In this document: positions 1 through 64,000 of the stretch, piece after piece
How the letters are laid out: every line of letters starts with the position of its first letter
Numbering within the stretch: the stretch's first letter is position 1
Source: Paremcibacter congregatus
GTDB taxonomy: Bacteria > Pseudomonadota > Alphaproteobacteria > Sphingomonadales > Emcibacteraceae
NCBI RefSeq assembly: GCF_006385135.1
Contig: NZ_CP041025.1
Location: 1,829,501 to 1,893,500 of the forward strand
Length of the DNA stretch: 64,000 nucleotides
Direction of reading: 5' to 3'
The notes under the pieces: model-generated
What the model was told of the DNA's origin: nothing
The model's database searches: none
The model's input: the letters and a program-made list of their open reading frames with translations, nothing else
Position numbers and translations under genes: made by a program

Positions 1-1
1 G

Positions 2-1051
2 GTGGAGGGGTCCACTGGGGCGGTGTTGTTTGAACATGATGCCGACGTGACCATGCCGCCGTCGTCAATGAGTAAATTGATGACAATTTATTTGACGTTT
101 GAGCGCTTGCGTGATGGTAATATTCTGTTGGATGACGAACTGGATGTCAGTGAAAATATCTGGCGGAAATGGCGTTTGCAGGGATCAACCATGTTCCTGA
201 AAGCGGGACAGAAAGTTACCGTGCGTGATCTGTTGATGGGCGTGATTGTTCAGTCCGGCAATGATGCCTGCGCCGTTCTGGCAGAAGGGCTTGCCGGATC
301 AGAGACCGTTTTTGTTGAATGGAGCAATGAAAAAGCACAAGAACTGGGGATGACAAATTCACATTTTACCAATGTTAATGGCTGGCCAGATCCTCAGCAT
401 TATATGTCTGCACGCGATCTGGCGACTCTGTCACAGCATCTGGTATCTGAATTTCCCGATTATTACGCCATGTTCAAGGAAAAGAAATTTACCTATAACG
501 ATATTTCCCAAACCAACCGTAATCCGATTCTCTACAGCATGCCGTCGGCGGATGGTCTGAAAACCGGACATACCGAAGATGGGGGATATGGTGTCGCGGC
601 GTCCGCCATAGAGGATGGCCGGCGACTTATCCTGGTGATTAACGGTCTTAAAAGCAACCGGGCCCGTGCGCGGGAAGCAGAACGCCTGTTGAATTACGGC
701 TTCCGCAACTTCAGTGTGTACCCGTTGCTGAAAGCCGGTGAAGTGGTTGACGAGGCCAATGTCTGGCTTGGGATGAATGGCAAGGTTCCTCTGGTTATTG
801 AAGAAGATGTTGTTCTGTCAATCAGCCGTCAGGACCGCCGTAAAATGAAAGCAAAAATCATTTATACCGGTCCGATCCCGGCTCCGATTGTCAAAGGTCA
901 GCCGATTGCGATGCTGGAAATTTCCGCCAAGGATATGAAACCCGTAACCTATCCTCTTGTCGCGGGGGCGGATGTTTCTAAACTGGGCGGAGTGAGCCGT
1001 CTAAAAGCGGCGTTTAATTACCTCCTGATGGGATCGGCAGGCAGTGAATAA
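2..1051 (+). CDS. D-alanyl-D-alanine carboxypeptidase (PBP5/6-like, peptidase S11), 5' truncated by window edge
   Basis: This is a penicillin-binding serine peptidase that trims the terminal D-Ala from peptidoglycan pentapeptides in the periplasm. The three active-site motifs are visible: SMSK (about residue 22 of the fragment), SGN (about 85) and KTG in DGLKTG (about 189). They are followed by the beta-rich PBP5 C-terminal domain and a probable amphipathic anchor at the end. The signal peptide and true start lie upstream of base 1, so the first codon here is not the start. Its 3' end overlaps the thymidylate kinase start by 8 bases, which points to one operon. The family call is firm; the exact dac paralogue is not decidable. 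Confidence 0.93.
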   Translation: MEGSTGAVLFEHDADVTMPPSSMSKLMTIYLTFERLRDGNILLDDELDVSENIWRKWRLQGSTMFLKAGQKVTVRDLLMGVIVQSGNDACAVLAEGLAGSETVFVEWSNEKAQELGMTNSHFTNVNGWPDPQHYMSARDLATLSQHLVSEFPDYYAMFKEKKFTYNDISQTNRNPILYSMPSADGLKTGHTEDGGYGVAASAIEDGRRLILVINGLKSNRARAREAERLLNYGFRNFSVYPLLKAGEVVDEANVWLGMNGKVPLVIEEDVVLSISRQDRRKMKAKIIYTGPIPAPIVKGQPIAMLEISAKDMKPVTYPLVAGADVSKLGGVSRLKAAFNYLLMGSAGSE

Positions 1052-1715
1052 TCAGACAACTCCGCGGGGAAAATTCATTTCCTTCGAAGGCGGCGAGGGG
1101 GTGGGAAAATCCACCCAGGTCACGCTGTTGCGAGATCATTTGACCGCTGAGGGCTATGAAGTTGTTGTCACGCGGGAACCCGGTGGAACAACGGGGGCAG
1201 AGGAGATCAGACAACTTCTGTTGTCCGGTGATACAGACAAATGGCTGCCGATGACGGAAGTTCTGCTGTTTTACGCCGCCCGGGTGGATCACATTGAACG
1301 GGTGATCAAGCCGGCGCTTGAGGCCGGAAAATGGGTAATCAGCGACCGGTATGCTGATTCCAGTTTTGCATATCAAGGTGCCGGGCACGGCCTGACCCAG
1401 GATACCCTGAAAGAACTGCATCATATTGCGACCCGTGATTTCTGGCCGGATCTTACTCTGGTTCTTGATGCGGATGTAGATCATGGCCTGTCCCGTGCAA
1501 CGGAAAGAGAAGCGGCCGTTGCAGCCAATAACCGTGAAGACCGCTTTGAAAATATGACAAATGATTTTCATCAGCGGTTGCGGCAGGCTTTTCTTGATAT
1601 TGCCGCGGCAAACCCAGTACGGTGCCGGGTCATTTCAGCCACAGGGTCTATTTCAGACGTCGCACAGCGCATCTGGCAAGCGGTTCAGAATTTTCGACAA
1701 GGGGCGGCAGGGTGA
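1044..1715 (+). CDS. tmk: Thymidylate kinase
   Basis: The enzyme phosphorylates dTMP to dTDP with ATP in the dTTP pathway. A P-loop, GGEGVGKST, sits near residue 17. The dTMP-binding REPGGT and the DRYADSSFAYQG segment typical of Tmk follow. The length of 223 residues is normal. The start is GTG at 1044, overlapping the stop of the upstream carboxypeptidase gene. The stop overlaps the holB GTG start, so the genes are translationally coupled. tmk followed by holB is a conserved bacterial order. Confidence 0.96.
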   Translation: MNNQTTPRGKFISFEGGEGVGKSTQVTLLRDHLTAEGYEVVVTREPGGTTGAEEIRQLLLSGDTDKWLPMTEVLLFYAARVDHIERVIKPALEAGKWVISDRYADSSFAYQGAGHGLTQDTLKELHHIATRDFWPDLTLVLDADVDHGLSRATEREAAVAANNREDRFENMTNDFHQRLRQAFLDIAAANPVRCRVISATGSISDVAQRIWQAVQNFRQGAAG

Positions 1716-2833
1716 GTGATATCGCACTTGAACAGGGGCTCGGTTTGGGACTTGATCTGCAAGGTCATGAAGAGGCTGAACAGATGTTCCTGGACGCCTT
1801 TAACTCCGATCGCCTGCATCATGCCTGGCTGGTGACAGGACCGCGGGGCATCGGCAAGGCGGCGCTGGCTCACAAGATGGCCCGCTTTTTGATGCACAAT
1901 CCGCCAGAAGCTAACGCGGGACCAAGCCTATTTGGCGATGTGTTGGAAAAAACACCGGCCGAAAGTCTGAATACCGATCCTTATTCGGGCATTAACAAGG
2001 TAATTACCGCTGGTGGACATGGTGACATTGTGGTGATCGAACGTACCCCTGACGAGAAAACCGGTAAAATGAAGGCCGAAATCGGGGTTAATAATGTTCG
2101 GGTATTGCAGAATTTCTTTGCCAAGACGTCCACGGAAGGCGGGTGGCGGGTGGCGATCGTCGACAGCGCTGATGAAATGAACCGCAACGCCGCCAATGCG
2201 CTGCTGAAATCCCTGGAAGAGCCACCAAAGAACGCTTTATTGATCCTGCTGGCCCATGCGCCCGGCAAATTGCTTCCGACCATTACGTCGCGTTGTCGTC
2301 AGATGCGGCTCAGCCCGCTTCCAGACCAGGCTGTCACGGCTATTCTGTCCAAACAACATCCGGAGCTCAGCCCCGACGAAGTGGCGGGCTATGCCATTTT
2401 AAGTGAAGGCAGTCCCGGTTATGCCCTGAAACTGGTCGAGAATCAGGGGCTTGAGCTTTATATCCAGATTCTGGAAAACCTTGCCGCCATGCCGTGGATG
2501 AATGTGCCGCTGGCGCATAAGCTGGCCGACAGTCTGTCATTGAAAAAGGATGAGCAGAAATATGTGTTGTTCGGCGAGTTACTGACCCGTTTTATCAGCC
2601 GTTTGACGCGCCATGTGGCGCATCTTGACCAGGGCGGCCCGTCGGATGCAAGCCCGGTTCGTCCGGTATTGACCGGAGAGCTGGAACTGATGGCGGAAAT
2701 GGGTCGGCGAATATCACTTGATCAGTGGGTCGACCTGTGGGAAAAGGTATCTCATAAAATGGGTTTGATAAATCTTGATCGCAAGCAGGTGATCCTGAAT
2801 ATTCTCACCCTGTTAAATCAGAGTTTAAAATAA
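1712..2833 (+). CDS. holB: DNA polymerase III delta' subunit
   Basis: This is a subunit of the clamp loader, which opens the sliding clamp for the replicative polymerase. It is an AAA+-fold protein with a degenerate P-loop, GPRGIGKAALA, and the LLKSLEEPP segment typical of DnaX/HolB proteins. I place the start at GTG 1712, which overlaps the tmk stop (GTGA) and gives 373 residues. The open frame continues upstream to 1622, but that part lies inside tmk and carries no family sequence. It is followed by metG after 33 bases. Confidence 0.93.
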   Translation: MSDIALEQGLGLGLDLQGHEEAEQMFLDAFNSDRLHHAWLVTGPRGIGKAALAHKMARFLMHNPPEANAGPSLFGDVLEKTPAESLNTDPYSGINKVITAGGHGDIVVIERTPDEKTGKMKAEIGVNNVRVLQNFFAKTSTEGGWRVAIVDSADEMNRNAANALLKSLEEPPKNALLILLAHAPGKLLPTITSRCRQMRLSPLPDQAVTAILSKQHPELSPDEVAGYAILSEGSPGYALKLVENQGLELYIQILENLAAMPWMNVPLAHKLADSLSLKKDEQKYVLFGELLTRFISRLTRHVAHLDQGGPSDASPVRPVLTGELELMAEMGRRISLDQWVDLWEKVSHKMGLINLDRKQVILNILTLLNQSLK

Positions 2834-2866
2834 GAGCCGTTTGTGCTCTAGCGGAGCATACGCAAG

Positions 2867-4420
2867 ATGACGGCAAAACCAGCCTTTTACATCACGACGC
2901 CAATCTATTACGTCAATGACATTCCCCATATTGGCCACGCCTACACCACGCTGGCTTGTGATGTCATGGCGCGGTTCAAGCGTCTGGACGGTTATGACGT
3001 GATGTTCCTGACGGGCACCGACGAGCATGGCCAGAAGGTGGAAAAATCCGCCGCCGCCAAGGGCAAGCAACCGATCGAATTTTGTGATGAAGTCTCACAA
3101 CGTTTCCGTGATCTGGCGGAATTCATGAATTTCTCCCATGATGATTTTGTCCGCACTACCGAAGAACGCCATAAAATCGCCTGTCAGGCCCTGTGGCGCA
3201 AACTCGAAGACAGCGGCAATATCTACCTTGATAAATATTCCGGTTGGTATTCGGTGCGCGACGAAGCCTACTATACAGAAGGTGAATTGCTTGACGGTGA
3301 GGGCGGTGAGAAACTTGCCCCGACCGGGGCGCCGGTGGAATGGGTCGAGGAAGAAAGCTATTTCTTCAAACTGTCCGCCTTCGAAGACAAGCTTCTTACC
3401 TGGTATGATCAACTTCCGGAAACCGTTTTGCCCAAAAGCCGCAAGAATGAAGTGAAAAGCTTTGTTGAAGGCGGCTTGCGTGATCTGTCTGTGTCCCGCA
3501 CCAGTTTTTCCTGGGGTGTGCCGGTGCCGGGCAATGATAAACATATCATGTACGTCTGGATCGATGCCCTGACCAATTATCTGACCGCCATCGGCTATCC
3601 CGATATGGCCGGTGAGGCGTTCCAGAAGTTTTGGCCCGCGGATGTACATATGGTCGGCAAGGATATCCTGCGCTTTCATGCGGTCTATTGGCCGGCCTTT
3701 CTGATGGCTGCCGATATCGCACCGCCAAAACGGGTCTTTGCCCATGGCTGGTGGACCAATGAAGGTCAGAAGATTTCAAAATCTATCGGCAATGTCATCG
3801 ATCCTTTTGAAATTGTAGAAGAATTCGGCCTGGATCAGGTGCGTTACTTCCTGATGCGCGAAGTGCCGTTTGGTAATGACGGTGATTTTTCCCGCAACGC
3901 CATGATGAGCCGCACCAACGCTGATCTCGCCGGTGGCCTGGGCAATCTGGCGCAGCGCTCCCTCAGCATGATCTTCAAGAATTGCGACGGCCAGATACCG
4001 GTCTGCGGTTCCTTGACTGAGGATGATACCACCATCCTGGCGGCGCTTGACAGTCAGTTGGACAAAGTGCGTGATCAGATGGAAAACCAGATGTTCCACA
4101 AGGCGTTGGAGGTGATTTTTAATCTTGAATCCGCCGCCAATATCTATTTTAATGATCAGGCGCCCTGGGCTTTAAAGAAAACAGATCCGGAGCGGATGGC
4201 GACCGTGCTGTATGTTACCGCCGAGATCGTGCGCCAGATGGCGCTGCTGATCCAGCCCTTCATGCCGGACAGTGCCGCGAAGCTGCTCGACCAGTTAAAA
4301 ATTCCGGCGGACCAACGCGGCTTTGACCAGCTGGGCGAGGTGGGCCGCCTGGCCTCGGGCGTTGCGCTCGATAAACCGGAAGGGGTCTTTCCCCGTTATG
4401 TGGAAGCGGAAAAAGCATGA
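2867..4420 (+). CDS. metG: Methionine--tRNA ligase
   Basis: A class I aminoacyl-tRNA synthetase that charges tRNA-Met. The HIGH signature appears as HIGH in DIPHIGHAYTT (about residue 22), and the KMSKS loop as KISKS (about 304). The length of 517 residues fits the short form without a C-terminal tRNA-binding (Trbp111-like) domain, common in Alphaproteobacteria. The stop overlaps the start of the next gene (ATGA, 4 bases), so it is coupled to the TatD gene. Confidence 0.97.
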   Translation: MTAKPAFYITTPIYYVNDIPHIGHAYTTLACDVMARFKRLDGYDVMFLTGTDEHGQKVEKSAAAKGKQPIEFCDEVSQRFRDLAEFMNFSHDDFVRTTEERHKIACQALWRKLEDSGNIYLDKYSGWYSVRDEAYYTEGELLDGEGGEKLAPTGAPVEWVEEESYFFKLSAFEDKLLTWYDQLPETVLPKSRKNEVKSFVEGGLRDLSVSRTSFSWGVPVPGNDKHIMYVWIDALTNYLTAIGYPDMAGEAFQKFWPADVHMVGKDILRFHAVYWPAFLMAADIAPPKRVFAHGWWTNEGQKISKSIGNVIDPFEIVEEFGLDQVRYFLMREVPFGNDGDFSRNAMMSRTNADLAGGLGNLAQRSLSMIFKNCDGQIPVCGSLTEDDTTILAALDSQLDKVRDQMENQMFHKALEVIFNLESAANIYFNDQAPWALKKTDPERMATVLYVTAEIVRQMALLIQPFMPDSAAKLLDQLKIPADQRGFDQLGEVGRLASGVALDKPEGVFPRYVEAEKA

Positions 4421-5196
4421 TTGTTGATAGTCATTGCCATTTGAATTACGGCTCCATGATGGAAGATATGGACGGCGTCATGGCCCGGGCAAAGGATGCC
4501 GGGGTCGAGACCATGCTGGCGATCAACGCCCGCCTTAGTGAATATGACGAAGTGATTGCCCTGGCGGACCGGTATGATCATGTGTTCGCCACCGTCGGCA
4601 GTCATCCCCATGAGGCGGAAAAGGAACCGGGTATCACGGCGGAACAGCTGATTGAAAAGTCAACCCACCCCAAAGTCATCGGCATTGGCGAGACAGGGCT
4701 GGATTTTTTCTATGAATATGCGCCGCGTGACCTGCAGGAAGCCAATTTCCGCGCCCATATCGCCGCCGCCCGCGCCACCGGCCTGCCGCTGATCGTCCAC
4801 GCCCGCGACGCCGATGACCTGACCATAACTGTGATGCGCGATGAGATGGAGAAGGGGGCCTATCCGGCGGTGATCCATTGCTTTACCGCATCCCAGGCGC
4901 TGGCCGATGCGACGCTTGAGATGGGCTGCTATATCTCGATCTCCGGTATTGTCACCTTCAAAAGCGCCAAGGATTTGCAGGAAACCGTCAAAACCATCCC
5001 GCTGGACCGGTTGCTAATTGAAACCGACGCGCCCTATCTCGCGCCCGTGCCAAAACGCGGCAAGCCGAATGAGCCATCCTATGTCAGATACACAGCAGAG
5101 TATCTTTCTGACCTGCTGGACGTGCCGTTTGATCATCTGGCGCAAACCACGACGGATAATTTCTATCGTCTGTTCACCAACGCGGTTCGGCCATGA
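4417..5196 (+). CDS. TatD family metal-dependent hydrolase (YcfH-like DNase)
   Basis: A TIM-barrel amidohydrolase-like nuclease of the TatD family. The N-terminal metal ligand motif DSHCHL, the GETGLDF strand, HARDAD, HCFT and the C-terminal TDAPYLAP are all present in the expected order. The length of 259 residues is normal. It overlaps both neighbours by 4 bases within the tmk-holB-metG-tatD-hydrolase operon, an arrangement frequent in Alphaproteobacteria. The physiological substrate is uncertain. Confidence 0.94.
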   Translation: MIVDSHCHLNYGSMMEDMDGVMARAKDAGVETMLAINARLSEYDEVIALADRYDHVFATVGSHPHEAEKEPGITAEQLIEKSTHPKVIGIGETGLDFFYEYAPRDLQEANFRAHIAAARATGLPLIVHARDADDLTITVMRDEMEKGAYPAVIHCFTASQALADATLEMGCYISISGIVTFKSAKDLQETVKTIPLDRLLIETDAPYLAPVPKRGKPNEPSYVRYTAEYLSDLLDVPFDHLAQTTTDNFYRLFTNAVRP

Positions 5197-5948
5197 AAGT
5201 CACGATCCTCGGCTGCGGTACCTCGACCGGCGTGCCCCGGATCGGCGATAACTGGGGAAAATGCGATCCTACCAATCCGAAAAACAGGCGTCGTCGGTCC
5301 TCAATCCTGATTCAGGATCAGGAAACTGATATTCTGATTGATACGACACCCGATTTGCGCGAACAATGCCTGTCGGCCAATATCACCCGTCTCGATGGGG
5401 TGCTTTACACCCACGATCACGCCGATCATACCCATGGCATTGATGATCTGCGCGCCATCAAGCAGATGATGAAGCGCAAGGTCGATGTCTATGGCAATGA
5501 AGTGACGATGGCCGTGCTGAAACGCCGTTTTGATTATATCTTCGCCGCTAAAACCGGTTATCCCGCCATTGTTGAGGGGCATGTCTTTGACGAAAACCCC
5601 TTTACCGTGGGCCAACTGAAGGTACAGCCATTTGACCTTATTCATGGTCCAATAAAATCTGTTGGTTTTCGTGTAGGTAAAGTCGCTTACACAACAGATC
5701 TTAATGCAATACCTGAAAGCAGTGAGGCGCATTTATATGGTCTGGACCTGTGGGTTGTTGATGCATTGCGGCCGGAACCACACCCGACCCATTCCCATTT
5801 GGATCAAACGCTGGACTGGATTGAGAAATTTAAACCGAAACGGGCCATTCTCACCCATATGACCGGCGATCTGGATTATGAAACACTGAAAAAAGCCCTG
5901 CCGTCCCACATAGAACCGGGTTATGATGGCCTGGTAGTCACCGTATAA
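5193..5948 (+). CDS. MBL-fold metallo-hydrolase, PhnP/phosphodiesterase-like
   Basis: A metallo-beta-lactamase fold protein. The metal-binding signature THDHADHTHGIDDL (about residue 70) and later histidines (THSHLDQT, LTHMTGDL) are visible. The N-terminal GCGTSTGVPR is typical of the family containing PhnP and tRNase Z-like phosphodiesterases. The gene overlaps tatD by 4 bases and closes the operon. Linkage to tatD is common; the substrate, perhaps a cyclic phosphate, is inferred from the family only. Confidence 0.9.
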   Translation: MKVTILGCGTSTGVPRIGDNWGKCDPTNPKNRRRRSSILIQDQETDILIDTTPDLREQCLSANITRLDGVLYTHDHADHTHGIDDLRAIKQMMKRKVDVYGNEVTMAVLKRRFDYIFAAKTGYPAIVEGHVFDENPFTVGQLKVQPFDLIHGPIKSVGFRVGKVAYTTDLNAIPESSEAHLYGLDLWVVDALRPEPHPTHSHLDQTLDWIEKFKPKRAILTHMTGDLDYETLKKALPSHIEPGYDGLVVTV

Positions 5949-5966
5949 CCGGAATAGACCTGTTTT

Positions 5967-7202
5967 ATGAATACAAGCCTGCGCAATATCATTCTGCTCG
6001 TGATAGGGCAAATTCTGGCGCTTACATCCGTGATTACGTTGGTTACCTATGCCGCATTGGTGTCCCGCATGCTCACGGGAAGCACATCCATGGCCACTAT
6101 ACCTGCGGCTTTGGCAATGATTGCCGCGGCGTTGACGGCTTATAAGGCGTCCATGTTCATGAAGCGGTTTGGTCGCAAACGCGGCTTTCAGTTCGGGGCA
6201 CTTTTCGCTTTATTGTCGGGCATTTTTACCTTCTACGGGATTTATATTGAAAATTTTTATGTCTTTTGCTTTGGCGTAATGGTCCACGGTATCTTTCAGT
6301 CGTTTGCCGCTTACTACCGTTTTGCCGCGATGGAGGTCAGTGCGCCGCGTTTTAAGAAACAGGCGATTTCCTATGTGCTGTCCGGAGGGTTGTTCGCGGC
6401 GCTTATTTCCCCGACAGCGGCTAAATTTTTTGAAACACACTTCTTCCTGCCTATTCCGTATGCCGGCACTTTCATTCTGGTGATCTTGCTCAGCCTGTTG
6501 ACGCAGTTGACGTTGCTGTTTCTCCATTTTCCGCCTGAAATTGACCATATTGAACATGACGAGAATGGACAGGAAATACCGGCGACGCATGTATCCTGGC
6601 TTGATATTCTGCGCCGGCCGGGGTTCTTGTGCGCCAGCCTTAATGCAGCAGGGGCCTATCTGATGATGTCCTACGTCATGACGTCATCACCCATCCAGAT
6701 TGTTGAATACTGCGGGTTTCAGATCACGGATGCGGCCAGTGTCATTCAATGGCATACGGCGGCGATGTTCCTGCCGGCGTTTTTTACCGGATCTTTGGTG
6801 GCCCGGTTTGGCGCAGTTCGTATCATCATGATTGGTTTTGTGTGTTTTATGATTTCAGCCGCATTCGCCATTCAGGGACTGGAACTGATCAATTTTTACG
6901 GATCTCTGGTGCTTTTAGGGTTGGGCTGGAACTTTCTGTTTACTGCGGGCACGGCCTTGCTGGAAAGCGCCTACAAACCTTATGAAAAATCCCAGGTTCA
7001 GGGCCTGAATGACTTTGTCGTCTATAGTCTGGCGGCCACGTCGACGTTGACATCCGGCTTTATGCTGGAAACCATTGGCTGGAAAAGCATGAACGCGATG
7101 GTATTTGGCATCGTGGGCTTGCTGCTTTTTATTACCTTATGGTATGTTAAGGTTAACCGTAAGACTGTGGGGCTTACCTCTACACAGGAAGAGCCGAATT
7201 AA
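5967..7202 (+). CDS. MFS transporter
   Basis: An integral membrane protein of 411 residues with about twelve hydrophobic segments spread over its length and a basic loop (KRFGRKRG) between segments 2 and 3, typical of the major facilitator superfamily. A hydrophilic mid-loop (HIEHDENGQEI) separates the two halves. It starts 18 bases after the upstream hydrolase and may be co-transcribed. No substrate can be inferred from sequence. Confidence 0.85.
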   Translation: MNTSLRNIILLVIGQILALTSVITLVTYAALVSRMLTGSTSMATIPAALAMIAAALTAYKASMFMKRFGRKRGFQFGALFALLSGIFTFYGIYIENFYVFCFGVMVHGIFQSFAAYYRFAAMEVSAPRFKKQAISYVLSGGLFAALISPTAAKFFETHFFLPIPYAGTFILVILLSLLTQLTLLFLHFPPEIDHIEHDENGQEIPATHVSWLDILRRPGFLCASLNAAGAYLMMSYVMTSSPIQIVEYCGFQITDAASVIQWHTAAMFLPAFFTGSLVARFGAVRIIMIGFVCFMISAAFAIQGLELINFYGSLVLLGLGWNFLFTAGTALLESAYKPYEKSQVQGLNDFVVYSLAATSTLTSGFMLETIGWKSMNAMVFGIVGLLLFITLWYVKVNRKTVGLTSTQEEPN

Positions 7203-7229
7203 ACCAAAATAGAAATATGGGATAAGAAA

Positions 7230-7856
7230 ATGCACTCACTTATAAAGTTCTTCCTGACTCTGATGTTCCTGATTGTTCCTTTCACGGCCTCTGCTGAGCA
7301 GGGCCGTACCATTAACGTCGTTATAGAGACGGATAAAGGCGATATAACACTTGAACTATACCCTGAAAAAGCCCCTGTAACTGTCGATAATTTCATTCAA
7401 AACGTTAAAGCAGGCCTTTATGAAGGTGGCCGGTTTTATCGCGCGTCGCGTCTGGATAATAATCCGACGGCAAAACGCAAGATCCTGACACTTATTCAGG
7501 GCGGCAAGAATGAGCAAAAGCAGGAAAGAGAGCCCATCGCTCATGAAACCACGATACAAAGCGGACTTTCCCATCTTGACGGAGTGATCTCGATGGCGCG
7601 GCTGGACCCGGGGACAGCCACAACGGAGTTCTTTATCTGCATAGGGGATAATAGCGGACTTGATACGGGGTCAACGCGTTATGAAGAAGGCAAACGTGAA
7701 GGCTATGCCGCTTTTGGACGTGTCATCAAGGGAATGGGCGTCGTTGTCGCCATTCAACAACAACCCACAGGAAGCCGCGCCAAAGATGATGATGATTGGT
7801 TCGGTCAGCAACTTATCAATGACACTGTGGTGATTGAGCGTGTCGTTATACAATAA
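7230..7856 (+). CDS. Periplasmic cyclophilin-type peptidyl-prolyl cis-trans isomerase
   Basis: A cyclophilin fold foldase. An N-terminal signal peptide (hydrophobic LMFLIVPF ending at TASA, residues 1-22) directs export. The mature part begins with strands typical of cyclophilins (ETDKGDITLELYPEKAP) and keeps the FYRA and FFICIGD regions. The length of 208 residues is normal. It is the last host gene before the prophage pair; its stop lies 123 bases before the first dif-like site. Confidence 0.92.
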   Translation: MHSLIKFFLTLMFLIVPFTASAEQGRTINVVIETDKGDITLELYPEKAPVTVDNFIQNVKAGLYEGGRFYRASRLDNNPTAKRKILTLIQGGKNEQKQEREPIAHETTIQSGLSHLDGVISMARLDPGTATTEFFICIGDNSGLDTGSTRYEEGKREGYAAFGRVIKGMGVVVAIQQQPTGSRAKDDDDWFGQQLINDTVVIERVVIQ

Positions 7857-7979
7857 ACAAATATCGTAAATCTTATAACGAGCGGCCGGGGTACTGTTTG
7901 TGATCACGTGCCAAGCCGTTGTTACTCAGGCATCCTTTATCATGTTGCATGATGTCGTTTATATCCATCCCATCCAATA

Positions 7980-8007
7980 ATTTACCATAATATAAATTGT
8001 GTCGTCA
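7980..8007 (+). other. attL: dif-like Xer site, left junction of prophage 1
   Basis: The left arm ATTTACCATAA and centre TATAAA match the XerD half of dif (reverse complement of E. coli dif, recalled from memory: arm ATTTAACATAA, centre TATACA). The right arm TTGTGTCGTCA is degenerate against the XerC arm TTATGCGCACC. Reading: the left arm is host DNA and the right arm belongs to phage 1. The stop codon of the prophage 1 repressor (TAA, minus strand, 7982-7984) falls in the host-derived arm. Confidence 0.8.
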
Positions 8008-8386
8008 CTTGCGCTCCGTTTTTCTCACCAGCAAAGGCCGATCCTGAGCCGTCAAAATCGATGCTACCAAGGGACAGGTTACAGCCTAAAATTACACCCG
8101 CCGCATATTGTGGGAGCGATTTTAATAGTTTCTTAAATATCGGGACAGCTTCCGGAGTTTTAAATTCTGCTTCCCATAAATCTCTATGCAACAAGGCCAT
8201 ATCAGCGGGGACGTTTGCAAGGCTTGCAAGCTTTATCATTGCCGCTACGGAGGGTACGTCTGGACGATCTGGGTGCCTCCATTTTGCAACGTTTGCCATA
8301 TGCAGGCGTGTTGCAAGCTGTCTATCTGACTTCAATCCGTGAAGCTCTTTAGCTCGGTTCATATACCAATTTATATCTTGTTTCAT
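7982..8386 (-). CDS. Prophage 1 repressor-like regulator (DUF3693-like helix-turn-helix protein)
   Basis: A 134-residue protein with an N-terminal helix-turn-helix (SDRQLATRLHMANVAKWRHP, about residues 20-39) and a following helical domain, resembling DUF3693 regulators of filamentous and other small phages. It is about 45 percent identical by eye to the prophage 2 counterpart at 27811. It diverges from the early operon, the usual place of a lysogeny repressor. Its last codons cross the attachment site: in the excised circle the stop TAA becomes AAA, and the frame runs 25 codons further to a stop at 17816-17818. Repressor function is inferred from position. Confidence 0.75.
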   Translation of the reverse strand: MKQDINWYMNRAKELHGLKSDRQLATRLHMANVAKWRHPDRPDVPSVAAMIKLASLANVPADMALLHRDLWEAEFKTPEAVPIFKKLLKSLPQYAAGVILGCNLSLGSIDFDGSGSAFAGEKNGAQVTTQFILW

Positions 8387-8398
8387 AGCCAGACCTTT

Positions 8399-8414
8399 CT
8401 ACGTATGTACGTAA
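8399..8414. promoter_or_regulatory. TACGTA-type palindromic element ahead of repressor 1
   Basis: The 16-base sequence CTACGTATGTACGTAA lies 12 bases upstream of the repressor start codon. The same 16 bases precede the otherwise different repressor of prophage 2 (27781-27796, opposite strand). Longer versions of the motif recur at the early/late boundary of both phages. It is a candidate regulator-binding site. Confidence 0.5.
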
Positions 8415-8430
8415 TATCAAGAACACAGAG

Positions 8431-8497
8431 TATCAGCTTACTGATAACTGACAAGAAGCAATATTATCTTGACACCCTTAATGTAATGTGAATAAGG
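8431..8497 (+). promoter_or_regulatory. Prophage 1 early promoter with adjacent candidate operator
   Basis: The -35 box TTGACA (8469-8474), a 17-base spacer and ATAAGG as -10 (8492-8497) precede the early operon. Upstream of it, TATCAG and CTGATA (8431-8446) form a 6-base inverted repeat with a 4-base loop, a possible repressor site. This block shares nothing with the equivalent block of prophage 2 although the genes downstream are nearly identical. Confidence 0.55.
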
Positions 8498-8555
8498 TGC
8501 ATCCTGCTAACTGCTGAGAAGCATTTTGGTAAATTTGCACTTATATTCCTCCCTT

Positions 8556-8583
8556 GGGGCCTCTGTCCGGCCGGACATGCCCC
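8556..8583 (+). promoter_or_regulatory. GC-rich hairpin in early leader, conserved in both prophages
   Basis: A perfect 14-base palindrome TGTCCGGCCGGACA (8564-8577) is enclosed by GGGGC (8556-8560) and GCCCC (8579-8583). It lies about 30 bases before the first early gene. The same structure occurs at 27633-27660 in prophage 2. It could be an RNA leader structure, an attenuator, or a DNA structure used in replication or packaging. No run of T follows directly, so it is not a typical terminator. Confidence 0.5.
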
Positions 8584-8615
8584 GCACTTTTAGGGAGACA
8601 ACAAAAGGGAAGATC

Positions 8616-8816
8616 ATGGCTAAAGTAAAATTCTCCATAGACTTTGAATTTGATGAAGAGGAAAAAACATTTCATGTTTTTATTCCTTCTGCACCCGAAG
8701 GGATTTCTTGGAATGAGGAAGATATTCATGAAGCTTGTTCCAAGGCAATGACTGATTTTCCAGATGCACAGGATTGGGAGTTTTCGCTGTTTATTGATTT
8801 GGGAGATGAAGCATGA
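8616..8816 (+). CDS. Prophage 1 early protein, acidic, 66 residues
   Basis: A small acidic protein (MAKVKFSIDFEFDEEEKTF...), rich in Asp and Glu, with alternating strand-like residues. The start is ATG 8616 preceded by AAGGGAAG; an in-frame ATG upstream at 8526 lies before the leader hairpin and is less likely. It is the first gene of the early operon and identical in prophage 2. I do not recognise the family. Its acidity could suit a DNA-mimic or a protein-binding role, but nothing proves this. Confidence 0.75.
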   Translation: MAKVKFSIDFEFDEEEKTFHVFIPSAPEGISWNEEDIHEACSKAMTDFPDAQDWEFSLFIDLGDEA

Positions 8817-8962
8817 CCCGGATTTTTTGGATTACTTATGCGGCGTTGATTATTGCGGTTCTGATATTCGTTTCCGGCTGCTCCACCAAATTCAATGAAT
8901 GCCCGGAAATCCCCCAGTATCACGGCTGCTTTTACAAGGATTACCCGGAGTATCTGCCATGA
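8813..8962 (+). CDS. Prophage 1 small lipoprotein, 49 residues
   Basis: It begins with MTRIF, then a hydrophobic segment and a lipobox VSGC (Cys about residue 23), so a small inner- or outer-membrane lipoprotein is predicted. The mature part has further cysteines (NECPEI, HGCFYK). It overlaps both neighbours by ATGA. It is conserved in prophage 2 (27254-27403). It might act in superinfection exclusion or lysis; the early location favours the former, as inference only. Confidence 0.65.
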   Translation: MTRIFWITYAALIIAVLIFVSGCSTKFNECPEIPQYHGCFYKDYPEYLP

Positions 8963-9153
8963 GTAAGAAATACTGGCGGGATACCGTAGTAAAGCTTAAG
9001 GATCGTGACTGCAAAGCTAAAACCCTTACCAAAATAAGAGTGTTGTTAAATTCAGAAGCGGCAAAAACATACGATGGCTCACTTTCTGGCCCGCTTGGAC
9101 ACCCTAATGTTGAGGGCCTCTTTTTGCAGGTGAAGGAGATGGTGACGGAATGA
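8959..9153 (+). CDS. Prophage 1 early hypothetical protein, 64 residues
   Basis: A basic small protein (MSKKYWRDTVVKLKDRDCKA...) starting at ATG 8959, which overlaps the lipoprotein stop. It is almost identical in prophage 2 (27063-27257); one visible change is Gly to Ser near the end. It marks the last shared gene before the replication block diverges. I do not recognise the family. Confidence 0.7.
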   Translation: MSKKYWRDTVVKLKDRDCKAKTLTKIRVLLNSEAAKTYDGSLSGPLGHPNVEGLFLQVKEMVTE

Positions 9154-9485
9154 CCCTTGACCCTACAATTCTCACCTGTAATGAAAAACTTCTAAGACGC
9201 GCCGCCCGGCGTGATGTTCGCTTTGACAATCAGCTTGTGGTCTGGGCGAAAATTAAACACCTCTGGGAAATGTATGATTTCAGCATAGGCCAATGGCCCG
9301 CATATCTCGAAGCCAGCTATTTTTACGGCTGCATGTTGATGCGGGAAGGGGTGCAGGACGTACGTATAGGATTATTCCCTCACGCCGACAAAATCCCCCA
9401 GTCGCCACCCTTCGACCAGTCACCGGCCTTTCTCATGGGGATCGGTATTTTCCGCCCTTCCTACACACGTACGAAGGGTTTTTAA
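9150..9485 (+). CDS. Prophage 1-specific hypothetical protein, 111 residues
   Basis: A soluble protein of mixed composition starting MTLDPTILTC, coupled to the preceding gene by ATGA. It has no counterpart in prophage 2, where the same junction leads into a different membrane protein (26821-27066). It lies in the replication block ahead of Rep, so a link to replication is possible but unsupported by any motif I can see. Confidence 0.6.
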   Translation: MTLDPTILTCNEKLLRRAARRDVRFDNQLVVWAKIKHLWEMYDFSIGQWPAYLEASYFYGCMLMREGVQDVRIGLFPHADKIPQSPPFDQSPAFLMGIGIFRPSYTRTKGF

Positions 9486-9728
9486 ATGCGCCCAGAACTT
9501 AAACACAGTATTCAACTTGTGCAGGTCGCCATCGGCGAACATCCGCTATTCGACAATATCCCCCGGGATCAACAAATTCTGGCCCTAATCACATTGGCCG
9601 CAGGACTTGCAAGAAGTCATTCCGAAGAACTGCTTGCCAACCAGTCCAAAAATTCACGCATGAAGTGGGCAGACATGACCGTCAGGACTCTTGTCCCTGA
9701 TTTAGGCAACGGGGAGTCCGCGCAATGA
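9486..9728 (+). CDS. Prophage 1-specific hypothetical protein, 80 residues
   Basis: A small, probably helical protein (MRPELKHSIQLVQVAIGEHP...). It begins directly after the previous stop and ends overlapping a tiny membrane ORF. It is absent from prophage 2. I do not recognise the family. Confidence 0.6.
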   Translation: MRPELKHSIQLVQVAIGEHPLFDNIPRDQQILALITLAAGLARSHSEELLANQSKNSRMKWADMTVRTLVPDLGNGESAQ

Positions 9729-9793
9729 CTTTGATCATTCTAGGGGTGTTTCTGACGGTTTTAGGTTTTGCCGGGGTATGGGGGCAAAAATGA
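9725..9793 (+). CDS. Prophage 1 tiny membrane peptide, 22 residues
   Basis: The ORF MTLIILGVFLTVLGFAGVWG plus two residues is nearly all one transmembrane segment. It is coupled by ATGA to the gene before and to Rep after it. The prophage 2 protein at 26821-27066 begins with a similar hydrophobic stretch (MTLTMLILGTLGVILSILGI), which supports this as a real gene. Function unknown. Confidence 0.45.
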   Translation: MTLIILGVFLTVLGFAGVWGQK

Positions 9794-11070
9794 CAAATCC
9801 CTTGAAAGGTACGCAAGTAGAGTTGCCGCCCTTGTTTTTAAAGGATAATTTGGAACAGCTAAACGGCGCTCAAAAAAGGGACCGGCTTCGCACTGTGGCC
9901 GGGCAAATTTTAACCGGGGAACGGGTTTATAAATGCGGTCGCCACCGGATCGGGGCGATTGTCACAATTTCCGCCAGTTCGACCGGCGCTATGTTCAACG
10001 GCGTGGAGACTTGCGGCTCGATCTGGCATTGCCCCGTATGCGCCGAAAAAATTTCCAATAAACGGCGGCTTGAAGTGGCGGCGGCGATTGATGGCACAAA
10101 AGAGCGCCGGGGCGGTGTCTATATGCTGACACTCACAATGAAACATGCGCCATTCGATAAATGCGCCGCCTTGAAGGACGCTGTCGCGATGGCGTGGCGC
10201 AAGCTGCAAAATACGCGTGCCTGGCGCAGTATAAAAGAGGATCGCCAAATTTTCGGCACGATCCGGGCGCTGGAAATCACCCATGGCGCGAATGGGTGGC
10301 ATCCGCATTTACATATCCTGCTTCTGACCGAAAACGAGTTGTCAGAACATGAACAGGAAGAAACCCGTCTTGAGATTTTCGAGCAATGGGACAAAAAGAT
10401 TTATGCTTTAACCGGGCAATATTGCCATGCTGACGCTTGCGATTTACGGCCAACAAATTCCTCTGAATATCTCACCAAAGGTGCGGATCGCAAGGCCGGA
10501 AAAATGAAATGGGGCGCGGATCGCGAGATATCAAAGGCCAATATCAAGCAAGGGAAGGGCGGTAAAACGCCTTTTGAACTGCTGGAAGCGGCCTATTATG
10601 GCAATCGTCAAGCCGCCGCTATGTTCGCAGAGTATGCCGCCGCCTTCAAAGGGGCGCGACATATCACATGGACCCACGGCTTAAAAGATTTCTTTGAGAT
10701 TGCCGAAATTCTTGACGAAAAAATAGCAGAGATTAGCCCGGAAAAAGTCGCCGGACAGGATGAATTGCCATTCAGTGAAGATTTAAATATGCGGATGATC
10801 GTCGCTCTGGATCGCGGCACGTGGGCGGCGGTTTGTCGCCACAATTTACGCCCTGATCTGCTGGACGCAGCCTACAAGCATGGCCGCGCCGGTGTGGTGG
10901 GGCTGCTCGCGAAATATGGCCTTTCGGTCTGGCTGGGCACCGGTCACATTAACGAAGATCAGACGAATGCGCAGTTTTCAAATGACGGAAAAGTAATTTT
11001 CAATCGAGTGACAGCAAGGCCGCCCCGCCTTACGGAAATGCCTCACTCTGCAACACCATGGAAGGATTAA
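9790..11070 (+). CDS. HUH-endonuclease replication initiator Rep (rolling circle), type A
   Basis: This Rep should nick one strand at the replication origin and start rolling-circle replication. A zinc-type cysteine pair occurs in CGSIWHCPVC (residues 75-84), the metal-binding HUH motif in HPHLHILL (His 173 and 175), and the likely catalytic Tyr 227 in EYLTKG; this layout is typical of plasmid Rep proteins of the CxxC/HUH group. I choose ATG 9790 because it overlaps the upstream stop (ATGA); ATG 9778 is possible and gives 430 residues instead of 426. Prophage 2 has a different Rep in the same slot. Confidence 0.85.
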   Translation: MTNPLKGTQVELPPLFLKDNLEQLNGAQKRDRLRTVAGQILTGERVYKCGRHRIGAIVTISASSTGAMFNGVETCGSIWHCPVCAEKISNKRRLEVAAAIDGTKERRGGVYMLTLTMKHAPFDKCAALKDAVAMAWRKLQNTRAWRSIKEDRQIFGTIRALEITHGANGWHPHLHILLLTENELSEHEQEETRLEIFEQWDKKIYALTGQYCHADACDLRPTNSSEYLTKGADRKAGKMKWGADREISKANIKQGKGGKTPFELLEAAYYGNRQAAAMFAEYAAAFKGARHITWTHGLKDFFEIAEILDEKIAEISPEKVAGQDELPFSEDLNMRMIVALDRGTWAAVCRHNLRPDLLDAAYKHGRAGVVGLLAKYGLSVWLGTGHINEDQTNAQFSNDGKVIFNRVTARPPRLTEMPHSATPWKD

Positions 11071-11071
11071 A

Positions 11072-11374
11072 ATGACTGTCACAAACGAAGTCATCGGCCA
11101 CACCCAATGCCCGGATTGCAAGGCTAAAGTTGAACGCCGGATCAATAAGAACCGAAAAGTCTACTGGCACTGCGATGGTCGGGCCGATGATCCGCAGTGC
11201 AACGCCGCGTTTAAACATGGTGCGGCCATGTCGAGACGCTTGATTGCCGCCGCCGCAAAACCTCAACCCTCAAACGACAACGAACCACAGGAGACTATTG
11301 AACATGAAGAAGACAACACCGCCAGCAAACGACAATCTGGAAATTCAGGACGCGCCGGAATTGGATGTTTCTGA
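11072..11374 (+). CDS. Prophage 1 zinc-ribbon-like protein, 100 residues
   Basis: The N-terminal half has CPDC (residues 13-16) and a later HC...C set, which looks like a small zinc ribbon; the C-terminal tail is low-complexity and polar. The first 80 bases differ synonymously from the prophage 2 copy (24564-24866), then identity resumes, so one edge of the replication-block exchange lies here. It could be a DNA-binding accessory or late regulator. Confidence 0.7.
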   Translation: MTVTNEVIGHTQCPDCKAKVERRINKNRKVYWHCDGRADDPQCNAAFKHGAAMSRRLIAAAAKPQPSNDNEPQETIEHEEDNTASKRQSGNSGRAGIGCF

Positions 11375-11855
11375 GGCTGACATTCTCGAAGAAATAAACT
11401 GGGACAATTCGACAGATCACCTTGACGAGATCACGCCGGAACCCGCCGCCGAGGATATGCCAGAATATGACAAAATATCGGGGCTTGATAAATCCGAGAT
11501 ATTTTCAAAGGAGGAGTTTTTCTCCGATTTTTTCTGTCAGAATCTGGTGCTTGCAGAACATCTCACGGGTTTGGTGGGCGTTTCTGTGGTCGTGTCAGAT
11601 GGTAAACCGGAAACCGGTGCGCGCGAAACGTCTGATTTGCTCTATGAACAGTGCCAGAAATTCCGCTTCCTGCAATGGGCGATTAAACGAGACGCGGCAT
11701 GGGTAACAAATGTTCTTCCCGTCGTGATTTTCGTTAAGGGCAAGGCCGATATCGTCGGAATGCAGCTTACGGCGCGCCGGGAAGCGGCAAAACGGGCGTC
11801 ACAGCAACCACAGGCGGCGAATGACAACAACGCGCCTATGGAAGAGGCCGTATGA
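11304..11855 (+). CDS. Prophage 1 conserved hypothetical protein, 183 residues
   Basis: I start it at ATG 11304, which has AGGAG nine bases upstream; the frame is open from 11244 but that part is overprinted on the zinc-ribbon gene. The N-terminal half is strongly acidic and probably disordered. The C-terminal half is compact and mixed (QWAIKRDAAWVTNVLPVVIF). It overlaps the ATPase by ATGA, so it may act with packaging or membrane assembly. Family not recognised. The copy in prophage 2 (24083-24634) is nearly identical. Confidence 0.7.
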   Translation: MKKTTPPANDNLEIQDAPELDVSEADILEEINWDNSTDHLDEITPEPAAEDMPEYDKISGLDKSEIFSKEEFFSDFFCQNLVLAEHLTGLVGVSVVVSDGKPETGARETSDLLYEQCQKFRFLQWAIKRDAAWVTNVLPVVIFVKGKADIVGMQLTARREAAKRASQQPQAANDNNAPMEEAV

Positions 11856-12511
11856 GCCAGCCGGTTCGGATAGGCATCTATGGCGCGTCAGGGTCGGGCA
11901 AGTCAACACTTGCCCGACACCTGATCAAGTCCGAAAAGCGCCTTGTGGTTTTTGATCCTGCTTTAGACTGGTCAAAGGAATTTTCCAAAAAGCGTGGATG
12001 GGAGGTCTGTCACACCATTGCCGCCGTTCGGGCGGCGCTCAAAAAGAAATGGAAGACCAGCTTTAAAATCATATTTGTGCCTGAAGGCGGTAACGAGATC
12101 GAAGATTTAGACAAGTTGTCTGGTCTGATCCTGCAAGCCCAGGGCATTTATTTTAAGGGCGTCAAAAATCATCCGCAGATTACTTTCGTCGTCGATGAGA
12201 TGAATACTTGTTTCCCCGTTTCTGGATTGAAATCCAATTTTAAACAGTTCGGCAATGTGTGCTCTCGGGGCCGTCACTATGGGATTAATACGTACGGCCT
12301 GACGCAACGCATTGCAGAGGTTCACACCAAATGGCGCGGCAACTGTTCGGCTATGTACATATTGCGGCTGGCCTCTGCGCGGGATCGCGACACGGTGCAG
12401 GGTGAAATCGGGCGGGAATATAAAAACACCATTATGTCATTGCAAAACTTCGACTTTTTGCTGTTTGAACAAGCCAGCGTGGTGCAGGGCAGGGTACCGA
12501 AACCAAAATAA
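11852..12511 (+). CDS. Packaging ATPase, FtsK/HerA-type (PM2 P9-like; also Zot-like)
   Basis: A 219-residue P-loop NTPase with Walker A GASGSGKST (residues 11-19), Walker B TFVVDE (111-116) and a downstream TQR (151-153) as in FtsK/HerA ATPases. Tailless membrane-containing phages use such ATPases to pump DNA into the capsid. Size and place, immediately before the capsid block, match PM2 P9. Zot of filamentous phages belongs to the same broad group, so the fold alone does not decide the phage type. The prophage 2 copy is at 23427-24086. Confidence 0.82.
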   Translation: MSQPVRIGIYGASGSGKSTLARHLIKSEKRLVVFDPALDWSKEFSKKRGWEVCHTIAAVRAALKKKWKTSFKIIFVPEGGNEIEDLDKLSGLILQAQGIYFKGVKNHPQITFVVDEMNTCFPVSGLKSNFKQFGNVCSRGRHYGINTYGLTQRIAEVHTKWRGNCSAMYILRLASARDRDTVQGEIGREYKNTIMSLQNFDFLLFEQASVVQGRVPKPK

Positions 12512-12530
12512 TTTAAAATCGTGAATTTTC

Positions 12531-12557
12531 TTACGTACCTACATGTACGTACGTAGG
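12531..12557. promoter_or_regulatory. TACGTA cluster at early/late boundary, prophage 1
   Basis: Repeated TACGTA units form an imperfect palindrome around CATG, directly after the ATPase gene. The equivalent cluster of prophage 2 lies at 23381-23407. It shares its core with the element ahead of the repressor genes, so one regulator could control both places. Confidence 0.45.
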
Positions 12558-12596
12558 AAATCAGCCATTTGCCACCATCATTAAAATCATGCGTAA

Positions 12597-12629
12597 TAGG
12601 TCTACAGGGTAACTTGTGGACCTATTTTT
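12597..12629 (+). terminator. Intrinsic terminator separating early and late genes, prophage 1
   Basis: TAGGTCTACA and TGTGGACCTA form a 10-base stem (one G-U pair) around the loop GGGTAACT, followed by five T. It ends the replication/packaging operon before the capsid genes, implying a separate late promoter or antitermination. It is conserved in prophage 2. Confidence 0.75.
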
Positions 12630-12737
12630 ATGAAACTGAATATGAACAATTTTTACACGACTGTACTGGCCGGGCTGACGCTTTACGTCATACAAAAGTG
12701 GTTAAGAGAAAGAGAGAAAAATGAACAACCAGATTAA
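12630..12737 (+). CDS. Prophage 1 small membrane protein, 35 residues
   Basis: The ORF encodes one hydrophobic segment (YTTVLAGLTLYVI) followed by a basic-acidic tail. The ATG at 12630 sits on the terminator T-run and has no visible ribosome site; ATG 12642 is an alternative. It is conserved in prophage 2 and overlaps the next small gene. It may be a minor membrane protein of the virion, or not translated at all. Confidence 0.4.
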   Translation: MKLNMNNFYTTVLAGLTLYVIQKWLREREKNEQPD

Positions 12738-12843
12738 GGGCGTCCTGTTTACTGTCGCCGCTATCATTGCTGCCGGGGTTCTCCTGCAATATGGCAAAGA
12801 CATGCCGATCATCAAAGATGCGCACCAAGGTTTTGGCGGCTAA
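12721..12843 (+). CDS. Prophage 1 small membrane protein, 40 residues
   Basis: It starts at ATG 12721 with a purine-rich ribosome site (AGAGAAAGAGAG). The hydrophobic stretch VLFTVAAIIAAGVLLQY is followed by a charged tail ending in GFGG. It lies directly before the capsid gene, and a small integral protein of the virion inner membrane is the likely role, as in PM2. The prophage 2 copy is at 23095-23217. Confidence 0.65.
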   Translation: MNNQIKGVLFTVAAIIAAGVLLQYGKDMPIIKDAHQGFGG

Positions 12844-12869
12844 TTTTAACGTGAAGAGAAAGGGTTAAT

Positions 12870-13715
12870 ATGCCCCAAGCTATTCGAATTGTCGAACCGG
12901 TCATGAATTCCTTCAGCGGCGTTGTCTCTGGTGGTCGTGCGGTTTTGGACGTTGATGTAATCGGCACCTACTACGGCAACATTTTGCATCATTCTTTCGG
13001 CGCGGTTCCGGTCCCCGCCACCAAGGCCAATTATATCACCAATGTGAAAAAAGTTGAAGTTTATCTAGGTGGAACGGTTCAAATGGAACTAACGCCCACC
13101 GAGATTATTTCAATGAATGAAGAAAAAGGCATCCCATGGAAAGACGGCATTTTGCCGCTGTTTTTCGCACAGCCGGACAGCCTGACGGCTATCGGCGAGG
13201 ACGGGACCAGCTGGGGCATGGCGGATATCAACAATTTCCAGATTGTTGTAACCTTTAATGCCGTGGTTAGCCCTTTGTTGTCGGCGTCTCGTATCTGGAG
13301 AAATGCCAACATCACCAACGGTGAAATCATCACAACGGACCGTGTCACGGTCAACTGTGCCGGTCTGGCTAAAAAAGTGGTCAATATCGAGTTTGAACTG
13401 GGGCGCGTGTTCAATGCGATTTACGCCTTCAGTGATAAAATTCTCGGTGTGAAGGCCTATGTTGGACAGGAGAAAATCTGTGACGCGTCAAAGGACACGC
13501 TTGATTTCCTCCGTGAAACCGCGGGCTATGCGCCTCAGTCTGATATCTTCGTCATGTCCGGTAAGCAGTTGACCGCGCGTTACACAGACGTGATCAATGG
13601 CCGAAATCCGATTGACCCCAACAAACCCCATAAACTGCGTCTCGAGTTTGAGTATGACGCCGGGGTGGTGGATCACGACTTGATCATTGAGCAGGTCGGT
13701 ATCAGAAAGGCTTAA
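12870..13715 (+). CDS. Major capsid protein, probable double jelly-roll (PM2 P2-like)
   Basis: A 281-residue, beta-rich protein without membrane segments, strongly translated from AGAAAGGG. Comparing from memory with PM2 P2 (269 residues), I see the same order of blocks: N-terminal GNS/GGR strand, NVKKVEVYLGG, GILPLFFAQPD, a FQIVVTFNA strand, PLLSASR, and in the second half GVKAYVGQEK, a TLDFLRETAGY helix and a C-terminal LRLEFEYDAG strand. This supports two jelly rolls but was not computed. The prophage 2 copy (22205-23050) has the same length with a few substitutions. Confidence 0.72.
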   Translation: MPQAIRIVEPVMNSFSGVVSGGRAVLDVDVIGTYYGNILHHSFGAVPVPATKANYITNVKKVEVYLGGTVQMELTPTEIISMNEEKGIPWKDGILPLFFAQPDSLTAIGEDGTSWGMADINNFQIVVTFNAVVSPLLSASRIWRNANITNGEIITTDRVTVNCAGLAKKVVNIEFELGRVFNAIYAFSDKILGVKAYVGQEKICDASKDTLDFLRETAGYAPQSDIFVMSGKQLTARYTDVINGRNPIDPNKPHKLRLEFEYDAGVVDHDLIIEQVGIRKA

Positions 13716-13717
13716 TC

Positions 13718-14002
13718 ATGGCTGAAGAAGCAAGCGTTGAAAGCTATAGCGCCGGGGGTTTTTTTGGTGATCTGGTAAATGCTGCGGGAAACCTTGGCAG
13801 CAAATACCTAGACTTCAAATGGTCATCTAATCAACTGGATGAAGAGCGGCGACTGGCGGCACAGTATAACGCCGCTGTCACCAATCAGGCAATCGCGGAC
13901 ACACCACGGCCTGAAAGTCAAAATTCTGATCTGGTGAAATATGGCCTGTTTGCCTTTGCCGGGTTTGCGGCTCTCTTGATCATGGTAAAGGCAATCAAAT
14001 AA
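13718..14002 (+). CDS. Prophage 1 virion membrane protein candidate, 94 residues
   Basis: It has an N-terminal GGFFGDLVNAAGNLGSKYLDFK segment that looks amphipathic, a polar middle, and a C-terminal transmembrane segment (GLFAFAGFAALLIMV). It starts 2 bases after the capsid stop and its stop overlaps the next start. A structural role in the inner membrane is inferred from position. The prophage 2 copy is at 21918-22202. Confidence 0.65.
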   Translation: MAEEASVESYSAGGFFGDLVNAAGNLGSKYLDFKWSSNQLDEERRLAAQYNAAVTNQAIADTPRPESQNSDLVKYGLFAFAGFAALLIMVKAIK

Positions 14003-14196
14003 TGGTTGCCTCTTTACCACCTCTAAACGTTGCGGGCGGCACTGCGGGGCCGTCCGAGGCGCGGGGGCATAATAGCTTTTCATTCAACACGGGTGCTTTC
14101 GGAACTGAGCCAGCAAGCAATAAACTTATTGGCCTCATTCTTCCAGTTGGCGCTCTGGCGGCGGCGGGTTTTATCATATGGCGGCTATTGAAATAA
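14002..14196 (+). CDS. Prophage 1 virion membrane protein candidate, 64 residues
   Basis: A polar Gly/Ser/Asn-rich N-terminal half is followed by one transmembrane segment near the C-terminus (LIGLILPVGALAAAGFIIW). The N-terminal half varies between the two prophages (ASLPPLNVAGG against APIPKLSVSGG) while the remainder is constant. Function unknown; probably structural. Confidence 0.62.
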   Translation: MVASLPPLNVAGGTAGPSEARGHNSFSFNTGAFGTEPASNKLIGLILPVGALAAAGFIIWRLLK

Positions 14197-14594
14197 AAAA
14201 TATCGGTGCCCTGGACGAGCGGGCAAAATCTGATTTTAAGGATTTCTCCCATAACGGCACAGCCAGCTTTTATCGCCGTGAAGTCGTGGCTGGGCGCTTA
14301 TCTGTTTTTTCAGTTCTGATCGACGGCTTGCGGGTCGGCTCACTGGCTTTAAGGCGCGAGGTTCAACCACATGGCTCTGAGATGGTAATTGTGGCTGGTG
14401 GCGGCTCTTATACCGGTCAACGGCTGGTTCCTTTGATGCTTGAATTTCTGGAGGGCTTGGCGGGGCGGAACGGGGAACAGTCTGTACGTTTCCACACAAA
14501 GCGTGAACCGCTGGCGCTGGTTGCACAGGGGCGCGGTTACATTGAAATTGATGACGGCGATCCCGACGAAATCACCATGAGGAAGGTCTTGTAA
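14178..14594 (+). CDS. Prophage 1 GNAT-like protein, 138 residues
   Basis: A mixed alpha/beta protein whose order of strands and helices, with the SLALRREVQPHGSEMVIVAG core and the end LVAQGRGYIEI, resembles GCN5-type acetyltransferases found in some phages. I cannot see a clear acetyl-CoA loop, so activity is uncertain. It overlaps the membrane protein gene by 19 bases and sits among structural genes. The prophage 2 copy at 21326-21742 differs at several N-terminal residues. Confidence 0.55.
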   Translation: MAAIEIKNIGALDERAKSDFKDFSHNGTASFYRREVVAGRLSVFSVLIDGLRVGSLALRREVQPHGSEMVIVAGGGSYTGQRLVPLMLEFLEGLAGRNGEQSVRFHTKREPLALVAQGRGYIEIDDGDPDEITMRKVL

Positions 14595-14596
14595 TA

Positions 14597-15064
14597 ATGG
14601 GCGGTAAATCATCCAGCCGTAACAGCACAACGTCCGGTCAATATGACAACCGTGTCATCAATGAAAATGATTATGAGATTGACAACTCAGTCCGGAATGA
14701 GTTCGACTATGAAATTGACAACTCAGTCCGGAATGAGTTCGACTATGAAATTGATAACTCAGTCCGTAATGACATCGACTATGAAATTGATAGCTCAACC
14801 CGGAATGATCTGGGGGATGGTGCCATTCAGGCGGGCGGAAATGTCTCGGTGACTTCTGTTGATGCGGGCGTCGTTGAGGATGCTTTTAACTTTGCAGAAA
14901 ATATCGCTGGGGAAAGTATCTCCGCCTCAAGCTCGGCCTTGTCTCAGGCGTTCAATTCCACGGCGGGCGGTGTCATTGATGCGGGGAAAGACCTCCTGAA
15001 ATATGGCGGCATTGGCTTGGCCGCACTGCTTTTAATCATGACTTATATAAACAGGAACAAATAA
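14597..15064 (+). CDS. Prophage 1 repeat-containing membrane-anchored protein, 155 residues
   Basis: After a polar N-terminus come four tandem 12-residue repeats of the type FDYEIDNSVRNE, then a Val/Ala/Ser-rich region and a C-terminal transmembrane segment (GIGLAALLLIMTYI) with a basic tail. The repeat section should form a regular rod or beta structure projecting from a membrane. Prophage 2 has five repeats, so copy number varies. It is placed between structural genes and a spike candidate, suggesting a stalk or pentameric vertex protein. Confidence 0.65.
   Translation: MGGKSSSRNSTTSGQYDNRVINENDYEIDNSVRNEFDYEIDNSVRNEFDYEIDNSVRNDIDYEIDSSTRNDLGDGAIQAGGNVSVTSVDAGVVEDAFNFAENIAGESISASSSALSQAFNSTAGGVIDAGKDLLKYGGIGLAALLLIMTYINRNK
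14667..14810 (+). repeat. Four tandem 36-base coding repeats (12 codons each)
   Basis: The units encode xDYEIDNSVRNx with growing divergence toward the 3' end (the last unit reads IDYEIDSSTRND). They lie in frame in the gene at 14597-15064. Confidence 0.85.
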
Positions 15065-15065
15065 A

Positions 15066-15707
15066 ATGTTACATGAAGGCACACTACAGCCGGGCGAGTG
15101 GCGAACAATTGGTGCCGGGGCTCACAGCCAGATTTTTATAATGGAATGTGACCTCGAATATATTGAGGTGAAGTTTAAAAATTTATCTAAATTCCGCATG
15201 TACCGGGGCGTCCCCGCGAAATATAATTTTGATAATGTTGATATTTCAAATCCTCATTCCACGCCTATTGACTATAAGATATACACCGCCCCGGCTGGAA
15301 TGGAGTTTCAAGAAGGTAGGAGTATCGAAACAGGCACTTCAATTATCGGAACAGTTGGAACAGTTGGGCGTCCGTTATCTGATGAGGGGGGGAGTGTTGC
15401 GTCGATTGGATCTGTAAATTTAGAGTTAGAGCGGACAGGCGTGTATACGGAGGTCGTCGTTTCTAAAGCTGCAAATACAAATGGTATCTTTTTAAGAACC
15501 GCACTCATTCAACAGTCTGTCTCTGGAAATATCAATATTTTGTCAGACCGCGCCGCTGGTGGATCAACAATTTTATTGTTATCCCAGCTCGCAGGCGATG
15601 CGTTGCGGCTCAGTCGTGAAATTTTTATCCCCTCGGGCAATGGTCTTACTCTTTATTTCGGGGGGGGCGCAACCGCGTATATTAACGTGTCATATGATGT
15701 TCTATAG
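15066..15707 (+). CDS. Prophage 1 spike/receptor-binding candidate, 213 residues
   Basis: A soluble, beta-rich protein without signal or membrane segment, with Gly/Ser/Thr-rich strands throughout (TGTSIIGTVGTVGRP, FGGGATAYINVSYDVL). Its place after the repeat protein and before lysis genes fits a vertex or receptor-binding protein. It is identical to the prophage 2 copy apart from one visible residue (A to V near residue 18). No family recognised. Confidence 0.5.
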   Translation: MLHEGTLQPGEWRTIGAGAHSQIFIMECDLEYIEVKFKNLSKFRMYRGVPAKYNFDNVDISNPHSTPIDYKIYTAPAGMEFQEGRSIETGTSIIGTVGTVGRPLSDEGGSVASIGSVNLELERTGVYTEVVVSKAANTNGIFLRTALIQQSVSGNINILSDRAAGGSTILLLSQLAGDALRLSREIFIPSGNGLTLYFGGGATAYINVSYDVL

Positions 15708-16161
15708 CGTCAAAAATATTTTACTCATAGCCGTTGTCGGCGCAGGCGTTGGAAGGTATTTCTATATGAAAAACACGATTGATCTTATGGCCCGGACCAT
15801 GTGGGGCGAGGGGCGCAACCAAGGAAAAGCCGGAATGCTTGCCATTGGCAACGTGATTAAAAACCGGGCGGATCGGGGCGGCTGGTTTGGTCGGTCGGTG
15901 GTCGATGTGATCACCAAGGATATGCAATTTTCAGCTTGGAATATTGGCGACCCGAACCGGGCTAAAATGATGGCCGTGACGGATAAAGACCCACAGTTTG
16001 CGGAAGCTTTGCGATTGGCCAATCAGATCATGACGGGGAAGGTCGCCGATAACACGGGCGGCGCGGATCATTATCACACGGCGGCAATTTTGCCATATTG
16101 GGCGAGTGACATGCCCAAAACCGCCATTGTCGGCGATCACATTTTTTACAGGAGTGCATAA
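15697..16161 (+). CDS. Cell-wall hydrolase, SleB-like (Hydrolase_2), membrane-anchored
   Basis: A phage lysin or entry enzyme that cleaves peptidoglycan. The hydrophobic N-terminal segment ILLIAVVGAGVGRYF is a signal anchor. The catalytic domain begins at MARTMWGEGRNQGKAGMLA, where the Glu of GEGRN is the expected active residue, with the NVIKNRA motif following. ATG 15697 (or 15694) overlaps the preceding stop; a start at 15766 would remove the anchor. The gene opens the lysis cassette. Confidence 0.82.
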   Translation: MFYSVKNILLIAVVGAGVGRYFYMKNTIDLMARTMWGEGRNQGKAGMLAIGNVIKNRADRGGWFGRSVVDVITKDMQFSAWNIGDPNRAKMMAVTDKDPQFAEALRLANQIMTGKVADNTGGADHYHTAAILPYWASDMPKTAIVGDHIFYRSA

Positions 16162-16162
16162 T

Positions 16163-16333
16163 ATGCCTTTATTGTTGGTTGGTGGCATTGCGTCACTTTT
16201 GGGCTTTGGCGGCGGCTGGTTCGCGGCTGACGGGACGAAATCACTCATTCGGGTGGTCATGGTCGGCGGTGTGGCCTATTGGCTGCTAGCGACACCTTCC
16301 GGCAAGTCTATGCTGAAGAAGGTAACCGGCTAA
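16163..16333 (+). CDS. Prophage 1 lysis-cassette membrane protein, 56 residues
   Basis: It has two hydrophobic stretches (LLLVGGIASLLGFGGGWF and VVMVGGVAYWLLA) and a basic C-terminus. It is preceded by AGGAG. It lies between hydrolase and holin genes, so a role in lysis or in the virion membrane is likely. It is identical in prophage 2. Confidence 0.62.
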   Translation: MPLLLVGGIASLLGFGGGWFAADGTKSLIRVVMVGGVAYWLLATPSGKSMLKKVTG

Positions 16334-16467
16334 TGGATCAAATGCTATTATCAATTCTGTCAGGTGGAGCTGACTTTGCGACATACGGAATTTTATTCCT
16401 GTTCTGGCGCACAGATAAGCGGCTGACCGCCTTGGAGCACCACACAAGGATACACAAGGCATGTTAG
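16333..16467 (+). CDS. Prophage 1 small membrane protein, 44 residues
   Basis: One transmembrane segment (FATYGILFLFW) is followed by a charged tail (RTDKRLTALEHHTRIHKAC). The start overlaps the previous stop and the end overlaps the holin start. It could be a spanin-like or antiholin component; no motif confirms either. Confidence 0.58.
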   Translation: MDQMLLSILSGGADFATYGILFLFWRTDKRLTALEHHTRIHKAC

Positions 16468-16835
16468 GGCTTGATAAAATTCTCGGTGGTATTTTCGGCG
16501 TCATTGACAAGGTGGTACCAGACAAAGACCTTGCACAGAAAATCAAGTTCGATGTCCAGTCTCAGGCGCATTCTGGCGAGATGAAAGAGCTTGACGCCGC
16601 CATGAAAATCATCGTCGCGGAAGCCCAGGGCGGCGCATGGCTGCAACGCTCATGGCGTCCCTTGACGATGTTAACCTTCACCGGCCTGATTGTCGCTAAG
16701 TGGCTTGGCATGACGGCTCCGGGGATCACAGAGCAAATTGAACTTGAACTTTTCGCAATCATTAAAATTGGCCTTGGTGGGTATGTCTTTGGACGTTCCG
16801 CCGAAAAGGTCGCAACCGCATGGAAGGCAAAATAA
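16461..16835 (+). CDS. Holin of the 3TM/GTA holin type
   Basis: A 124-residue protein with a charged helical N-terminal part (VVPDKDLAQKIKFDVQ), the WLQRSWRPLTML motif and two hydrophobic segments (LTFTGLIVAKWLGM; LFAIIKIGLGGYVFGRSAEK). This pattern matches 3TM holins of gene transfer agents and small phages. It should form lesions that let the hydrolase reach the cell wall. The prophage 2 copy differs at two visible residues. Confidence 0.8.
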   Translation: MLGLDKILGGIFGVIDKVVPDKDLAQKIKFDVQSQAHSGEMKELDAAMKIIVAEAQGGAWLQRSWRPLTMLTFTGLIVAKWLGMTAPGITEQIELELFAIIKIGLGGYVFGRSAEKVATAWKAK

Positions 16836-16961
16836 ATGGCACGACTGAGACGACAGAAATTTATTCGAGAAGAGAAACAGGAAGCCGCCAAGACTGTCCG
16901 CAAACGTGGCGCTGATGGCAAGTTTATCAAAGAAGAGGAGAATACCGATGTACAAGCCTAA
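16836..16961 (+). CDS. Prophage 1 small basic protein, 41 residues
   Basis: A highly charged peptide (MARLRRQKFIREEKQEAAK...), starting directly after the holin stop and overlapping the next gene. No hydrophobic segment is present. It is identical in prophage 2 apart from possible single changes. It may bind DNA or be a minor virion component; unknown family. Confidence 0.5.
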   Translation: MARLRRQKFIREEKQEAAKTVRKRGADGKFIKEEENTDVQA

Positions 16962-17259
16962 ATCATGGCCCCACGCCCTTATTGCCGCCGTTGTGATGGC
17001 GATTTTCTATTACATCGTGCCGCCCTTGCCGGTGGTCATTTATGCGGCTTTGCTGCCGGTGGTCTACTATTATGGCCGCGAGGTCCGGGACGCTGAAATG
17101 GGCTTGGGGATCACCAGCCTAAGCTTTATTGCGCCGCTTTTGCCGTGGAAGTGGAAAGACCCGGATAATCGCTGGGATTTATACGCGCCGGTGATCACCG
17201 TCCTTGTGTTCGGTTTTTATCTGACATACTGGAAAATTGGGTTAATTTACGCGCAATAA
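16948..17259 (+). CDS. Prophage 1 multi-spanning membrane protein, 103 residues
   Basis: Three to four hydrophobic segments are visible (ALIAAVVMAIFYYIV, VVIYAALLPVVYYYG, LGITSLSFIAPLLPW, APVITVLVFGFYLTYW). I start it at ATG 16948; the frame is open upstream in the basic-protein gene. Small membrane proteins of this type accompany holins in many prophages. It is the last late gene before the terminator. Confidence 0.62.
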   Translation: MYKPKSWPHALIAAVVMAIFYYIVPPLPVVIYAALLPVVYYYGREVRDAEMGLGITSLSFIAPLLPWKWKDPDNRWDLYAPVITVLVFGFYLTYWKIGLIYAQ

Positions 17260-17313
17260 AATAAGGAGATCCTCGCGGATTTTTGTAATTATCTTGCGTA
17301 GGTAAAATTGAAA

Positions 17314-17341
17314 AGGGTGTCCTTTAGGACGCTCTTTTTTT
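17314..17341. terminator. Bidirectional terminator between late genes and regulator, prophage 1
   Basis: The stem AGGGTGTCC pairs with GGACGCTCT (two G-U pairs) around TTTA and is followed by seven T; on the other strand the stem is followed by TTTT. It separates the plus-strand late operon from the minus-strand regulator gene. The equivalent at 18541-18572 has changed bases that keep the pairing. Confidence 0.75.
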
Positions 17342-17798
17342 ATGCTGCGGGGTTCAGGGGGACGTAATAGCCAGAAATGTGCAGTTTCCGAATAACCTGA
17401 TCCCGCCGATCTCCACGCTTCAGCATACCTTTTGCCAATTCAATCTTGCGCCGGGTCACATTATGATCAATCTCTTTTAAAATGGTGAGATCAGTCTGAA
17501 ATTTACGGATATACCGGGCTATGGTTTTGGGGTGATAATCAAGAACAGTTGCGATATGTTCAATACTGTAACCAGCCTGATATCGTGTCATGATAGCGCG
17601 TTGAAGTTTTAATTTTTGGAGCATTAGTTTTTCGGATTTTCGCAAATCTCGTTGCTCCGTCTTTTTTACTTGCACTTCACGTTGTTCGGCATCAACGGCC
17701 AGCCTTTCGACTGACTGCGCAAGGTTATTGATTAGTTTAGTTAACTGACGTAAGTCTCGGGCCGGCAAATGGTTTAATGTATTCAAGAGAGTACGCAT
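17340..17798 (-). CDS. Prophage 1 regulator with two helix-turn-helix segments, 152 residues
   Basis: The N-terminal half is a basic helical/coiled region (KTEQRDLRKSEKLMLQK). A first helix-turn-helix lies at YSIEHIATVLDYHPKTIARY and a second is possible near RRDQVIRKLHISGYYV. It has GGGGGAAAG as ribosome site. In the circular phage it would lie 17 bases downstream of the extended repressor reading frame, forming one leftward operon. Prophage 2 has a diverged protein of similar design at 18054. Role unknown; late or copy control is plausible. Confidence 0.65.
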   Translation of the reverse strand: MRTLLNTLNHLPARDLRQLTKLINNLAQSVERLAVDAEQREVQVKKTEQRDLRKSEKLMLQKLKLQRAIMTRYQAGYSIEHIATVLDYHPKTIARYIRKFQTDLTILKEIDHNVTRRKIELAKGMLKRGDRRDQVIRKLHISGYYVPLNPAA

Positions 17799-17814
17799 AA
17801 CTTTCCCCCATAAA

Positions 17815-17842
17815 ATTATATTGGATAGTATACAGGTGTAAA
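17815..17842 (-). promoter_or_regulatory. Promoter for prophage 1 regulator
   Basis: On the minus strand TTTACA (17837-17842), a 16-base spacer and a consensus TATAAT (17815-17820) precede the gene start at 17798. In the circular phage this promoter lies inside the 3' extension of the repressor gene. Confidence 0.6.
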
Positions 17843-17888
17843 TAAACCATGAATAGCGGAACGTATGCGCGCACCAAGCCCGCTAATA

Positions 17889-17916
17889 ATTTTCCATAAT
17901 ATAAATTATGCGCACT
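17889..17916 (+). other. Central dif-like site between the prophages; likely the active dif
   Basis: The arm ATTTTCCATAA, centre TATAAA and arm TTATGCGCACT match E. coli dif (reverse complement, recalled) at 24 of 28 positions. It is the only one of the three sites with two good arms. It is best read as a hybrid: left arm from phage 1, right arm from phage 2. It would be the site available for chromosome dimer resolution in this double lysogen. Confidence 0.8.
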
Positions 17917-18000
17917 CCGGAACTCTCTATCTCGTTTGTATAAAAGCCTTATTAACTTACTCTCCCCCGGCAAGTTGTTCGGTTTACGTTCTATTTACGG

Positions 18001-18047
18001 TTGATCCCTATGCTCCCCAACACTAAAATAACCTGTGTTTTGGGGAG
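18001..18047 (+). promoter_or_regulatory. Promoter and ribosome-site-masking hairpin for prophage 2 regulator
   Basis: TTGATC (18001-18006), a 17-base spacer and TAAAAT (18024-18029) make a candidate promoter. CTCCCCAA (18013-18020) pairs with TTGGGGAG (18040-18047), extended by CAC/GTG across a two-base bulge. The right arm holds the ribosome site GGGGAG of the TTG start at 18054. RNA starting at the local promoter lacks the left arm, whereas RNA arriving from upstream contains the full hairpin. Confidence 0.55.
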
Positions 18048-18053
18048 TAACAA

Positions 18054-18557
18054 TTGAGTAGAATTGATCCAGATATTCCCGGCCTGCCGTTCAGAAATTT
18101 TGAACATTCAGGCCGGGAACTTTTTTCTCAGGTAAATAAAATTCCACCTGAGGCCGCAAAATCCGTAGCAGAATTATTTGAAAAAATTGCAGGTGAATTA
18201 CATGAAGTTCATCAGACATTTTTACATCAAAAAGCTATAACAGCGGAAAGCAAAAAGAATATATTCAAACTCAAACAATTGCCTGTACAGGTGCAGGAAT
18301 GCCTCAACGTGGGCATGAGTTTTGAAGAAGCCGTATCTCACCTCAAGACCACCACAGGCGCGCCGCAAACAACCATTTATTCATACTGGTTAAGGCATAT
18401 CAAGCAACTCGAAAAAGATGCTTTTCAGGTGCGAGATAGGCAGGTTTGGGAAATGTACAATGAAGGATTGCCAGATCAAGAAATTGCCGATTTGTCGGAG
18501 CTGTCAAAGCGCCAAGTTCAGAGAATTATCCGCGAACATAAAAAAAGAGCGCCCTGA
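18054..18557 (+). CDS. Prophage 2 regulator with two helix-turn-helix segments, 167 residues
   Basis: It starts with TTG 18054 after GGGGAG. A helical N-terminal half is followed by a helix-turn-helix around MSFEEAVSHLKTTTGAPQTT and a second near the end (LPDQEIADLSELSKRQVQRI). Design and position match the prophage 1 regulator at 17340, with little direct identity. In the circular phage it lies 49 bases after the extended repressor frame. Its stop codon lies in the shared terminator. Function unknown. Confidence 0.62.
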   Translation: MSRIDPDIPGLPFRNFEHSGRELFSQVNKIPPEAAKSVAELFEKIAGELHEVHQTFLHQKAITAESKKNIFKLKQLPVQVQECLNVGMSFEEAVSHLKTTTGAPQTTIYSYWLRHIKQLEKDAFQVRDRQVWEMYNEGLPDQEIADLSELSKRQVQRIIREHKKRAP

Positions 18558-18572
18558 AGGACACCCTTTTCA
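18541..18572. terminator. Bidirectional terminator, prophage 2
   Basis: This is the counterpart of 17314-17341, read on the other strand: AGAGCGCCC and the ACACCCT side pair around a short loop with A/T runs on both sides. Two base changes against the prophage 1 copy keep the pairing. Confidence 0.7.
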
Positions 18573-18621
18573 ATTTTACCTACGCAAGATAATTACAAAA
18601 ATCCGCGAGGATCTCCTTATT

Positions 18622-18933
18622 TTATTGCGCGTAAATTAACCCAATTTTCCAGTACGTCAGATAAATGCCGAACACAAGAACGGTGATCACCGGCGCGTAT
18701 AAATCCCACCGATTATCCGGGTCTTTCCACCTCCACGGCAAAAGCGGCGCAATAAAGCTTAGGCTGGTGATCCCTAAGCCCATTTCAGCATCCCGGACCT
18801 CACGGCCATAATAATAGACCACCGGCAGCAAAGCCGCATAAATGACCACCGGCAAGGGCGGCACGATGTAATAGAAAATCGCCATCACAACGGCGGCAAT
18901 AAGGGCGTGGGGCCATGATTTAGGCTTGTACAT
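18622..18933 (-). CDS. Prophage 2 multi-spanning membrane protein, 103 residues
   Basis: Counterpart of 16948-17259, with two visible substitutions (WKWKD to WRWKD, FGFYL to FGIYL). It has three to four hydrophobic segments and is the last gene of the minus-strand late operon, before the terminator. Confidence 0.62.
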   Translation of the reverse strand: MYKPKSWPHALIAAVVMAIFYYIVPPLPVVIYAALLPVVYYYGREVRDAEMGLGITSLSFIAPLLPWRWKDPDNRWDLYAPVITVLVFGIYLTYWKIGLIYAQ

Positions 18934-19045
18934 CGGTATTCTCCTCTTCTTTGATAAACTTGCCATCAGCGCCACGTTTGCGGACAGTCTTGGTGGCTTC
19001 CTGTTTTTCTTCTCGAATAAATTTGTGTCGTCTCAGTCGTGCCAT
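18920..19045 (-). CDS. Prophage 2 small basic protein, 41 residues
   Basis: Counterpart of 16836-16961, with the same start directly after the holin stop and the same overlap with the next gene. It is highly charged, without membrane segment; function unknown. Confidence 0.5.
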   Translation of the reverse strand: MARLRRHKFIREEKQEATKTVRKRGADGKFIKEEENTDVQA

Positions 19046-19420
19046 TTATTTTGCCTTCCATGCGGTTGCGACCTTTTCGGCGGAACGTCCAAAGACATAC
19101 CCACCAAGGCCAATTTTAATGATTGCGAAAAGTTCAAGTTCAATTTGCTCTGTGATCCCCGGAGCCGTCACACCAAGCCACTTAGCGACAATCAGGCCGG
19201 TGAAGGTTAACATTGTCACGGGGCGCCATGAGCGTTGCAGCCATGCGCCGCCCTGGGCTTCCGCGACAATGATTTTCATGGCGGCGTCAAGCTCTTTCAT
19301 CTCGCCAGAATGCGCCTGAGACTGGACATCGAACTTGATTTTCTGTGCAAGGTCTTTGTCTGGTACCACCTTGTCAATGACGCCGAAAATACCACCGAGA
19401 ATTTTATCAAGCCCTAACAT
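19046..19420 (-). CDS. Prophage 2 3TM-type holin
   Basis: Counterpart of 16461-16835: 124 residues with the WLQRSWRPVTML motif and two hydrophobic segments. Visible differences are L to V and M to V around the first membrane segment. It overlaps the upstream small membrane gene by 7 bases. Confidence 0.8.
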   Translation of the reverse strand: MLGLDKILGGIFGVIDKVVPDKDLAQKIKFDVQSQAHSGEMKELDAAMKIIVAEAQGGAWLQRSWRPVTMLTFTGLIVAKWLGVTAPGITEQIELELFAIIKIGLGGYVFGRSAEKVATAWKAK

Positions 19421-19548
19421 GCCTTGTGTATCCTTGTGTGGTGCTCCAAGGCGGTCAGCCGCTTATCTGTGCGCCAGAACAGGAATAAAATTCCGTATGT
19501 CGCAAAGTCAGCTCCACCTGACAGAATTGATAATAGCATTTGATCCAT
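19414..19548 (-). CDS. Prophage 2 small membrane protein, 44 residues
   Basis: Counterpart of 16333-16467, with an identical protein: one transmembrane segment followed by a charged tail. It lies between the 56-residue membrane protein and the holin. Confidence 0.58.
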   Translation of the reverse strand: MDQMLLSILSGGADFATYGILFLFWRTDKRLTALEHHTRIHKAC

Positions 19549-19718
19549 TAGCCGGTTACCTTCTTCAGCATAGACTTGCCGGAAGGTGTCGCTAGCAGCC
19601 AATAGGCCACACCGCCGACCATGACCACCCGAATGAGTGATTTCGTCCCGTCAGCCGCGAACCAGCCGCCGCCAAAGCCCAAAAGTGACGCAATGCCACC
19701 AACCAACAATAAAGGCAT
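19548..19718 (-). CDS. Prophage 2 lysis-cassette membrane protein, 56 residues
   Basis: Counterpart of 16163-16333, with two hydrophobic stretches and a basic C-terminus; the protein is identical. Confidence 0.62.
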   Translation of the reverse strand: MPLLLVGGIASLLGFGGGWFAADGTKSLIRVVMVGGVAYWLLATPSGKSMLKKVTG

Positions 19719-19719
19719 A

Positions 19720-20184
19720 TTATGCACTCCTGTAAAAAATGTGATCGCCGACAATGGCGGTTTTGGGCATGTCACTCGCCCAATATGGCAAAATTGCCGC
19801 CGTGTGATAATGATCCGCGCCGCCCGTGTTATCGGCGACCTTCCCCGTCATGATCTGATTGGCCAATCGCAAAGCTTCCGCAAACTGTGGGTCTTTATCC
19901 GTCACGGCCATCATTTTAGCCCGGTTCGGGTCGCCAATATTCCAAGCTGAAAATTGCATATCCTTGGTGATCACATCGACCACCGACCGACCAAACCAGC
20001 CGCCCCGATCCGCCCGGTTTTTAATCACGTTGCCAATGGCAAGCATTCCGGCTTTTCCTTGGTTGCGCCCCTCGCCCCACATGGTCCGGGCCATAAGATC
20101 AATCGTGTTTTTCATATAGAAATACCTTCCAACGCCTGCGCCGACAACGGCTATGAGTAAAATATTTTTGACGCTATAGAACAT
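19720..20184 (-). CDS. Prophage 2 SleB-like cell-wall hydrolase
   Basis: Counterpart of 15697-16161. It has the same signal anchor, the same MARTMWGEGRNQ catalytic start and the same overlap with the upstream spike candidate gene. ATG at 20187 is an alternative start. Confidence 0.82.
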   Translation of the reverse strand: MFYSVKNILLIAVVGAGVGRYFYMKNTIDLMARTMWGEGRNQGKAGMLAIGNVIKNRADRGGWFGRSVVDVITKDMQFSAWNIGDPNRAKMMAVTDKDPQFAEALRLANQIMTGKVADNTGGADHYHTAAILPYWASDMPKTAIVGDHIFYRSA

Positions 20185-20815
20185 CATATGACACGTTAAT
20201 ATACGCGGTTGCGCCCCCCCCGAAATAAAGAGTAAGACCATTGCCCGAGGGGATAAAAATTTCACGACTGAGCCGCAACGCATCGCCTGCGAGCTGGGAT
20301 AACAATAAAATTGTTGATCCACCAGCGGCGCGGTCTGACAAAATATTGATATTTCCAGAGACAGACTGTTGAATGAGTGCGGTTCTTAAAAAGATACCAT
20401 TTGTATTTGCAGCTTTAGAAACGACGACCTCCGTATACACGCCTGTCCGCTCTAACTCTAAATTTACAGATCCAATCGACGCAACACTCCCCCCCTCATC
20501 AGATAACGGACGCCCAACTGTTCCAACTGTTCCGATAATTGAAGTGCCTGTTTCGATACTCCTACCTTCTTGAAACTCCATTCCAGCCGGGGCGGTGTAT
20601 ATCTTATAGTCAATAGGCGTGGAATGAGGATTTGAAATATCAACATTATCAAAATTATATTTCGCGGGGACGCCCCGGTACATGCGGAATTTAGATAAAT
20701 TTTTAAACTTCACCTCAATATATTCGAGGTCACATTCCATTATAAAAATCTGGCTGTGAGCCCCGACACCAATTGTTCGCCACTCGCCCGGCTGTAGTGT
20801 GCCTTCATGTAACAT
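20174..20815 (-). CDS. Prophage 2 spike/receptor-binding candidate, 213 residues
   Basis: Counterpart of 15066-15707; I see one residue changed (GAGAHS to GVGAHS). It is beta-rich, with no membrane segment. The near-identity means both phages should have the same host range if this is the receptor-binding protein. Confidence 0.5.
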   Translation of the reverse strand: MLHEGTLQPGEWRTIGVGAHSQIFIMECDLEYIEVKFKNLSKFRMYRGVPAKYNFDNVDISNPHSTPIDYKIYTAPAGMEFQEGRSIETGTSIIGTVGTVGRPLSDEGGSVASIGSVNLELERTGVYTEVVVSKAANTNGIFLRTALIQQSVSGNINILSDRAAGGSTILLLSQLAGDALRLSREIFIPSGNGLTLYFGGGATAYINVSYDVL

Positions 20816-20816
20816 T

Positions 20817-21326
20817 TTATTTGTTCCTGTTTATATAAGCCATAATTAAAAGCAGAGCGGCCAAGCCAATGCCGCTATATTTTAAGAGGTCTTTCCCCGC
20901 ATCAATGACACCGCCCGCCGTGGAATTGAACGCCTGAGATAGGGCGGAACTTGAGGCGGAGATACTTTCCCCAGCGATATTTTCCGCGAAATTAAAAGCA
21001 TCCTCAACGATGCCCGCATCAACAGAGGTCACAGAGACATTTCCACCCGCCTGAATGGCACCATCTCCCAGATCATTCCGGGTTGAGCTGTCAATCTCAT
21101 AATCAATGTCGTTCCGGGTTGAGCTATCAATTTCATAGTCGATATCATTGCGGACTGAGTTATCAATTTTATAGTCGAACTCATTACGGACCGAATTATC
21201 AATATCCTGCCGATAATCGAAATCATTGCGGACGGAATTATCAATTTCATAGTCATTTTCGTTAATGACGCGGTTATCATATTGCCCGGTCGACGTGCTG
21301 TTACTGCTAGATGATTTACCGCCCAT
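20817..21326 (-). CDS. Prophage 2 repeat-containing membrane-anchored protein, 169 residues
   Basis: Counterpart of 14597-15064, with five 12-residue repeats instead of four; one repeat carries a two-residue insertion (FDYRQDIDNSVRNE). The C-terminal membrane anchor is conserved. The 14-residue difference accounts for the 42-base offset between the two prophages in this region. Confidence 0.65.
   Translation of the reverse strand: MGGKSSSSNSTSTGQYDNRVINENDYEIDNSVRNDFDYRQDIDNSVRNEFDYKIDNSVRNDIDYEIDSSTRNDIDYEIDSSTRNDLGDGAIQAGGNVSVTSVDAGIVEDAFNFAENIAGESISASSSALSQAFNSTAGGVIDAGKDLLKYSGIGLAALLLIMAYINRNK
21071..21256 (-). repeat. Five tandem 12-codon repeats
   Basis: The units read xDYEIDNSVRNx, with the terminal unit IDYEIDSSTRND present twice, indicating a recent duplication of that unit compared with prophage 1. 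Confidence 0.85.
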
Positions 21327-21742
21327 TACAAGACCTTCCGCATAGTGATTTCGTCGGGATCGCCGTCATCAATTTCAATGTATCCGCGCCCCTGTGCAAC
21401 CAGCGCCAGCGGTTCACGCTTTGTGTGGAAACGTACAGACTGTTCCCCGTTCCGCCCCGCCAAGCCTTCCAGAAATTCAAGCATCAAGGGAACCAGCCGT
21501 TGACCGCGATAAGAGCCGCCACCGGCGACGATAACCATCTCAGAGCCATGAGGTTGAACCTCACGCCTTAAAGCCAGTGAGCCGACCCGCAAGCCGTCGA
21601 TCAGGACGGAAAAAACAGACAAGCGCCCGGCGCGCACTTCCCGACGATAAAAACCGGGCACACCGTTATGGGAGAAATCTTTGAAATCTGATTTTGCCCT
21701 GTCATCCAGCGCGCCGATATTTTTTATTTCAATAGCCGCCAT
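21326..21742 (-). CDS. Prophage 2 GNAT-like protein, 138 residues
   Basis: Counterpart of 14178-14594. Differences cluster in the N-terminal third (HNGVPGFYRREVRAG against HNGTASFYRREVVAG), while the C-terminal two thirds are the same. Acetyltransferase assignment is tentative. Confidence 0.55.
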   Translation of the reverse strand: MAAIEIKNIGALDDRAKSDFKDFSHNGVPGFYRREVRAGRLSVFSVLIDGLRVGSLALRREVQPHGSEMVIVAGGGSYRGQRLVPLMLEFLEGLAGRNGEQSVRFHTKREPLALVAQGRGYIEIDDGDPDEITMRKVL

Positions 21743-21918
21743 ATGATAAAACCCGCCGCCGCCAGAGCACCAACCGGAAGAATGAGACCAATAAGTTTAT
21801 TGCTTGCTGGCTCAGTTCCGAAAGCACCCGTGTTGAATGAAAAGCTATTTTGACCTCTTGCTTCGGACGGTCCCGCATCGCCGCCCGAAACACTGAGTTT
21901 AGGTATGGGGGCAACCAC
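21724..21918 (-). CDS. Prophage 2 virion membrane protein candidate, 64 residues
   Basis: Counterpart of 14002-14196, with a diverged N-terminal dozen residues and an identical C-terminal membrane segment. Confidence 0.62.
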   Translation of the reverse strand: MVAPIPKLSVSGGDAGPSEARGQNSFSFNTGAFGTEPASNKLIGLILPVGALAAAGFIIWRLLK

Positions 21919-22202
21919 TATTTAGCCACCTTGAGGATGACCAATAGCGCCGCCAGTCCCGCAAAGGCAAACAGGCCATATTTCACCAGATCAGAATTTT
22001 GACTTTCTGCCCGTGGAGTGTCCGCGATTGCCTGATTGGTGACAGCGGCGTTATACTGCGCCGCCAGTCGCCGCTCTTCATCCAGTTGATTAGATGACCA
22101 TTTGAAGTCTAGGTATTTGCTGCCAAGGTTTCCCGCAGCATTTACCAGATCACCAAAAAAACCCCCGGCGCTATAGCTTTCAACGCTTGCTTCTTCAGCC
22201 AT
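21918..22202 (-). CDS. Prophage 2 virion membrane protein candidate, 94 residues
   Basis: Counterpart of 13718-14002. The N-terminal 70 residues are nearly identical; the membrane segment end differs (ALLVILKVAK against ALLIMVKAIK). Confidence 0.65.
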   Translation of the reverse strand: MAEEASVESYSAGGFFGDLVNAAGNLGSKYLDFKWSSNQLDEERRLAAQYNAAVTNQAIADTPRAESQNSDLVKYGLFAFAGLAALLVILKVAK

Positions 22203-22204
22203 GA

Positions 22205-23050
22205 TTAAGCCTTTCTGATACCGACCTGCTCAATGATCAAGTCGTGATCCACCACCCCGGCGTCATACTCAAACTCGAGACGCAGTTTATGGGGTTTGTT
22301 GGGGTCAATCGGATTTCGGCCATTGATCACGTCTGTGTAACGTGCGGTCAATTGCTTGCCGGAAAGAACGAAAATATCCGCTTGAGGAGAATAACCAGCG
22401 GTTTCACGGAGGAAATCAAGCGTGTCCTTTGACGCGTCACATATTTTTTCCTGTCCAACATAGGCCTTCACGCCAAGTATTTTATCACTGAAGGCGTAAA
22501 TCGCATTGAACACGCGGCCCAGTTCAAACTCGATATTGACCACTTTTTTAGCCAGCCCCGCACAGTTGACCGTGACACGGTCCGTTGTGATGATTTCGCC
22601 GTTCGTGATATTGGCATTTCTCCAGATACGCGACGCCGACAATAGAGGGCTGGTTACGGCATTGAAGGTTACGACAATTTGGAAATTGTTGATATCCGCC
22701 ATGCCCCAACTGGTCCCGTCCTCGCCGATAGCTGTCAAGCTGTCAGGCTGCGAGAAAAACAGCGGTAAAATGCCGTCTTTCCATGGAATGCCTTTTTCTT
22801 CATTCATTGAAATAATCTCAGCGGGCGTCAATTCCATCTGAACCGTCCCACCTAGATAAACTTCAATTTTTTTCACATTGGTGATATAATTGGCCTTGGT
22901 GGCAGGGACAGGAACCGCGCCGAAAGAATGATGTAAAATGTTGCCGTAATAGGTGCCGATGACATCGACATCCAGAACCGCACGACCGCCAGAGACAACG
23001 CCGCTGAAAGAATTCATGACCGGTTCGACAATTCGAATAGCTTGAGGCAT
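22205..23050 (-). CDS. Prophage 2 major capsid protein (PM2 P2-like)
   Basis: Counterpart of 12870-13715, with the same 281 residues and a few conservative changes (KVEVY/KIEVY, FFAQ/FFSQ, AVVS/AVTS, APQSDIFVM/SPQADIFVL). Mixed capsids in a doubly induced cell are conceivable. The basis for the double jelly-roll call is given with the prophage 1 copy. Confidence 0.72.
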   Translation of the reverse strand: MPQAIRIVEPVMNSFSGVVSGGRAVLDVDVIGTYYGNILHHSFGAVPVPATKANYITNVKKIEVYLGGTVQMELTPAEIISMNEEKGIPWKDGILPLFFSQPDSLTAIGEDGTSWGMADINNFQIVVTFNAVTSPLLSASRIWRNANITNGEIITTDRVTVNCAGLAKKVVNIEFELGRVFNAIYAFSDKILGVKAYVGQEKICDASKDTLDFLRETAGYSPQADIFVLSGKQLTARYTDVINGRNPIDPNKPHKLRLEFEYDAGVVDHDLIIEQVGIRKA

Positions 23051-23067
23051 AGGAGCCCTTTCTCTAT

Positions 23068-23093
23068 ATTAAACGTTAAAATTAAACGTTAAA
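23068..23093 (-). repeat. Two tandem 13-base copies upstream of prophage 2 capsid gene
   Basis: The unit ATTAAACGTTAAA occurs twice in direct succession between the small membrane gene and the capsid ribosome site. Prophage 1 lacks the duplication. It lengthens the AT-rich capsid leader. Confidence 0.7.
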
Positions 23094-23094
23094 A

Positions 23095-23217
23095 TTAACC
23101 GCCGAAACCTTCGTGCGCATCTTTGATGAGCGGCAAGTCTTTGCCATATTGCAGGAGAAGCCCGGCAGCAATGATAGCGGCGACAGTAAACAGGACGCCC
23201 TTAATCTGGTTGTTCAT
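23095..23217 (-). CDS. Prophage 2 small membrane protein, 40 residues
   Basis: Counterpart of 12721-12843: one membrane segment and a charged tail ending in GFGG, directly upstream of the capsid gene. Confidence 0.65.
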   Translation of the reverse strand: MNNQIKGVLFTVAAIIAAGLLLQYGKDLPLIKDAHEGFGG

Positions 23218-23308
23218 TTTTCTCTCTTTCTCTTAACCACTTTTGTATGACGTAAAGCGTCAGCCCGGCCAGTACAGTTGTGTAAAAATTGTTCATATTC
23301 AGTTTCAT
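23201..23308 (-). CDS. Prophage 2 small membrane protein, 35 residues
   Basis: Counterpart of 12630-12737, again starting on the T-run of the terminator without a clear ribosome site. Conservation of the frame in both copies is weak support because the DNA is nearly identical. Confidence 0.4.
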   Translation of the reverse strand: MKLNMNNFYTTVLAGLTLYVIQKWLREREKNEQPD

Positions 23309-23341
23309 AAAAATAGGTCCACAAGTTACCCTGTAGACCTA
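23309..23341 (-). terminator. Intrinsic terminator between early and late genes, prophage 2
   Basis: Counterpart of 12597-12629: a 10-base stem with an 8-base loop followed, on the minus strand, by a T-run. Confidence 0.75.
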
Positions 23342-23380
23342 TTACGCATGATTTTAATGATGGTGGCAAATGGCTGATTT

Positions 23381-23407
23381 CCTACGTACGTACCTATATG
23401 TACGTAA
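23381..23407. promoter_or_regulatory. TACGTA cluster at early/late boundary, prophage 2
   Basis: Tandem TACGTA units around a TATATG centre, the counterpart of 12531-12557 with a slightly different middle. The outer units are conserved. Confidence 0.45.
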
Positions 23408-23426
23408 GAAAATTCACGATTTTTAA

Positions 23427-24086
23427 TTATTTTGGTTTCGGCACGCGCCCCTGCACCACGCTGGCTTGTTCAAACAGCAAATAGTCGAAGTTTCGCAATG
23501 ACATAATGGTGTTTTTATATTCGCGGCCGATTTCACCCTGCACCGTGTCGCGATCGCGCGCAGAGGCCAACCGCAATATGTACATAGCCGAACAGTTGCC
23601 GCGCCATTTGGTATGAACTTCTGCAATGCGCTGTGTCAGACCGTACGTATTAATCCCATAGTGACGGCCCCGAGAACAGATATTGCCAAACTGTTTAAAA
23701 TTGGCCTTCAATCCAGAAACAGGAAAGCAAGTGTTCATCTCATCAATCACGAATGTGATCTGAGGTTGATTTTTTTCGCCTGCAAAATATTTACTTTGCG
23801 CTTGCAAGATCAGGCGGGATAATTCATTTAAATCTTCTATCTCGTTACCACCTTCAGGCACAAATATGATTTTAAAGCTGGTCTTCCATTTCTTTTTGAG
23901 CGCCGCCCGAACGGCGGCAATGGTGTGACAGACCTCCCATCCACGCTTTTTGGAAAATTCCTTTGACCAATCTAAAGCAGGATCAAAAACCACAAGGCGC
24001 TTTTCGGACTTGATCAGGAATCGGGCAAGTGTTGACTTGCCCGACCCTGACGCGCCATAGATGCCGATCCGAACCGGCTGGCTCAT
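23427..24086 (-). CDS. Prophage 2 packaging ATPase, FtsK/HerA-type
   Basis: Counterpart of 11852-12511, with the same Walker A GASGSGKST and a Walker B written TFVIDE. More substitutions occur in the middle (KYFAGEKNQPQ against IYFKGVKNHPQ) than in other shared genes, so divergence here is uneven. Confidence 0.82.
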   Translation of the reverse strand: MSQPVRIGIYGASGSGKSTLARFLIKSEKRLVVFDPALDWSKEFSKKRGWEVCHTIAAVRAALKKKWKTSFKIIFVPEGGNEIEDLNELSRLILQAQSKYFAGEKNQPQITFVIDEMNTCFPVSGLKANFKQFGNICSRGRHYGINTYGLTQRIAEVHTKWRGNCSAMYILRLASARDRDTVQGEIGREYKNTIMSLRNFDYLLFEQASVVQGRVPKPK

Positions 24087-24634
24087 ACGGCTTCTTCCAT
24101 AGGCGCGTTGTTGTCATTCGCCGCCTGTGGTTGCTGTGACGCCCGTTTTACCGCTTCCCGGCGCGCAGCAAGCTGCATTCCGACGATATCGGCCTTGCCC
24201 TTAACAAAAATCACGACGGGAAGAACATTCGTTACCCATGCCGCGTCTCGTTTGATCGCCCATTGCAGGAAGCGGAATTTCTGGCATTGTTCATAGAGCA
24301 AATCAGACGTTTCGCGCGCGCCGGCTTCCGGTTTACCATCGGACACGACCACAGAAACGCCCACCAGACCCGTGAGATGTTCGGCAAGCACCAAATTCTG
24401 ACAGAAAAAATCGGAGAAAAACTCCTCCTTTGAAAATATCTCGGATTTATCAAGCCCCGATATTTTGTCATATTCTGGCATATCCTCGGCGGCGGGTTCC
24501 GGCGTGATCTCGTCAAGATGATCCGTCGAATTGTCCCAGTTCATTTCTTCGAGAATGTCAGCCTCAGAAACATCCAATTCCGGCGCGTCCTGAATTTCCA
24601 GATTGTCGTTTGCTGGCGGTGTTGTCTTCTTCAT
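24083..24634 (-). CDS. Prophage 2 conserved hypothetical protein, 183 residues
   Basis: Counterpart of 11304-11855, with an acidic N-terminal half and compact C-terminal half; five or so visible substitutions. Start at ATG 24634 after AGGAG. Confidence 0.7.
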   Translation of the reverse strand: MKKTTPPANDNLEIQDAPELDVSEADILEEMNWDNSTDHLDEITPEPAAEDMPEYDKISGLDKSEIFSKEEFFSDFFCQNLVLAEHLTGLVGVSVVVSDGKPEAGARETSDLLYEQCQKFRFLQWAIKRDAAWVTNVLPVVIFVKGKADIVGMQLAARREAVKRASQQPQAANDNNAPMEEAV

Positions 24635-24866
24635 GTTCAATAGTCTCCTGTGGTTCGTTGTCGTTTGAGGGTTGAGGTTTTGCGGCGGCGGCAATCAAGC
24701 GTCTCGACATGGCCGCACCATGTTTAAACGCGGCGTTGCACTGCGGATCATCGGCCCGACCATCGCAGTGCCAGTAGACTTTTCGGTTTTTATTTATCCG
24801 GCGTTCAACTTTTGCTTTACAATCCGGGCATTGAGTGTGGCCGATGACTTCATTGGTAACGGTCAT
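24564..24866 (-). CDS. Prophage 2 zinc-ribbon-like protein, 100 residues
   Basis: Counterpart of 11072-11374, with an identical protein. The first 80 bases carry many silent differences, marking the edge of the exchanged replication block. Confidence 0.7.
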   Translation of the reverse strand: MTVTNEVIGHTQCPDCKAKVERRINKNRKVYWHCDGRADDPQCNAAFKHGAAMSRRLIAAAAKPQPSNDNEPQETIEHEEDNTASKRQSGNSGRAGIGCF

Positions 24867-24881
24867 TCGAAAAATCTCCTG

Positions 24882-26213
24882 TTAATTCAGCGCGGGGGCT
24901 ATCGGGTTTTGTGGGTAGGTCGGGGTGATATTTGGTAAAAGTTCCCCTTGCCGTCTGTGGCCGGATTTTTTGCGAGTTTTCTTTCTCGACTGCCGGACAG
25001 TTGTCGTAGTTGTGTGCCTCATAGAGGCCGTACGGCGCGCCCAAATGTCACGGGCCTTGCCGATCAAGTCTTTAATACCTTCCCGCTCCACAAGACGATC
25101 TATGTCGCCATCAAAATTATGAACGACCAAACACGGCTCGAATTGATTGCTAAATTTAGGTGACGGGTTCGTTATCGCCATGAGAACGTTATCAACGTCC
25201 CCGCCAGACTCGTCAGAGCGCGCCCTAGTGCCCGGTTTCGCTTTTTCTATAACACGCCACTGCCAATCCGTTTCCGCCTCTGTGGTGGCCTCCGTGAGTC
25301 CCTTAGGCGGCAATTTCACCAGCTTCATTTTATTGTCGTTCAATTCTTTGCGGAAAGCCCGGATTTCTCCGAGCGGATGAAAGAATTTCAGGCGGAATGT
25401 CTGGTGAAACAATTCGGCAAGCTCTGGATCGGTCAGTGCGTTAAATTCAGAGGGCTTGAAAACATACTTCACGCATTCCTGTACGTTTTTGATTTTGCTG
25501 TCATGCAGGTAGCCTTTAGGGAATTGTGACGCGCACCACTTCATAAAAGCCAGCCACTTTTGAGGCCCGAGTTTCTTTGTCGCTTTGATCAGCACATGGG
25601 AATGCATATTCAGCTGAGGCTCATCCCCTTCCCGCTTGATCGTGTTTTCAATATTGTAATAGACCAGCTCAACGCCAGCCTCTTTGACCTTCTCATGTGA
25701 CCCGAATTTTGAAATCAGGCGGGTAAACGTCTTGTGGGCTTCCCGATACTCGTTCAACGGAACCCATCCGTTAGAGATGACCAGCATCCGAAGTTGATTT
25801 TTATTAGCGTTGTCGGCGAAGTATTTTACGTGACGGGAGATATCATGAATGTTTTTAGACTGCATGACAGGAATGATGTTTGTATTGCGATAAGAAATTA
25901 CCTTCTCAACAACGCCCGTGCAAATACCAATAGTAGACGTCTGTCCTTCGATCTTGGCCTTGATCCCCTGCCCTTCAAGCCGCTGTGCAATCGCTTCAGA
26001 TTGAGATTTTAAAGTATTGCCCTGGGCTTCTGATTTGGACCAGTCGTCTTGGGAGATTTCATAGCCGATAGTGTCCCGCCATAGTTCCGGAACCGTCACC
26101 ATGCTCAGGCGGGAAGCCCCTTTAAGCCGACCAACGCTAAAACCAAAATTTAAATCCCCGATCAGATTTTGACCGGAGATTTTGCTTTTGTAATGGGCAG
26201 CTACTTCACTCAT
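24882..26213 (-). CDS. HUH-endonuclease replication initiator Rep, type B (unlike the prophage 1 Rep)
   Basis: A 443-residue protein in the same slot as the prophage 1 Rep but without visible sequence similarity. The HUH motif is MHSHVLI (His 204 and 206) and the likely catalytic Tyr 250 lies in CVKYVFK. It lacks the CxxC zinc motif of the other Rep. A basic, poorly ordered C-terminal tail (RKKTRKKSGHRR) follows. The start overlaps the upstream stop (ATGA). Rolling-circle initiation is inferred from the HUH/Tyr layout. Confidence 0.78.
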   Translation of the reverse strand: MSEVAAHYKSKISGQNLIGDLNFGFSVGRLKGASRLSMVTVPELWRDTIGYEISQDDWSKSEAQGNTLKSQSEAIAQRLEGQGIKAKIEGQTSTIGICTGVVEKVISYRNTNIIPVMQSKNIHDISRHVKYFADNANKNQLRMLVISNGWVPLNEYREAHKTFTRLISKFGSHEKVKEAGVELVYYNIENTIKREGDEPQLNMHSHVLIKATKKLGPQKWLAFMKWCASQFPKGYLHDSKIKNVQECVKYVFKPSEFNALTDPELAELFHQTFRLKFFHPLGEIRAFRKELNDNKMKLVKLPPKGLTEATTEAETDWQWRVIEKAKPGTRARSDESGGDVDNVLMAITNPSPKFSNQFEPCLVVHNFDGDIDRLVEREGIKDLIGKARDIWARRTASMRHTTTTTVRQSRKKTRKKSGHRRQGELLPNITPTYPQNPIAPALN

Positions 26214-26461
26214 GCGGCGGCTTGTTCCCCGTTTTTAACATCAGTCCGCGCGGCTTCAAGTTGACAGATAAGACTTGAAATTTGCTCATCCGTAACACCA
26301 ATGCGTTGCACGAAGGGCGCACAAACCGAATGCGTATCAATTTCAAGATATAAATTGATCGTCTTGGTTGTCGCGCAGCCTGAGGCCCGAATAGAAGGTG
26401 TAATGTTTTTCATCAGGGGACCGCACCAAGTGCGCGGCAAAGGGATATATTCGTTATTCAT
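26210..26461 (-). CDS. Prophage 2-specific hypothetical protein, 83 residues
   Basis: A small soluble protein (MNNEYIPLPRTWCGPLMKN...) coupled by overlap to the DUF736 gene before it and the Rep after it. It is absent from prophage 1. Family not recognised; a role as Rep accessory is possible from context. Confidence 0.6.
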   Translation of the reverse strand: MNNEYIPLPRTWCGPLMKNITPSIRASGCATTKTINLYLEIDTHSVCAPFVQRIGVTDEQISSLICQLEAARTDVKNGEQAAA

Positions 26462-26802
26462 GCCGCTTTCTCCCGTGGCCGGTTCCAGACAACATCATGC
26501 TCATTTTCTGCCGTAGCAAAAAGAGTTACGTTGAGGGGCATGGGGAAGCTTGGGTCATCTAATGACATGGAGATATACTTACTCCCGATATTTTGCCCAG
26601 TCGTTGCCGTGTTGATCCAAGCGCTCCCAATCGGCACCTCAGACCCATCTGACAAGAGTTCTTTCACGTCATAGTCAGGGTGATTATCTGACACCTTACT
26701 TCCTGCGGTATAGACCCGGATGTTCAGCGCCATGGTGCGCGTGCGAATGATGCCCTCAGCATAATCTTTTGACTGAAATGTAACGTTACCTACTTTTGAC
26801 AT
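26458..26802 (-). CDS. DUF736-like protein, 114 residues
   Basis: The pattern of an N-terminal GNVTFQSKDYAEGIIRT strand pair, GSAWINT and the segment SMSLDDPSFPMPLNVTLF matches DUF736 proteins common on alphaproteobacterial plasmids and integrative elements. Their function is not established; single-strand DNA binding has been suggested by position in many elements. Here it lies two genes upstream of Rep, which fits a replication accessory. Confidence 0.72.
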   Translation of the reverse strand: MSKVGNVTFQSKDYAEGIIRTRTMALNIRVYTAGSKVSDNHPDYDVKELLSDGSEVPIGSAWINTATTGQNIGSKYISMSLDDPSFPMPLNVTLFATAENEHDVVWNRPREKAA

Positions 26803-26820
26803 TGTTTTGTTTCCTTAAAA

Positions 26821-27066
26821 TTATCGAATTGTGGTGATGTGGTGTTCGGCCTTAAGGCCGGGTGTTTTGTTTTCAAAGGGAAGGCGAAATTTTGAGATTT
26901 CAAGGTCAAGGCCGGAGCGCGCGGCCCCGGCCCCTTCCCTCTGAAAAACCGCCACGGGCACCACCCCGGGACGGCAAAAGCACGTAAATTCTTTGATAAT
27001 GTCCATGATCCCAAGAATGGACAGGATCACGCCGAGAGTGCCGAGTATCAACATTGTTAAGGTCAT
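26821..27066 (-). CDS. Prophage 2-specific membrane protein, 81 residues
   Basis: A hydrophobic N-terminus (MTLTMLILGTLGVILSILGI) followed by a basic, possibly disordered tail. The start overlaps the shared early gene by ATGA, exactly where prophage 1 enters its own gene (9150). The N-terminal part resembles the tiny membrane peptide of prophage 1 at 9725. Confidence 0.55.
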   Translation of the reverse strand: MTLTMLILGTLGVILSILGIMDIIKEFTCFCRPGVVPVAVFQREGAGAARSGLDLEISKFRLPFENKTPGLKAEHHITTIR

Positions 27067-27257
27067 TCCGTCACCATCTCTTTCACCTGCAAAAAGAGGC
27101 TCTCAACATTAGGGTGTCCAAGCGGGCCAGAAAGTGAGCCATCGTATGTTTTTGCCGCTTCTGAATTTAACAACACTCTTATTTTGGTAAGGGTTTTAGC
27201 TTTGCAGTCACGATCCTTAAGCTTTACTACGGTATCCCGCCAGTATTTCTTACTCAT
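27063..27257 (-). CDS. Prophage 2 early hypothetical protein, 64 residues
   Basis: Counterpart of 8959-9153, with one visible change. It is the last shared early gene before the replication block. Confidence 0.7.
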   Translation of the reverse strand: MSKKYWRDTVVKLKDRDCKAKTLTKIRVLLNSEAAKTYDGSLSGPLGHPNVESLFLQVKEMVTE

Positions 27258-27403
27258 GGCAGATACTCCGGGTAATCCTTGTAAAAGCAGCCGTGATACT
27301 GGGGGATTTCCGGGCATTCATTGAATTTGGTGGAGCAGCCGGAAACGAATATCAGAACCGCAATAATCAACGCCGCATAAGTAATCCAAAAAATCCGGGT
27401 CAT
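27254..27403 (-). CDS. Prophage 2 small lipoprotein, 49 residues
   Basis: Counterpart of 8813-8962, with the lipobox VSGC after one hydrophobic segment; overlaps both neighbours. Confidence 0.65.
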   Translation of the reverse strand: MTRIFWITYAALIIAVLIFVSGCSTKFNECPEIPQYHGCFYKDYPEYLP

Positions 27404-27600
27404 GCTTCATCTCCCAAATCAATAAACAGCGAAAACTCCCAATCCTGTGCATCTGGAAAATCAGTCATTGCCTTGGAACAAGCTTCATGAATATCTTCCT
27501 CATTCCAAGAAATCCCTTCGGGTGCAGAAGGAATAAAAACATGAAATGTTTTTTCCTCTTCATCAAATTCAAAGTCTATGGAGAATTTTACTTTAGCCAT
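27400..27600 (-). CDS. Prophage 2 acidic early protein, 66 residues
   Basis: Counterpart of 8616-8816, with an identical protein; first gene of the early operon. Confidence 0.75.
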   Translation of the reverse strand: MAKVKFSIDFEFDEEEKTFHVFIPSAPEGISWNEEDIHEACSKAMTDFPDAQDWEFSLFIDLGDEA

Positions 27601-27632
27601 GATCTTCCCTTTTGTTGTCTCCCTAAAAGTGC

Positions 27633-27660
27633 GGGGCATGTCCGGCCGGACAGAGGCCCC
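27633..27660 (-). promoter_or_regulatory. GC-rich leader hairpin, prophage 2
   Basis: Same palindrome and flanking GGGGC/GCCCC as 8556-8583. Sequence identity between the prophages begins just upstream of it, so it belongs to the shared module and not to the immunity block. Confidence 0.5.
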
Positions 27661-27673
27661 AAGGGAGGAATAA

Positions 27674-27755
27674 TGTTAAGCGTCATTTAACACTTAATCT
27701 TATATTCATATGTAGTTCAGGAAGTCAACTATAAAACGTTAAGTGTCGTTTAACA
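27674..27755 (-). promoter_or_regulatory. Prophage 2 early promoter flanked by two operator copies
   Basis: On the minus strand TTGACT (27723-27728), an 18-base spacer and TATAAG (27699-27704) form the early promoter. Two 19-base copies of an inverted repeat lie on its two sides: TGTTAAGCGTCATTTAACA (27674-27692) and CGTTAAGTGTCGTTTAACA (27737-27755), each with GTTAA/TTAAC half sites. These are strong candidates for repressor 2 operators. Prophage 1 has none of them. Confidence 0.65.
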
Positions 27756-27780
27756 TATAATATAATACAATGTCGTAATG

Positions 27781-27796
27781 TTACGTACATACGTAG
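27781..27796. promoter_or_regulatory. TACGTA-type element ahead of repressor 2
   Basis: Reverse complement of the 16 bases at 8399-8414, 14 bases before the repressor start. It is conserved although repressors and operators around it are not. Confidence 0.5.
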
Positions 27797-27810
27797 AAAA
27801 GGAAATTAAA

Positions 27811-28275
27811 ATGAGACGTGATCTAAACTGGTATATGAACCAAGCAAAACAGCTTAATAATATTAAATCAGATAGAAAACTCGCAATTGAACTAAAGGTA
27901 TCAAGCGTTGGCTTATGGCGGCATCCTGAACGCCCTGTTGTTCCTGAACTATCTGTAATGGTGAGATTGGCCAAGATGGCGGGAGTGCCCGTAGAAATAG
28001 GCTTGATTGATCGTGATATTTGGGTAGCAGGCTTTAAAGCACCAGAGACCGTCCCTTTTTATGAAAAAATCCTCAAACAATTCCCCAAATATGCAGCGGC
28101 ATTATTAATGGCTTGTTTAGTATACAGCACTGATTTTGACACTGGTGTTATGGCAAAAGGGAACACAGGAGAAACAAACGGACACATGATAGTTCCTAAC
28201 TATAAATTATGCGCATATTGCCATGATCATACACTGGTCCGGGACAAGGTGATGTTGAATACGTCCTCCAGTTGA
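27811..28275 (+). CDS. Prophage 2 repressor-like regulator (DUF3693-like), C-terminus encoded by host DNA
   Basis: A 154-residue homologue of the prophage 1 repressor, with helix-turn-helix SDRKLAIELKVSSVGLWRHP. The start is ATG 27811 after AAAAGGAAA; the frame is open from 27778 but that part is the TACGTA element. The gene crosses the attachment site at 28190-28217: the last 19 codons are chromosomal sequence. In the excised circle the frame would instead continue 29 codons to a TGA at 18002-18004, giving 164 residues. Repressor function is inferred from its place next to operators. Confidence 0.75.
   Translation: MRRDLNWYMNQAKQLNNIKSDRKLAIELKVSSVGLWRHPERPVVPELSVMVRLAKMAGVPVEIGLIDRDIWVAGFKAPETVPFYEKILKQFPKYAAALLMACLVYSTDFDTGVMAKGNTGETNGHMIVPNYKLCAYCHDHTLVRDKVMLNTSSS
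28190..28217 (+). other. attR: dif-like Xer site, right junction of prophage 2
   Basis: The centre TATAAA and right arm TTATGCGCATA match the XerC half of dif. The left arm TAGTTCCTAAC is degenerate. Reading: the left arm is phage 2 DNA and the right arm is host DNA. Joined with the left arm of 7980-8007 it rebuilds the empty host site. Confidence 0.78.
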
Positions 28276-28569
28276 TATTAGTGCCCCCTTTGTTGCTTTT
28301 TACACTTATAAATTTTGACATATGGTTATTTTATTGTTAAGTTCATTCTAATATTAATAATACATCTTCCTTAGGCCTCTCTCCATCCACGGAGTTTCTA
28401 ATACTTCAGAACTTTACTCTTAGGCCGCCGGGTTAATACACTAACCTGGGTATTTTGGTTTTTACCGATACTAGCGATTTTTATTGCACTGCTAATTTTG
28501 AATTTTCTGCCCTAAATTTTTCACCGAAAGATTAAATGTTCGCATCCGCGTTCAGTCAGGAAAAGTCAG
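28276..28569. other. Intergenic region right of the prophages
   Basis: An AT-rich stretch with no convincing gene. It contains a hairpin CCGGGTTA/TAACCTGG (28428-28449, one G-U pair) followed shortly by T-rich sequence, a possible plus-strand terminator, and a small CTCC/GGAG hairpin at 28381-28394. The histidine kinase promoter should lie here but I cannot fix it. Confidence 0.5.
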
Positions 28570-30408
28570 ATGAGACCTGCTCGTAACTTGAGAATAAAAA
28601 CTATACTGGTTTCTGCCCTCTTATTGGTCACTTTCATTAGCTCAACAGCTGCAATTGTCGTGTTCAAAACAATGGTTACAGATATTTCACAACGCGTCTT
28701 ACCGGAAGAGCGTCTGCTTGGTGATTTGCAGCGTCTCACTTTGCAAATGATGCAGAAGTACAAGGTGATATTGCTGAATCCAGGCCAATATGAGAAATCG
28801 GAGTTTGATGTCCTGATCTCTGAAATGGAAAATCTTAAAGCCGACTTTATAAAAAACCAGTCTGCTCATCAGGAGAATATACAGTTCATCTCAAAGATAG
28901 ATTATCTTCATCAGGAATTGATACTATTGAGCCAGAAAGCCATATCAGACCGTCAGATTAAAATCGCTCTGATGAAAAAAATTCCACAATTACAGCAGAA
29001 AATAAACCTTCTTGAAACCGCACCGCCTCTCTCTCTTGCCACGACCTATTTGTCACATGTATTAGCCTATGCCGCTGCGCCCGCCTCTGACACAGCGACG
29101 GGTCTTGCCACAGAACAAGAGAAACTTTCCCTGTATGAACCTGAGGAGCAGATAGATGGCGACCTTGTCACGAGGATCGTTGCGACAGGCAAGGCAGCTG
29201 TATCCGCCACGAAAACCCTTAACAACACAATCAAAATTATGGAACAAAGAGAAAGACAGTTGCTGGATATATTTGTCCACGAAATGGGAAAGGTTACCTT
29301 TGAAACCAATGCGGCATTACAGAAGAATTTTTACGTTCTCCTGATCATTCTTGGTGCTATTGTTTTTATAACTGCCATAATTGCCTATCTTTTCTCGGAA
29401 TATCTTATTCAGCCGTTGAGGGGTCTCAGCCATGCTGCAGAGAAATTGGGAGAAGGTAACCTGAATGTAAGAGTGCCTGTTAACAGAACGGACGAGATTG
29501 CTGATATGGCGATTGCCTTCAACCGCATGGCGTCCCGGTTACAGCAGAATATGGCTGAACAAAAATCGGCTGAAAAAGCACTCTATTTGTTGAATAAGGA
29601 AATGTCACGTAAAAGCGAAGCCCTCACCCTTATTGCCGAAGATCTGCGAAAAACCCGGGATCAGGCCAGAGCGGCCGATCGGGCTAAATCAGAGTTTCTG
29701 GCGGCGATGAGCCATGAATTACGTACGCCGCTTAATGCAATTATCGGTTTTTCAGAAATGATTATGCATGAGCAATTCGGCGCGATGGAGAATAAAAAGT
29801 ACCTTGAATACAGTAAGGATATTAACGATTCCGGCCTTAATCTCCTGACATTAATCAATGATATCCTCGACCTCTCGAAAGTTGAATATGGCACGGAAGA
29901 AGTGCAGGAGGACTATGTCGATGTTGACGAATTATGCCGCGGAATTCTAAGGGTAATACGTCAACGGGCTATTGAAAGTCGTATTGCCCTGAAGTGTACC
30001 GTTGAGGCTAAATTGCCTCTGCTACTGTGTGATAATCGAAAGATGAAACAGGTGTTGATGAATTTATTGCGCAATGCGATTAAATTTACCCCGATGCAAG
30101 GCGACGTGTCTCTAAAATGTTTCAGCGGCGAGCACGGTGAAATGATGTTTCAAATCATTGATACCGGTATAGGTATTTCGCCAAAAGATCTTCCCAAGGC
30201 CATGTCTCATTTTGGGCAGGTTGACAGCGGCTTGAACCGGCGTCACCTAGGGACAGGACTAGGCCTGCCCCTGGCGAAAAGTCTGGTAGAACTTCACGGT
30301 GGCACTTTAAATGTGCACAGTATTGTTAAAAAAGGCACAACGGTGACAGTCACCCTGCCCGCCAACCGTTGCAGCTTTTCAGATTTGCATCACCGCAAGA
30401 AAGCCTGA
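28570..30408 (+). CDS. Membrane sensor histidine kinase with HAMP domain
   Basis: A two-component sensor. It has a transmembrane segment at residues 12-30, a periplasmic helical region to about 255, a second membrane segment (LLIILGAIVFITAIIAYLF), then HAMP (about 280-330). HisKA follows with the phosphoacceptor in MSHELRTPLNAI (about 380), then HATPase with the N box LLRNAIKF, DTGIGI and GTGLGLPLAKS. No receiver domain and no adjacent response regulator are present, so its partner is elsewhere. The HisKA sequence resembles DivJ/PleC-type kinases, but the assignment stops at the class. Confidence 0.92.
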   Translation: MRPARNLRIKTILVSALLLVTFISSTAAIVVFKTMVTDISQRVLPEERLLGDLQRLTLQMMQKYKVILLNPGQYEKSEFDVLISEMENLKADFIKNQSAHQENIQFISKIDYLHQELILLSQKAISDRQIKIALMKKIPQLQQKINLLETAPPLSLATTYLSHVLAYAAAPASDTATGLATEQEKLSLYEPEEQIDGDLVTRIVATGKAAVSATKTLNNTIKIMEQRERQLLDIFVHEMGKVTFETNAALQKNFYVLLIILGAIVFITAIIAYLFSEYLIQPLRGLSHAAEKLGEGNLNVRVPVNRTDEIADMAIAFNRMASRLQQNMAEQKSAEKALYLLNKEMSRKSEALTLIAEDLRKTRDQARAADRAKSEFLAAMSHELRTPLNAIIGFSEMIMHEQFGAMENKKYLEYSKDINDSGLNLLTLINDILDLSKVEYGTEEVQEDYVDVDELCRGILRVIRQRAIESRIALKCTVEAKLPLLLCDNRKMKQVLMNLLRNAIKFTPMQGDVSLKCFSGEHGEMMFQIIDTGIGISPKDLPKAMSHFGQVDSGLNRRHLGTGLGLPLAKSLVELHGGTLNVHSIVKKGTTVTVTLPANRCSFSDLHHRKKA

Positions 30409-30411
30409 TTT

Positions 30412-33171
30412 TTACTCGACAATCTTGCCATCTGCATCAACGACCGTAACGTCCCCCAGATCAAGGTCTCGGATTTTCTGCTCGATTTTGCTCAAATCTC
30501 CAACGACAATCCAGGTTATTGCGTCCGGATGAAGGATATCCTGTGCCGTTTTATAGATGGTTTCGGCGTTCAGAGCCTGATATTTCGCCGGCAGAGTAAT
30601 GGCATAATCATGGGCCCTGCCCTTATTGGCGTTATCCATCATATACCCGAGCAAAGCGCTGCCGCTTTCGAACTTACCCGGCAAGGTCAGAATCTTGCTT
30701 TTCCGGATCAGGGCAAGTTCTTCTTCGGTCGGCGGCATGTCCGTACGGATATTGCGCACTTCCTTCAGAACTTCCTGCATGGCTTCAGCGGTTTTGTCGA
30801 TCTGCACCGGGGCGCTGAACAAGTAAAGCCCCTGTGCCTTGGCATCAAACAGACCGCTATAAGCGCCATAAGCCCAGCCTTTGTCTTCACGTAAGTTCAT
30901 ATTCAGGCGGGAAGAGAAGTTTCCACCAAGAACCTCATTCAGGGCCTTGATGTTAAACATGCGGTCATCGGCATTGGAGGGCGCCAGATGACCCGCAAGG
31001 ATTGACGCCTGAGGAGAACCCGGCTTGTCGACCAGAAGAATCCGTGTTTTATCCTGAAGGGCAACAGGGGGCAGAACTTTCTTCCCGGCGGATGTTTTGG
31101 GGGTTTTCCAGTCTCCGAAGTGTTTTTCCAATACTGGTGTGATGGCGTCGAGAGTGGTATCGCCGACGACAAAAATCGTCGCCTTGTCCGGTCTGATCCA
31201 GGCATCGTTAAAGGCAAACAGGTCTTCTCGGGTCATGGCCTTGATCGAGGCCTCAGTTCCGGTTGAATTGAGACCGTATGGATGATCAGGTCCATATACG
31301 GTTTTGGTCAGCAGATTCATGGTGATTGACCGGGGGTTAACTTTTGCCTGTTCGATCTGGTTGAGAATAATCGCCCGGTCGCGTTCAAGGTCTTCCGGCC
31401 GATAGCCGGGGTTTTGCACAACATCGGCCCAGAGCGCAATGGACGGATTCAGGTTTTTCTTTAAAGCAGAGAGAGAAATACTTGAACTGTCACGATTATT
31501 GCTAAACCCAATATCCGCTCCGAGCATCTCCTTGCGGTTGGCCATTTCCAGGGAAGTCAGGCTCTTTGTGCCTTCATTCATCAGACCAAAAGCAAAGTTG
31601 GCCGCGCCTTCTTTCCCGGGAACGTCGGTCGAACGCCCGGCGTCGAATTGAATACTCATATTAACCACAGGTACGGCATGTCGTTCGGCGAGCACCACGG
31701 TAATACCGTTTGACAGCGTGGTTTTTTGCAATTCGGGCAGTTGTAAATCGGCGGTTTTGGTCATGGCCGGCATTACACTTCGATCAGCAGTCGCGGTTGT
31801 CGCTTTATGATCACCATGTGGGAGAATGGTCAGCTGATGAGAACCGTCCGATAACCATTTCTGTGCGGTATTCTGCACCGCTTTCCGGCTGGCGCCATTC
31901 ATCCAGGCGAGAGACCTGTTGATGAAATTGGGATCATTGGCATACAGTTGCCCTTTGGCCAGCATGCGCCCCTTTCCTGATACGGATTCCAGCGATCGAA
32001 TGGTGTCACCATCAAGGATGGCTTTCACGCGCTTAAGTTCGTTCTTTTCCGGGCCATTTTCAAGAAATTCCGCCAGGGTTTTCTCAATGATCTGCTTGAC
32101 CTGATCAACATCAGTGTCAGGTTTCAGGGTGGCGGAGATAGAGAAAATACTGGCAAGTTCGAATTTCTGGACATAGGCCGAAACAGCGGTTGCCAGTTTC
32201 ATTTCATGCACCAGTTTTTTATATAACCGTGCATTTTTACCATTGCCGAGCACGGCGCTCGTCAGGGTCAGTTCCGCCACATCCTGACTTGTGCGTCCGG
32301 GCACGGCCCACAGATAACGCACCTGCGGCTGTGGCACCTTATCATACATGACTTCGGTGGTGTTTTCTGTACGGTTCGGCACCCAGGACGTCTTCCGTGT
32401 GAGCGGCACCCCGGGATTAACATCGGCAAAATAGGCGTTCATTTTGGCTTTGGCGGTTTCAACATCAATGTCCCCGGCAAGCACGACAACCGCATTGGTG
32501 GCGCCGTAATATTTTGTGAACCAGCCTTTGACATCTTCCAGGCTGGCGTTGCTCAGATCTTCCATAGAACCGATGGTTGAATGATGATAGGGGTGCTCTT
32601 TGGGGAACAGTCCTTCAGCTTCCAGGTATTCCGCCATGGCGTAAGGGCGATTGTCCCCCTGCCGTTTCTCATTCTTCACCACATCCCGTTGTTCATCAAG
32701 TTTTTCCTGACTGATGGCGCCGAGAAGATGCCCCATACGTTCGGATTCCATCCATAACGCCCGGTCAAGCCCGCCTGTGGGGACGGTCTGATAATAGTTA
32801 GTGCGATCAAGCCAGGTGGTGCCGTTCATGCCTGTGGCGCCGATTTCCTGAAGCGGTTTGAAATAATCTTTGTCATAGTTTTCGGTGCCGTTAAACATCA
32901 GATGCTCAAACAGATGGGCAAAGCCGGTTTTGCCCTCAGGCTCGTCCTTGGAGCCCACATGATACCAAACACCGACAAAAACGACGGGAGCCTTGTGATC
33001 TTCATGGACGATGACGGTCAGGCCGTTATCAAGGGTGAATTTTTGATGGTCTAGCTGAATGGCGTCCGCGACGCGACTTTCTGCCGCATAGACAGGGGTC
33101 TGAAAAGCAGGATAGGTCGGGCTCATTACCAAGCCTGCGGCTGCCGCCAGACAAAGATATTTAAATTTCAT
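30412..33171 (-). CDS. M16 family zinc metallopeptidase, exported, two-domain
   Basis: A 919-residue peptidase with a signal peptide (AAAAGLVMSPTYPAFQTPVYA). The first domain has the inverted zinc motif HLFEH (about residue 87) with downstream Glu; the second half (starting near LPELQKTTLSNGITVVL) lacks HxxEH, where AANFAFGLMNEGTKS stands instead, as usual for the non-catalytic half of this family. Probably periplasmic peptide degradation. It is convergent with the histidine kinase gene, 3 bases apart. Confidence 0.92.
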   Translation of the reverse strand: MKFKYLCLAAAAGLVMSPTYPAFQTPVYAAESRVADAIQLDHQKFTLDNGLTVIVHEDHKAPVVFVGVWYHVGSKDEPEGKTGFAHLFEHLMFNGTENYDKDYFKPLQEIGATGMNGTTWLDRTNYYQTVPTGGLDRALWMESERMGHLLGAISQEKLDEQRDVVKNEKRQGDNRPYAMAEYLEAEGLFPKEHPYHHSTIGSMEDLSNASLEDVKGWFTKYYGATNAVVVLAGDIDVETAKAKMNAYFADVNPGVPLTRKTSWVPNRTENTTEVMYDKVPQPQVRYLWAVPGRTSQDVAELTLTSAVLGNGKNARLYKKLVHEMKLATAVSAYVQKFELASIFSISATLKPDTDVDQVKQIIEKTLAEFLENGPEKNELKRVKAILDGDTIRSLESVSGKGRMLAKGQLYANDPNFINRSLAWMNGASRKAVQNTAQKWLSDGSHQLTILPHGDHKATTATADRSVMPAMTKTADLQLPELQKTTLSNGITVVLAERHAVPVVNMSIQFDAGRSTDVPGKEGAANFAFGLMNEGTKSLTSLEMANRKEMLGADIGFSNNRDSSSISLSALKKNLNPSIALWADVVQNPGYRPEDLERDRAIILNQIEQAKVNPRSITMNLLTKTVYGPDHPYGLNSTGTEASIKAMTREDLFAFNDAWIRPDKATIFVVGDTTLDAITPVLEKHFGDWKTPKTSAGKKVLPPVALQDKTRILLVDKPGSPQASILAGHLAPSNADDRMFNIKALNEVLGGNFSSRLNMNLREDKGWAYGAYSGLFDAKAQGLYLFSAPVQIDKTAEAMQEVLKEVRNIRTDMPPTEEELALIRKSKILTLPGKFESGSALLGYMMDNANKGRAHDYAITLPAKYQALNAETIYKTAQDILHPDAITWIVVGDLSKIEQKIRDLDLGDVTVVDADGKIVE

Positions 33172-33364
33172 GATGGTTCAGTCCTCTGGTATTTGTTTTA
33201 ATTGGTTATTACCCCTACACCCATAAGACGAAATGATGGCATAAATATTATCAGGTTAAAATCATTATTTTGAAATTCACCCGAGAGATTTGAGATGTAT
33301 TTGTCTTCCATTCCGGCTATACAGGGCCGATAATCGCCACTATGACTGCAAAAGAAGGCCTGTA

Positions 33365-34015
33365 ATGTTATTTGAGTATGCCCCGCCAACCACCCCTCTT
33401 CAGGTCCTGCATCAGGATAAGGATATCGTGGTGTTAAACAAACCCAGCGGTTTGTTGTCCGTTCCGGGGCGGCAGGAGCATATGAAGGACAGTCTCAGTC
33501 TGCGGGTGCAGGCGCAGTTCCCCACGGCGACTGTTGTGCACCGGCTGGACATGGACACATCCGGCATTATCGTCATGGCGCTGAACATTGAAGCCCATCG
33601 TCATATCAGCATGCAGTTTGAAAAACGTTATACGGAAAAATCCTATATCGCTCATCTGCATGGCGCTGTCGCTGATGAAGAAGGTGAAATTGATCTGCCT
33701 TTGATTCTGGACTGGCCCAACCGGCCGCACCATATGGTCGATCACGAAAATGGCAAACAGGCCCTCACCCGCTGGAAAATCCTTGCCCGGGGCGATGGTT
33801 TCACCCGGGTGGCTTTTTATCCGGTTACCGGCCGCACCCACCAATTACGGGTTCACAGTCAGGCCATTGGCCATCCAATCCTCGGTGACACGCTGTACGC
33901 CACCGAAGAGGCCCTGAAAATGGCGGATCGTTTGCTGTTGCATGCGGAAGTCCTGACCATCACCCATCCTTACAGCAAGGAAAAAATGACCTTCAGCACC
34001 CCGGCTGAATTCTAA
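33365..34015 (+). CDS. RluA family RNA pseudouridine synthase
   Basis: It converts uridine to pseudouridine in rRNA and/or tRNA. The catalytic motif HRLDMDTSGI (about residue 59) contains the Asp nucleophile. The GRTHQLRVH motif follows (about 157). No S4 domain is present, and the length of 216 residues fits RluA itself. I start at ATG 33365; the longer open frame from 33290 adds residues unlike the family. Confidence 0.92.
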   Translation: MLFEYAPPTTPLQVLHQDKDIVVLNKPSGLLSVPGRQEHMKDSLSLRVQAQFPTATVVHRLDMDTSGIIVMALNIEAHRHISMQFEKRYTEKSYIAHLHGAVADEEGEIDLPLILDWPNRPHHMVDHENGKQALTRWKILARGDGFTRVAFYPVTGRTHQLRVHSQAIGHPILGDTLYATEEALKMADRLLLHAEVLTITHPYSKEKMTFSTPAEF

Positions 34016-34018
34016 TTT

Positions 34019-36544
34019 TTAGGCATTACGCAATACCTGTGCCGGCCGCGCCGACATGGCAAGCCAGATACTGACTATGCCAAAGGCCAGGGTGGCGAGG
34101 ATACTTACCCCGACAGTATTAACTGGTATATACACGGGCAAAAGCCAGGTCATTTCCATCACAAAGACAATCACGCTATAGGCGGCGACCGTTCCCAACA
34201 GGATTGCGATGCCTCCGGTGAGCAGGCCAAGCAAAATAAATTCAATAATGTAGGCTTTAAGGATATCCAGCCGGGTGGCGCCGACAATTTTCAGCACCGC
34301 GGCATCATAAATACGGGTACGATGCCCGGCGGAGATCGCCCCGGCCAGAACCAGAATACCTGACATAATGGTAATCGCGGCCATAAAGTCGATGGCGGTT
34401 GCTATCTTGGCCATGATTTCCAGGGCGCTTCCCAAAACATCCTTGGTGCGGATGAGTGACACACTGGGGAACCGACCTGTAAGTTCGCGGTAAATCTCCG
34501 GCTCCTGATCTGCCACGGTTTTGGCTGTTCCAACATAGGTAAAGGGCGCGTTGGCCAGAGTATTGGGATCAACAATCATCACATAGTTGATGTCAAAACT
34601 TTCCCAGTCAAAATCGCGGATCGACATGATCGGCAGGGTGAAATCGCGGCCCAATATATTCAAGGTGATCTCGTCATTGACTTTCAGGTCCATGGCGTCC
34701 GCCATCTGTTTCGAGATGGAGACCCGTGGGGCGCCTGTGTAATCCTCAGGCCACCACTCCCCCGCAACAATTTTGTTATTGGGTGGCGGTGTTGCCGAGA
34801 AACTTATTCCGCGGTCACCACGCAGTATCCAGCGGCCCTCCGGTTTGGCTTTTACATCCTTGGATGGCACTCCCTTGACCTGCGTCACTCTTCCGCGCAG
34901 GTTAGGCACCATGCGATAACTCTCAACTCCTTCGCGTTCTTCAAAGTAGCGGGTAAAAACTTCCTTTTGGCTTTTTTGCACATCAATGAAGAAGAAAGAG
35001 GCCGCGTCCCCCTTTACCCGATCATTGATTTCCCGGATCATATTATTTTCGATCAGGGCGACTGCCGTAAACAGGATCAGGCCCAGACCAAGGGACAAAA
35101 CGATTGAGTTTGTCGCATTTCCAGGGCGATACATGTTGCTAATGGCGATGCGGAAAATGGGATTGTGGGGCCGTGGAAGACGTTTCGCCAGCCATTTGGC
35201 CAAACTGGCGGCGCCGTACAGAATAACAAACACCACGGCGGTTCCGGCAAGCAGTGCGGCGGTGATCGCCTTGAACTGTGAGGTATAAACAACCAAGGTC
35301 AAAAGACACAGACCAATACCCCCAATCGTCACGATATAAGGTAAGGATTGACGGATACGTCCCTTAGGACTGACCGTTTGGCGAAACAGGCGGGCCGCCG
35401 GGGTCTGAACCGCCTTGCCCAGGGGCCAGAGGGTAAAGACCGCCGCTATCGCCCCGCTATAGAGTGCCGCGAGTATCAATGGCTTGATCTGCAGGCCCAT
35501 CTCCAGATCAACCTGCAGGCTATTCTTCAGGACATCCCCGAACATCAGGGGAAGCAGTCCGCCAACAAGCAGTCCCGCCATGATGGCGAAGGCGGCGATC
35601 AACATGATCTGTCCAAGATAAATCAGCAGAATTGTCCGGCTTGTCGCCCCAAGAATTTTATAGGTGGCGATGGTGTCGGTCTTGCTCTCCAGATAGGTGC
35701 GAACACCGTTACTGACCCCGACGCCCCCCACCAGCAAGGCGGTGAGGCCGACCAGGGTCATGAATTGCCCCATGCGACTGACGAAACGTCGCAGACTTGA
35801 GCCACCACTGTTATGATCCCGCACCCGCCAGGCCTGATCGGGAAAACTTTCCTTGAGCTCGTCACGGAATGTTTCTAGCGCCACGCCGTCAAAAAGCCTG
35901 ATACGGGTATGATACCGCACCAGACTGCCCGGCTTGATCAAAGTGTTGTCAAACAGGCTGTCAAGCGCGACAATCGCGCCTGGCGCAAGTTGCAGTCCCT
36001 GATTATTGGCGTCTGGTTCCTTTTTGATCAGGCCACGCACCTGATAGAGTTTTGTACCAAGTTTGACGTCTCCGTCGAGGGATATACCAAGTCGAGTGGC
36101 GAGAGGTTCTGACAGAATGATGCCCCAACGTCCCCCCTGCTTGCCAAGCATGAGCGGGCCGTAGTCGCCTTGTTCCAGCTCCAGCTCACCATAGAGGGGA
36201 TAATGGGTGTCCACACCTTTCAAATCCACCAGGCTGCTTTTGTCTGTCGTATGAGCCATACTGCGCAGGGTGGCAATTTCGGAAAGTTCCCCTCTTTTTT
36301 CCAGAAAAATACGCTCTTCAGGTGTCAGGCGTTTTTGTGTCAGGCTGATCTGGACGTCCCCCCCCAGAAAAGTGCGCCCGTCCTCTTCTATGCTGTTGGA
36401 AATATTGCTGGTGACAGAACCGACACCGGCAATAATCGCGGTGCCAAGAAACAGGCTGGCGATAAAAATCTTGAAATTTTTAAATGCCGCCCGGGATTCC
36501 CGCCAGGCGAAACGAAAGGCCGTTGAGGCTGGATTTCCGGTCAT
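34019..36544 (-). CDS. ABC transporter permease, YbbP-like (FtsX domains)
   Basis: An 841-residue membrane protein: an N-terminal membrane segment (IFIASLFLGTAIIAG), a large periplasmic domain, a block of FtsX-type segments (about 260-370), further membrane segments near 400-445 and 470-490, a second periplasmic domain, and a final FtsX block (about 710-840). It partners with the ATPase gene, whose stop overlaps its start. With TesA divergent, the set equals the E. coli ybbP-ybbA-tesA locus. The substrate is unknown; lipids or lipoproteins are possible. Confidence 0.9.
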   Translation of the reverse strand: MTGNPASTAFRFAWRESRAAFKNFKIFIASLFLGTAIIAGVGSVTSNISNSIEEDGRTFLGGDVQISLTQKRLTPEERIFLEKRGELSEIATLRSMAHTTDKSSLVDLKGVDTHYPLYGELELEQGDYGPLMLGKQGGRWGIILSEPLATRLGISLDGDVKLGTKLYQVRGLIKKEPDANNQGLQLAPGAIVALDSLFDNTLIKPGSLVRYHTRIRLFDGVALETFRDELKESFPDQAWRVRDHNSGGSSLRRFVSRMGQFMTLVGLTALLVGGVGVSNGVRTYLESKTDTIATYKILGATSRTILLIYLGQIMLIAAFAIMAGLLVGGLLPLMFGDVLKNSLQVDLEMGLQIKPLILAALYSGAIAAVFTLWPLGKAVQTPAARLFRQTVSPKGRIRQSLPYIVTIGGIGLCLLTLVVYTSQFKAITAALLAGTAVVFVILYGAASLAKWLAKRLPRPHNPIFRIAISNMYRPGNATNSIVLSLGLGLILFTAVALIENNMIREINDRVKGDAASFFFIDVQKSQKEVFTRYFEEREGVESYRMVPNLRGRVTQVKGVPSKDVKAKPEGRWILRGDRGISFSATPPPNNKIVAGEWWPEDYTGAPRVSISKQMADAMDLKVNDEITLNILGRDFTLPIMSIRDFDWESFDINYVMIVDPNTLANAPFTYVGTAKTVADQEPEIYRELTGRFPSVSLIRTKDVLGSALEIMAKIATAIDFMAAITIMSGILVLAGAISAGHRTRIYDAAVLKIVGATRLDILKAYIIEFILLGLLTGGIAILLGTVAAYSVIVFVMEMTWLLPVYIPVNTVGVSILATLAFGIVSIWLAMSARPAQVLRNA

Positions 36545-37254
36545 TCCGCCACCTTGCCGGTTGCATCTTTCAAGGGGGCGGTTTCGGCAATCAGGCCGTC
36601 CTGAATATGCAGGATGCGGTCACAATGATTGGCGACTTCCGTGTCATGGGTAATCAGAATAAGGGTCGTGTTGAACGTCTTCTGCAGATTGAAAATCAAT
36701 TCAACAATTTTGTGTCCCGTTTTGCCATCCAGATTGCCTGTAGGCTCATCAGCAAAGATGATTTTGGGGTTGGGCGCCAGCGCTCTGGCGATGGCGACCC
36801 GTTGCTGTTCCCCGCCGGAAAGCTGTGTCGGGTAGTGATGAATGCGGTGCGACAATCCCACATGGCCAAGCGCCTCTTCGGCAATCTTAAAAGCATCCTT
36901 GCGGCCGGCGAGTTCCAACGGCACCGCGACATTTTCCAGCGCCGTCATGGTCGGGATCAAATGAAACGACTGCAGTACAATACCGATATTATCCCGGCGA
37001 AACAGGGCGAGCTGGTCTTCACTCATATTATCCAGGCAATGGTCGTTTATGGTTACGGAACCGGCGGTCTGTTTTTCAAGACCCGTCATCAGGGACAGCA
37101 GACTGGATTTGCCCGACCCGGACGGCCCGAGGATCGCCACCGATGTCCCCTCGTCAATGTTCAGATTTACGCCCTTGAGAATGTCGACCTGATGGCCTTC
37201 CCCTTGAAAAGACAGAAAAAGGTCCAAAATCTGTAATATCGGCGTATCTGGCAT
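36541..37254 (-). CDS. ABC transporter ATP-binding protein, YbbA-like
   Basis: An ATPase of the LolD/MacB-type group with Walker [11 protein letters not shown] (about residue 41), signature [14 protein letters not shown] (about 145) and Walker B IIFADEP. The length of 237 residues is normal. It overlaps the permease gene by 4 bases and is divergent from tesA across only 34 bases, so the promoters must overlap. Confidence 0.93.
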
Positions 37255-37288
37255 AATGTTCTCATATAAATTTGTATTAAGGTGTTAA

Positions 37289-37951
37289 ATGTATAACAGT
37301 ATATCTATGTATACTTTAAAAATAATCAAACGGATTGCGGTAGTCGCACTTTTTTTCACGGTAAGTAGTGGCGCAGTGATGGCAAAAGACTATCAGGTTT
37401 TGGCCTTTGGCGACAGCCTGACTGCCGGGTATGGTTTGGCGAAAGAAGATGGTTTTACGGCCCAATTGCAAAAATATTTGCGGGATCAAGGGCATCAAGT
37501 TACCATTATTAACGCGGGTGTATCCGGGAATACAACGTCTGGCGGTCTGGCGCGACTGGAATGGAGTCTGGCAGGAACGCAGGGTGGCAAGCCGGATCTT
37601 GTGTTGCTGGCCCTGGGAGGTAATGACGCCTTGCGCGGTATTGACCCGGCCATTTCCCGGGCAAATATGGACAAGATGCTGACCATTCTGCAAAAGGCAA
37701 ACATTGACACCCTGATCCTCGGCATGATGGCGCCGCCTAATATGGGCGAGGATTATGAAAATAAATTCAACACCATTTTTCCGGATTTGGCGGAAAAATA
37801 TAAGGTTGACCTGTATCCTTTCTTTCTGGACGGCGTTGCCGGGGATTTATCGCTTAATCAGGGGGATGCCATGCATCCCAATGCCCAAGGGGTCCAGGCC
37901 GTCGTTCGCAGGATTGCACCGATCATTATCGATAAACTTCTTACCCCTTGA
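37289..37951 (+). CDS. tesA: Arylesterase / lysophospholipase, TesA-like SGNH hydrolase
   Basis: A periplasmic SGNH-type hydrolase. The signal peptide (IAVVALFFTVSSGAVMA) is followed by the GDSL block AFGDSLTAGYG with the nucleophile Ser, then GGND and the DAMHPN block with catalytic Asp and His. Start at ATG 37289 or 37307. Divergent from the YbbA/YbbP pair as in E. coli. Confidence 0.92.
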   Translation: MYNSISMYTLKIIKRIAVVALFFTVSSGAVMAKDYQVLAFGDSLTAGYGLAKEDGFTAQLQKYLRDQGHQVTIINAGVSGNTTSGGLARLEWSLAGTQGGKPDLVLLALGGNDALRGIDPAISRANMDKMLTILQKANIDTLILGMMAPPNMGEDYENKFNTIFPDLAEKYKVDLYPFFLDGVAGDLSLNQGDAMHPNAQGVQAVVRRIAPIIIDKLLTP

Positions 37952-38264
37952 AATCATTGTACGGTTCATCGCAGCAATTCGGCATTTCATCGCAGAGCGC
38001 TATGCAAAGAAAAATCTGCGGGCTATGTCTTATCTCATAGACACAATGATGGTTTGACGATCAAAGCATCACAGAGAATGTCAAGGCAGGTGAAATTACT
38101 TTTAAACGGTAATTACCCCTACTACCCCTCTTACCTGTCTTGCCGAAGCAAGCTCCTTACCCCGGGGCTTGCTTCACTCATTTTAGGGGCTTTTTTTCAG
38201 AAAAATGTCGCGTTGACCAGCGCATTCCGGTTATATCTGTGATGGTAACAACACAGGATATTCC
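37952..38264. other. Intergenic region with strong hairpin
   Basis: No gene is evident. GAAGCAAGCTCC and GGGGCTTGCTTC (38145-38175) form a 12-base stem (one G-U pair) with a 7-base loop, followed after 20 bases by TTTTTTT. It may end the tesA transcript or act as a leader for the next gene. Confidence 0.55.
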
Positions 38265-39035
38265 ATGAAACTCAACAGCTATCATATTGGTTCCGCCGAT
38301 GCCCCGGCCCTGATCATCATCCACGGCCTGTTTGGCTCGGCCAGCAACTTTCGCAGCCTTGCCAAAATTTACAGTGAAGACTTCAGCGTCACGTGTCTTG
38401 ATCTGCGCAATCATGGCGCCTCGCCTCATGACGATGATGTCTCTTTTGACGCCATGGCGGCGGATGTTGTTGAATTTATGGACGATCACGGGATACCACG
38501 GGCCCATATCATGGGGCATTCCCTCGGCGGAAAGGTTGCCATGCAACTGGCGCTTACCCACCCGGATCGCATTGACAAGCTGATTATCGGTGATATAGCC
38601 CCGATTACCTATCCCCATCATCACGATCGTATTTTTGAGGGGTTGCAAGCGGTGCGCGCCGCCCGGCTGACCAGCCGCAAGGAAGCCGAGGCCATTCTCG
38701 CGGAATATGTGCAAATCCCCCAGGTGCGCCTGTTTCTGATGACCAATATGGTGCGGGGTGAGGACCAAGTTTTTGACTGGCGTATCAATGTGGACGGGTT
38801 GCAGCAGAATTATGCCGAATTGGCCAAGGCTCCGACGGGAACCCCCTTTACAGGCAAGAGCTGTTTTATTCGTGGGGAGATGTCCGATTATGTCAAGGAA
38901 ACCACATATGATGTCATTAAGCAGCTCTTCCCCCAAGCGGAAATTGTTACCCTGAAAGGGGCCGGCCACTGGTTACATGCAGAAAAACCGCAAGAATATG
39001 TTAGACTGACACTGGACTTTCTCAAAAAGGACTAG
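38265..39035 (+). CDS. Alpha/beta hydrolase, YbfF-like esterase
   Basis: The oxyanion HGLFGSASNF (about residue 20), the nucleophile elbow GHSLGG (about 85) and the catalytic His in GAGHWLH (about 235) are visible. The order and the LRNHGASPH segment fit the YbfF esterase group. It is 256 residues long and is followed after 4 bases by the reductase gene. Confidence 0.87.
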   Translation: MKLNSYHIGSADAPALIIIHGLFGSASNFRSLAKIYSEDFSVTCLDLRNHGASPHDDDVSFDAMAADVVEFMDDHGIPRAHIMGHSLGGKVAMQLALTHPDRIDKLIIGDIAPITYPHHHDRIFEGLQAVRAARLTSRKEAEAILAEYVQIPQVRLFLMTNMVRGEDQVFDWRINVDGLQQNYAELAKAPTGTPFTGKSCFIRGEMSDYVKETTYDVIKQLFPQAEIVTLKGAGHWLHAEKPQEYVRLTLDFLKKD

Positions 39036-39039
39036 GCAG

Positions 39040-39972
39040 ATGCGTATTGCAGTCATGGGCACAGGAGGCATGGGCGGTTTTCTCGGGGCGAAACTCGCCA
39101 TGGCCGGGCATGAGATCATCTTCATTGCCCGGGGTCCCCATCTGGATGCCATCAAAAAACACGGCCTGAAATTGCTGTCAAATGCCGGAGATATTCATAT
39201 TCATCCGGCAACCGCGACAGAAGATACGACAGAAGTCGGGGCCGTTGATCTGATCCTTTTCTGCGTCAAGCTCTATGACACGACAGCCGCCGTCAGGGCC
39301 TGTCTGCCGATGATGGGATCAGACAGTTTTATACTCACCCTGCAGAACGGGGTAGAAAGTGTTGATATGCTTTCCTCCGTTGTTGGCCAGGGCCGGACCA
39401 TCGGCGGATCGATTTATGTCTCGGCCAGCATCGAAAGTCCCGGCGTTATAACCCATTCCGGCGGTAACAATACCATTCGCTTTGCCGAGGTCGACAACCA
39501 ACCAAGTCGGCGAACGGAAATTCTGGAAGATATCTTTACTCAGGCGGGGCTTGTGGGTATCCGGGCTGAAAATTTGCAGGTTATGCTGTGGTCGAAATTT
39601 GTTCTATTGTCGGCAAATGCGGGGGTTGGCGCCCTCACCGATCGATCGGCGGCGCAAATGGTGGCCGACCCTCTGGTGAAGCCTTTACTGCTTGCTGCGA
39701 TGCAAGAAGCTTATGATGTGGCGTCGGCCATGGGGATCCCGTTGCCGGAAGGGGTTATTGACAGAGTGCTGGATGTCATCGTTTCCAACGGCGAGAAACA
39801 GGATCTGATCGCCTCGCAATGTCTGGATTTGCGCAAGGGCAGACCATTGGAGCTTGAATGGATACAGGGTACCCTGCACCGGTTGGGTCAGCACTATGAT
39901 ATTCCGACTCCGATCACCAGCACCTGCTATGCGGCTCTGAAGCGTTTCGCGTCAGGAAGGCAAAACCCCTGA
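39040..39972 (+). CDS. panE: 2-dehydropantoate 2-reductase family protein
   Basis: An NADPH-dependent reductase of the ApbA/PanE family, which makes pantoate for coenzyme A synthesis. The Rossmann start is VMGTGGMGGFLGAKLA, the LTLQNGVE motif lies near residue 104, and the helical C-terminal domain carries the expected WSKFVLLSANAGVGALT. Some paralogues act on other substrates, so the exact reaction is likely but not certain. Confidence 0.88.
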   Translation: MRIAVMGTGGMGGFLGAKLAMAGHEIIFIARGPHLDAIKKHGLKLLSNAGDIHIHPATATEDTTEVGAVDLILFCVKLYDTTAAVRACLPMMGSDSFILTLQNGVESVDMLSSVVGQGRTIGGSIYVSASIESPGVITHSGGNNTIRFAEVDNQPSRRTEILEDIFTQAGLVGIRAENLQVMLWSKFVLLSANAGVGALTDRSAAQMVADPLVKPLLLAAMQEAYDVASAMGIPLPEGVIDRVLDVIVSNGEKQDLIASQCLDLRKGRPLELEWIQGTLHRLGQHYDIPTPITSTCYAALKRFASGRQNP

Positions 39973-39978
39973 AGACCG

Positions 39979-41133
39979 TCACATCAGATTGCGGATTTTC
40001 TGTACGGTGAGGATGATATGACGTGCCGCCTGATCTATTTCGGGCTCAGTGGTCATGCGCCCTATGCCAATACGGATGCTGCTGTCAATTTGCTTCTTGC
40101 TGAGCCCCAGAGCAGTGAGGACATGCGATGGTTCAACCTTTTCCGTGGAACATGCCGAGCCGGCGGATACCGCAATGCCCCGCAATTCTTTTACCAGCTG
40201 ATCTGCTTTTACATGATCAAACGTGATATTGAGATTACCAGCATAGCGCAGTTGCTCTGAACCATTGATCTGTATGTCGGGCAAGGCGGATTGTAGTTTG
40301 TCTTTCAAACGGTGTGCCAGCATTGATATATGTGCCGCATCCTGTGTCATATCCTGTTCCGCCAGCACGCAAGCCGATCCCAGACCAACACACAAGGCGG
40401 GCGAAAGCGTGCCTGAACGCAGGCCCCTCTCCTGTCCTCCACCATCAAATAGGGCCAAAGGTCTTACCGGGCATTCTTCATTCACATAAAGCGCGCCAAT
40501 GCCTTTGGGGCCATATATTTTGTGCCCGGAAATACTTATCAAATCAATATTCATGGCGGTGACGTCAAGTGGGATTTTTCCTACGGCCTGGGCGGCGTCT
40601 GTATGAAAAACCACGGCAGCGTTCCGACAGATCGCCCCAATGGCGGCAATATCCTGAATCATGCCGATTTCGTTATTGACCGCCATGATCGAAACCAGTG
40701 CGGTTTTATCGGTAATGCTGTCCCGCAACTCGTTGAGATCAATCAGCCCCTGATTATCTACGGGCAGATAGGTAACCTGGAACCCGGACCTTTCTAACGC
40801 ACGGCAACTTTCCAGCACGCAGGTATGTTCGGTCTGGGCTGTGATAATGTGGTTCTTAGCCGGATATTGCGCATAAGCGATGCCCTTGATCGCCATGTTA
40901 TTGGCTTCGGTCGCGCCGGAGGTAAAGATGATTTCCCGTTCATCCGCTCCGATCAGCTGGGCGACTTGTGGGCGGGCCACATCAACCCCTGCAGCGGCCT
41001 CCCAGCCAAAACTGTGATTTGTGGAATGGGGGTTGCCGAATTTTGTGGTGAGATAGGGCATCATCCTTTCCAGCACCCGCGGGTCCAATGGCGTTGTCGC
41101 CTGATAATCGAGATATATATCAGGATTGCTCAT
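39979..41133 (-). CDS. Cysteine desulfurase, IscS-like (second of a tandem pair)
   Basis: A PLP enzyme that removes sulfur from cysteine for Fe-S clusters and thiolation. The PLP lysine lies in SGHKIYGPKGIG (about residue 204) and the active-site loop in SAGSACSTEKVEPSHVL (about 325). It is 384 residues long. It is 5 bases downstream of a second desulfurase gene and part of a cysE-led operon. It is closer to the IscS pattern than its neighbour. Confidence 0.92.
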   Translation of the reverse strand: MSNPDIYLDYQATTPLDPRVLERMMPYLTTKFGNPHSTNHSFGWEAAAGVDVARPQVAQLIGADEREIIFTSGATEANNMAIKGIAYAQYPAKNHIITAQTEHTCVLESCRALERSGFQVTYLPVDNQGLIDLNELRDSITDKTALVSIMAVNNEIGMIQDIAAIGAICRNAAVVFHTDAAQAVGKIPLDVTAMNIDLISISGHKIYGPKGIGALYVNEECPVRPLALFDGGGQERGLRSGTLSPALCVGLGSACVLAEQDMTQDAAHISMLAHRLKDKLQSALPDIQINGSEQLRYAGNLNITFDHVKADQLVKELRGIAVSAGSACSTEKVEPSHVLTALGLSKKQIDSSIRIGIGRMTTEPEIDQAARHIILTVQKIRNLM

Positions 41134-41138
41134 GGCAT

Positions 41139-42260
41139 TCAGCCTTTGTGTTTTCGGTCGAAGAGCTTCTTCCAGGCCTCAATAAAGGCCGTGACGTCAT
41201 CTTCGGTCGTGTTCCAGCCAAGACTGACCCGGATGGTGGACAAGGCTTCATCATGACTGCCGCCCATGGCCGATACCACATGCGAGGGTTTGACTTTGCC
41301 GGAAGAACACGCCGATCCTGAACTGACGCAGATACCGGCAAGGTCGAAGGCCATAACCTGGGTTTCACTGAGTACACCAGGCATTAAAATGGTGGTGGTG
41401 TTGCCGACCCGGTTGGCGTTCTGTCCAAAGAATTTCACCTGATCCGTATGGGCCATCAGCGTTTGTTCTATCCGGTTGCGGTAATCCGCCAGGCGGTCCA
41501 TGGCTTGCAGGTTTTGCGGGATAAGGCTAACGGCTTTGGCAAAACCGGCAATTCCGGCGAGGTTTTCTGTTCCCGACCGTCGGCCTACTTCCTGGCCACC
41601 CCCGAAAATCAAGGGGGTAATGGTCAGTTTCTCGAGCGCCACAAAAGCACCAACCCCTTGGGGGCCCCCTATTTTATGACCGGAGAGGCTCATCATATCT
41701 ACGCCGAGATCGCGGAAATCCAGCGGAATTTTACCAAAGGCCTGAATGGCGTCTGTATGAAACAGGACGCCGTGGGCATGGGCAATCTCAGCCAGGGCCT
41801 TGATGTCCTGAATAACGCCGGTTTCGTTATTGGCCAGCATGATTGACACCAGGGTATGGTCCGGCACGGCGGTGAGCGCCTTGCTCAGGCTGTCCGGCGT
41901 GACATACCCTGTGGCATTAACGGGTAAGATTTCCACGGTTCCGGAAAAGTGACCTTCACTCTGACGGATGGAATCATGCTCGGTCTCCGCGAGGATCAGA
42001 TGCTGTGCTCCGGACGATTTCACGGCGATATTATTGGCTTCGGTGCCGCCGCCGGTAAAAGTAATTTTCTGCGGGCGGCAGTTTATCATCCGAGCGACGG
42101 ACTGGCGGGATTTCTCCAGTATGGCTTTGGCAATGCGCCCCCGGTTATGGACGGATGACGGATTACCACCGATTTCCATGACGCGCGCCACTTCTGCGAT
42201 CACCTCCGGTTTGATAGGTGCCGTGGCATTATAATCGAGATAAATGCTGTTCTGTACCAT
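41139..42260 (-). CDS. Cysteine desulfurase family protein (first of a tandem pair)
   Basis: The PLP lysine in SGHKIGGPQGVG (about residue 200) and the cysteine loop in SSGSACSSGKVKPSHVV (about 315) are present. It is 373 residues long. It is paralogous with the downstream gene but clearly diverged. In many Alphaproteobacteria such a pair lies ahead of the suf genes; here no suf genes follow. Confidence 0.9.
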   Translation of the reverse strand: MVQNSIYLDYNATAPIKPEVIAEVARVMEIGGNPSSVHNRGRIAKAILEKSRQSVARMINCRPQKITFTGGGTEANNIAVKSSGAQHLILAETEHDSIRQSEGHFSGTVEILPVNATGYVTPDSLSKALTAVPDHTLVSIMLANNETGVIQDIKALAEIAHAHGVLFHTDAIQAFGKIPLDFRDLGVDMMSLSGHKIGGPQGVGAFVALEKLTITPLIFGGGQEVGRRSGTENLAGIAGFAKAVSLIPQNLQAMDRLADYRNRIEQTLMAHTDQVKFFGQNANRVGNTTTILMPGVLSETQVMAFDLAGICVSSGSACSSGKVKPSHVVSAMGGSHDEALSTIRVSLGWNTTEDDVTAFIEAWKKLFDRKHKG

Positions 42261-42265
42261 ATCGC

Positions 42266-43018
42266 TCAGGAAACAGATTTTGTTTTGGTGTTTTGCGCCG
42301 CGGCTTTGTCAATGACCTTGGGCTTGGCCTTGCGGGCCTTCACCAGATTTTCGGCGTCTTTTTCCGCCAGTTCATGCTCCAGTTCCTCGACCCGGGTTTT
42401 CAGGCCGCACACCATATCGAACATACCTTCCAGGGACCGGGCAATGGGGTCCGGCAGGTCATCAGTCGCCATACCGTAGGCGCAGAAGTCACGGTCAAGA
42501 TCTTTCGTCGGCTGGACGACCTTGGCCGGGATGCCCACCACTGTGGCATTTTCCATGACAGGCTTCACTACCACGGCGTTAGAACCAACCCTGGCGTTTT
42601 TGCCAATGGTAATCGGTCCCAGGATTTTGGCGCCTGCGCCGACAATGACGTTATCCTCCAGGGTGGGATGTCGTTTGCCGCCATCAAGCGACGTACCGCC
42701 GAGGGTGACGCCCTGATAAAGGGTGACATTGTCGCCTACTTCTGCGGTTTCGCCAATCACAACGCCCATACCGTGATCGATAAAAACACCGCAGCCAATT
42801 TTCGCGCCGGGGTGAATTTCAATACCGCTCATAAAACGGCCAATATGGGAAATGAAGCGCCCAAGGGTGAAAAATCCGTTTTCCCATGCCCAATGCGCCA
42901 TGCGATAAAATATAAGTGCATGAACGCCCGGATAGGACAACAGGGCATCAATTTTGGACTTTGCCGCCGGATCGCGGGCTAAAATAACTGAAATATCGTG
43001 GCGGATATGATCAAACAT
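42266..43018 (-). CDS. cysE: Serine O-acetyltransferase
   Basis: It acetylates serine as the first step of cysteine synthesis. The N-terminal helical domain is followed by hexapeptide repeats forming a left-handed beta helix ([20 protein letters not shown], then [13 protein letters not shown]). The C-terminal tail is basic and low-complexity. Leading two cysteine desulfurase genes with 5-base gaps, it links cysteine synthesis to sulfur mobilisation. Confidence 0.94.
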
Positions 43019-43268
43019 TCTTTAAATACCCAATTCTATCTTGCTTTTGCCCAGTGGTTTTATGCTATAAAAAGCACTGATTCGGCAGGTTTAGCCCCAG
43101 AGTCATATTTAGAGTTATATAGGGTTCCCTAAAAAACCCTACAAATCATTATTACTCATATAGGTTTAACAGGCACTAGCGTCAAGAGAAGACCTTGATC
43201 ACATTTAACTGATCACCATATTAAAGTCTGATCCTGACACAATAAATTAAAAAGGAAAAAAAACACAT

Positions 43269-43910
43269 ATGCCTGAAGTTATATTCAGCGGCCCTGAAGG
43301 GCGTCTAGAAGGACGTTATGAAGCAGGGAAAGGCGACAACCCTCCCATTGCATTGGTTCTTCATTCAGATCCGCAATTTGGCAGCAATATGAATCACAAG
43401 GTGTGTTATTACCTCTATCACTCCTTCAAACGTAGAGGCTTTTCCGTTCTCCGGTTTAATTTTCGGGGTGTCGGGAGAAGTCAGGGCACCTTTGATGACG
43501 GTATTGGCGAGCTGAGTGATGCCGCGGCCGCCCTTGACTGGCTGCAATCCCATAACAGGGATGCGTCCAGCTGCTGGGTTGCCGGGTACAGCTTTGGTGC
43601 CTGGATCAGCATGCAGCTTCTGATGCGGCGTCCTGAAATACAGGGGTTCCTGTCAGTATCACCCCCGGCCAATCTGTATGATTTCAGTTTCCTGGCCCCC
43701 TGCCCGTCTTCCGGTCAGATCATTCAGGGCACGGCGGATACGGTGGTGTCCGAACCTGCGGTGCAAAAACTGGTCGATAAGCTGAAAACCCAAAAAGGCA
43801 TCACCATTCAGTATGACAAGGTTGAAGGTGCAGACCACCTTTATGTGGACAATCACGGCCCTCTGGTGCAGGTGGTCGATAAATATCTGACTGCGCGGCT
43901 CGGTTACTAA
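43269..43910 (+). CDS. Alpha/beta hydrolase, 213 residues
   Basis: The nucleophile elbow AGYSFGAW (about residue 101) and a catalytic His in GADHLYVDNH (about 193) are visible. The family is the short dienelactone-hydrolase-like group often found beside cysteine desulfurase genes in Alphaproteobacteria. It is divergent from cysE across 250 bases; that spacer holds an AGGGTT/AACCCT hairpin (43121-43140) of unknown meaning. Its end overlaps the anmK end. Confidence 0.85.
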   Translation: MPEVIFSGPEGRLEGRYEAGKGDNPPIALVLHSDPQFGSNMNHKVCYYLYHSFKRRGFSVLRFNFRGVGRSQGTFDDGIGELSDAAAALDWLQSHNRDASSCWVAGYSFGAWISMQLLMRRPEIQGFLSVSPPANLYDFSFLAPCPSSGQIIQGTADTVVSEPAVQKLVDKLKTQKGITIQYDKVEGADHLYVDNHGPLVQVVDKYLTARLGY

Positions 43911-45058
43911 GCGGCCCCCACGCCTTTAGGCTGATATAAAGTTCCCCCCGGGGACGGCTGGAAAACCCCGGTCGTCCCCGGAAACGTTAAGGGCAGGCCT
44001 TTCAGGTGGCGACAGGCCAGATAAGCAAAGGCTTCTGCTTCAAGGTTATCTCCGTCCCATCCTAATTCTTCCACCGGATCAACGACTAGCCCAAATGTTC
44101 TCAGGCGACGCATCAATGTCGCATTATGCCGCCCGCCCCCACAGATAAATATATGTTTTGGCAGGGCCGGACATTGCCCTAAGGCCAAATGAATTGACTG
44201 AACCGTAAATTCCACCAGGGTCGCCGCGCCGTTTTCCAGGGTCAAATCTTCCAGGCCGGGCACGTGAAATGACGTACGATCAAGCGATTTGGGCGGTGAT
44301 TTATAAAAGTAGCTGTCCTTCAGCCAGCTTTCCAGCACCTCAAGTTCAATTCCACCGGCGGCAGATATCATTCCTCCCCGGTCTAACGGTTCCCCGGTGT
44401 GTTTTTCAATCCAGTCATCCAGCAGGGCATTACCGGGGCCGGTGTCAAACGCCAGCATGCTGGCGGCGTCTTTGGATCCGATCCAGGTGACATTGCCGAC
44501 ACCACCGATGTTTATCAACGCCACAGGATAGGAGACGCCCCCGGCCTGTGTGATCAGGGCATGATGGTAGATCGGGACCAGAGGCGCCCCTTCCCCGCCA
44601 TTTTGCATATCCCGCGTACGGAAATCATTGACGACCGGAATACCGGTCAGATCGGCGAGCAACTGCCCGTTACCGATTTGCAGGGTCCAGCGTTCTTCCG
44701 GGCGGTGCAGCAGCGTTTGCCCGTGAAAACCGATGACATCTATTTGATCCGGGGCGTGACCATTTTGTTGCAAAAGCGCGGCGACTGCTTGTCCATGGAC
44801 GTTGGTTAACCGGTCGGCGATATCTGCAAACTGATCCGTACCTTGCGCCGCGCCGTCAAGGTACGCTGCCTGCTTCATGGCGGCAGAGATGTCGGTGCGT
44901 AAGACGCTATCATAAGGAATATGGACCGGTTGACCCGCAGATTGCGTCATGGCGCCATTGCTTTTAATTAGGGCACAATCGACACCGTCCATGGAGGTGC
45001 CGCTCATCAAGCCGATGGCCAAAAACCGATCTTTCGACATATTCATGCAAGAATCCAT
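43907..45058 (-). CDS. anmK: Anhydro-N-acetylmuramic acid kinase
   Basis: A peptidoglycan recycling enzyme that hydrolyses and phosphorylates anhydroMurNAc. The N-terminal phosphate loop LMSGTSMDGVDCALI, the GFHGQTLLHRP segment and NIGGVGN are family hallmarks. The length of 383 residues is normal; starts at MNMSK or MSK shortly downstream are possible. Divergent from tyrS, a frequent arrangement. Confidence 0.95.
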   Translation of the reverse strand: MDSCMNMSKDRFLAIGLMSGTSMDGVDCALIKSNGAMTQSAGQPVHIPYDSVLRTDISAAMKQAAYLDGAAQGTDQFADIADRLTNVHGQAVAALLQQNGHAPDQIDVIGFHGQTLLHRPEERWTLQIGNGQLLADLTGIPVVNDFRTRDMQNGGEGAPLVPIYHHALITQAGGVSYPVALINIGGVGNVTWIGSKDAASMLAFDTGPGNALLDDWIEKHTGEPLDRGGMISAAGGIELEVLESWLKDSYFYKSPPKSLDRTSFHVPGLEDLTLENGAATLVEFTVQSIHLALGQCPALPKHIFICGGGRHNATLMRRLRTFGLVVDPVEELGWDGDNLEAEAFAYLACRHLKGLPLTFPGTTGVFQPSPGGTLYQPKGVGAA

Positions 45059-45131
45059 TTTGTAAAATGCCAGGATATGCTACATCATGCGCCTGATAAC
45101 GTCATGATGTATTTAGCGGAACAGAATAAAA

Positions 45132-46403
45132 ATGACCAATGAGATAGATAACTTTACACCACAGACCGATTTTCTCAAAAGCATGAAAGATCGCGGATAT
45201 GTTCACCAATGCACCGATTTGACGGCATTGGACAAGAAACTATCGTCTCAGGTGGTACCAGCCTATATCGGCTTTGACTGTACGGCAACCAGCCTGCATG
45301 TGGGGTCATTGGTTCAGATCATGATGTTGCGTCATTTGCAGAAGTGCGGTCATAAACCGATCGTCCTGATGGGCGGCGGGACAACCCGCATTGGAGACCC
45401 GACCGGACGCGATGAATCCCGCAAGATGCTGACCGATGATGACATCAACGCCAATATGGCCGGTATTCGCAAGGTGTTTGAAAAATACCTGACCTTTGGT
45501 GATGGACCGACAGATGCGGTGATGGTCAATAACGCCGATTGGCTTGACAAGCTGAATTACATTGAATTTCTGCGCGACATGGGCGTACATTTCACCATCA
45601 ACCGTATGCTGACCTTTGACAGTGTCAAACTGCGGCTGGAACGGGAACAACCTATGACCTTCCTGGAATTCAATTACATGATCCTCCAGGCTTATGACTA
45701 CCTCGAGCTCAGTCGGTTGAATGGCTGCGCGCTGCAGATGGGCGGATCGGACCAATGGGGCAATATCATCAACGGCGTGGAACTTAATCGTCGTGTTGAT
45801 CAGCGGGAAGTATACGGTCTGACGACACCGTTGGTTACCCTTGCCAGCGGTCAGAAAATGGGCAAAAGCATGAGCGGCGCTGTATGGTTGAATGACGACA
45901 TGCTGTCATCTTATGATTTCTGGCAATTCTGGCGCAATACCGCCGATGCGGATGTGGGAAAATTCCTGCGCCTGTTTACCGAACTTCCTTTAGATGAAAT
46001 CTCGCGCCTCGAAAACCTTGAAGGCGCCGGTATTAATGACGCCAAGAAGATATTGGCCAATGAAGCGACCACCTTGTGCCATGGTGAAGAAGCCGCACGT
46101 GCCGCAGAAGAAACCGCCCGACAGGCGTTTGAACAAAAATCCCTGTCAGCTGATCTACCGACCATAACGGTTGCCAAGGCCGATCTGGAAGCCGGTATGG
46201 CGGTGAGCGATCTTTATGTTCTGGGCGGGCTTAGCAAATCCAAAGGAGAAGCTCGCAGACTGATCAAACAGGGCGGCGCGAAGCTCAATGATGAAAAAAT
46301 TTCAGACGGCGAGGCTCTGCTGACCCTCGCGGATCAGAACGCAGAAGGCACCTTGAAACTCTCTGCCGGGAAAAAGAAACATATCCTGATCAGGCCTGAG
46401 TAA
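45132..46403 (+). CDS. tyrS: Tyrosine--tRNA ligase
   Basis: A class I synthetase with HVGS in place of HIGH (about residue 53) and the KMSKS-like loop KMGKSMSG (about 240). The C-terminal S4-like domain (about 355-423) contains [16 protein letters not shown]. It is 423 residues long. Convergent with the large AsmA-like gene, which begins at the next base. Confidence 0.96.
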
Positions 46404-49400
46404 TTACTTTGGATCAGTTGGCGGGGTATTGGGGATGACCTTTTCCAGTTCCTCTGCCTTTTCTCTCATGGTTTTATCCTTCGAACCGCCGATGGCGCTG
46501 AAAATCGTACGCAAAATGCCTGGCGCCAGAGCGGCGAGAGGGTTTATTTTGATTTCCGGCTTATCCAAGGATCCCTTGATGGCATAGGTTGCGGCGAAAA
46601 TGCCCTGGCCTTTACCGCCGGTCAGGATCGTACCAATCAGAGGAATGTTGCCGAGAAGGGAATTAATGCCATAAGCGGGAATGATGGTGCCCTTGATGCT
46701 GAGTTCATCATATGACTGGTCGACAGCCCCCTCTATGGTCATGCCCAGCATTGGCCCACTGGCGCGGCCTTTGCTAATTTCCATTACCCCGTTGTATTGG
46801 CGAAATTCCATGTCGAAATTACTGAAGGTCAACCCGCTTTTTTTCAATTCTTCCTGGGCTTTCTGAAATTTCTTTTCTTCCAGAAGTTTTGAGAATTCAG
46901 GCGATTCAATTACCTTGAAATCTTTGACCTTGGCATGGCCACCAAGGGATACCCCATGTTCGTGATTAACCATATCTGCAGTGAGAAGCATATCCCCGCC
47001 AACACCGATGTTAAACAGGCCCAGCCCTCTTAATGCTTCGCCGGCGTCGGTGCTGGCAAAAGTCAGTTCACGGTTTTCTTCCTTTGGGGCAATGGTAATG
47101 GAAAGTTTCTTTTGCGTTCCTTGCGTGCCGGACAGGGTCACATGGGTAAAATCCTGTGTCCTGTATTGTGCCGTCAAGGCAACGTCTTTCAAGGTGACAT
47201 CATTTTTGGCCTGAACATTATCTATCGCCGCCGTCAGGTTAAAGTCGGGCAAAACAATCTGTTCCGCACCAGTGCGCGGGGCTGTGATAATTTCAATGAG
47301 GGGGATGGCGTCGAGTGCGGCCCCGGATAATTTTGAATCGTAAAATTTTTCTGCTGCATCCCAGGACATGGTCAAGGCGAAATCAGTCTTTTCCATGGTC
47401 AGGCGGGCGATGTCAAAGCGGGTGATCCAGCCTTCCACCACATCCAGCCCCAATTCGGCCTGAAGCCCGGGCGATTGCAGAGAAACATTGGACAGTGTAA
47501 TATCATCTAGGCCGTTGAATGTCAGATCAAACGAGGCCGAGCCTGCCTCTCCCACATTCTTATCCCAACCCAATGGCACGAATATGCTTCGGCTGTTGGT
47601 CAGGTTAAATGTCCCTTGTCCCTTTTGCATGGCGCCGCCCTTGCCGAACAGAGCCATTTCAACGGTGACAGGGCCTTCTATATAAGGGTCAAAAGGCAGG
47701 TGCAGTTGTTCCCACTGCGCCCCCTCGACTATCCCCGCAAGGGCGTATTGGGAAGGATATTCAGCCTGTTTGTCAAAGTTTTCCTGCCAGGTGGCCGTAA
47801 AATCAATATCATTTAGCCTTATGGCGCCGACTGATGTGAGTGTGTCGCCGTCCACATGCAGGTCCATGACACCATCAGATAAACGCAAATTATCCGTAAG
47901 CCTTGGGATGGAAAGCTCAGTCACCTCCGCCCTGACATCAAATTTGACATCTGTTAATTTTATTTTCCGGATCAGCGGGAATTCAAGTTTTACCGTGGCC
48001 TTGGAGGCCCCCTTAATGCTGCCTGGTTTAATGCCATAGCGGGATGGATAACCGAGCGGTTTATAGTCTATCACCCTCAACACTTCTTCCAGAGGTCCGT
48101 CCATATGGACAGTAATATAGGCAGTACCTTGGCCTTTTTTATGAATTTCTGTAAATAAAAGGTCGGCTTTCGTCACCTTCAGATCGTCAATTTTACCATC
48201 CTCTGCCGTAAGACTGAACTCATGCAGGTTGAGTTTGGCTTGCCCTGACATATTCGTCAGGACCGGCATGGGCCGGAGATAATGGGCGGTGATGTTCTGG
48301 AAATCAAAAGCAAAGGTGACAGCATTGGGCGGCAACTCTTTCTCTGCCCACATTTCCGGCGTGATATAGGCCTCCAGTTGTCCGGTGGGAACAATGCCGG
48401 CGTCAACATTTTGAGAAATCCAGAGGTATGCCCCCTTGCCGATTTCACCTGGCCAATAAGACTTTAAATCCATAAAAGGCAGATCGGCGATGTCAGCTTT
48501 AATCGCCACCCCGGGCGTGTCCAAACTGCCATACAGCAACCCGCTTCCCTGAATATGAGTTTCGCCCAGGTTCAATTGGAATTCCTCGAGAACGATCGAG
48601 CTTTCACTTTTCTGGATGTACCCCTTCAAGGCAGCCGATGATATAGGCAGCGGTTTTTCATACAGATTATTGGGGTTGATATGTCCCTGCCCCAGAGCCA
48701 GATGAAACGCCATAACCGGAATGGAAAAATTCTCATCGACCGAGAATTGAAGTGTGCCGTTCGCTGGTATATTCAAATCACTTAAACCGGAAAGGGCTTC
48801 GACCTCCCCGGCAAGGGCCGATGGTCGCAGGCCTGAAAAATCAATGGTTGTAACCGCCCGTTTCTGATTATTATTATAGATAAGAGACATATCCAAGGGC
48901 ATAAGATTATCTTCGCCCAAGGCAATATCACCAAACAAATTGATCATAAATCCTTGATCAGTCCGCCGTAACCCAAGATCCGCCGATGGAATTTGCCATA
49001 TCTTTCCTGACAGTTGATCCTTGAGGTTAATCGTAGTATCGAGCAGGCTCACCTGCTTCAAATACCCTGTAACATCAGACGGGTTTGGCGATATCAGTAA
49101 CCGTTGTGCCGTTTTTACCACGATATTATTGCTTTTCTGCAATCGCCGCAGCGTCTCTTCCAGCTTTTCCATGAACGGCCGATTATCTGTCTTTTGCCAA
49201 ATTTTCGGATCAAGATCATATTCAATGGTTAGTCCGGAAAATTCTAAATCCGTAGGCGCCATCAACCCGCGAACCATGGCAAGACCGCTAAACCGGGCCG
49301 CGGCTTCCGGGATGTTCAGGGTAAAGTTGGTTTTTTTGTCACGGATCTCGACTTCATAGAAGATGATCTGAAGGCCGCTTGTCCGGCTTGGGTTGGCGGC

Positions 49401-49607
49401 TTCTTCCGTGCGCCAGATTAACACGGCGTCACGAAAGTCGAATGTGGTCTCTCCCTGTTGAGATGCCAAAGCCGTGCGTAAATGCACGCCCACCCAATCC
49501 AGCGCAATTGGACCTATGCTCAACCGCCAGGCCAGAAGAAAAATTGTCAGGGCCAGAATCGCAAGAAAACCAAGTAGAATTTTTAATGGTAAAGCGTATC
49601 GTTTCAA
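46404..49607 (-). CDS. AsmA-like/DUF3971 envelope protein, YhdP-type, 1067 residues
   Basis: A single N-terminal membrane segment (LKILLGFLAILALTIFLLAW) is followed by about 1000 residues of beta-rich sequence typical of DUF3971 and AsmA-like C-terminal domains, ending in an AsmA_2-like part (KGTIIPAYGINSLLGNIPLIG). Proteins of this group bridge the periplasm and are linked to phospholipid transport to the outer membrane. The exact paralogue is inferred from size and C-terminal pattern. Confidence 0.85.
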   Translation of the reverse strand: MKRYALPLKILLGFLAILALTIFLLAWRLSIGPIALDWVGVHLRTALASQQGETTFDFRDAVLIWRTEEAANPSRTSGLQIIFYEVEIRDKKTNFTLNIPEAAARFSGLAMVRGLMAPTDLEFSGLTIEYDLDPKIWQKTDNRPFMEKLEETLRRLQKSNNIVVKTAQRLLISPNPSDVTGYLKQVSLLDTTINLKDQLSGKIWQIPSADLGLRRTDQGFMINLFGDIALGEDNLMPLDMSLIYNNNQKRAVTTIDFSGLRPSALAGEVEALSGLSDLNIPANGTLQFSVDENFSIPVMAFHLALGQGHINPNNLYEKPLPISSAALKGYIQKSESSIVLEEFQLNLGETHIQGSGLLYGSLDTPGVAIKADIADLPFMDLKSYWPGEIGKGAYLWISQNVDAGIVPTGQLEAYITPEMWAEKELPPNAVTFAFDFQNITAHYLRPMPVLTNMSGQAKLNLHEFSLTAEDGKIDDLKVTKADLLFTEIHKKGQGTAYITVHMDGPLEEVLRVIDYKPLGYPSRYGIKPGSIKGASKATVKLEFPLIRKIKLTDVKFDVRAEVTELSIPRLTDNLRLSDGVMDLHVDGDTLTSVGAIRLNDIDFTATWQENFDKQAEYPSQYALAGIVEGAQWEQLHLPFDPYIEGPVTVEMALFGKGGAMQKGQGTFNLTNSRSIFVPLGWDKNVGEAGSASFDLTFNGLDDITLSNVSLQSPGLQAELGLDVVEGWITRFDIARLTMEKTDFALTMSWDAAEKFYDSKLSGAALDAIPLIEIITAPRTGAEQIVLPDFNLTAAIDNVQAKNDVTLKDVALTAQYRTQDFTHVTLSGTQGTQKKLSITIAPKEENRELTFASTDAGEALRGLGLFNIGVGGDMLLTADMVNHEHGVSLGGHAKVKDFKVIESPEFSKLLEEKKFQKAQEELKKSGLTFSNFDMEFRQYNGVMEISKGRASGPMLGMTIEGAVDQSYDELSIKGTIIPAYGINSLLGNIPLIGTILTGGKGQGIFAATYAIKGSLDKPEIKINPLAALAPGILRTIFSAIGGSKDKTMREKAEELEKVIPNTPPTDPK

Positions 49608-49737
49608 ACTGTTATTCTCTATAATTGCTTCGCGGTAGAGTCACGTCGCCTGCGTATAAGTTCGCCAAACCCCTGTCAATTTTATAAAACTCGTTTTATA
49701 AAGCAAAAGTTAGGCCTAATTAAGGTGCAAAATTTTT

Positions 49738-52700
49738 ATGATACACTCATCCCTGTCTGTCACATCTCCATCGGGGCAGTTTTTCCCAAAAGCCGGCAAT
49801 CCTTCTTTGGGTACCCAACGGCTTGCAGACTTTTTACAAGTCTGTTCGGACCAACAGGTAACAGATATCAAAGCATTAATTAATAAAAATCAACAAAATC
49901 ATGATCTTTTATGCGCCATCTTTGCCAACAGCCCCTATCTGTCCCGGCTATTATCGAAAGATCCGGCATTTGCCGCCCGCCTGCTTGCGACAGAATCGGC
50001 TGACTTGTTTCAGAACATCCTGACGGAACTTGAACAGAAGGTGCCGCAAATAACGGATACGGCGCTGGTCAGTAAAACCCTGCGTCAGGCCAAAGCCAAA
50101 GTGGCGCTGATCACTTCTTTCACCGATATGGCGGGGGTATGGTCTTTGAATCAGGTTACCCGCGCCCTGACGGAATTTGCTGAATTGTCTGTAAAACTGG
50201 CGGTCAGTCATTTATTGCGGGTCGAAATGGTAAAAGGCAACCTTGCCCTGCCGCCTCACTTACAGGATATCCCGACAGATAAACTTCTGGCCAGTCCGGA
50301 TCTCGCCCGGGATACCGGTTATGTGGTTCTTGCCATGGGGAAAATGGGTGGGTTTGAACTGAATTATTCCAGTGATATTGACCTGATCGTCCTTTTTGAT
50401 AACGATATTGTCGACTATACCGGGCGTAAAACGGCGCAAGATCTGTTTATTCGACTGACCCGAAACCTGATGAAAATGATCCAGGAACGCACCGCCGACG
50501 GGTATGTTTTTCGCACCGATTTACGTCTGCGCCCAGACCCGGGCGCGACCGCAATTGCCTTGTCCATGGAAGGCGCCGAGATTTATTATCAATCAATGGG
50601 GTTGAACTGGGAACGGGCGGCAATGATCAAGGCTCGCCCCGTGGCCGGCGACCTGGCGGCGGGCGACGCGTTTCTTGACCGGATCAAAAGCTTTGTATGG
50701 CGGCGGCATCTGGATTATGTGGCGTTGGAAGATATTTATGCCATTAAGAAGCTTATTCACCAGCATCATGGGCATAAACAGATTGGTTTTGCAGGTCAGG
50801 ATGTCAAACTGGGTCACGGCGGCATACGTGAAATTGAATTTTACGCCCAGATTTTTCAGTTGATTGCTGGGGGCCGCGAACCGGAACTGCGAATTCCGGC
50901 AACCTGTGATGCCTTGAACGCCCTGGTGAAAAACAACAAAATATCGCCCGAAGACAATGAAAAACTGCAGAGCGCCTATGTCTATTATCGCACGCTGGAA
51001 CATCGCCTGCAGATGATCAACGACGACCAGACCCACTCCCTGCCCGAAACCCCGGAAGAACTGGACCGTGTCACACGTTTTATGGGCTATGATGACCAGA
51101 AAACCTTTGCCGATGATCTCCAGCAGCATCTGCATACGGTTCATGACCTGTTCACCGATCTGTTGAAAGAATCACATCAGGAGGAAGATCAGCCAGATGA
51201 ACTTTTGGCTTTTCCGCCGGATATATATAATAAAACGACAATCGAGGTGATCAAAAAAGCCGGATTTGATGAACCTCAACCGATTTATGATATCATGCAG
51301 AAATGGCTGTTGGGCCGTTACCGGTCCTGCAGGACAGAACGGGCACGGGGATTACTGCACACCCTGATCCCTGACATCCTTTTCCATTTTGGCAAACAGA
51401 CCAACAGGGATGTGAGTTTTCGCAAATTTGACGAATTTATTTCCCGTCTCCCCTCCGGGGTGCAGTTGTTTTCCTTTATCAAGGCTCAGCCCTGGTTGCT
51501 GGAATTGCTGGCCGAGATTATCGGGATGGCACCCTATCTTTCTGACCAGCTCGCCAAGCGGCCATTGCTGCTTGACGCCGTTCTTAATCAGGGGTTCTTC
51601 AATGAAAATCATGCGGCGGCAGACCTGATCAATCACCTTGAGGGGCAATTGGTGATTGCCAAGGATTTTCAGGATACGTTGGATATTACCCGTAAATGGG
51701 CCAATGAGCAGAAGTTTCAATGCGGCGTTCAGATCTTGCGTAACAATATTACTGCGCAACAAGCCGGCCATATCCTGTCACGGGTGGCTGATGTAATCCT
51801 TCGGGTTATGTTTGAAAGGGTGCGTGAAGAATTTACACGCAAACATGGGCAGCTCAAGCAGGTAAGTTTCGCGATCCTGGCTTTGGGTAAGCTTGGCGGT
51901 CGGGAATTAACCACCACTTCGGACCTTGATCTGGTGTTCATTTATGACTCTCCCGTGGGCAACCATATGTCCGACGGTTCGAAACCCTTGTCGGTCAATC
52001 ATTATTTTGCACGCCTCAGTCAGCAGTTTATTAATGCATTAACCGCCATGACCGGAGAAGGCCGGCTGTACGAGGTGGATATGCGGTTGCGTCCTTCAGG
52101 CAATGCCGGCCCGATTGCTGTATCTCTGGAAGGTTTCGAGGAATATCAGACCAGCCAGGCCTGGACCTGGGAACATTTGGCGCTCACCCGCGGACGGGTG
52201 ATCATTGGCGGTCAGGGACTAAAAGACAAGATCAATCATATCATCGCCAATGTGCTGGCCAGTGACAGCCGTTCGCCGGATGATACTCTGCTGCATACCG
52301 CCGATATGCGTGAAAAATTACGGGCAGAATTTGGAACATCAAATGTCTGGTCGGTGAAACATACGCGCGGCGGCCTTGTCGATATTGAATTTATTTGTCA
52401 GTATCTGATCCTGCGGCACGGCCATGCCTGCCCTGATCTGATCACACCAAATACTTTGGATCAGATTGATCGTCTGCAACGTCACGGGTTCATACACCAG
52501 AAGGAGGCGGTAATCTTGCAGGAAGCCTGTGCATTCATGCAAAATCTTCAGGTGATCTTGCGACTCTGTCTTGGCAACGCCACCAAACCCGCAACAATGC
52601 CGCAGGGATTGATCGATATGCTGTGCGACCGGTTTGGTCTGTCCACGATTGACGACCTTGAAAACACGGTGCGCCAGATGCAGGTTGATGTTTCAAGGAT

Positions 52701-52779
52701 ATTTAAGGAACTGATTGAAGTCCCTGCAAAAAAAATTATAGTAGCGCAAAAAGAAACAACTGCTTCTGAAGGAAAATAA
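49738..52779 (+). CDS. glnE: Bifunctional glutamine synthetase adenylyltransferase/deadenylyltransferase
   Basis: It adjusts glutamine synthetase activity by adding or removing AMP. Two nucleotidyltransferase domains are visible: the N-terminal one with MGKMGGFELNYSSDIDLIVL (about residue 202) and the C-terminal one with LGKLGGRELTTTSDLDLVF (about 715). Each has the paired Asp residues. The length of 1013 residues is normal. Followed by bcp after one base. Confidence 0.96.
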   Translation: MIHSSLSVTSPSGQFFPKAGNPSLGTQRLADFLQVCSDQQVTDIKALINKNQQNHDLLCAIFANSPYLSRLLSKDPAFAARLLATESADLFQNILTELEQKVPQITDTALVSKTLRQAKAKVALITSFTDMAGVWSLNQVTRALTEFAELSVKLAVSHLLRVEMVKGNLALPPHLQDIPTDKLLASPDLARDTGYVVLAMGKMGGFELNYSSDIDLIVLFDNDIVDYTGRKTAQDLFIRLTRNLMKMIQERTADGYVFRTDLRLRPDPGATAIALSMEGAEIYYQSMGLNWERAAMIKARPVAGDLAAGDAFLDRIKSFVWRRHLDYVALEDIYAIKKLIHQHHGHKQIGFAGQDVKLGHGGIREIEFYAQIFQLIAGGREPELRIPATCDALNALVKNNKISPEDNEKLQSAYVYYRTLEHRLQMINDDQTHSLPETPEELDRVTRFMGYDDQKTFADDLQQHLHTVHDLFTDLLKESHQEEDQPDELLAFPPDIYNKTTIEVIKKAGFDEPQPIYDIMQKWLLGRYRSCRTERARGLLHTLIPDILFHFGKQTNRDVSFRKFDEFISRLPSGVQLFSFIKAQPWLLELLAEIIGMAPYLSDQLAKRPLLLDAVLNQGFFNENHAAADLINHLEGQLVIAKDFQDTLDITRKWANEQKFQCGVQILRNNITAQQAGHILSRVADVILRVMFERVREEFTRKHGQLKQVSFAILALGKLGGRELTTTSDLDLVFIYDSPVGNHMSDGSKPLSVNHYFARLSQQFINALTAMTGEGRLYEVDMRLRPSGNAGPIAVSLEGFEEYQTSQAWTWEHLALTRGRVIIGGQGLKDKINHIIANVLASDSRSPDDTLLHTADMREKLRAEFGTSNVWSVKHTRGGLVDIEFICQYLILRHGHACPDLITPNTLDQIDRLQRHGFIHQKEAVILQEACAFMQNLQVILRLCLGNATKPATMPQGLIDMLCDRFGLSTIDDLENTVRQMQVDVSRIFKELIEVPAKKIIVAQKETTASEGK

Positions 52780-52780
52780 C

Positions 52781-53242
52781 ATGCTTGAAACTGGCCAGCC
52801 TGCCCCCGACTTTTCCCTGCCCATCGAAACAGGTGAAACCCTGTCACTGAACGATTTCAAAGGCCGGAAACTGGTGCTGTATTTCTATCCCAAAGACAGT
52901 ACACCGGGCTGTACAACAGAAGCCAAGGATTTTACCGCGCTCAAACAGGAATTCACCGATGCAAATGCTGTTGTGATTGGTGCGTCGAAGGATAGTCTTA
53001 AACGTCATCAGAATTTCATCAACAAGCAGGATTTGTCCATTAGTCTGATTTCGGATGAAGAAGGTGTGTTGTGTGAATCCTATGGCGTCTGGATATTGAA
53101 AAAACTCTATGGCCGTGAGTATATGGGCATCGAGCGGGCAACCTTTCTCATTGATGAAAAAGGAACGATCCGGAACATCTGGCATAAGGTTAAAGTCAAG
53201 GGTCATGCCGCCGCAGTTCTTGAGGCCGTGAAAGCCCTGTAA
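52781..53242 (+). CDS. bcp: Thioredoxin-dependent thiol peroxidase (Bcp/PrxQ)
   Basis: A peroxiredoxin that reduces peroxides. The peroxidatic Cys lies in STPGCTTEAKDF (about residue 45); the resolving Cys expected five residues later in many Bcp proteins is replaced (TTEAK), so this is a 1-Cys-like or atypical form. It is 153 residues long. It is flanked without gaps by glnE and the DUF455 gene. Confidence 0.94.
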   Translation: MLETGQPAPDFSLPIETGETLSLNDFKGRKLVLYFYPKDSTPGCTTEAKDFTALKQEFTDANAVVIGASKDSLKRHQNFINKQDLSISLISDEEGVLCESYGVWILKKLYGREYMGIERATFLIDEKGTIRNIWHKVKVKGHAAAVLEAVKAL

Positions 53243-54043
53243 ATGCCTGATCTGGATAATCTAGGCGCGGCAGCCATACAGGTTCTAAGCTGTGCAGACC
53301 CACGGCAGAAGGCTGCGTTCAGCCGTCGTTCCGCACAGGCCTGGCGAGAGGGAAAACTGGCGCAGATCTTCCCTTACCTGCCTTCTGTTTCCCCCGCACG
53401 ACCAGATTATCCCCGGCTTCTCAAACCACAAGATATGCCTAAACGCCGAAGTGGAAGCAACCTTGGCGCCTTGTTGCACGCCGTCACCCATATTGAATTC
53501 AATGCCATTGACCTTGCCTGGGATATGGTCGCGCGCTTCGGAGCGGATATGCCCCGGGCATTTTGTGATGATTGGGTATCCGTCGGGGATGACGAGGCCC
53601 GGCACTTCACGATGATGCAGGATCGTCTGCAGGCCTATGACATGACCTATGGCGATTTGCCGGCCCATGACGGATTGTGGCAATCTGCCCTGGATACCCG
53701 TCATGACCTGAAAGCCCGCCTTGCCATTGTTCCCCTGGTTCTGGAAGCCCGCGGTCTTGATGTTACCCCTATGATGATCAAGCGTTTTGAAAAAGCAGCG
53801 GATGAAAAGAGTGCAGAAGCGCTAACCACCATCTACATAGAAGAAGTCAGTCATGTGGCGGCTGGAAAAAAGTGGTTCAGTTACCTCTGCGACCGGGATA
53901 ATTGTCCACCTGTGGAAACCTATCACCATCTGGTCAGACGGTACTTTAAAGGATATGTCAAACCACCCTTCAATGAGGACGCCCGCGCCCGCGCCGGGCT
54001 TACAGCGGAGTTTTATAAACCTCTTGCCCCTGAAGGGTCATGA
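53243..54043 (+). CDS. DUF455 family ferritin-like protein
   Basis: A helical protein with ferritin-like metal ligands: HAVTHIEFNAIDLAWD (about residue 76), DDEARHF (about 115) and EEVSHVAAGKKWF (about 200). The family is widespread and often of unknown function; a di-iron centre is predicted. It begins at the base after the bcp stop. Confidence 0.9.
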   Translation: MPDLDNLGAAAIQVLSCADPRQKAAFSRRSAQAWREGKLAQIFPYLPSVSPARPDYPRLLKPQDMPKRRSGSNLGALLHAVTHIEFNAIDLAWDMVARFGADMPRAFCDDWVSVGDDEARHFTMMQDRLQAYDMTYGDLPAHDGLWQSALDTRHDLKARLAIVPLVLEARGLDVTPMMIKRFEKAADEKSAEALTTIYIEEVSHVAAGKKWFSYLCDRDNCPPVETYHHLVRRYFKGYVKPPFNEDARARAGLTAEFYKPLAPEGS

Positions 54044-54222
54044 GAATGATTAACCAGATAACCCTCTGAAGTGTAAGCGATCTTGCAAGATTTTACGGCA
54101 AACATATGTTTTTACAGGAAAATTATTGCAATTATTTACGGTTTGGTATCAAATGCACGCTATAAAAAGAGTATGGAATAAGTAAACCGAGTTTTTAGGA
54201 TTGAGACAGGGCGAGGATAAAT

Positions 54223-55452
54223 TTGAATTTTTTTCATAAAATCAAAGCATTAGCTGCACGACTATTCCCGGAAAGACAGTTGTATTTCCGCACCAATGGT
54301 GTTGTGCGCTTTATCTCTATTTCCCATAATACACAAATTTTTGCCGCCAGCATGGTTTTTGCTTTGTTGATATGGTCTCTCCTCACGTCTTACAGCTACC
54401 TCAACCGGGCAGAAATTCTCGCGGCCAAAGACATGGAACTGGCCAAGACGGAACAAAGGTATAATGACGCCAATCAACAGTTCCAGGCGTTGAAACAAGA
54501 CATACAGTCTTCGACCAAGGCTCTGGAGCAAAGACAGATTTATTTGCAGCAGTTGCTTGATGCCGACAGCAGCCTGTCTTCTGAAATCGAAGCTGCAACG
54601 CAAGAAAAAGACGCCGGGGGTAAAGGCGATGAACCGGGCAGAAAAAAAACCATCCCCCATGAAATAAGTTTTCATACTGGCGGTTCGACAGCTATTTATG
54701 ATGAACATCAAAAGCAGCTAGATAATTTTAAGTTTAGTCTTAATCGCATAGAGACCCAGCAGCAGGCTTTGGCCGAACGCATGGTTGGCCGTATTTCTCA
54801 GAAAATTGCCTATGTTGAAAAGACCTTGAAACAGTCTGGGCTTGCCCCCAGCAAGCTGATGCAACTGGCGGAAAACAGACCTTCATCCATGATGGCCATG
54901 GGGGGGCCGTTTATATTATATTCGGAACAGGTCAATTTTGATTTTTCGACCGACGAACCCTTTGCAAAGCTTTACGCCCATCATAATCATCTGATCGACC
55001 TGGAAAGTGTCATTCAGCATATCCCCATCGGCATGCCGACAAAAAAATATTACATTTCCAGTAATTTCGGGGTGCGCAAAGATCCTTTCAAAAAAACATG
55101 GGCCCGCCACAGCGGTGTCGACATGGCCGGCTGGTGGAAAAATCCGATTTATGCATCTGCTAACGGACGGGTAACAAAGGCGGGTCGCAACGGGGCTTAT
55201 GGTAATTTTATCGAAATTGATCATGGAAATGGATTTTTGTCACGATATGGACACCTTTCCAAGATATTGGTGAAAAAAGGTGAGTTGGTGACGCTCGAAC
55301 AAAAGATTGGCCTTATGGGGTCAACCGGCCGCAGCACCAGCCCACATTTGCATTATGAAATCTGGTTTAATGGAAAACCCATTAATCCGCAAAAAATATT
55401 CAAGGCATCAAATAATGTTCTCAAAATCCAACGACAAGAGTATGACAGCTAA
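54223..55452 (+). CDS. M23 family metallopeptidase, membrane-anchored (LmdC-like)
   Basis: A peptidoglycan endopeptidase or regulator. It has an N-terminal membrane segment (FAASMVFALLIWSLL), a long coiled-coil region (about 65-205), then the LytM domain with HSGVDMAG, the YGHLSKI region and HLHYEIW holding the zinc ligands. The start is TTG 54223 with AGGA upstream. The next gene is a bactofilin overlapping by 11 bases; such pairs control cell shape in Alphaproteobacteria. Confidence 0.92.
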   Translation: MNFFHKIKALAARLFPERQLYFRTNGVVRFISISHNTQIFAASMVFALLIWSLLTSYSYLNRAEILAAKDMELAKTEQRYNDANQQFQALKQDIQSSTKALEQRQIYLQQLLDADSSLSSEIEAATQEKDAGGKGDEPGRKKTIPHEISFHTGGSTAIYDEHQKQLDNFKFSLNRIETQQQALAERMVGRISQKIAYVEKTLKQSGLAPSKLMQLAENRPSSMMAMGGPFILYSEQVNFDFSTDEPFAKLYAHHNHLIDLESVIQHIPIGMPTKKYYISSNFGVRKDPFKKTWARHSGVDMAGWWKNPIYASANGRVTKAGRNGAYGNFIEIDHGNGFLSRYGHLSKILVKKGELVTLEQKIGLMGSTGRSTSPHLHYEIWFNGKPINPQKIFKASNNVLKIQRQEYDS

Positions 55453-55876
55453 CACCATGACAAAACCAACCCGCCCTGTAAATTCCGCCCCTTCCATCAT
55501 CGGCTCTGACGTAACCATTAAAGGCAACATCACCACAGTCGGTGAGATTCAACTTGATGGCGCTGTAGAAGGCGATGTCCGCAGTTCGTCATTGACCATC
55601 GGTGAACATGGATCGGTACAGGGCGTTGTTACAGCTGAAGAAGTCGTGGTCAAGGGCCAGATCAAGGGCCAGATTAAAGGTCGCAACATTCGTCTTGAAA
55701 AAACGGCCAAGGTCAACGGCGATCTGTTCCATGAAACCCTGAGCGTAGAAGCCGGCGCCTTTATTGAAGGCAGCCTGACTCACAAAAACAACGCGATGCA
55801 GGATAGTGCCCCGACCCTGAAGACGGCCGAGACGAAACCCACAGATATAAAACAGCCTGGTCAGAAAACCGCCTGA
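55442..55876 (+). CDS. Bactofilin (polymer-forming cytoskeletal protein)
   Basis: The central DUF583 beta-helix (GSDVTIKGNITTVGEIQLDG through FIEGSLTHK, about residues 20-115) is flanked by short disordered tails. The start ATG 55442 overlaps the end of the M23 gene, so the two are translationally coupled. It probably polymerises at the membrane and positions the peptidase. In-frame ATG codons at 55415 and 55457 are alternatives. Confidence 0.92.
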   Translation: MTANTMTKPTRPVNSAPSIIGSDVTIKGNITTVGEIQLDGAVEGDVRSSSLTIGEHGSVQGVVTAEEVVVKGQIKGQIKGRNIRLEKTAKVNGDLFHETLSVEAGAFIEGSLTHKNNAMQDSAPTLKTAETKPTDIKQPGQKTA

Positions 55877-55926
55877 ACTTTATTCGACATGCCAGACGTC
55901 TGATCCAGGCCTCATAAATCAGTAGA

Positions 55927-55956
55927 AGCTCCCGCACTTTAGCGGGGGCTTTTTTT
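55927..55956 (+). terminator. Intrinsic terminator after bactofilin gene
   Basis: AGCTCCCGC pairs with GCGGGGGCT (one G-U pair) around a 6-base loop, followed by TTTTTT. Confidence 0.85.
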
Positions 55957-55981
55957 ATGTGGACTTGTCTTAATACATAAA

Positions 55982-56008
55982 GGCCCCGGAGAGAATATCT
56001 CCAGGGCC
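55982..56008 (-). terminator. Terminator for the helicase gene (minus strand)
   Basis: GGCCC and GGAGA on one side pair with TCTCC and GGGCC on the other (one mismatch); on the minus strand the stem is followed by TTTATG. It lies 33 bases after the helicase stop. Confidence 0.6.
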
Positions 56009-56040
56009 CTTGATTTAGAGTAGTCATTCTATGTTCTGCT

Positions 56041-57963
56041 CTAGGCAGCGCGGTTAGTTTTTACAGGTTTCCTTTTTGGCGAAAAGGTTTTTGTACCGCC
56101 GTTGTTTTTGACTTTAGGCCGATTGGGCTTGCCGGATTTCACCGTCGTCAATGTCTTCTTGCCACCCCGTATTTTCTTACTTGCGGCAGGCTTGTCTTCT
56201 ACTTTTTTAAAGCTTTTCTTGACCCCGGTTTTGACGAAATCAGACTTGTCTTCTTTCTTGCTGTCAAACTTAGGCGGCTTGCCAAGCAACTTGCCCAGTA
56301 CGGGATCGTCAGAAAACTGCTTGGCTTCCTGCCAAGGGTCATAACGCTGTGCTTCTTTTTTTACTGGCTTATCCTGACGAGGGCGGGTGGATTTGACCCG
56401 TGGTGCTGGACGGCGACCTTCGCGATCATCAAATTTCCGCTCGGCCCGTACAGGTCTGTCGTTATTGTCAAATTTACGCTCAGACCGCTCTGGTCTTGCG
56501 CCGTCATAGGACTTCCGTTCATCCCGATCCCGTGCGGGCTTGGCGTTATCATAGGCCTTGAACCGTCCGGCGTTAGGCCGATCTGCGCGTTCTTCACGGT
56601 TACCAGCGCCATCACGTTTGTTGTCGCGGAAACCCCGGTCAGGACGACTACCGTTTTTATCGCGGCTGAAGCCACCTTCCCGACGTGCACCAGGACGACC
56701 GGCGCGATCGCGGGAGAAACGTCCGCCGCCACCTTTGCCGCCGTTGCCTCTGCCGCGGGCGGCAATATCAATATGGTAGGCATGACTTGCGTCAACCTCG
56801 ATCGGAATCTTGATCAGCTGCTCGATCTGAACCAGCAAGCGCATATCACTTGGGTCGCAGAAGGAGATCGCGATCCCTGCGGCGCCCGCGCGTCCGGTCC
56901 GGCCTACCCGGTGAACATAGTTTTCCGGCTCGATCGGCAGTTCATAGTTAATCACATGGGTGATGCCATCGACGTCAATACCGCGTGCCGCCACATCGGT
57001 GGCCACCAGAACATTGGTCCGGCCGCGACGGAAGTTCATCAGAATTTTTTCCCGCACCCGCTGGCGCTTGTCACCATGAATGGCGTCTGAGCGAATGCCT
57101 TTTTCATAAAGCGCATCAGAAAGCTCGTCAGCGCCGATTTTGGTCCGGGCAAACACGAGGGCTTTTTCCACACCTTCGCCGGCAAGAATATCGGCCAGCA
57201 AGGCGGCTTTATCTTTACGCGTCACATTCATCAGCTTATGGGAGATGGTGTCAGCAACCATGGTTTTCTTTTCAATTTCCACATAAACCGGATCGGTCAA
57301 CAGGGATTTTGACAGGTTCCGTACCTTCTGATTCATGGTGGCGGAGAAGAAAATGGTTTGATGACTTTCCGGCAGGCTATCGGCAATATCCTGTACGTCG
57401 TCAATGAAGCCCATGTCGAGCATCCGGTCAGCTTCATCAAGGATGAAGGTTTCGGTGTCATTGAACTTGACGTTGTTGCGTTTGATATGGTCGATCAGAC
57501 GCCCTGGTGTCGCCACCAGAATATCAACGCCGCGCCGCAGTTTATTGGTCTGTGGCGGATAAGGCTGTCCACCGGCCACCACGAGGCTGCTGATTTTAGA
57601 GCCTTTGGAGAAAGTCATGATGCATTGTTCAATCTGCATCGCCAGTTCACGGGTTGGCGCCAGGATCAGAACCTTTGGCATATTCTGCCGGGGCTTTGAA
57701 TAATTGCTGATCAGCTTGTGAATGGTCGGCAGAGAGAAAGCAGCCGTTTTACCGCCCCCTGTCTGGGCAATCCCCATCAGGTCGTTACCGTCCATCAAAG
57801 GCGGCAAAGATTTCTGCTGAATGGCTGTTGGGTTAGAGAAACCTTCTGTTTCAATGGCCTTAAGAATGCTGGGGGCAAGATCGAACTCGGCAAAACCGGA
57901 TTCATTGTTAACCGACTCATCTAAATTGGACTCGGGTAGAACTGGCGCATTTACATGCGTCAT
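56041..57963 (-). CDS. DEAD-box ATP-dependent RNA helicase with basic C-terminal tail
   Basis: Helicase core motifs: Q-motif region (NPTAIQQKSLP), AQTGGGKT (I), PTRELA (Ia), DEAD in LDEADRM (II), SAT (III), and HRVGRTGRAG (VI). After about residue 390 follows a 250-residue Arg/Asp/Gly/Lys-rich tail typical of RhlE-like or DeaD-like proteins binding RNA. I start at ATG 57963, which has AAGGA upstream; the frame extends 10 codons further upstream. It is 640 residues long. Confidence 0.92.
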   Translation of the reverse strand: MTHVNAPVLPESNLDESVNNESGFAEFDLAPSILKAIETEGFSNPTAIQQKSLPPLMDGNDLMGIAQTGGGKTAAFSLPTIHKLISNYSKPRQNMPKVLILAPTRELAMQIEQCIMTFSKGSKISSLVVAGGQPYPPQTNKLRRGVDILVATPGRLIDHIKRNNVKFNDTETFILDEADRMLDMGFIDDVQDIADSLPESHQTIFFSATMNQKVRNLSKSLLTDPVYVEIEKKTMVADTISHKLMNVTRKDKAALLADILAGEGVEKALVFARTKIGADELSDALYEKGIRSDAIHGDKRQRVREKILMNFRRGRTNVLVATDVAARGIDVDGITHVINYELPIEPENYVHRVGRTGRAGAAGIAISFCDPSDMRLLVQIEQLIKIPIEVDASHAYHIDIAARGRGNGGKGGGGRFSRDRAGRPGARREGGFSRDKNGSRPDRGFRDNKRDGAGNREERADRPNAGRFKAYDNAKPARDRDERKSYDGARPERSERKFDNNDRPVRAERKFDDREGRRPAPRVKSTRPRQDKPVKKEAQRYDPWQEAKQFSDDPVLGKLLGKPPKFDSKKEDKSDFVKTGVKKSFKKVEDKPAASKKIRGGKKTLTTVKSGKPNRPKVKNNGGTKTFSPKRKPVKTNRAA

Positions 57964-58099
57964 GGCATATTCCTTTCGCGACTGTCTGTGCATGATTGCA
58001 CATAATACATCCGCGATTGCACTTGGGCCCGTAAGGATTAGGTGGGCATAACATGGAAAAACACATCCATGGCTGCTAGGCGGAATATTCTAAAAAAAT

Positions 58100-58123
58100 A
58101 GCGTGATATCCTATGATCACGCT
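58100..58123 (-). terminator. Hairpin with T-run on minus strand, downstream of lpdA
   Basis: AGCGTGAT and ATCACGCT form a perfect 8-base stem; on the minus strand it is followed by ATTTTTTTA. It is probably a second, backup terminator of the bkd operon. Confidence 0.65.
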
Positions 58124-58178
58124 CAACGGGCTGTGTTTGCAGCTTTTCCAGTGCAAAGTCAAGCGCTAAAGTAAAATC

Positions 58179-58203
58179 AGGGGAGAATAGTTCACTCTCC
58201 CCT
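58179..58203 (-). terminator. Terminator of the bkd operon
   Basis: AGGGGAGA and TCTCCCCT form a perfect 8-base stem with a 9-base loop just after the lpdA stop, with a short T-run (GATTTTAC) on the minus strand. Confidence 0.7.
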
Positions 58204-58213
58204 AATGTAAGGC

Positions 58214-59614
58214 TTAAATATGAATTGCATGACCCAAAGCGGCGAGACTTGCTTCGGCGAAACTTTCGGTCATGGTCGGATGCACATGGATGGTGCCCGC
58301 GATGTCTTCGAGACGGGCGGACATTTCAAGCGCCAGAGCAAATTCACCAGACAGTTCAGAGACATGCGGCCCGACCGCATGAATGCCGAGGATCAGATGA
58401 TTGTCCTTGCGGGCGGTGATGCGGACGAAGCCACCGCCCTCACCGGCTTCCATGGTCAGCGCCCGGCCATTGGCCATCAGCGGAAATTTACCGACGACGG
58501 TTTCAATGCCGGCTTTCTTGGCGTCTTCTGCCGTTTGGCCGACAGCGATGATCTCGGGGTCGGTAAAACAGACGGCGGCGATGGCGTTGGGATTGAATTC
58601 GGCTTTCTTGCCGGCAATCAGTTCGGCGACCACTTCGCCCTGTGCCGAGGCGCGATGGGCCAACATGGGCTCGCCCGTGATATCGCCGATGGCCCAGACG
58701 TTTTTCATGGAGGTATGACAGCGGCTGTCAATCTTGACAAACGGTCCCTGCATATCCACGGCCATATTCTCCAGCCCCCAGCCGGTGGTATTGGGCTTGC
58801 GGCCCACCGTCACCAGCAACTTGTCAGCCGCGATCGTCTGCGCCGCGCCGTCTTTGTCGGTATAGGACAGTTTATTGTCGGCCCAGCCGCTGGCTTTCGC
58901 CCCCAGATGTGTGGTGATGCCGAGTTTCTTCAGGGATTGCTGGATCGGGCGGGTGAGTTCCTTGTCATAGGTGGCGAGGATACGATCCTCGGCCTCAATG
59001 AAAGTGACGTCCGCGCCCAGTTTACGATAGGCGATGCCCAGCTCCAGGCCTATATAGCCCGCCCCAACCACGACGAGCCTTTTCGGCACATCTTGCAGAT
59101 CTAACGCTTCGGTTGAGGAAATCACATCTTCGCCAAAGGGCAGAAACGGCAATTCTGTCGGTTTCGATCCTGTCGCCAGGATCACATGCTCAGCCGTAAT
59201 GGTCACGATGCCGTCGGCGGTTTCCACATCACAGGTTTTGGCGTCCTTGAACGTGGCCCAGCCGGTGATCTGTTTGACCTTGGCTTTTTTAAGCAGGCCT
59301 TCAACGCCGCCGTTCAGTTGATTAACGATACCATCTTTCCAGGCGATGGTTTTTGAAAAATCCAGCTCCGGCTTTGTGCCAAGCTTGATGCCCAGATGCC
59401 CGTCTCCGGCATGAGCCGACATCTCCGCATATTTATCGGCTGCATGGATCAGGGCTTTAGACGGAATACAGCCCCGGATCAGGCAGGTGCCACCCGCCTT
59501 GTCGCCTTCGACAATGATGGTGTCAATGCCGAGCTGACCGGCGCGAATGGCCGCCACATAACCGCCAGGGCCCGCGCCAACCACGAGAAGTTTGCAATTT
59601 TGTTTCACACTCAT
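58214..59614 (-). CDS. lpdA: Dihydrolipoyl dehydrogenase (E3)
   Basis: A flavoprotein that reoxidises dihydrolipoyl groups of the E2 subunit. The FAD-binding GAGPGGYVAAIRAGQLG start, the redox cysteines in GTCLIRGCIPSK (about residues 44-49), the NAD-binding GAGYIGLELG and the C-terminal HVHPTMTES with the catalytic His are all present. It is 466 residues long and the last gene of the bkd operon. Confidence 0.95.
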   Translation of the reverse strand: MSVKQNCKLLVVGAGPGGYVAAIRAGQLGIDTIIVEGDKAGGTCLIRGCIPSKALIHAADKYAEMSAHAGDGHLGIKLGTKPELDFSKTIAWKDGIVNQLNGGVEGLLKKAKVKQITGWATFKDAKTCDVETADGIVTITAEHVILATGSKPTELPFLPFGEDVISSTEALDLQDVPKRLVVVGAGYIGLELGIAYRKLGADVTFIEAEDRILATYDKELTRPIQQSLKKLGITTHLGAKASGWADNKLSYTDKDGAAQTIAADKLLVTVGRKPNTTGWGLENMAVDMQGPFVKIDSRCHTSMKNVWAIGDITGEPMLAHRASAQGEVVAELIAGKKAEFNPNAIAAVCFTDPEIIAVGQTAEDAKKAGIETVVGKFPLMANGRALTMEAGEGGGFVRITARKDNHLILGIHAVGPHVSELSGEFALALEMSARLEDIAGTIHVHPTMTESFAEASLAALGHAIHI

Positions 59615-59623
59615 GGGGCGTCC

Positions 59624-60895
59624 TTACATGAAGAGAGTTGCGGGCTGCTCTAGCGCCCCTTTGATAAACTGGATCAGTTCCGCGGCGACAAAGCCATCGA
59701 CGACCCGATGATCGAAAGATGAAGACAGATTCATCATCTGGCGGATCTGAATTTCACTGCCGTTGATCACCATCGGACGCGGGACAATTTTATTGACCCC
59801 GATGATGCTGACTTCCGGATGGTTGATCACCGGTGTGGTGACAATACCACCGATTTTGCCAAGACTGGTAATGGTCACGGTAGAGCCGGACAGCTCTTCC
59901 CGGGATGCCCTGCCCTCGCGACCGGCAGAAGTCACCCGCATCATTTCCGTCGCCATGTCCCAGATGTCGCGTACTTCCGCGTGGGATACCACGGGCACCA
60001 TCAGACCATTGGGGGTCTGGGTCGCAATGCCGAGGTGAACCCCGTCAAAGCGGCGTACCATACTTTGTTCCGCATCATAATGGGCATTGCACTCGGGGAA
60101 TTTCTCGAGCCCCTTCAGGGTCGCCATCATGATAAACGGCAGAATGGACAACTTTGGTTGTCCCTCTTCCCGATTGGCATTCATGAAATTGCGCAGTTTT
60201 TCAACTTCCGTAACATCGACTTCTTCCACATAGGAATAATGCGGGATGCTGCGTTTGCTGAGTTCCATCTGCTGAGCGATCTTGCGACGAATACCGATGA
60301 CCGGAATTTCTTCCACGCCCGTGCGGGCCTTCTTGGCGCCGTGGGAAATTCGTCCTCCCGCCGCGATAAAATCATCGAGATCCTGATGGCTGATGCGTCC
60401 GGCGGGGCCACTGCCCGGCACCTGGCTCAGGTCAATATTCTCTTCCAGGGCCCGTTTGCGGACCGCCGGAGACGCCAAAGGCTTGTCGCCGGTTTTGGCT
60501 TTCGGAGCTTTTGGCGGAGACACCGGCTTTGGCTTCGCGGCCACCGGCGCTGGCGCGGCCTTTACCGGTTCTGGCGTCTTGACTTCAGCGGCTTCTGGGG
60601 TCTTTTCTTCTGTTTTTGGCGCTTCTGCAGGGGCAGTATCGGCATTGCCGGCGCCTTCAACCTCAAACACCACCATCGGGGTACCCACGGTGACCATTTC
60701 ACCGGGCTGACCACTGATGGAGAGAATTTTCCCGTCCACCGGACTTGGCAGTTCAACCGTCGCCTTGTCCGTCATCATATCGATCAGAGGCTGGTCTTCG
60801 GTGACGATGTCGCCGACCTGAACATGCAAGGCCGCAATTTCAGCTTCGACGATGCCTTCCCCGAGATCGGGCAGATTAAAATAATATTGTCCCAT
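59624..60895 (-). CDS. bkdB: Branched-chain 2-oxoacid dehydrogenase E2 (dihydrolipoyl acyltransferase)
   Basis: The N-terminal lipoyl domain has the modified Lys in MMTDKATVE (about residue 43). A Pro/Ala/Lys-rich linker (about 85-135), a peripheral subunit-binding domain (SPAVRKRALEENIDLS) and the catalytic domain with SFDHRVVDG follow. I start at ATG 60895, three bases after the upstream stop; the frame open beyond it lies in the E1-beta gene. It is 423 residues long. Confidence 0.94.
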   Translation of the reverse strand: MGQYYFNLPDLGEGIVEAEIAALHVQVGDIVTEDQPLIDMMTDKATVELPSPVDGKILSISGQPGEMVTVGTPMVVFEVEGAGNADTAPAEAPKTEEKTPEAAEVKTPEPVKAAPAPVAAKPKPVSPPKAPKAKTGDKPLASPAVRKRALEENIDLSQVPGSGPAGRISHQDLDDFIAAGGRISHGAKKARTGVEEIPVIGIRRKIAQQMELSKRSIPHYSYVEEVDVTEVEKLRNFMNANREEGQPKLSILPFIMMATLKGLEKFPECNAHYDAEQSMVRRFDGVHLGIATQTPNGLMVPVVSHAEVRDIWDMATEMMRVTSAGREGRASREELSGSTVTITSLGKIGGIVTTPVINHPEVSIIGVNKIVPRPMVINGSEIQIRQMMNLSSSFDHRVVDGFVAAELIQFIKGALEQPATLFM

Positions 60896-60897
60896 GA

Positions 60898-61911
60898 TTA
60901 ACCCTCCATGACATGTTTTATGGCGTCCAGCACCCGCGCCTTGCCGGGGAAATATTCCCACTCGAAGGCATGCGGATAGGGCAGATCCCAGCCGGCAACC
61001 CGTTCGATCGGCGCTTCCAGTGCCCAGAAACATTCTTCCTGAATTTGTGACAGAATTTCCGCCCCGAAACCGCCGGTCTTTGTCGCCTCATGCACCACCA
61101 GACAGCGCCCGGTGCGGGTGACGGATTCAACGATATGTTCCAGATCCATCGGGATCAGGGTGCGCAGGTCAATGACCTCCACATCATAACCGGACAAATC
61201 CGCCGCCGCTGTGGAGACATGCACCATGGTGCCATAGGTAACGATGGTCATCTGAGTGCCCTTGCGCACCGTATTGGCTTTACCGATGGGAATGGTGTAA
61301 TGGCCTTCCGGCACTTCGCCGAGCTCATGTTTTTCCCAGGCCTGAGGCGGATCCTTCGGATCGCCGTAAAAAGGACCGTTATAGAGGCGCTTCGGTTCGA
61401 AAAACACCACCGGATCATTGTCTTCGATGGCGCTGATCAGCAGACCCTTGGCGTCATAAGGGTTTGACGGCATAATGGTTTTAATGCCGGATACATGGGT
61501 GAAGATGCCCTCCGGGCTCTGGGAATGGGTCTGACCGCCACGAATGCCGCCACCGCAAGGGGTACGCACTGTGATCGGGGCCCAATATTCCCCGCCGGAA
61601 CGATAACGCAGGCGGGACGCTTCTGACAGGATCTGGTCAAAGGCCGGATAAATATAATCGGAGAACTGAATTTCCGCGACCGGGCGCATTTCATTAACGC
61701 CCATGCCAATGGCCATCGCGATAATGCCGCCTTCGGCGATAGGCGTATCAAATACCCGCTGAAGACCATGCTTTTTCTGCAGGCCTTCGGTGCAGTTGAA
61801 AACCCCGCCGAAATAGCCGACATCTTCGCCAAAAATTACAACGCTATTGTCTTTTTCCAGCATCACGTCCTGGGCCGAGTTAATGGCCTGGACCATGTTC
61901 ATTTTCGCCAT
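60898..61911 (-). CDS. Branched-chain 2-oxoacid dehydrogenase E1 beta
   Basis: The transketolase-like beta subunit that, with E1 alpha, decarboxylates branched-chain 2-oxoacids using thiamine diphosphate. The GEDVGYFGGVF start, the Glu in RPVAEIQFSDYIYPA, and the C-terminal ATKTGGFGAEI region are typical. It is 337 residues long. Gene order E1a-E1b-E2-E3 with 2- to 9-base gaps defines the operon. Confidence 0.95.
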   Translation of the reverse strand: MAKMNMVQAINSAQDVMLEKDNSVVIFGEDVGYFGGVFNCTEGLQKKHGLQRVFDTPIAEGGIIAMAIGMGVNEMRPVAEIQFSDYIYPAFDQILSEASRLRYRSGGEYWAPITVRTPCGGGIRGGQTHSQSPEGIFTHVSGIKTIMPSNPYDAKGLLISAIEDNDPVVFFEPKRLYNGPFYGDPKDPPQAWEKHELGEVPEGHYTIPIGKANTVRKGTQMTIVTYGTMVHVSTAAADLSGYDVEVIDLRTLIPMDLEHIVESVTRTGRCLVVHEATKTGGFGAEILSQIQEECFWALEAPIERVAGWDLPYPHAFEWEYFPGKARVLDAIKHVMEG

Positions 61912-61913
61912 GG

Positions 61914-63146
61914 TTATACTCCCAACTGCTGACGTTGACGCCGCAGGTTATCCGGCATTTCTTCAAAGACATCTTCAAACATGCTGCTGACCGGCGGGCG
62001 TTCTCCGGTATTGAGCGTACCAAGGGCTTCGGCTTGTTTATATTTCTGCGTGACCAGAGAGGTTATTTCCGCCATGGCCTGAGTATGGCGTTCTTCAGAC
62101 CATTCACCAATCTCAATCAAATGACCTTTGAGCCGTTCGACCGGATCCCCCAGCGGCCAGACACGGGCTTCATCTTCCGGCCGGTATTTCGTCGGATCAT
62201 CACTGGTGGAATGGGCATCGGCGCGGTAGGTAAACAGTTCAATCAATGTCGGGCCGCCGCCATTACGCGCCCGTTCGGCCGCCCATTTTGTCACGGCATA
62301 AACCGCAAGGAAATCATTACCATCGACTCGCAAGCCCGGCATACCATATCCGATGCCACGACTGGCGAAGGTGGCTTTCTCACCGCCGGCGAAACCCTGG
62401 AAGCTGGAAATCGCCCACTGGTTATTGACCACATTAAGCAGTACCGGCGCGTCATATACGGCGGCAAAGGTCATGCCGTGATGGAAGTCCGCCGTCGCCG
62501 TCGTCCCTTCTCCAATCCAGGTAGAGGCAATGGCGTCTTCGCCCTTATAGGAGGAAGCCACCGCCCAACCGACTGCCTGACAAAACTGGGTGCCCAGATT
62601 ACCGGAGATCGAGAAAAAGTTTCCCTCTTTCCAGGTATACATGATCGGCAGCTGGCGACCTTTGCAATTGTCCCCCGCATTGGACAGACAATGGTTCATC
62701 ATATCGAGAAGATCGCGTCCCCGGGAAATCAGCAGGCCTTGCTGGCGATAGGAGGGAAAGAGCATATCATCTTTATCGAGCGCCATGGCCTGGGCAACCG
62801 CCACGGCTTCTTCGCCGCGGGATTTCATATAAAAGGACATTTTCCCGACCCGTTGCATATTCTGCATCCGGTCATCATAGATGCGGGTGGTCAGCATGTC
62901 GCGCAACCCCTGACGCAAGACTTCCGGATCGAGTTTCGGATCCCATTCCCCGTGGGCCTGACCCTTCATATTCAGCACCCGTATGATGCCGTTGGCGAAG
63001 GGGAAAAGTTCCTTGGGATCACTCATCACATGGGGGCGCGGCAAAGCGCCCGCATTGGAAATATCAAGGTCGTCGAATTCCGGTTTTTCTCCGGGACGAT
63101 GGCGGGGGGCAGGCACATTGAGATTTTTTGCGCTGTGGGGGACCAT
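61914..63146 (-). CDS. Branched-chain 2-oxoacid dehydrogenase E1 alpha
   Basis: The thiamine diphosphate-binding subunit: the GDP-like motif appears as IGEGTTATADFHHGMTFA (about residue 203) and NNQWAISS follows (about 241). The phosphorylation-loop-like TYRADAHSTSDDPTKYR is present. It is 410 residues long. It has a strong ribosome site (AAGGAGAAG) and is the first gene of the operon. Confidence 0.95.
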   Translation of the reverse strand: MVPHSAKNLNVPAPRHRPGEKPEFDDLDISNAGALPRPHVMSDPKELFPFANGIIRVLNMKGQAHGEWDPKLDPEVLRQGLRDMLTTRIYDDRMQNMQRVGKMSFYMKSRGEEAVAVAQAMALDKDDMLFPSYRQQGLLISRGRDLLDMMNHCLSNAGDNCKGRQLPIMYTWKEGNFFSISGNLGTQFCQAVGWAVASSYKGEDAIASTWIGEGTTATADFHHGMTFAAVYDAPVLLNVVNNQWAISSFQGFAGGEKATFASRGIGYGMPGLRVDGNDFLAVYAVTKWAAERARNGGGPTLIELFTYRADAHSTSDDPTKYRPEDEARVWPLGDPVERLKGHLIEIGEWSEERHTQAMAEITSLVTQKYKQAEALGTLNTGERPPVSSMFEDVFEEMPDNLRRQRQQLGV

Positions 63147-63215
63147 TTATACTTCTCCTTTTCCAGACATAATAACAGCAATTACGTGAAATTTCTTCCC
63201 ATTGATCCGTGAAAA

Positions 63216-63231
63216 TGCCATAATTACGGCA
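63216..63231. promoter_or_regulatory. Candidate Lrp-type operator between bkd operon and regulator
   Basis: TGCCATAATTACGGCA is a palindrome with a single mismatched pair, centred between the divergent bkd operon (start 63146) and regulator gene (start 63274). It fits the TA-rich centre and flanking half-sites of Lrp/AsnC operators. Confidence 0.55.
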
Positions 63232-63273
63232 CAATATTTATGGAAATACAAAAAATATGGGAAAATATACCAA

Positions 63274-63723
63274 ATGGATGCTTTAGATATAAAAATACTG
63301 AATCTGCTGCAGGATGACGCCTTGATGACGGTGGTCGAAATTGCGGATAAGATCGGTTCGTCAAAATCTGTTTGCTGGCGCCGGATACAACGGTTGCAGG
63401 ACGACGGGGTCATCAAAAAACGGGTGGCTCTTCTGGAGCATAATAAAGTCGGCCTGGATATTATTTTGTTTGCTCATGTCAAGATGACGGCCCATGGTCG
63501 AAAATTACCAAAGTTTATCGAGGTCATCAAGGATATCCCGCAAATCGTAGAGTGCTATACTCTTATGGGAAATGTGGATTTTCTGCTGAAAATCGTTGTC
63601 GAGGATATTCAGCAATATGAGGAATTATGGTGGAACCACTTATCCCCCATCGAAGGGGTGCAGGAAATCAATTCAACCATCGCCATGACAGAAGTCAAGC
63701 ATACCACCCGCCTGCCCCTGTAA
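63274..63723 (+). CDS. Lrp/AsnC family transcriptional regulator (probable BkdR)
   Basis: An N-terminal helix-turn-helix (MTVVEIADKIGSSKSVCWRR, about residues 17-36) and a C-terminal RAM ligand-binding domain. The length of 149 residues is normal. It is divergent from the bkd operon, the place of BkdR activators that respond to branched-chain amino acids. I start at ATG 63274; the open frame upstream crosses the candidate operator. kynU lies convergent on the other side, so tryptophan catabolism could be an alternative target. Confidence 0.9.
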   Translation: MDALDIKILNLLQDDALMTVVEIADKIGSSKSVCWRRIQRLQDDGVIKKRVALLEHNKVGLDIILFAHVKMTAHGRKLPKFIEVIKDIPQIVECYTLMGNVDFLLKIVVEDIQQYEELWWNHLSPIEGVQEINSTIAMTEVKHTTRLPL

Positions 63724-63746
63724 AGCAAAAAATCCGGTAAAAAAAT

Positions 63747-63772
63747 GGCTGCTCCTCAATCGAGAAGCAGCC
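63747..63772 (-). terminator. Terminator of kynU (minus strand)
   Basis: GGCTGCT and AGCAGCC form a 7-base stem; on the minus strand a T-run follows. Confidence 0.75.
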
Positions 63773-63793
63773 ACAGGTATCAGCCGCGACGGA

Positions 63794-64000
63794 TCAGGTC
63801 ACAGCAGTTAATTGGTTATATTTTGCATTTTTCCACAGATCATATTTCATGATCTTTTTCAGCCGTGCGACAGCATCCCAGACATCGACATACCGGACAT
63901 AAAGAGGGGTAAAACCAAAACGAACGATGTTCGGGGCCCGGAAGTCACCGATCACTTTGTCCGCAATCAGGGCCTGCATGATGGCATATCCATAGTCATG
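63794..64000 (-). CDS. kynU: Kynureninase, C-terminal part only (cut by window edge)
   Basis: The 68 visible residues match the end of kynureninase: HDYGYAIMQALI, IGDFRAPNIVRFGFTPLYVR and DVWDAVARLKKIM. The enzyme cleaves kynurenine to anthranilate and alanine with PLP. The frame is open to the window edge, so the start lies beyond 64000. Confidence 0.88.
   Translation of the reverse strand, partial: HDYGYAIMQALIADKVIGDFRAPNIVRFGFTPLYVRYVDVWDAVARLKKIMKYDLWKNAKYNQLTAVT

What the first reader, a model, noticed from the sequence alone, without database searches (positions are those of the whole stretch)
7982..8386. attP lies inside the repressor gene of prophage 1: integration shortens the repressor by 25 residues
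In the lysogen the frame stops at 7982-7984 in the host arm (TTATGG then TAA). In the circle the phage arm from 17889-17899 changes TAA to AAA, and the frame runs on for 25 codons to 17816-17818. I traced each codon. Mycobacteriophages such as BPs use the same trick (integration-dependent immunity) with their own integrase.
Basis: partly seen in the sequence, partly recalled or inferred. Interest (0 to 1): 0.9.

Follow-up and report, generated by a model that had tools for sequence, protein, structure and literature searches.

The report
Phage attP inside the repressor gene
Two small membrane-type phages sit at the chromosome's dif site, and each carries its attachment site inside the 3' end of its own repressor gene, so integration by host enzymes swaps the repressor's positively charged phage-coded tail for a random host-coded end; this was known in filamentous phages but not, as far as I could find, in this unrelated kind of phage.

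Summary
Joining the left and middle dif sites restores a 159-codon repressor in prophage 1's 9,909-bp circle; the lysogen frame stops at 134. Prophage 2 has the same design with dif inverted, as do five of eight related alphaproteobacterial elements; the other three have short repressors ending just before dif. "Shortening" is host-specific: in nine congeneric dif sites only two would give 134 residues, the rest random tails. The general event is a tail swap.

Beyond the finding: all seven inferred free-phage tails are cationic (+3 to +6), mostly amphipathic (P = 0.0002 for charge, chosen post hoc); lysogen tails are not. Filamentous phages with the same repressor family (phrog_638) carry similar tails, constrained at protein level. 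In every circle a second gene follows the repressor directly, and integration cuts it off from the repressor promoter. Operators, repressor, attP and that gene were exchanged between the two prophages as one cassette.

Precedent exists: phiRSS0 (156 to 130 residues) and XacF1. BPs is an analogy only: no phage integrase and no ssrA-like tag here. Whether the two forms differ in activity is untested.

The parts
7991..17899 (+). Prophage 1 (9,909 bp), PM2/corticovirus-like, lytic genes on +
   Evidence: bounded by dif-like direct repeats; PM2 P2 capsid match PF18628 and packaging ATPase
17900..28200 (-). Prophage 2 (10,301 bp), same phage type, lytic genes on -, tail to tail with prophage 1
   Evidence: shared genes 92-100% identical to prophage 1
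7978..8004 (-). Repressor-side att of prophage 1: degenerate phage XerC arm (GACGACACAA), central TTTATA, host XerD arm (TTATGGTAAAT, which supplies the stop)
17887..17913 (-). Middle site, complete dif GTGCGCATAA|TTTATA|TTATGGAAAAT, made of prophage 2's XerC arm and prophage 1's XerD arm
28188..28214 (-). Repressor-side att of prophage 2: host XerC arm, central TTTATA, degenerate phage XerD arm (GTTAGGAACTA)
7982..8386 (-). Prophage 1 repressor, lysogen form, 134 aa (HTH, hydrophobic segment, dif-coded end ..QFILW)
   Evidence: phrog_638 E 5.5e-5; HTH region pLDDT about 83-95
17819..17893 (-). Phage-coded tail of repressor 1 in the circle, KIISGLGARIRSAIHGLFTPVYYPI; stop at 17816-17818
17340..17798 (-). 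HTH gene of prophage 1 (152 aa); in the circle it starts 20 nt after the first base of the repressor stop, behind GGGGGAAAG; in the prophage it is about 10 kb from the repressor promoter
   Evidence: (HTH_38 1.3e-7)
27811..28275 (+). Prophage 2 repressor, lysogen form (154 aa from the ATG at 27811; 165 aa from 27778) with host-coded end YCHDHTLVRDKVMLNTSSS
   Evidence: phrog_638 E 2.4e-5
17915..18001 (+). Phage-coded tail of repressor 2 in the circle, LRNSLSRLYKSLINLLSPGKLFGLRSIYG; stop at 18002-18004
18054..18557 (+). HTH gene of prophage 2 (167 aa), downstream of the extended repressor in the circle
8436..8523 (.). Twin 25-bp repeats (8436-8460 and 8499-8523, 63 bp apart) flanking a promoter-like TTGACA between repressor 1 and the lytic genes: candidate operators
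27672..27767 (.). Twin 33-bp repeats (27672-27704 and 27735-27767, also 63 bp apart) of different sequence upstream of repressor 2: candidate operators

Best explanation
These are XerCD-dif-integrating corticovirus-like phages whose attP lies in the last part of the immunity-repressor gene. SHOWN from sequence, with the circle junctions inferred: in the free circle the repressor ends in a short, phage-coded, cationic and mostly amphipathic tail, and is followed at once by an HTH gene in the same direction. Recombination at dif replaces that tail by whatever the host arm encodes (here an immediate stop; in other hosts 10 or more random residues) and moves the HTH gene to the far end of the prophage, away from the repressor promoter. 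INFERRED: this is an integration-dependent switch. The phage-coded tail limits or relocates the repressor (most likely by holding it at the inner membrane together with the hydrophobic segment just upstream, or by exposing it to a protease), so a free genome is under weak or delayed repression. Loss of the tail leaves the body, active with almost any ending, to keep the prophage silent, while the HTH protein is made only from free circles.
For: Junction and frames. Same design in prophage 2, G019, G016, G163, G159, G294, with dif in either orientation and read in different frames, so what is kept is the place of attP, not a dif-coded peptide. Phage tails +3 to +6 (sum +32; null 1.4, s.d. 8.0, P 0.0002; other two frames 6 and 18), lysogen tails -2 to +2. 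Filamentous phages with the same repressor family (XacF1 phrog_638 4.9e-43) have tails of +3 to +8 after a dif-coded stretch, with pN/pS about 0.4-0.6. Lysogen-type endings of that family vary widely: 42 distinct among 54, 0-124 aa. Extended repressor followed 7-52 nt later by another gene in the same direction in all seven circles, mostly HTH proteins. Prophages 1 and 2 are 92-100% identical over long stretches, but differ throughout the contiguous unit operators-repressor-attP-HTH gene. In filamentous phage Cf the homologous region is the primary immunity determinant, and XacF1 lacking most of ORF12 integrates late and unstably (PMC5666396).
Against: No activity, stability or localisation data for either form. 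The charge statistic was chosen after seeing the tails; n = 7, not all independent. The hydrophobic segment is strong in most relatives (17-residue Kyte-Doolittle mean 1.8-2.5) but marginal in prophages 1 and 2 (1.39, 1.20). G163's tail is broken by proline and G016's is hydrophobic more than amphipathic. AlphaFold gives the homologous SHP2 tail a helix only at low confidence (about 50). Three relatives keep dif outside the repressor, so the arrangement is not obligatory.
Confidence: 0.55

Rival explanations
1. Strict BPs-type system: the phage-coded tail is a C-terminal degradation tag, the long form is destroyed by a ClpXP-like protease, and the short prophage form is the stable repressor.
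For: Same topology as BPs, where integration removes 33 C-terminal residues including an ssrA-like tag (PMC4557955). Several tails end in a small residue (HGA, VHA, SPA, QYA).
Against: No tail ends in an ssrA-like AA; prophage 1 ends PVYYPI and prophage 2 LRSIYG. The shared property is cationic and amphipathic, not a fixed terminal motif. Degradation by FtsH or Lon is not excluded.
Confidence: 0.15
2. Opposite polarity: the long form is the complete, more active regulator that acts on free circles or host genes, and the lysogen form is a weakened remnant that is good enough for immunity.
For: The tail is conserved as protein in filamentous phages, as expected if it has a positive function; Yamada proposed that full-length phiRSS0 ORF13 acts on host genes (PMC3816273).
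Against: Lysogeny is stable in XacF1 although ORF12 is cut (PMC5666396), and arbitrary host endings are tolerated.
Confidence: 0.15
3. Neutral placement: attP sits in a dispensable C-terminal tail next to the repressor only because immunity and integration modules travel together; the tail has no function.
For: In G068, G153 and G174 attP lies 18-100 nt downstream of a shorter repressor; the dif-coded residues are not conserved in frame.
Against: Non-random charge and amphipathicity, pN/pS below 1 and recurrence in two unrelated virus groups.
Confidence: 0.12
4. DNA-level constraint: the sequence next to attP is conserved for a recombination accessory site or for the ribosome-binding site and promoter of the HTH gene, and the reading frame is incidental.
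For: The arm on the tail side is always the canonical dif arm and strong ribosome-binding sites follow the tail.
Against: Tails of unrelated phages share protein properties, not DNA sequence; the coding frame is the most cationic in total (32 against 6 and 18).
Confidence: 0.03

Closest known systems
Ralstonia phage phiRSS0 (Inoviridae), ORF13/attP
   Same: XerCD-dif integration, attP at the 3' end of a repressor-like gene; integration makes a new stop and removes 26 residues (156 to 130), almost the same figures as here (159 to 134) (PMC3816273)
   Different: Filamentous ssDNA phage of a betaproteobacterium; the functional effect was a hypothesis there too. Its sequence was not in the collection searched, so homology to the present repressor was not tested
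Xanthomonas phages XacF1, Cf1c, phiXv2, phiLf, Cf2 (Inoviridae), ORF12/cp8
   Same: attP inside a repressor gene of the same PHROG (638); hydrophobic segment, dif-coded stretch, charged tail, next gene immediately downstream; attP annotated in the phiXv2 and Cf2 records, and a XerC/D recombination site in that of phiLf
   Different: Unrelated virion and replication genes; DUF3693 matched in XacF1 but not in the window repressors; next gene is ORF112 instead of an HTH gene
Mycobacteriophage BPs integration-dependent immunity (gp33)
   Same: attP in the repressor ORF; viral form 33 aa longer than prophage form (PMC4557955)
   Different: Own integrase, ssrA-like tag, unrelated tailed phage
Jorvik and NO16 (Vinavirales) dif-integrating phages
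   Same: PM2-like capsid, circular dsDNA, no integrase reported, XerCD-dif integration (PMC10589892, PMC9966536)
   Different: In Jorvik attP is separated from the HTH gene gp1 by non-coding DNA; I found no report of attP inside a repressor gene in this order

Membership tests
Integration-dependent immunity (BPs type) | attP within the repressor ORF, integration changes the C-terminus | tested here: met
Integration-dependent immunity (BPs type) | phage-encoded integrase next to the repressor | tested here: not met
   none of the six XerD-type recombinase matches of the genome lies in the window; the neighbouring HTH gene has no catalytic domain match
Integration-dependent immunity (BPs type) | ssrA-like tag at the end of the viral form | tested here: not met
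   tails end PVYYPI and LRSIYG
Integration-dependent immunity (BPs type) | short form active and stable, long form inactive | not testable with these tools
   needs assays
XerCD-exploiting integrative elements (IMEX) | dif-like attP and insertion at the host dif | tested here: met
XerCD-exploiting integrative elements (IMEX) | host XerC and XerD genes present | tested here: met
   two full-length Xer-type genes at 4,084,278 and 3,565,112 (323 and 225 bits, below the XerD model's curated cut-off of 329.6)
XerCD-exploiting integrative elements (IMEX) | integration catalysed by XerC/XerD | not testable with these tools
   needs xerC/xerD mutants
phrog_638 transcriptional regulators (XacF1 ORF12 and relatives) | profile match | tested here: met
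   5.5e-5 and 2.4e-5 for the two window repressors; 6.4e-8 to 4.9e-43 for seven relatives
DUF3693 (PF12472) | profile match over the cut-off | tested here: not met
   XacF1 matches (4.4e-14), the window repressors do not
Corticovirus-like / Vinavirales | PM2 P2-type double jelly-roll capsid protein | tested here: met
   PF18628 2.1e-7 over cut-off
Corticovirus-like / Vinavirales | FtsK/HerA-type packaging ATPase and circular genome near 10 kb | tested here: met
   phrog_2666 2e-21; circles of 9,909 and 10,301 bp inferred

The most novel reading that the evidence does not exclude
A portable immunity-integration cassette (operators, repressor, attP within its 3' end, downstream regulator) is shared by ssDNA filamentous phages and dsDNA icosahedral membrane phages, and in both the phage arm of attP encodes a cationic amphipathic membrane-seeking tail. 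Host XerCD integration removes the tail and splits the operon at the same time, a two-output recombination switch run entirely by a host enzyme.
Probability: 0.4. Interest if true: 0.8.

Novelty: new variant of a known kind. Interest (0 to 1): 0.62.

Why it matters
It carries the attP-in-repressor arrangement from filamentous phages to an unrelated, abundant and poorly studied group of membrane-containing phages, and gives the open question of what the lost C-terminus does (raised for phiRSS0 in 2013) a concrete, testable answer: the phage arm encodes a conserved kind of tail and the host arm encodes noise. It also explains how two nearly identical phages can share one cell (different repressor and operators) and why they lie tail to tail (opposite attP orientation in the swapped cassette).

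Tried and rejected
IMG/VR scans with repressor 1, the capsid protein and the four-repressor alignment found no relative; a wider alignment was too divergent to scan with; tblastn of capsid and repressor 1 against phage records found nothing, and blastn with another capsid gene gave only chance hits. phiRSS0's own record is not in the collection. GC skew around the site is dominated by prophage gene strand and was not used. Rejected: that the dif-coded peptide itself is conserved (different frames in different phages); that ORF112 downstream marks the free form in the filamentous set (tandem prophages confuse it); an ssrA-like tag; that 'shortening' is the general outcome. Foldseek found no match below E 0.001 for either model; for the filamentous repressor the best hits are XRE-type HTH proteins, for the window repressor nothing usable.

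Full report
WHAT IS THERE. The window is part of a complete 4.19-Mb genome. Between 7991 and 28200 lie two corticovirus-like prophages, tail to tail: PM2 P2-type capsid protein (PF18628), HerA/FtsK-type packaging ATPase and different replication genes. Each is bounded by dif-like sites in the same orientation at 7978-8004, 17887-17913 and 28188-28214. The middle site is the only exact match to the dif query in the genome; each of the seven near-complete genomes of the genus, the own genome included, has exactly one site of this sequence. Two full-length Xer-type recombinase genes lie elsewhere on the chromosome and none of the six XerD-type matches lies in the window.

THE OBSERVATION. Joining core to core, the prophage 1 circle is 9,909 bp. 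The mismatch that decides between TAA and AAA lies in the XerD arm, outside the 6-bp central region in which Xer strand exchange takes place, so the arm assignment follows from the known mechanism; it remains an inference until a circle is sequenced.

THE SECOND PROPHAGE DOES IT TOO. Prophage 2's repressor (27811-28275) also runs through its att site: 19 host-coded residues in the lysogen, 29 phage-coded residues in the circle. Its attP is inverted relative to the gene, which is why the two prophages, whose dif sites must be parallel, lie in opposite directions. The two phages are 92-100% identical over long stretches (8544-9155, 11071-17350) but differ throughout the piece that is contiguous in the circle: operators, repressor (42% identity), attP, HTH gene. 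Both intergenic regions carry twin repeats 63 bp apart, of different sequence. The immunity-integration cassette has therefore been exchanged as a unit, and the two phages are probably heteroimmune (inference).

RELATIVES. A related prophage with 74% capsid identity in G019, and prophages or prophage-like regions with related repressors in G016, G163, G159 and G294, show the same overlap; G294 is split over two contigs whose adjacency I inferred, and a capsid gene was not checked in G163. A repressor of the family in G428 also contains a dif-like stretch, but its second site was not identified. In G068, G153 and G174 the repressor is shorter and stops 18-100 nt before dif. In the elements whose sites could be scored or read, the arm on the repressor side is degenerate and the arm on the tail side is close to canonical, so integration leaves a complete dif at the far end of the prophage (the G159 and G294 repressor-side sites were mis-registered in that table and were read by eye). 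This resembles the one-good-arm attP sites of VGJphi and TLCphi (PMC5357621).

THE TAIL. Free-phage tails of the seven corticoviral elements have net charge +3 to +6 and mostly high helical moment; the sum of charges is +32 against 1.4 (s.d. 8.0) for random windows of the same phages' longest ORFs, P = 0.0002; mean best moment 0.56 against 0.41, P = 0.004. The statistic was chosen after seeing the tails. The other two frames of the same DNA give sums of 6 and 18. Lysogen tails range from -2 to +2. Filamentous phages of Xanthomonas and Stenotrophomonas, whose repressors hit the same PHROG, provide a second group: dif-coded stretch, then tails of +3 to +8 (SHP2 FKLLRGWLARLLPRPLSLLRHGA, Cf2 SKRVRRLLRSFVAALTP...), with pN/pS about 0.4-0.6 in pairwise comparison (few substitutions). 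Among 89 further loci of this family, dif is read in all three frames and lysogen-type endings vary freely, 42 distinct among 54, 0-124 residues. That pattern, a conserved kind of phage ending and arbitrary host endings, is the main argument that the phage tail does something and the lysogen form does not need a particular one.

HOST DEPENDENCE. Placing the prophage 1 repressor in the dif sites of nine congeners gives a 134-residue protein in two (G005, G012), as in this host's own left arm, and 144-212 residues in the other seven; the tenth entry of that table, this genome's middle site, simply returns the 159-residue phage form. So the event is a tail swap, and shortening is one outcome.

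THE OPERON. In all seven circles a gene in the same direction starts 7-52 nt after the first base of the repressor stop, usually behind a strong ribosome-binding site; most encode recognisable helix-turn-helix proteins. After integration this gene lies at the other end of the prophage. Its function is unknown.

STRUCTURE. AlphaFold models show a confident HTH domain in the window repressor and in the SHP2 homologue and low confidence beyond it; the SHP2 tail is drawn as a helix (122-138) at about 50 pLDDT. The circle form of repressor 1 was not submitted because it is not contiguous in the window. Fold searches gave no significant hit; top hits for SHP2 are XRE-type HTH proteins. The hydrophobic segment before dif is strong in most relatives, marginal in the two window repressors, so a membrane role is a hypothesis for them.

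WHAT IS KNOWN. phiRSS0: attP at the 3' end of ORF13, integration removes 26 residues, two hypotheses on function (PMC3816273). XacF1: attP in ORF12; deletion of its 5' part delays and destabilises integration; [quoted passage not shown] The phiXv2 and Cf2 records annotate attP in this gene, and the phiLf record a XerC/D recombination site. BPs: analogous, with its own integrase and an ssrA-like tag (PMC4557955). dif integration of Vinavirales phages is known (PMC10589892, PMC9966536); attP inside the repressor there I did not find reported in the papers searched.

VERDICT. Observation confirmed; interpretation partly supported; new variant of a known kind. The functional difference between the forms is the open point.

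Noticed in passing
8544-9155 and 27061-27672; 11071-17350 and 18530-24867: The two prophages share near-identical early and structural regions but have unrelated replication genes (Rep_1 type, 430 aa, against an unmatched 443-aa protein) besides the swapped immunity cassette.
   Followed up: partly
7978-8004, 17887-17913, 28188-28214: The attP arm beside the repressor body is degenerate and the other canonical in this and related prophages, so integration rebuilds a complete dif at the far end.
   Followed up: partly
14597-15064 and 20817-21326: A gene with 36-nt tandem repeats (DNSVRNEFDYEI units) that differs in repeat number between the two prophages.
   Followed up: no
26458-26802: Prophage 2 carries a DUF736 protein (PF05284, 4.2e-20) that was not seen in prophage 1.
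   Followed up: no
L011:5789-5815: A distant PM2-like capsid contig (G054) of 5.9 kb has a good dif-like site near its end, probably another dif-integrated prophage cut by the assembly.
   Followed up: no
L145, L087, L089 and phrog_34897: In some filamentous prophage arrays or families the repressor frame is fused with the downstream ORF112, apparently through att junctions.
   Followed up: no
17340-17798 and 18054-18557: The HTH genes downstream of attP are of different sequence types in the two prophages but occupy the same operon position; function unknown.
   Followed up: partly

Follow-up and report, generated by a model that had tools for sequence, protein, structure and literature searches.

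The window, meaning the whole 64,000-nucleotide stretch of DNA that was analysed, carries two PM2-like (double-jelly-roll) prophages of about 10 kb, lying tail to tail at dif. Please refer to Table 1 for the coordinates of the features. The coat gene scored 2e-7 with Pfam P2_N (above the cut-off) and 1e-3 with P2_C (below the cut-off), and the packaging ATPase scored 4e-4 with Zot (at the cut-off) and matched the ATPase of phage Jorvik at 1e-9; with this P2-type coat and FtsK/Zot-type packaging ATPase, the elements belong to the Vinavirales. The general plan of that order was likewise found, with about 10 kb of DNA, divergent repressor and early operons followed by structural genes, and a gene order fitting the PM2 record; PM2 itself (Corticoviridae), with its leftward operon c-b-a, has the same genome plan, and its gp c weakly matches the repressor profile built here (E 0.0015). 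The lysin was assigned to Pfam Hydrolase_2 and the holin to GTA_holin_3TM. Among 20 ORFs scanned with Pfam, none contained a phage integrase domain and one, encoding a protein of 100 residues, contained a Zn-ribbon domain of a type known from recombinases. Reports describe PM2-like prophages as common among aquatic bacteria; to our knowledge, the choice of lysogeny by those without an integrase is poorly known.

Table 1. Features of the two prophages in order of position in the window (+, forward strand; -, reverse strand;., no strand).
Feature	Position	Strand	Remarks
Prophage 1	about 7980 to 17916	+	between dif-like sites
att of prophage 1, repressor end	7980..8007	-	TGACGACACAA-TTTATA-TTATGGTAAAT
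Repressor R1, prophage form	7982..8386	-	134 aa; CI-like HTH, hydrophobic segment; ORF crosses att core
TACGTA element common to both prophages	8396..8414	.	TTTCTACGTATGTACGTAA, 19 bp, directly upstream of R1
Operator A of prophage 1	8442..8460	.	predicted; TGATAACTGACAAGAAGCA
Early promoter of prophage 1	8469..8497	+	TTGACA...ATAAGG, read by eye
Operator B of prophage 1	8505..8523	.	predicted; TGCTAACTGCTGAGAAGCA; spacing to operator A, 63 bp
Early leader and first early genes	8544..9155	+	99.7% identical to prophage 2
Rep of prophage 1	9778..11070	+	Pfam Rep_1; unrelated to prophage 2 counterpart
Zn-ribbon protein	11072..11374	+	candidate late activator; identical in both prophages
TACGTA repeat cluster, late leader of prophage 1	12532..12551	+	
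Double-jelly-roll coat protein	12870..13715	+	Pfam P2_N, P2_C; marks phage as PM2-like
Terminal HTH gene of prophage 1	17340..17798	-	no similarity to prophage 2 terminal gene
R1 tail, phage-encoded, circular form	17816..17893	-	KIISGLGARIRSAIHGLFTPVYYPI, then stop; parted from R1 by integration
Central att	17889..17916	-	full dif; AGTGCGCATAA-TTTATA-TTATGGAAAAT
Prophage 2	about 17889 to 28217	-	between dif-like sites
R2 tail, phage-encoded, circular form	17915..18004	+	LRNSLSRLYKSLINLLSPGKLFGLRSIYG, then stop
Terminal HTH gene of prophage 2	18054..18557	+	unrelated to 17340-17798
TACGTA repeat cluster, late leader of prophage 2	23383..23406	-	
Putative Rep of prophage 2	24882..26213	-	assigned from its position; 62% to relative L007, without Pfam match
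Operator B of prophage 2	27674..27692	.	predicted; TGTTAAATGACGCTTAACA, written in early direction
Early promoter of prophage 2	27699..27728	-	TTGACT...TATAAG, read by eye
Operator A of prophage 2	27737..27755	.	predicted; TGTTAAACGACACTTAACG, 63 bp from operator B
TACGTA element, prophage 2 copy	27781..27799	.	TTTCTACGTATGTACGTAA, 19 bp
Repressor R2, prophage form	27811..28275	+	154 aa; last 19 aa host-encoded
att of prophage 2, repressor end	28190..28217	-	TATGCGCATAA-TTTATA-GTTAGGAACTA

The three dif-like sites all have one orientation, and the 19-base dif core is matched exactly nowhere in the chromosome but at the central one. At R1 the XerC arm (phage side) is degenerate and the XerD arm (host side) is good, while at R2 the XerC arm (host side) is good and the XerD arm (phage side) is degenerate, indicating that the two phages use opposite arms; both repressors therefore face outward and an intact dif remains between the prophages. 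As in XerCD/dif-integrating (IMEX-type) elements, the attP sites are dif-like and a full dif is regenerated after integration, and the two temperate phages presumably integrated at dif through the XerCD recombinases of the host.

Comparison of the two prophages using Blast gave 99.7% identity over 8544-9155 and 92-98% identity over 11071-17350; the repressor/operator region, the Rep region and the two terminal genes yielded no match. The exchanged immunity block that had been proposed in the preliminary description is real and was correctly placed, as identity sets in sharply at 8544 in prophage 1 and 27672 in prophage 2 with diverged sequence upstream, and the early leaders downstream are near-identical as described (100% to about 9110; 2 mismatches in 612 bp). 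To call the phages otherwise near-identical was, however, too strong, since neither the terminal genes nor the Rep region (about 9156 to 11070) show any similarity between them. The Rep genes and their neighbours form a second exchanged block (9156-11070 versus about 24700-27060), unrelated between the prophages. Further repressors were found by a profile search of genomes and an ATPase search, and their loci (L numbers) were then taken; no useful match was returned when the coat, R1 and L085 sequences were searched against phage records, the coat in viral contigs, or repressor patterns in genome and viral contigs. In the relative L007, an R1-type repressor occurs alongside a Rep of the prophage 2 type, and replication and immunity modules therefore assort independently. 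Duplication of a single prophage with later diversification of its immunity region in place would explain the common site and the high identity of the structural genes, but was rejected as extremely improbable: the Rep and terminal genes are unrelated, opposite attP arms are used, the identity boundaries are sharp, and the two repressor types occur apart from each other in L007 and L009.

R1 and R2 belong to the CI-like HTH family PHROG 638, and their profile matches solved HTH proteins (best E 3e-4), with the P22 C2 repressor at 0.3; from fold, position and divergent orientation we infer that both act as repressors. Their identity is 43%, close to the 45 percent estimated previously, the presumed recognition-helix residues differ (ANVAKWR versus SSVGLWR), and the hydrophobic segment is marginal in both (KD 1.39 and 1.20, respectively). 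In each intergenic region, a TTGAC-type early promoter is flanked by two operator-like 19-bp copies at a distance of exactly 63 bp from each other, and none of 60 dinucleotide shuffles yielded as good a pair. Neither early promoter was listed by a consensus promoter scan, and both were recognised by eye through the conserved TTGAC. With few departures, the pattern TGnTA-N9-TAnCA holds across both prophages, L007 and L009, the two relatives having the same operator plan with spacings of 58 and 60 bp (sites TGCTAGGCAGCAAGTAGCA in L007 and TGCTACGGTCAGCGTAGCA in L009; shuffles matched the pair in 3/60 and 0/60 cases, respectively); in L008, L044 and L045 the pair was not seen. When one mismatch was allowed, a scan of both prophages and their edges found the four proposed operators and four other places, the latter maybe by chance. 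The operators had initially been held to be unrelated, which is ruled out by the one layout common to both regions and the two relatives; the regions are homologous, matching at 77 of 132 aligned positions compared with 54 ± 9 (maximum 70) for shuffles, and the predicted operators of the two prophages are variants of one site.

The divergence affects repressor and operators alike, the early genes beside them have remained identical, and two phages with near-identical stretches coexist in one chromosome. Because operator bases and presumed recognition-helix residues differ, heteroimmunity is likely, though not certain, and the two operator-repressor pairs would give mostly separate immunity; some cross-binding may occur, since half-site form, spacing and position are common to both sets of operators. 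It is unlikely that the phages are not heteroimmune, with each repressor acting on both sets of operators and the exchange, or drift, having left specificity unchanged: the common half-site TGnTA, the 63-bp spacing, the same promoter position and the 58% aligned identity all favour such cross-repression, but the inner operator bases and the presumed recognition-helix residues differ and both phages lysogenised one cell. Heteroimmunity offers a simple reason for the presence of two near-identical phages at one dif, namely that they differ in the module that would set immunity and att arm use. Comparable alternatives are found in the filamentous RSM phages, in which two alternative repressor/regulatory regions occur in otherwise similar phages with matching upstream sequence (PMC4471427), although these have a serine integrase and belong to a different phage family.

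The TACGTA element was indeed present in both upstream regions; it is 19 bp long rather than the 16 bases reported and is the longest word common to the two diverged regions but not their sole likeness, the rest being homologous. Each prophage has one copy of the 16-base word, and the 4.19-Mb chromosome has no others. TACGTA pairs within 14 bp occur at five places in this genome; four of them belong to the two prophages, each of which has one such place upstream of its repressor and one in its late leader, with the same orientation relative to transcription. In L007 a TACGTA element lies upstream of the repressor and a similar stretch in the late leader. A role as repressor operator was considered for the element and rejected, since it recurs in both late leaders; its presence there makes it probable that a late activator common to the two phages, and not the repressors, binds the box. 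The Zn-ribbon protein shows a weak match (E 0.006) to P14 of PM2, in whose record P13 and P14 are annotated for late regulation, and is a candidate for reading the TACGTA box in both phages.

When the sides of each prophage were joined at the common core, attP was found inside the 3' end of both repressor genes. In the circular form each repressor gains a phage-encoded tail of 25-29 residues, which integration swaps for a stop or for host codons: R1 runs from ...TTQFILW into its tail in the circle and stops immediately in the chromosome, on a TAA in the host-side XerD arm, and R2 ends in its own tail in the circle and in host-encoded residues in the chromosome. As read from the sequence, the repressor gene thus has two coding versions, a circular (infecting) one with the phage tail and an integrated one with a stop or host codons. 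In the circle the terminal HTH gene lies on the repressor strand and follows the tail stop at a distance of 17 nt in prophage 1 and 49 nt in prophage 2, and operators, repressor, attP and terminal gene therefore form one contiguous exchanged block. The limits first given for the exchange were accordingly too narrow, although the exchange itself stands. It is integration alone that cuts this block open, separating the terminal HTH gene from the repressor gene.

Twelve elements, comprising the two prophages described here and ten from other genomes, could be closed at a common core (P1, P2, L007, L008, L009, L029, L031, L044, L045, L046 with L010, L057 and L090); L046/L010 spans two contigs of one genome and its pairing was inferred, and L031 has only a short core word in common. 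The repressor ORF crosses the att core in 12/12, at codon 114-142 and once at 161; both orientations of attP are found, but its location in the 3' end of the repressor gene is constant. Circular tails are 16-39 residues long (mean 30 versus 16 for shuffles) with a mean charge of +3.9, compared with +0.9 for shuffles and +0.8 for the prophage (host-side) tails; 0/2000 shuffles were as extreme in charge or minimum length, although the relatedness of the elements makes these P values optimistic. Stops per first 25 codons averaged 0.08 in the tail frame, 1.6 and 2.2 in the other frames and 2.0 on the host side, and we therefore take the tail to be coding in the circular form, a claim that leaves its role aside. 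With stops read through, in-frame charge exceeded that of both other frames in 8/12 (Wilcoxon p 0.015 versus the better frame, again optimistic for related elements). The tails have no common motif, and those of L009 and L057 are plainly hydrophobic, not cationic. In the closest pair, L044/L045, the tails are homologous and of equal length, a 1-nt shift at the core being offset just after it, an agreement of frame that has a 1-in-3 chance after an indel; strong codon-level selection was looked for in this pair and not found (dN/dS about 0.58, few sites), and any purifying selection on its tail may be weak. Att-crossing is not universal, as a second class (L030, L032, L033, L043, L089 and L091) and PM2 have shorter repressors ending before att. 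Most relatives whose short repressors lack a clear hydrophobic segment (L030, L032, L033, L043 and PM2 = L014) have att just after the stop, which suggests that the hydrophobic segment and the att-split tail go together. In L090 the repressor continues across att into a second tail that resembles the first (RRTWRYYW versus RRVWRYYW), as if another phage end had integrated alongside.

Repressor genes containing attP are known from other systems. In mycobacteriophage BPs, integration removes about 30 C-terminal residues from a repressor whose ORF contains attP, and the viral form, longer by 33 residues, is degraded while the prophage form is active (PMC4557955). Here too attP lies inside the repressor ORF and the predicted product differs between virus and prophage; BPs, however, encodes an integrase and its viral form has an ssrA-like degron, whereas there is no integrase here and no such motif was found at the tail ends, which read PVYYPI in R1 and RSIYG in R2 and differ in the relatives too. 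The filamentous phage XacF1 integrates by XerCD/dif at an attP inside ORF12, which integration splits, and its prophage is destabilised by loss of most of ORF12 (PMC5666396). XacF1 ORF12 matches the repressor profile obtained here at E 1e-13 and has an HTH, a hydrophobic segment, att and a hydrophobic/basic tail, and its published behaviour fits the repressor-attP cassette plan. RSS0 ORF13 is another published regulator gene with attP-dif inside (PMC4471427), ORF5 of inovirus PSH1 has the same layout and appears to read through att, and the regulators of Vibrio inoviruses appear to do likewise. In the record of inovirus VEJ (L097) att is annotated directly after a shortened regulator (ORF98); the shortening comes from an internal stop ahead of att and is not shared by the relatives of this regulator. 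A literature search on VGJ ORF154 yielded nothing useful. XacF1 and RSS0 are ssDNA filamentous phages of another viral realm, in contrast to the double-jelly-roll phages described here.

Among PM2-like phages, the dif-like site of PM2 is flanked by gp c and gp a, with about 80 bp separating it from the stop of gp c, and in Jorvik attP is annotated as intergenic, whereas here both sites lie inside the repressor gene. The accessible portions of the papers on Jorvik and NO16 describe temperate PM2-like phages with dif-type integration and contain no mention of an att-split repressor (PMC10589892, PMC9966536), and no description of XerCD combined with integration-dependent immunity was found for PM2-like phages in the open-access literature searched. 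Within that literature, the attP-crossing repressor is a new result for PM2-like phages, its inovirus version (XacF1 ORF12) having already been published.

On balance, we favour an explanation in which one cassette, comprising the operator pair, repressor, attP and terminal HTH gene, was exchanged between the phages, its repressor depending on integration and the TACGTA box serving a late activator. The change of tail would make repressor behaviour depend on integration: by analogy with BPs and XacF1, the prophage form would probably hold lysogeny, and the viral form may be weaker, unstable or membrane-held through its extra hydrophobic or cationic segment. We propose only tentatively that the repressor-attP cassette is such a switch in an XerCD/dif version; if so, the chromosome-dimer resolution system of the host would decide when the phage falls silent. 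A plainer account, somewhat doubtful but to be taken seriously, is that heteroimmunity arose by module exchange alone; att would then simply fall within the 3' end of a leftward-operon gene, and nothing would follow from the altered tail. Swapped immunity regions beside a conserved leader are ordinary in temperate phages, several relatives and PM2 have att just downstream of the repressor stop, and the dN/dS on one tail pair is weak; an inconsequential tail is, however, hard to reconcile with tails that are open in 12/12 and mostly cationic, unlike the other frames and the host sides, or with a layout that is found again in inoviruses and for both orientations of attP. Extending the favoured explanation, it is conceivable, if rather speculative, that a portable repressor-attP cassette of filamentous ssDNA and tailless dsDNA phages makes host XerCD a lysogeny switch, in which integration at dif would remove a membrane-active tail, disconnect a second regulator and so convert the membrane-held viral form to a stable prophage form, and in which exchange of the whole cassette would change immunity and attachment together. 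Were this true, the same cassette would serve two unrelated viral realms.

Two repeat differences between the prophages were also observed. A 13-bp direct repeat, ATTAAACGTTAAA, lies at 23068-23098, directly 5' of the prophage 2 coat gene, and is absent from prophage 1. In a gene of the structural region, a 36-bp tandem repeat is present in 3.8 copies in prophage 1 (14672-14808) and 4.9 copies in prophage 2 (21072-21254), the products being 155 and 169 residues long, respectively.

Follow-up and report, generated by a model that had tools for sequence, protein, structure and literature searches.

TLCphi-type IMEX (integrative mobile elements exploiting Xer) and the gonococcal genetic island (GGI) are among the described systems closest to the locus analysed here; they, like the other papers cited in this report, are drawn on through partial texts. 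When TLCphi integrates, XerD acts first and XerC finishes the reaction, independently of FtsK, at an attP whose XerD arm is degenerate (PMC4246890). The GGI has a similar site, and XerCD on that site cannot stop FtsK, which protects the island from excision (PMC5357621). In the tandem filamentous arrays CTXphi/TLCphi/RS1, UPphi and Ypfphi, several prophages share a rebuilt dif (PMC7307601, PMC5357621). Among tailless phages, the 10-kb PM2-like phages NO16/Asemoviridae have been proposed to enter dif by host XerCD, and a presumptive dif site of PM2 is printed in the same paper (PMC9966536). Some Vibrio tailless prophages at dif carry a dif-like motif that may restore dif (PMC11630473), dif use has been suggested for the tailless phage Jorvik (PMC10589892), and an early survey of PM2-like prophages reported integrases in some of them (PMC1950889). 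Insertions near the terminus carry polar motifs in the permissive orientation, for which KOPS of Salmonella and E. coli prophages are cited (PMC5993296).

The locus lies in a window of 64,000 nucleotides, positions 1829501-1893500 of a genome that forms a single 4,189,011-base contig. We consider it very probable that two related temperate phages of PM2-like type, P1 and P2, have entered the native dif of this chromosome, one on each side, using host XerC and XerD, and that M, the site between them, combines the XerD arm of P1 with the XerC arm of P2 and is the working dif. The sites and the two prophages are as follows.

7980..8007, minus strand: L, outer junction of P1; the XerD arm is the host's, the centre is that of M and the XerC arm is degenerate; 18.9 bits
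17889..17916, minus strand: M, intact dif-like site; 24/28 matches to E. coli dif, 44.8 bits
17889-17899: XerD arm of M, contiguous with P1
17900-17905: centre of M
17906-17916: XerC arm of M, contiguous with P2
28190..28217, minus strand: R, outer junction of P2; the XerD arm is degenerate, the centre is that of M and the XerC arm is the host's; 22.3 bits
7991..17905, plus strand: P1, PM2-like prophage between L and M, with an attP that keeps the XerD arm (type D); has matches for capsid, ATPase and Rep, and is homologous to P2 in inverted orientation
17900..28206, minus strand: P2, PM2-like prophage between M and R, with an attP that keeps the XerC arm (type C); homologous to P1 in inverted orientation

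Written with the XerD arm leftmost, L is ATTTACCATAA TATAAA TTGTGTCGTCA, with a good XerD and a poor XerC arm; M is ATTTTCCATAA TATAAA TTATGCGCACT, with both arms good; and R is TAGTTCCTAAC TATAAA TTATGCGCATA, with a poor XerD and a good XerC arm. The scores come from a 28-position weight matrix built from nine dif sites of related genomes, that is, 9 of 20 candidate rows, the other 11 having been dropped by eye for arms or a centre unlike dif. The next-best position in the window reaches 5.5 bits, the peak of a random control is 27.3 bits (six strand scans of three random 4.19-Mb Markov genomes), and the dif sites of the nine relatives score 37.2-47.6 bits in leave-one-out, a range into which M falls. 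Chance similarity is ruled out for M by its matrix score against the random genomes. The scores of L and R alone lie within the random range, so these two sites owe their credibility to position. Compared with E. coli dif over 28 positions on the minus strand, M has 24 matches, L has 20 and R has 17. An earlier note on this DNA had described M as having two good arms and 24 of 28 matches, L as degenerate on the XerC side and R as degenerate on the XerD side, and alignment and matrix agree with it on each point.

The same note had called M the only fully dif-like site and had named an independent dif elsewhere as one finding that would speak against its reading. Across the whole genome, E. coli dif with up to 3 mismatches has zero matches. 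A looser pattern matches at 0 mismatches only at M and at 2-3 mismatches in five other places, whose surroundings score at most 11.0 bits; its reversed control gives two matches too. The patterns covered the whole genome; matrix scoring took in the window, the loci of these hits and 20 sampled stretches. M thus stands as the sole fully dif-like site, and pattern searches of the 4.19-Mb genome found no independent dif. As far as its sequence tells, M is a real, well-formed hybrid dif of ordinary function and unusual origin.

P1 (9.9 kb) and P2 (10.3 kb) are related and lie in opposite orientation; the inverted blocks that they share measure 3.8 kb (92% identity), 2.7 kb (97.7%) and 0.6 kb (99.7%). 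Their identification rests on these genes:

9778..11070, plus strand: P1 replication protein; PF01446 Rep_1, E 8.6e-15
11852..12511, plus strand: P1 packaging ATPase; phrog_2666, E 2e-21
12870..13715, plus strand: P1 major capsid protein, a double jelly-roll protein of the PM2 P2 type; PF18628, E 2.1e-7, above its cut-off
16461..16835, plus strand: P1 holin-like protein; PF11351, E 1e-11
22205..23050, minus strand: P2 major capsid protein; 98% identical to the P1 capsid protein
24882..26213, minus strand: P2 protein at the Rep position; assigned by position, no Pfam match

The ATPase gene upstream of the capsid gene, the genome of about 10 kb and the gene order are those of PM2. PM2 and Cr39582 share with P1 the capsid fold family, the gene order and the size of about 10 kb, and in the presumptive dif site of both phages the XerD arm is intact and the XerC arm degenerate, as in P1, whereas capsid identity is low and the Rep of P1 is of another type (Rep_1). 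Since this Rep is not of the PM2 P12 type, we call the elements PM2-like and do not place them in Corticoviridae. The closest phage record to the P1 capsid protein is PG21, at 25% identity (tblastn); no relatives of the protein were found in a viral contig collection, no match in the PDB by sequence profile, and no near match of the prophage DNA in a phage collection. In tblastn the P1 Rep matches 20 phage records, mostly named Bifilivirus (e.g., Bifilivirus B5) or Inovirus. The product of 9778-11070 belongs to a tailless-phage-like element, yet its phage matches are mostly filamentous phages. PADLOC run on 10 ORFs returned no defence match.

P1 and P2 fit the description of IMEX: they sit at dif by way of a dif-like attP, have two dif-related flanks with a common centre, and no recombinase of their own was found. 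A profile search of the window found no XerD-family gene, Pfam scans of most ORFs found no serine recombinase, and the host XerC/XerD-like proteins had zero matches in tblastn against 13 prophages (the set described below). The genome has an XerD-like match of 323 bits and a second, XerC-like match of 225 bits, both outside the window and under the curated XerD cut-off; we read these two genes here as host XerD and XerC.

Three lines of observation identify the M locus as the native dif: synteny of a host gene in four relatives, GC skew and KOPS (GGGNAGGG), the last two converging at M. The features concerned are:

7230..7856, plus strand: host cyclophilin-type isomerase gene beside dif; PF00160; its counterpart adjoins dif in G003, G007, G013 and G014
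9343, 10552 and 12487 (9343..12494), plus strand: three KOPS in P1, all toward M
25626, 25966 and 26932 (25626..26939), minus strand: three KOPS in P2, all toward M

In the four relatives the isomerase is 70-76% identical and lies about 30-55 bp from a dif-like site; these genomes have no capsid-gene match, so their dif sites are empty of such phages. GC skew, taken over 20 stretches of 20 kb and the window, is positive in every piece left of M and negative right of it, and positive again in the final 20 kb of the contig. KOPS in the window number three forward in P1, three reverse in P2, eight reverse right of R and none left of L. M itself is a 28-bp site with both arms and a 6-bp centre like the dif of its lineage, in the position of the terminus. 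The right-hand kinase was also tried for synteny and proved uninformative, having too many paralogues.

Recombined at the shared centre, the flanks give two attachment sites of opposite design. attP1, ATTTTCCATAA TATAAA TTGTGTCGTCA, has a degenerate XerC arm (type D) and is the mirror of a TLCphi-type attP, while attP2, TAGTTCCTAAC TATAAA TTATGCGCACT, has an intact XerC arm and centre and a degenerate XerD arm (type C), as in TLCphi. Like TLCphi-type IMEX and the GGI, P2 and the other type C prophages do without their own integrase, combine a good XerC arm and centre with a degenerate XerD arm, and rebuild dif on integration (PMC4246890, PMC5357621); by analogy, type C fits the TLCphi/GGI scheme. 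P1 and the other type D prophages fall outside the three classes, CTXphi, VGJphi and TLCphi, of the review in the text available. Unlike TLCphi and the GGI, P1 and P2 are PM2-like tailless phages, two of them head-to-head. The filamentous arrays resemble the pair in sharing a rebuilt dif but are described, in the text available, as tandem repeats (PMC7307601, PMC5357621), whereas P1 and P2 lie in opposite orientation on either side of dif. The proposed use of host XerCD by NO16/Asemoviridae (PMC9966536) is like that of P1 and P2, whereas the Vibrio tailless dif prophages regularly come with integrases (PMC11630473, in the part available), none of which was found in P1 or P2.

We propose the following course of events. 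In each phage attP, one recombinase arm would be good and the other degenerate, with the common TATAAA centre between them; P1, keeping the XerD arm, would enter on the XerD side of dif, and P2, keeping the XerC arm, on the XerC side. Exchange by XerCD in the shared centre would yield an intact dif at the 3' end of the phage and leave its 5' end with a half-site that is disarmed. Once both phages are in place, a single intact dif, M, would stand between disarmed L and R, which carry the outer arms of the host. KOPS running through host and prophages would guide FtsK past L and R to a stop at M, where XerCD would resolve dimers. As both types disarm the outer junction, FtsK should run past L or R, whichever replichore it comes from, and halt at M.

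To place the two attachment types among relatives, the capsid protein was searched against overlapping sets of 32 family, 396 order, 389 class, 40 further-family and 385 more class genomes. This yielded 22 capsid-gene loci in 21 genomes, and all surroundings were inspected: 13 are resolved at both ends, 4 at one end and 5 at neither. Of the 13 resolved at both ends, P1, G019, G689, G471 and G796 are of type D, and P2, G016, G070, G402, G791, G805, G843 and G464 of type C. In all 13 resolved prophages the intact dif lies at the phage 3' end, in the direction of the capsid gene, and the degenerate site at the 5' end. Single prophages at dif show this layout in G019 (type D), G016 (type C) and nine further genomes, and the four loci resolved at one end (G054, G570, G780 and G481) are all consistent with the 3'-end rule. 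In G431, G542, G097, G833 and G819 no convincing site was found, the contig being short or ending near the gene in the last three. Atypical host arms in distant genomes, such as TTATCGGCGAA in G791, G796 and G805, were accepted because they recur, and these calls are softer. For both types, the rule that the intact site lies at the phage 3' end appears solid across these genomes.

The XerC arm TTATCGGCGAA is common to the intact sites of G791, G796 and G805 (loci L144, L145-L146 and L147-L148, respectively) and differs from E. coli dif; its sharing by three genomes of one genus suggests a lineage-specific dif.

Phage isolates carry comparable half-sites: in PM2, Cr39582 and GXT1010 the site is of type D and runs with the genes, and in NO16 it is of type C and runs against them. 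The best half-sites of the isolates score 25.3 and 21.7, where 100 random genomes reach 19.8 at most, while PG21, D526 and autolykivirus 1.249.A have no dif-like half-site. PM2 has long been treated as lytic; the rule predicts that it would integrate on the XerD side.

From their arms, we read each type as docking on one side of dif and extending that replichore, with the window as the case in which both sides appear filled. We lean, with some reserve, towards a wider interpretation, in which the two types are evolved mirror attP designs and dif is a two-slot dock: each phage would enter the replichore where its genes, GC skew and KOPS run toward dif, the outer junction would be disarmed, type D would be an undescribed, XerC-arm-deficient integration route, and a chromosome could come to use a dif made wholly of phage arms. 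Compared with the terminus insertions described before (PMC5993296, in the part available), the difference would be that, for either mirror type, it is the make-up of the attachment site that dictates the permissive orientation. Mirror types and polarity rule together suggest why tailless prophages at dif may be harmless, the replichore being lengthened and not interrupted. The hybrid dif may offer an entry to a general rule for tailless Xer-dependent prophages, by which the phage 3' end carries the intact arm and KOPS point to that end. In the literature searched, mostly open-access and in partial texts, we did not find the mirror attachment types, the 3'-end rule or a head-to-head pair, and the available parts of the NO16 and Vibrio tailless dif prophage papers (PMC9966536, PMC11630473) contain no KOPS analysis. 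What is new here is the two mirror attachment types in PM2-like elements, with the polarity rule.

Inside the 13 resolved prophages, 28 KOPS point toward the intact dif and none away. The outer flanks have 29 toward versus 2 away and the flanks beyond the intact site 36 versus 3, with only the outer flank counted for P1 and P2; read in gene direction, all 13 prophages have a positive GC skew. This polarity might be a by-product of G-rich coding strands and not of selection for FtsK guidance, a possibility we take seriously but think rather unlikely. The 41 other motifs of the same composition run with the genes too, 514 versus 147, two of these control motifs likewise have zero against, and Vibrio and Pseudoalteromonas isolates carry the site without KOPS. 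The KOPS excess is partly coding-strand bias. However, KOPS is the commonest of the 42 motifs, at 28 to 0, and an order-2 Markov null gives a mean of 8.7 and a maximum of 17 with the genes. With the control rate set at 0.78, the chance that all 28 of 28 run with the genes is about 0.0009, which is not a clean probability as the prophages are partly related. Selection on the prophage KOPS is likely rather than proven, given that the prophages are not all independent.

The composition of M follows from contiguity. Its left arm is contiguous with P1 and its right arm with P2; at L it is the left arm, and at R the right arm, that continues into host DNA. Given strand exchange in the common centre, M would be a P1-P2 hybrid, and the empty host site is reconstructed as ATTTACCATAA TATAAA TTATGCGCATA, which scores 45.8 bits and has the same XerD arm as G010 and G012. 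This arrangement is best read as a site made by two phages. Alternatively, M could be largely the host's own dif, one or both arms being host-derived and the prophages merely flanking it. M does score like the native dif sites known from the genus, and with some IMEX one arm of the rebuilt site is still the host's, but we judge this improbable: complementary good XerD (L) and XerC (R) arms lie at the host edges and join into that 45.8-bit site, the joined site has the XerD arm of two relatives, and exchange in the shared centre would move both arms of M with the phage DNA.

It is more doubtful still that L or R is also a working dif and M not uniquely needed. Each retains one good arm and the centre, and XerCD can act on sites with a degenerate XerD arm in TLCphi (PMC4246890) and the GGI (PMC5357621), in the texts available; yet L and R score only 19-22 bits, within reach of the best random score, the prophage KOPS point beyond them to M, and a GGI-type site failed to stop FtsK in vitro (PMC5357621, in the part available). 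That the pair is an inverted duplication of one prophage and not the result of two integrations is scarcely credible, for although P1 and P2 share long inverted blocks that are 92-99.7% identical, they fail to align in the replication region and at both ends, the HTH genes adjoining M are only 16% identical, the attP types are opposite, and P1 and P2 each have a same-type relative that is a single prophage at dif in another genus (G019 and G016).

With the hybrid origin of M preferred, dimer resolution in this chromosome probably uses a dif made by phages. The earlier note had proposed just this, and the native locus, the switch of skew and KOPS, and the contiguity of the arms with P1 and P2 lend it support. 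Its corollary, that losing one prophage would alter the site, holds in the sense that a few bases would change, but the fragility it implied does not: the predicted sites score 43.1 bits with P1 lost, 47.4 with P2 lost and 45.8 with both lost, about as high as M. Losing either prophage should leave an intact dif, with few bases changed and its completeness kept. An essential chromosomal site could, by this route, be overtaken piecemeal by viruses without being lost.

The shared blocks of the two prophages show further features. The inverted arms 14675-17350 and 18530-21206 (2.7 kb, 97.7%) flank a 1.2-kb spacer that contains M; homologous recombination between them would flip dif relative to L and R, and the excision of both prophages could then be locked. 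The 612-bp segments 8544-9155 and 27061-27672, 99.7% identical, lie beside non-aligning stretches, and this block looks like a recent exchange between P1 and P2. A 36-bp tandem repeat in a late gene has 3.8 copies in P1 (14672-14808) and 4.9 in P2 (21072-21254).

In the circle closed at attP, read in gene direction, the late genes are followed by an antisense HTH gene, the intact arm, the centre, the degenerate arm and the early genes. The genes on either side of attP are:

17340..17798, minus strand: P1 HTH gene adjoining M; PF13936 HTH_38, E 1.3e-7
18054..18557, plus strand: P2 HTH gene adjoining M; weak HTH_23 match; 50% identical to the gene beside the intact site of G016
7982..8386, minus strand: P1 gene with the degenerate arm in its 3' end; homologous in P2, G019 and G016
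27778..28275, plus strand: P2 gene with the degenerate arm in its 3' end; weakly CI-repressor-like, E 0.073, under the cut-off

The degenerate-arm gene reads outward, and the copies of P1, G019 and G016 are 43-51% identical to that of P2; as it reads out through the arm, integration changes its C-terminus. An antisense gene of 150-180 codons lies beside the intact arm in all eight prophages examined (P1, P2, G019, G016, G070, G402, G689 and G805), with HTH matches in most. The gene of P1 resembles that of G019, and those of P2, G016 and G070 resemble one another; that of G689, a type D prophage, resembles the type C set, so the HTH gene family and attP type are not strictly linked. We propose the antisense HTH gene as a candidate that may help to control Xer recombination.

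TLCphi encodes an Xer-activating protein, XafT, related to DUF3653. The HTH genes were considered as XafT homologues, and homology is not claimed: the DUF3653 match of PM2 gp a is sub-threshold, and the P1 and P2 HTH genes have none. XafT is named in PMC9765430 (seen in part), and a literature search on it gave only unrelated papers among the matches listed. In the prophages of G070 and G016 (L161 11795-12529 and L162 2150-2917, respectively), an ORF beside the HTH gene resembles, by eye, a Dam-type adenine methylase.
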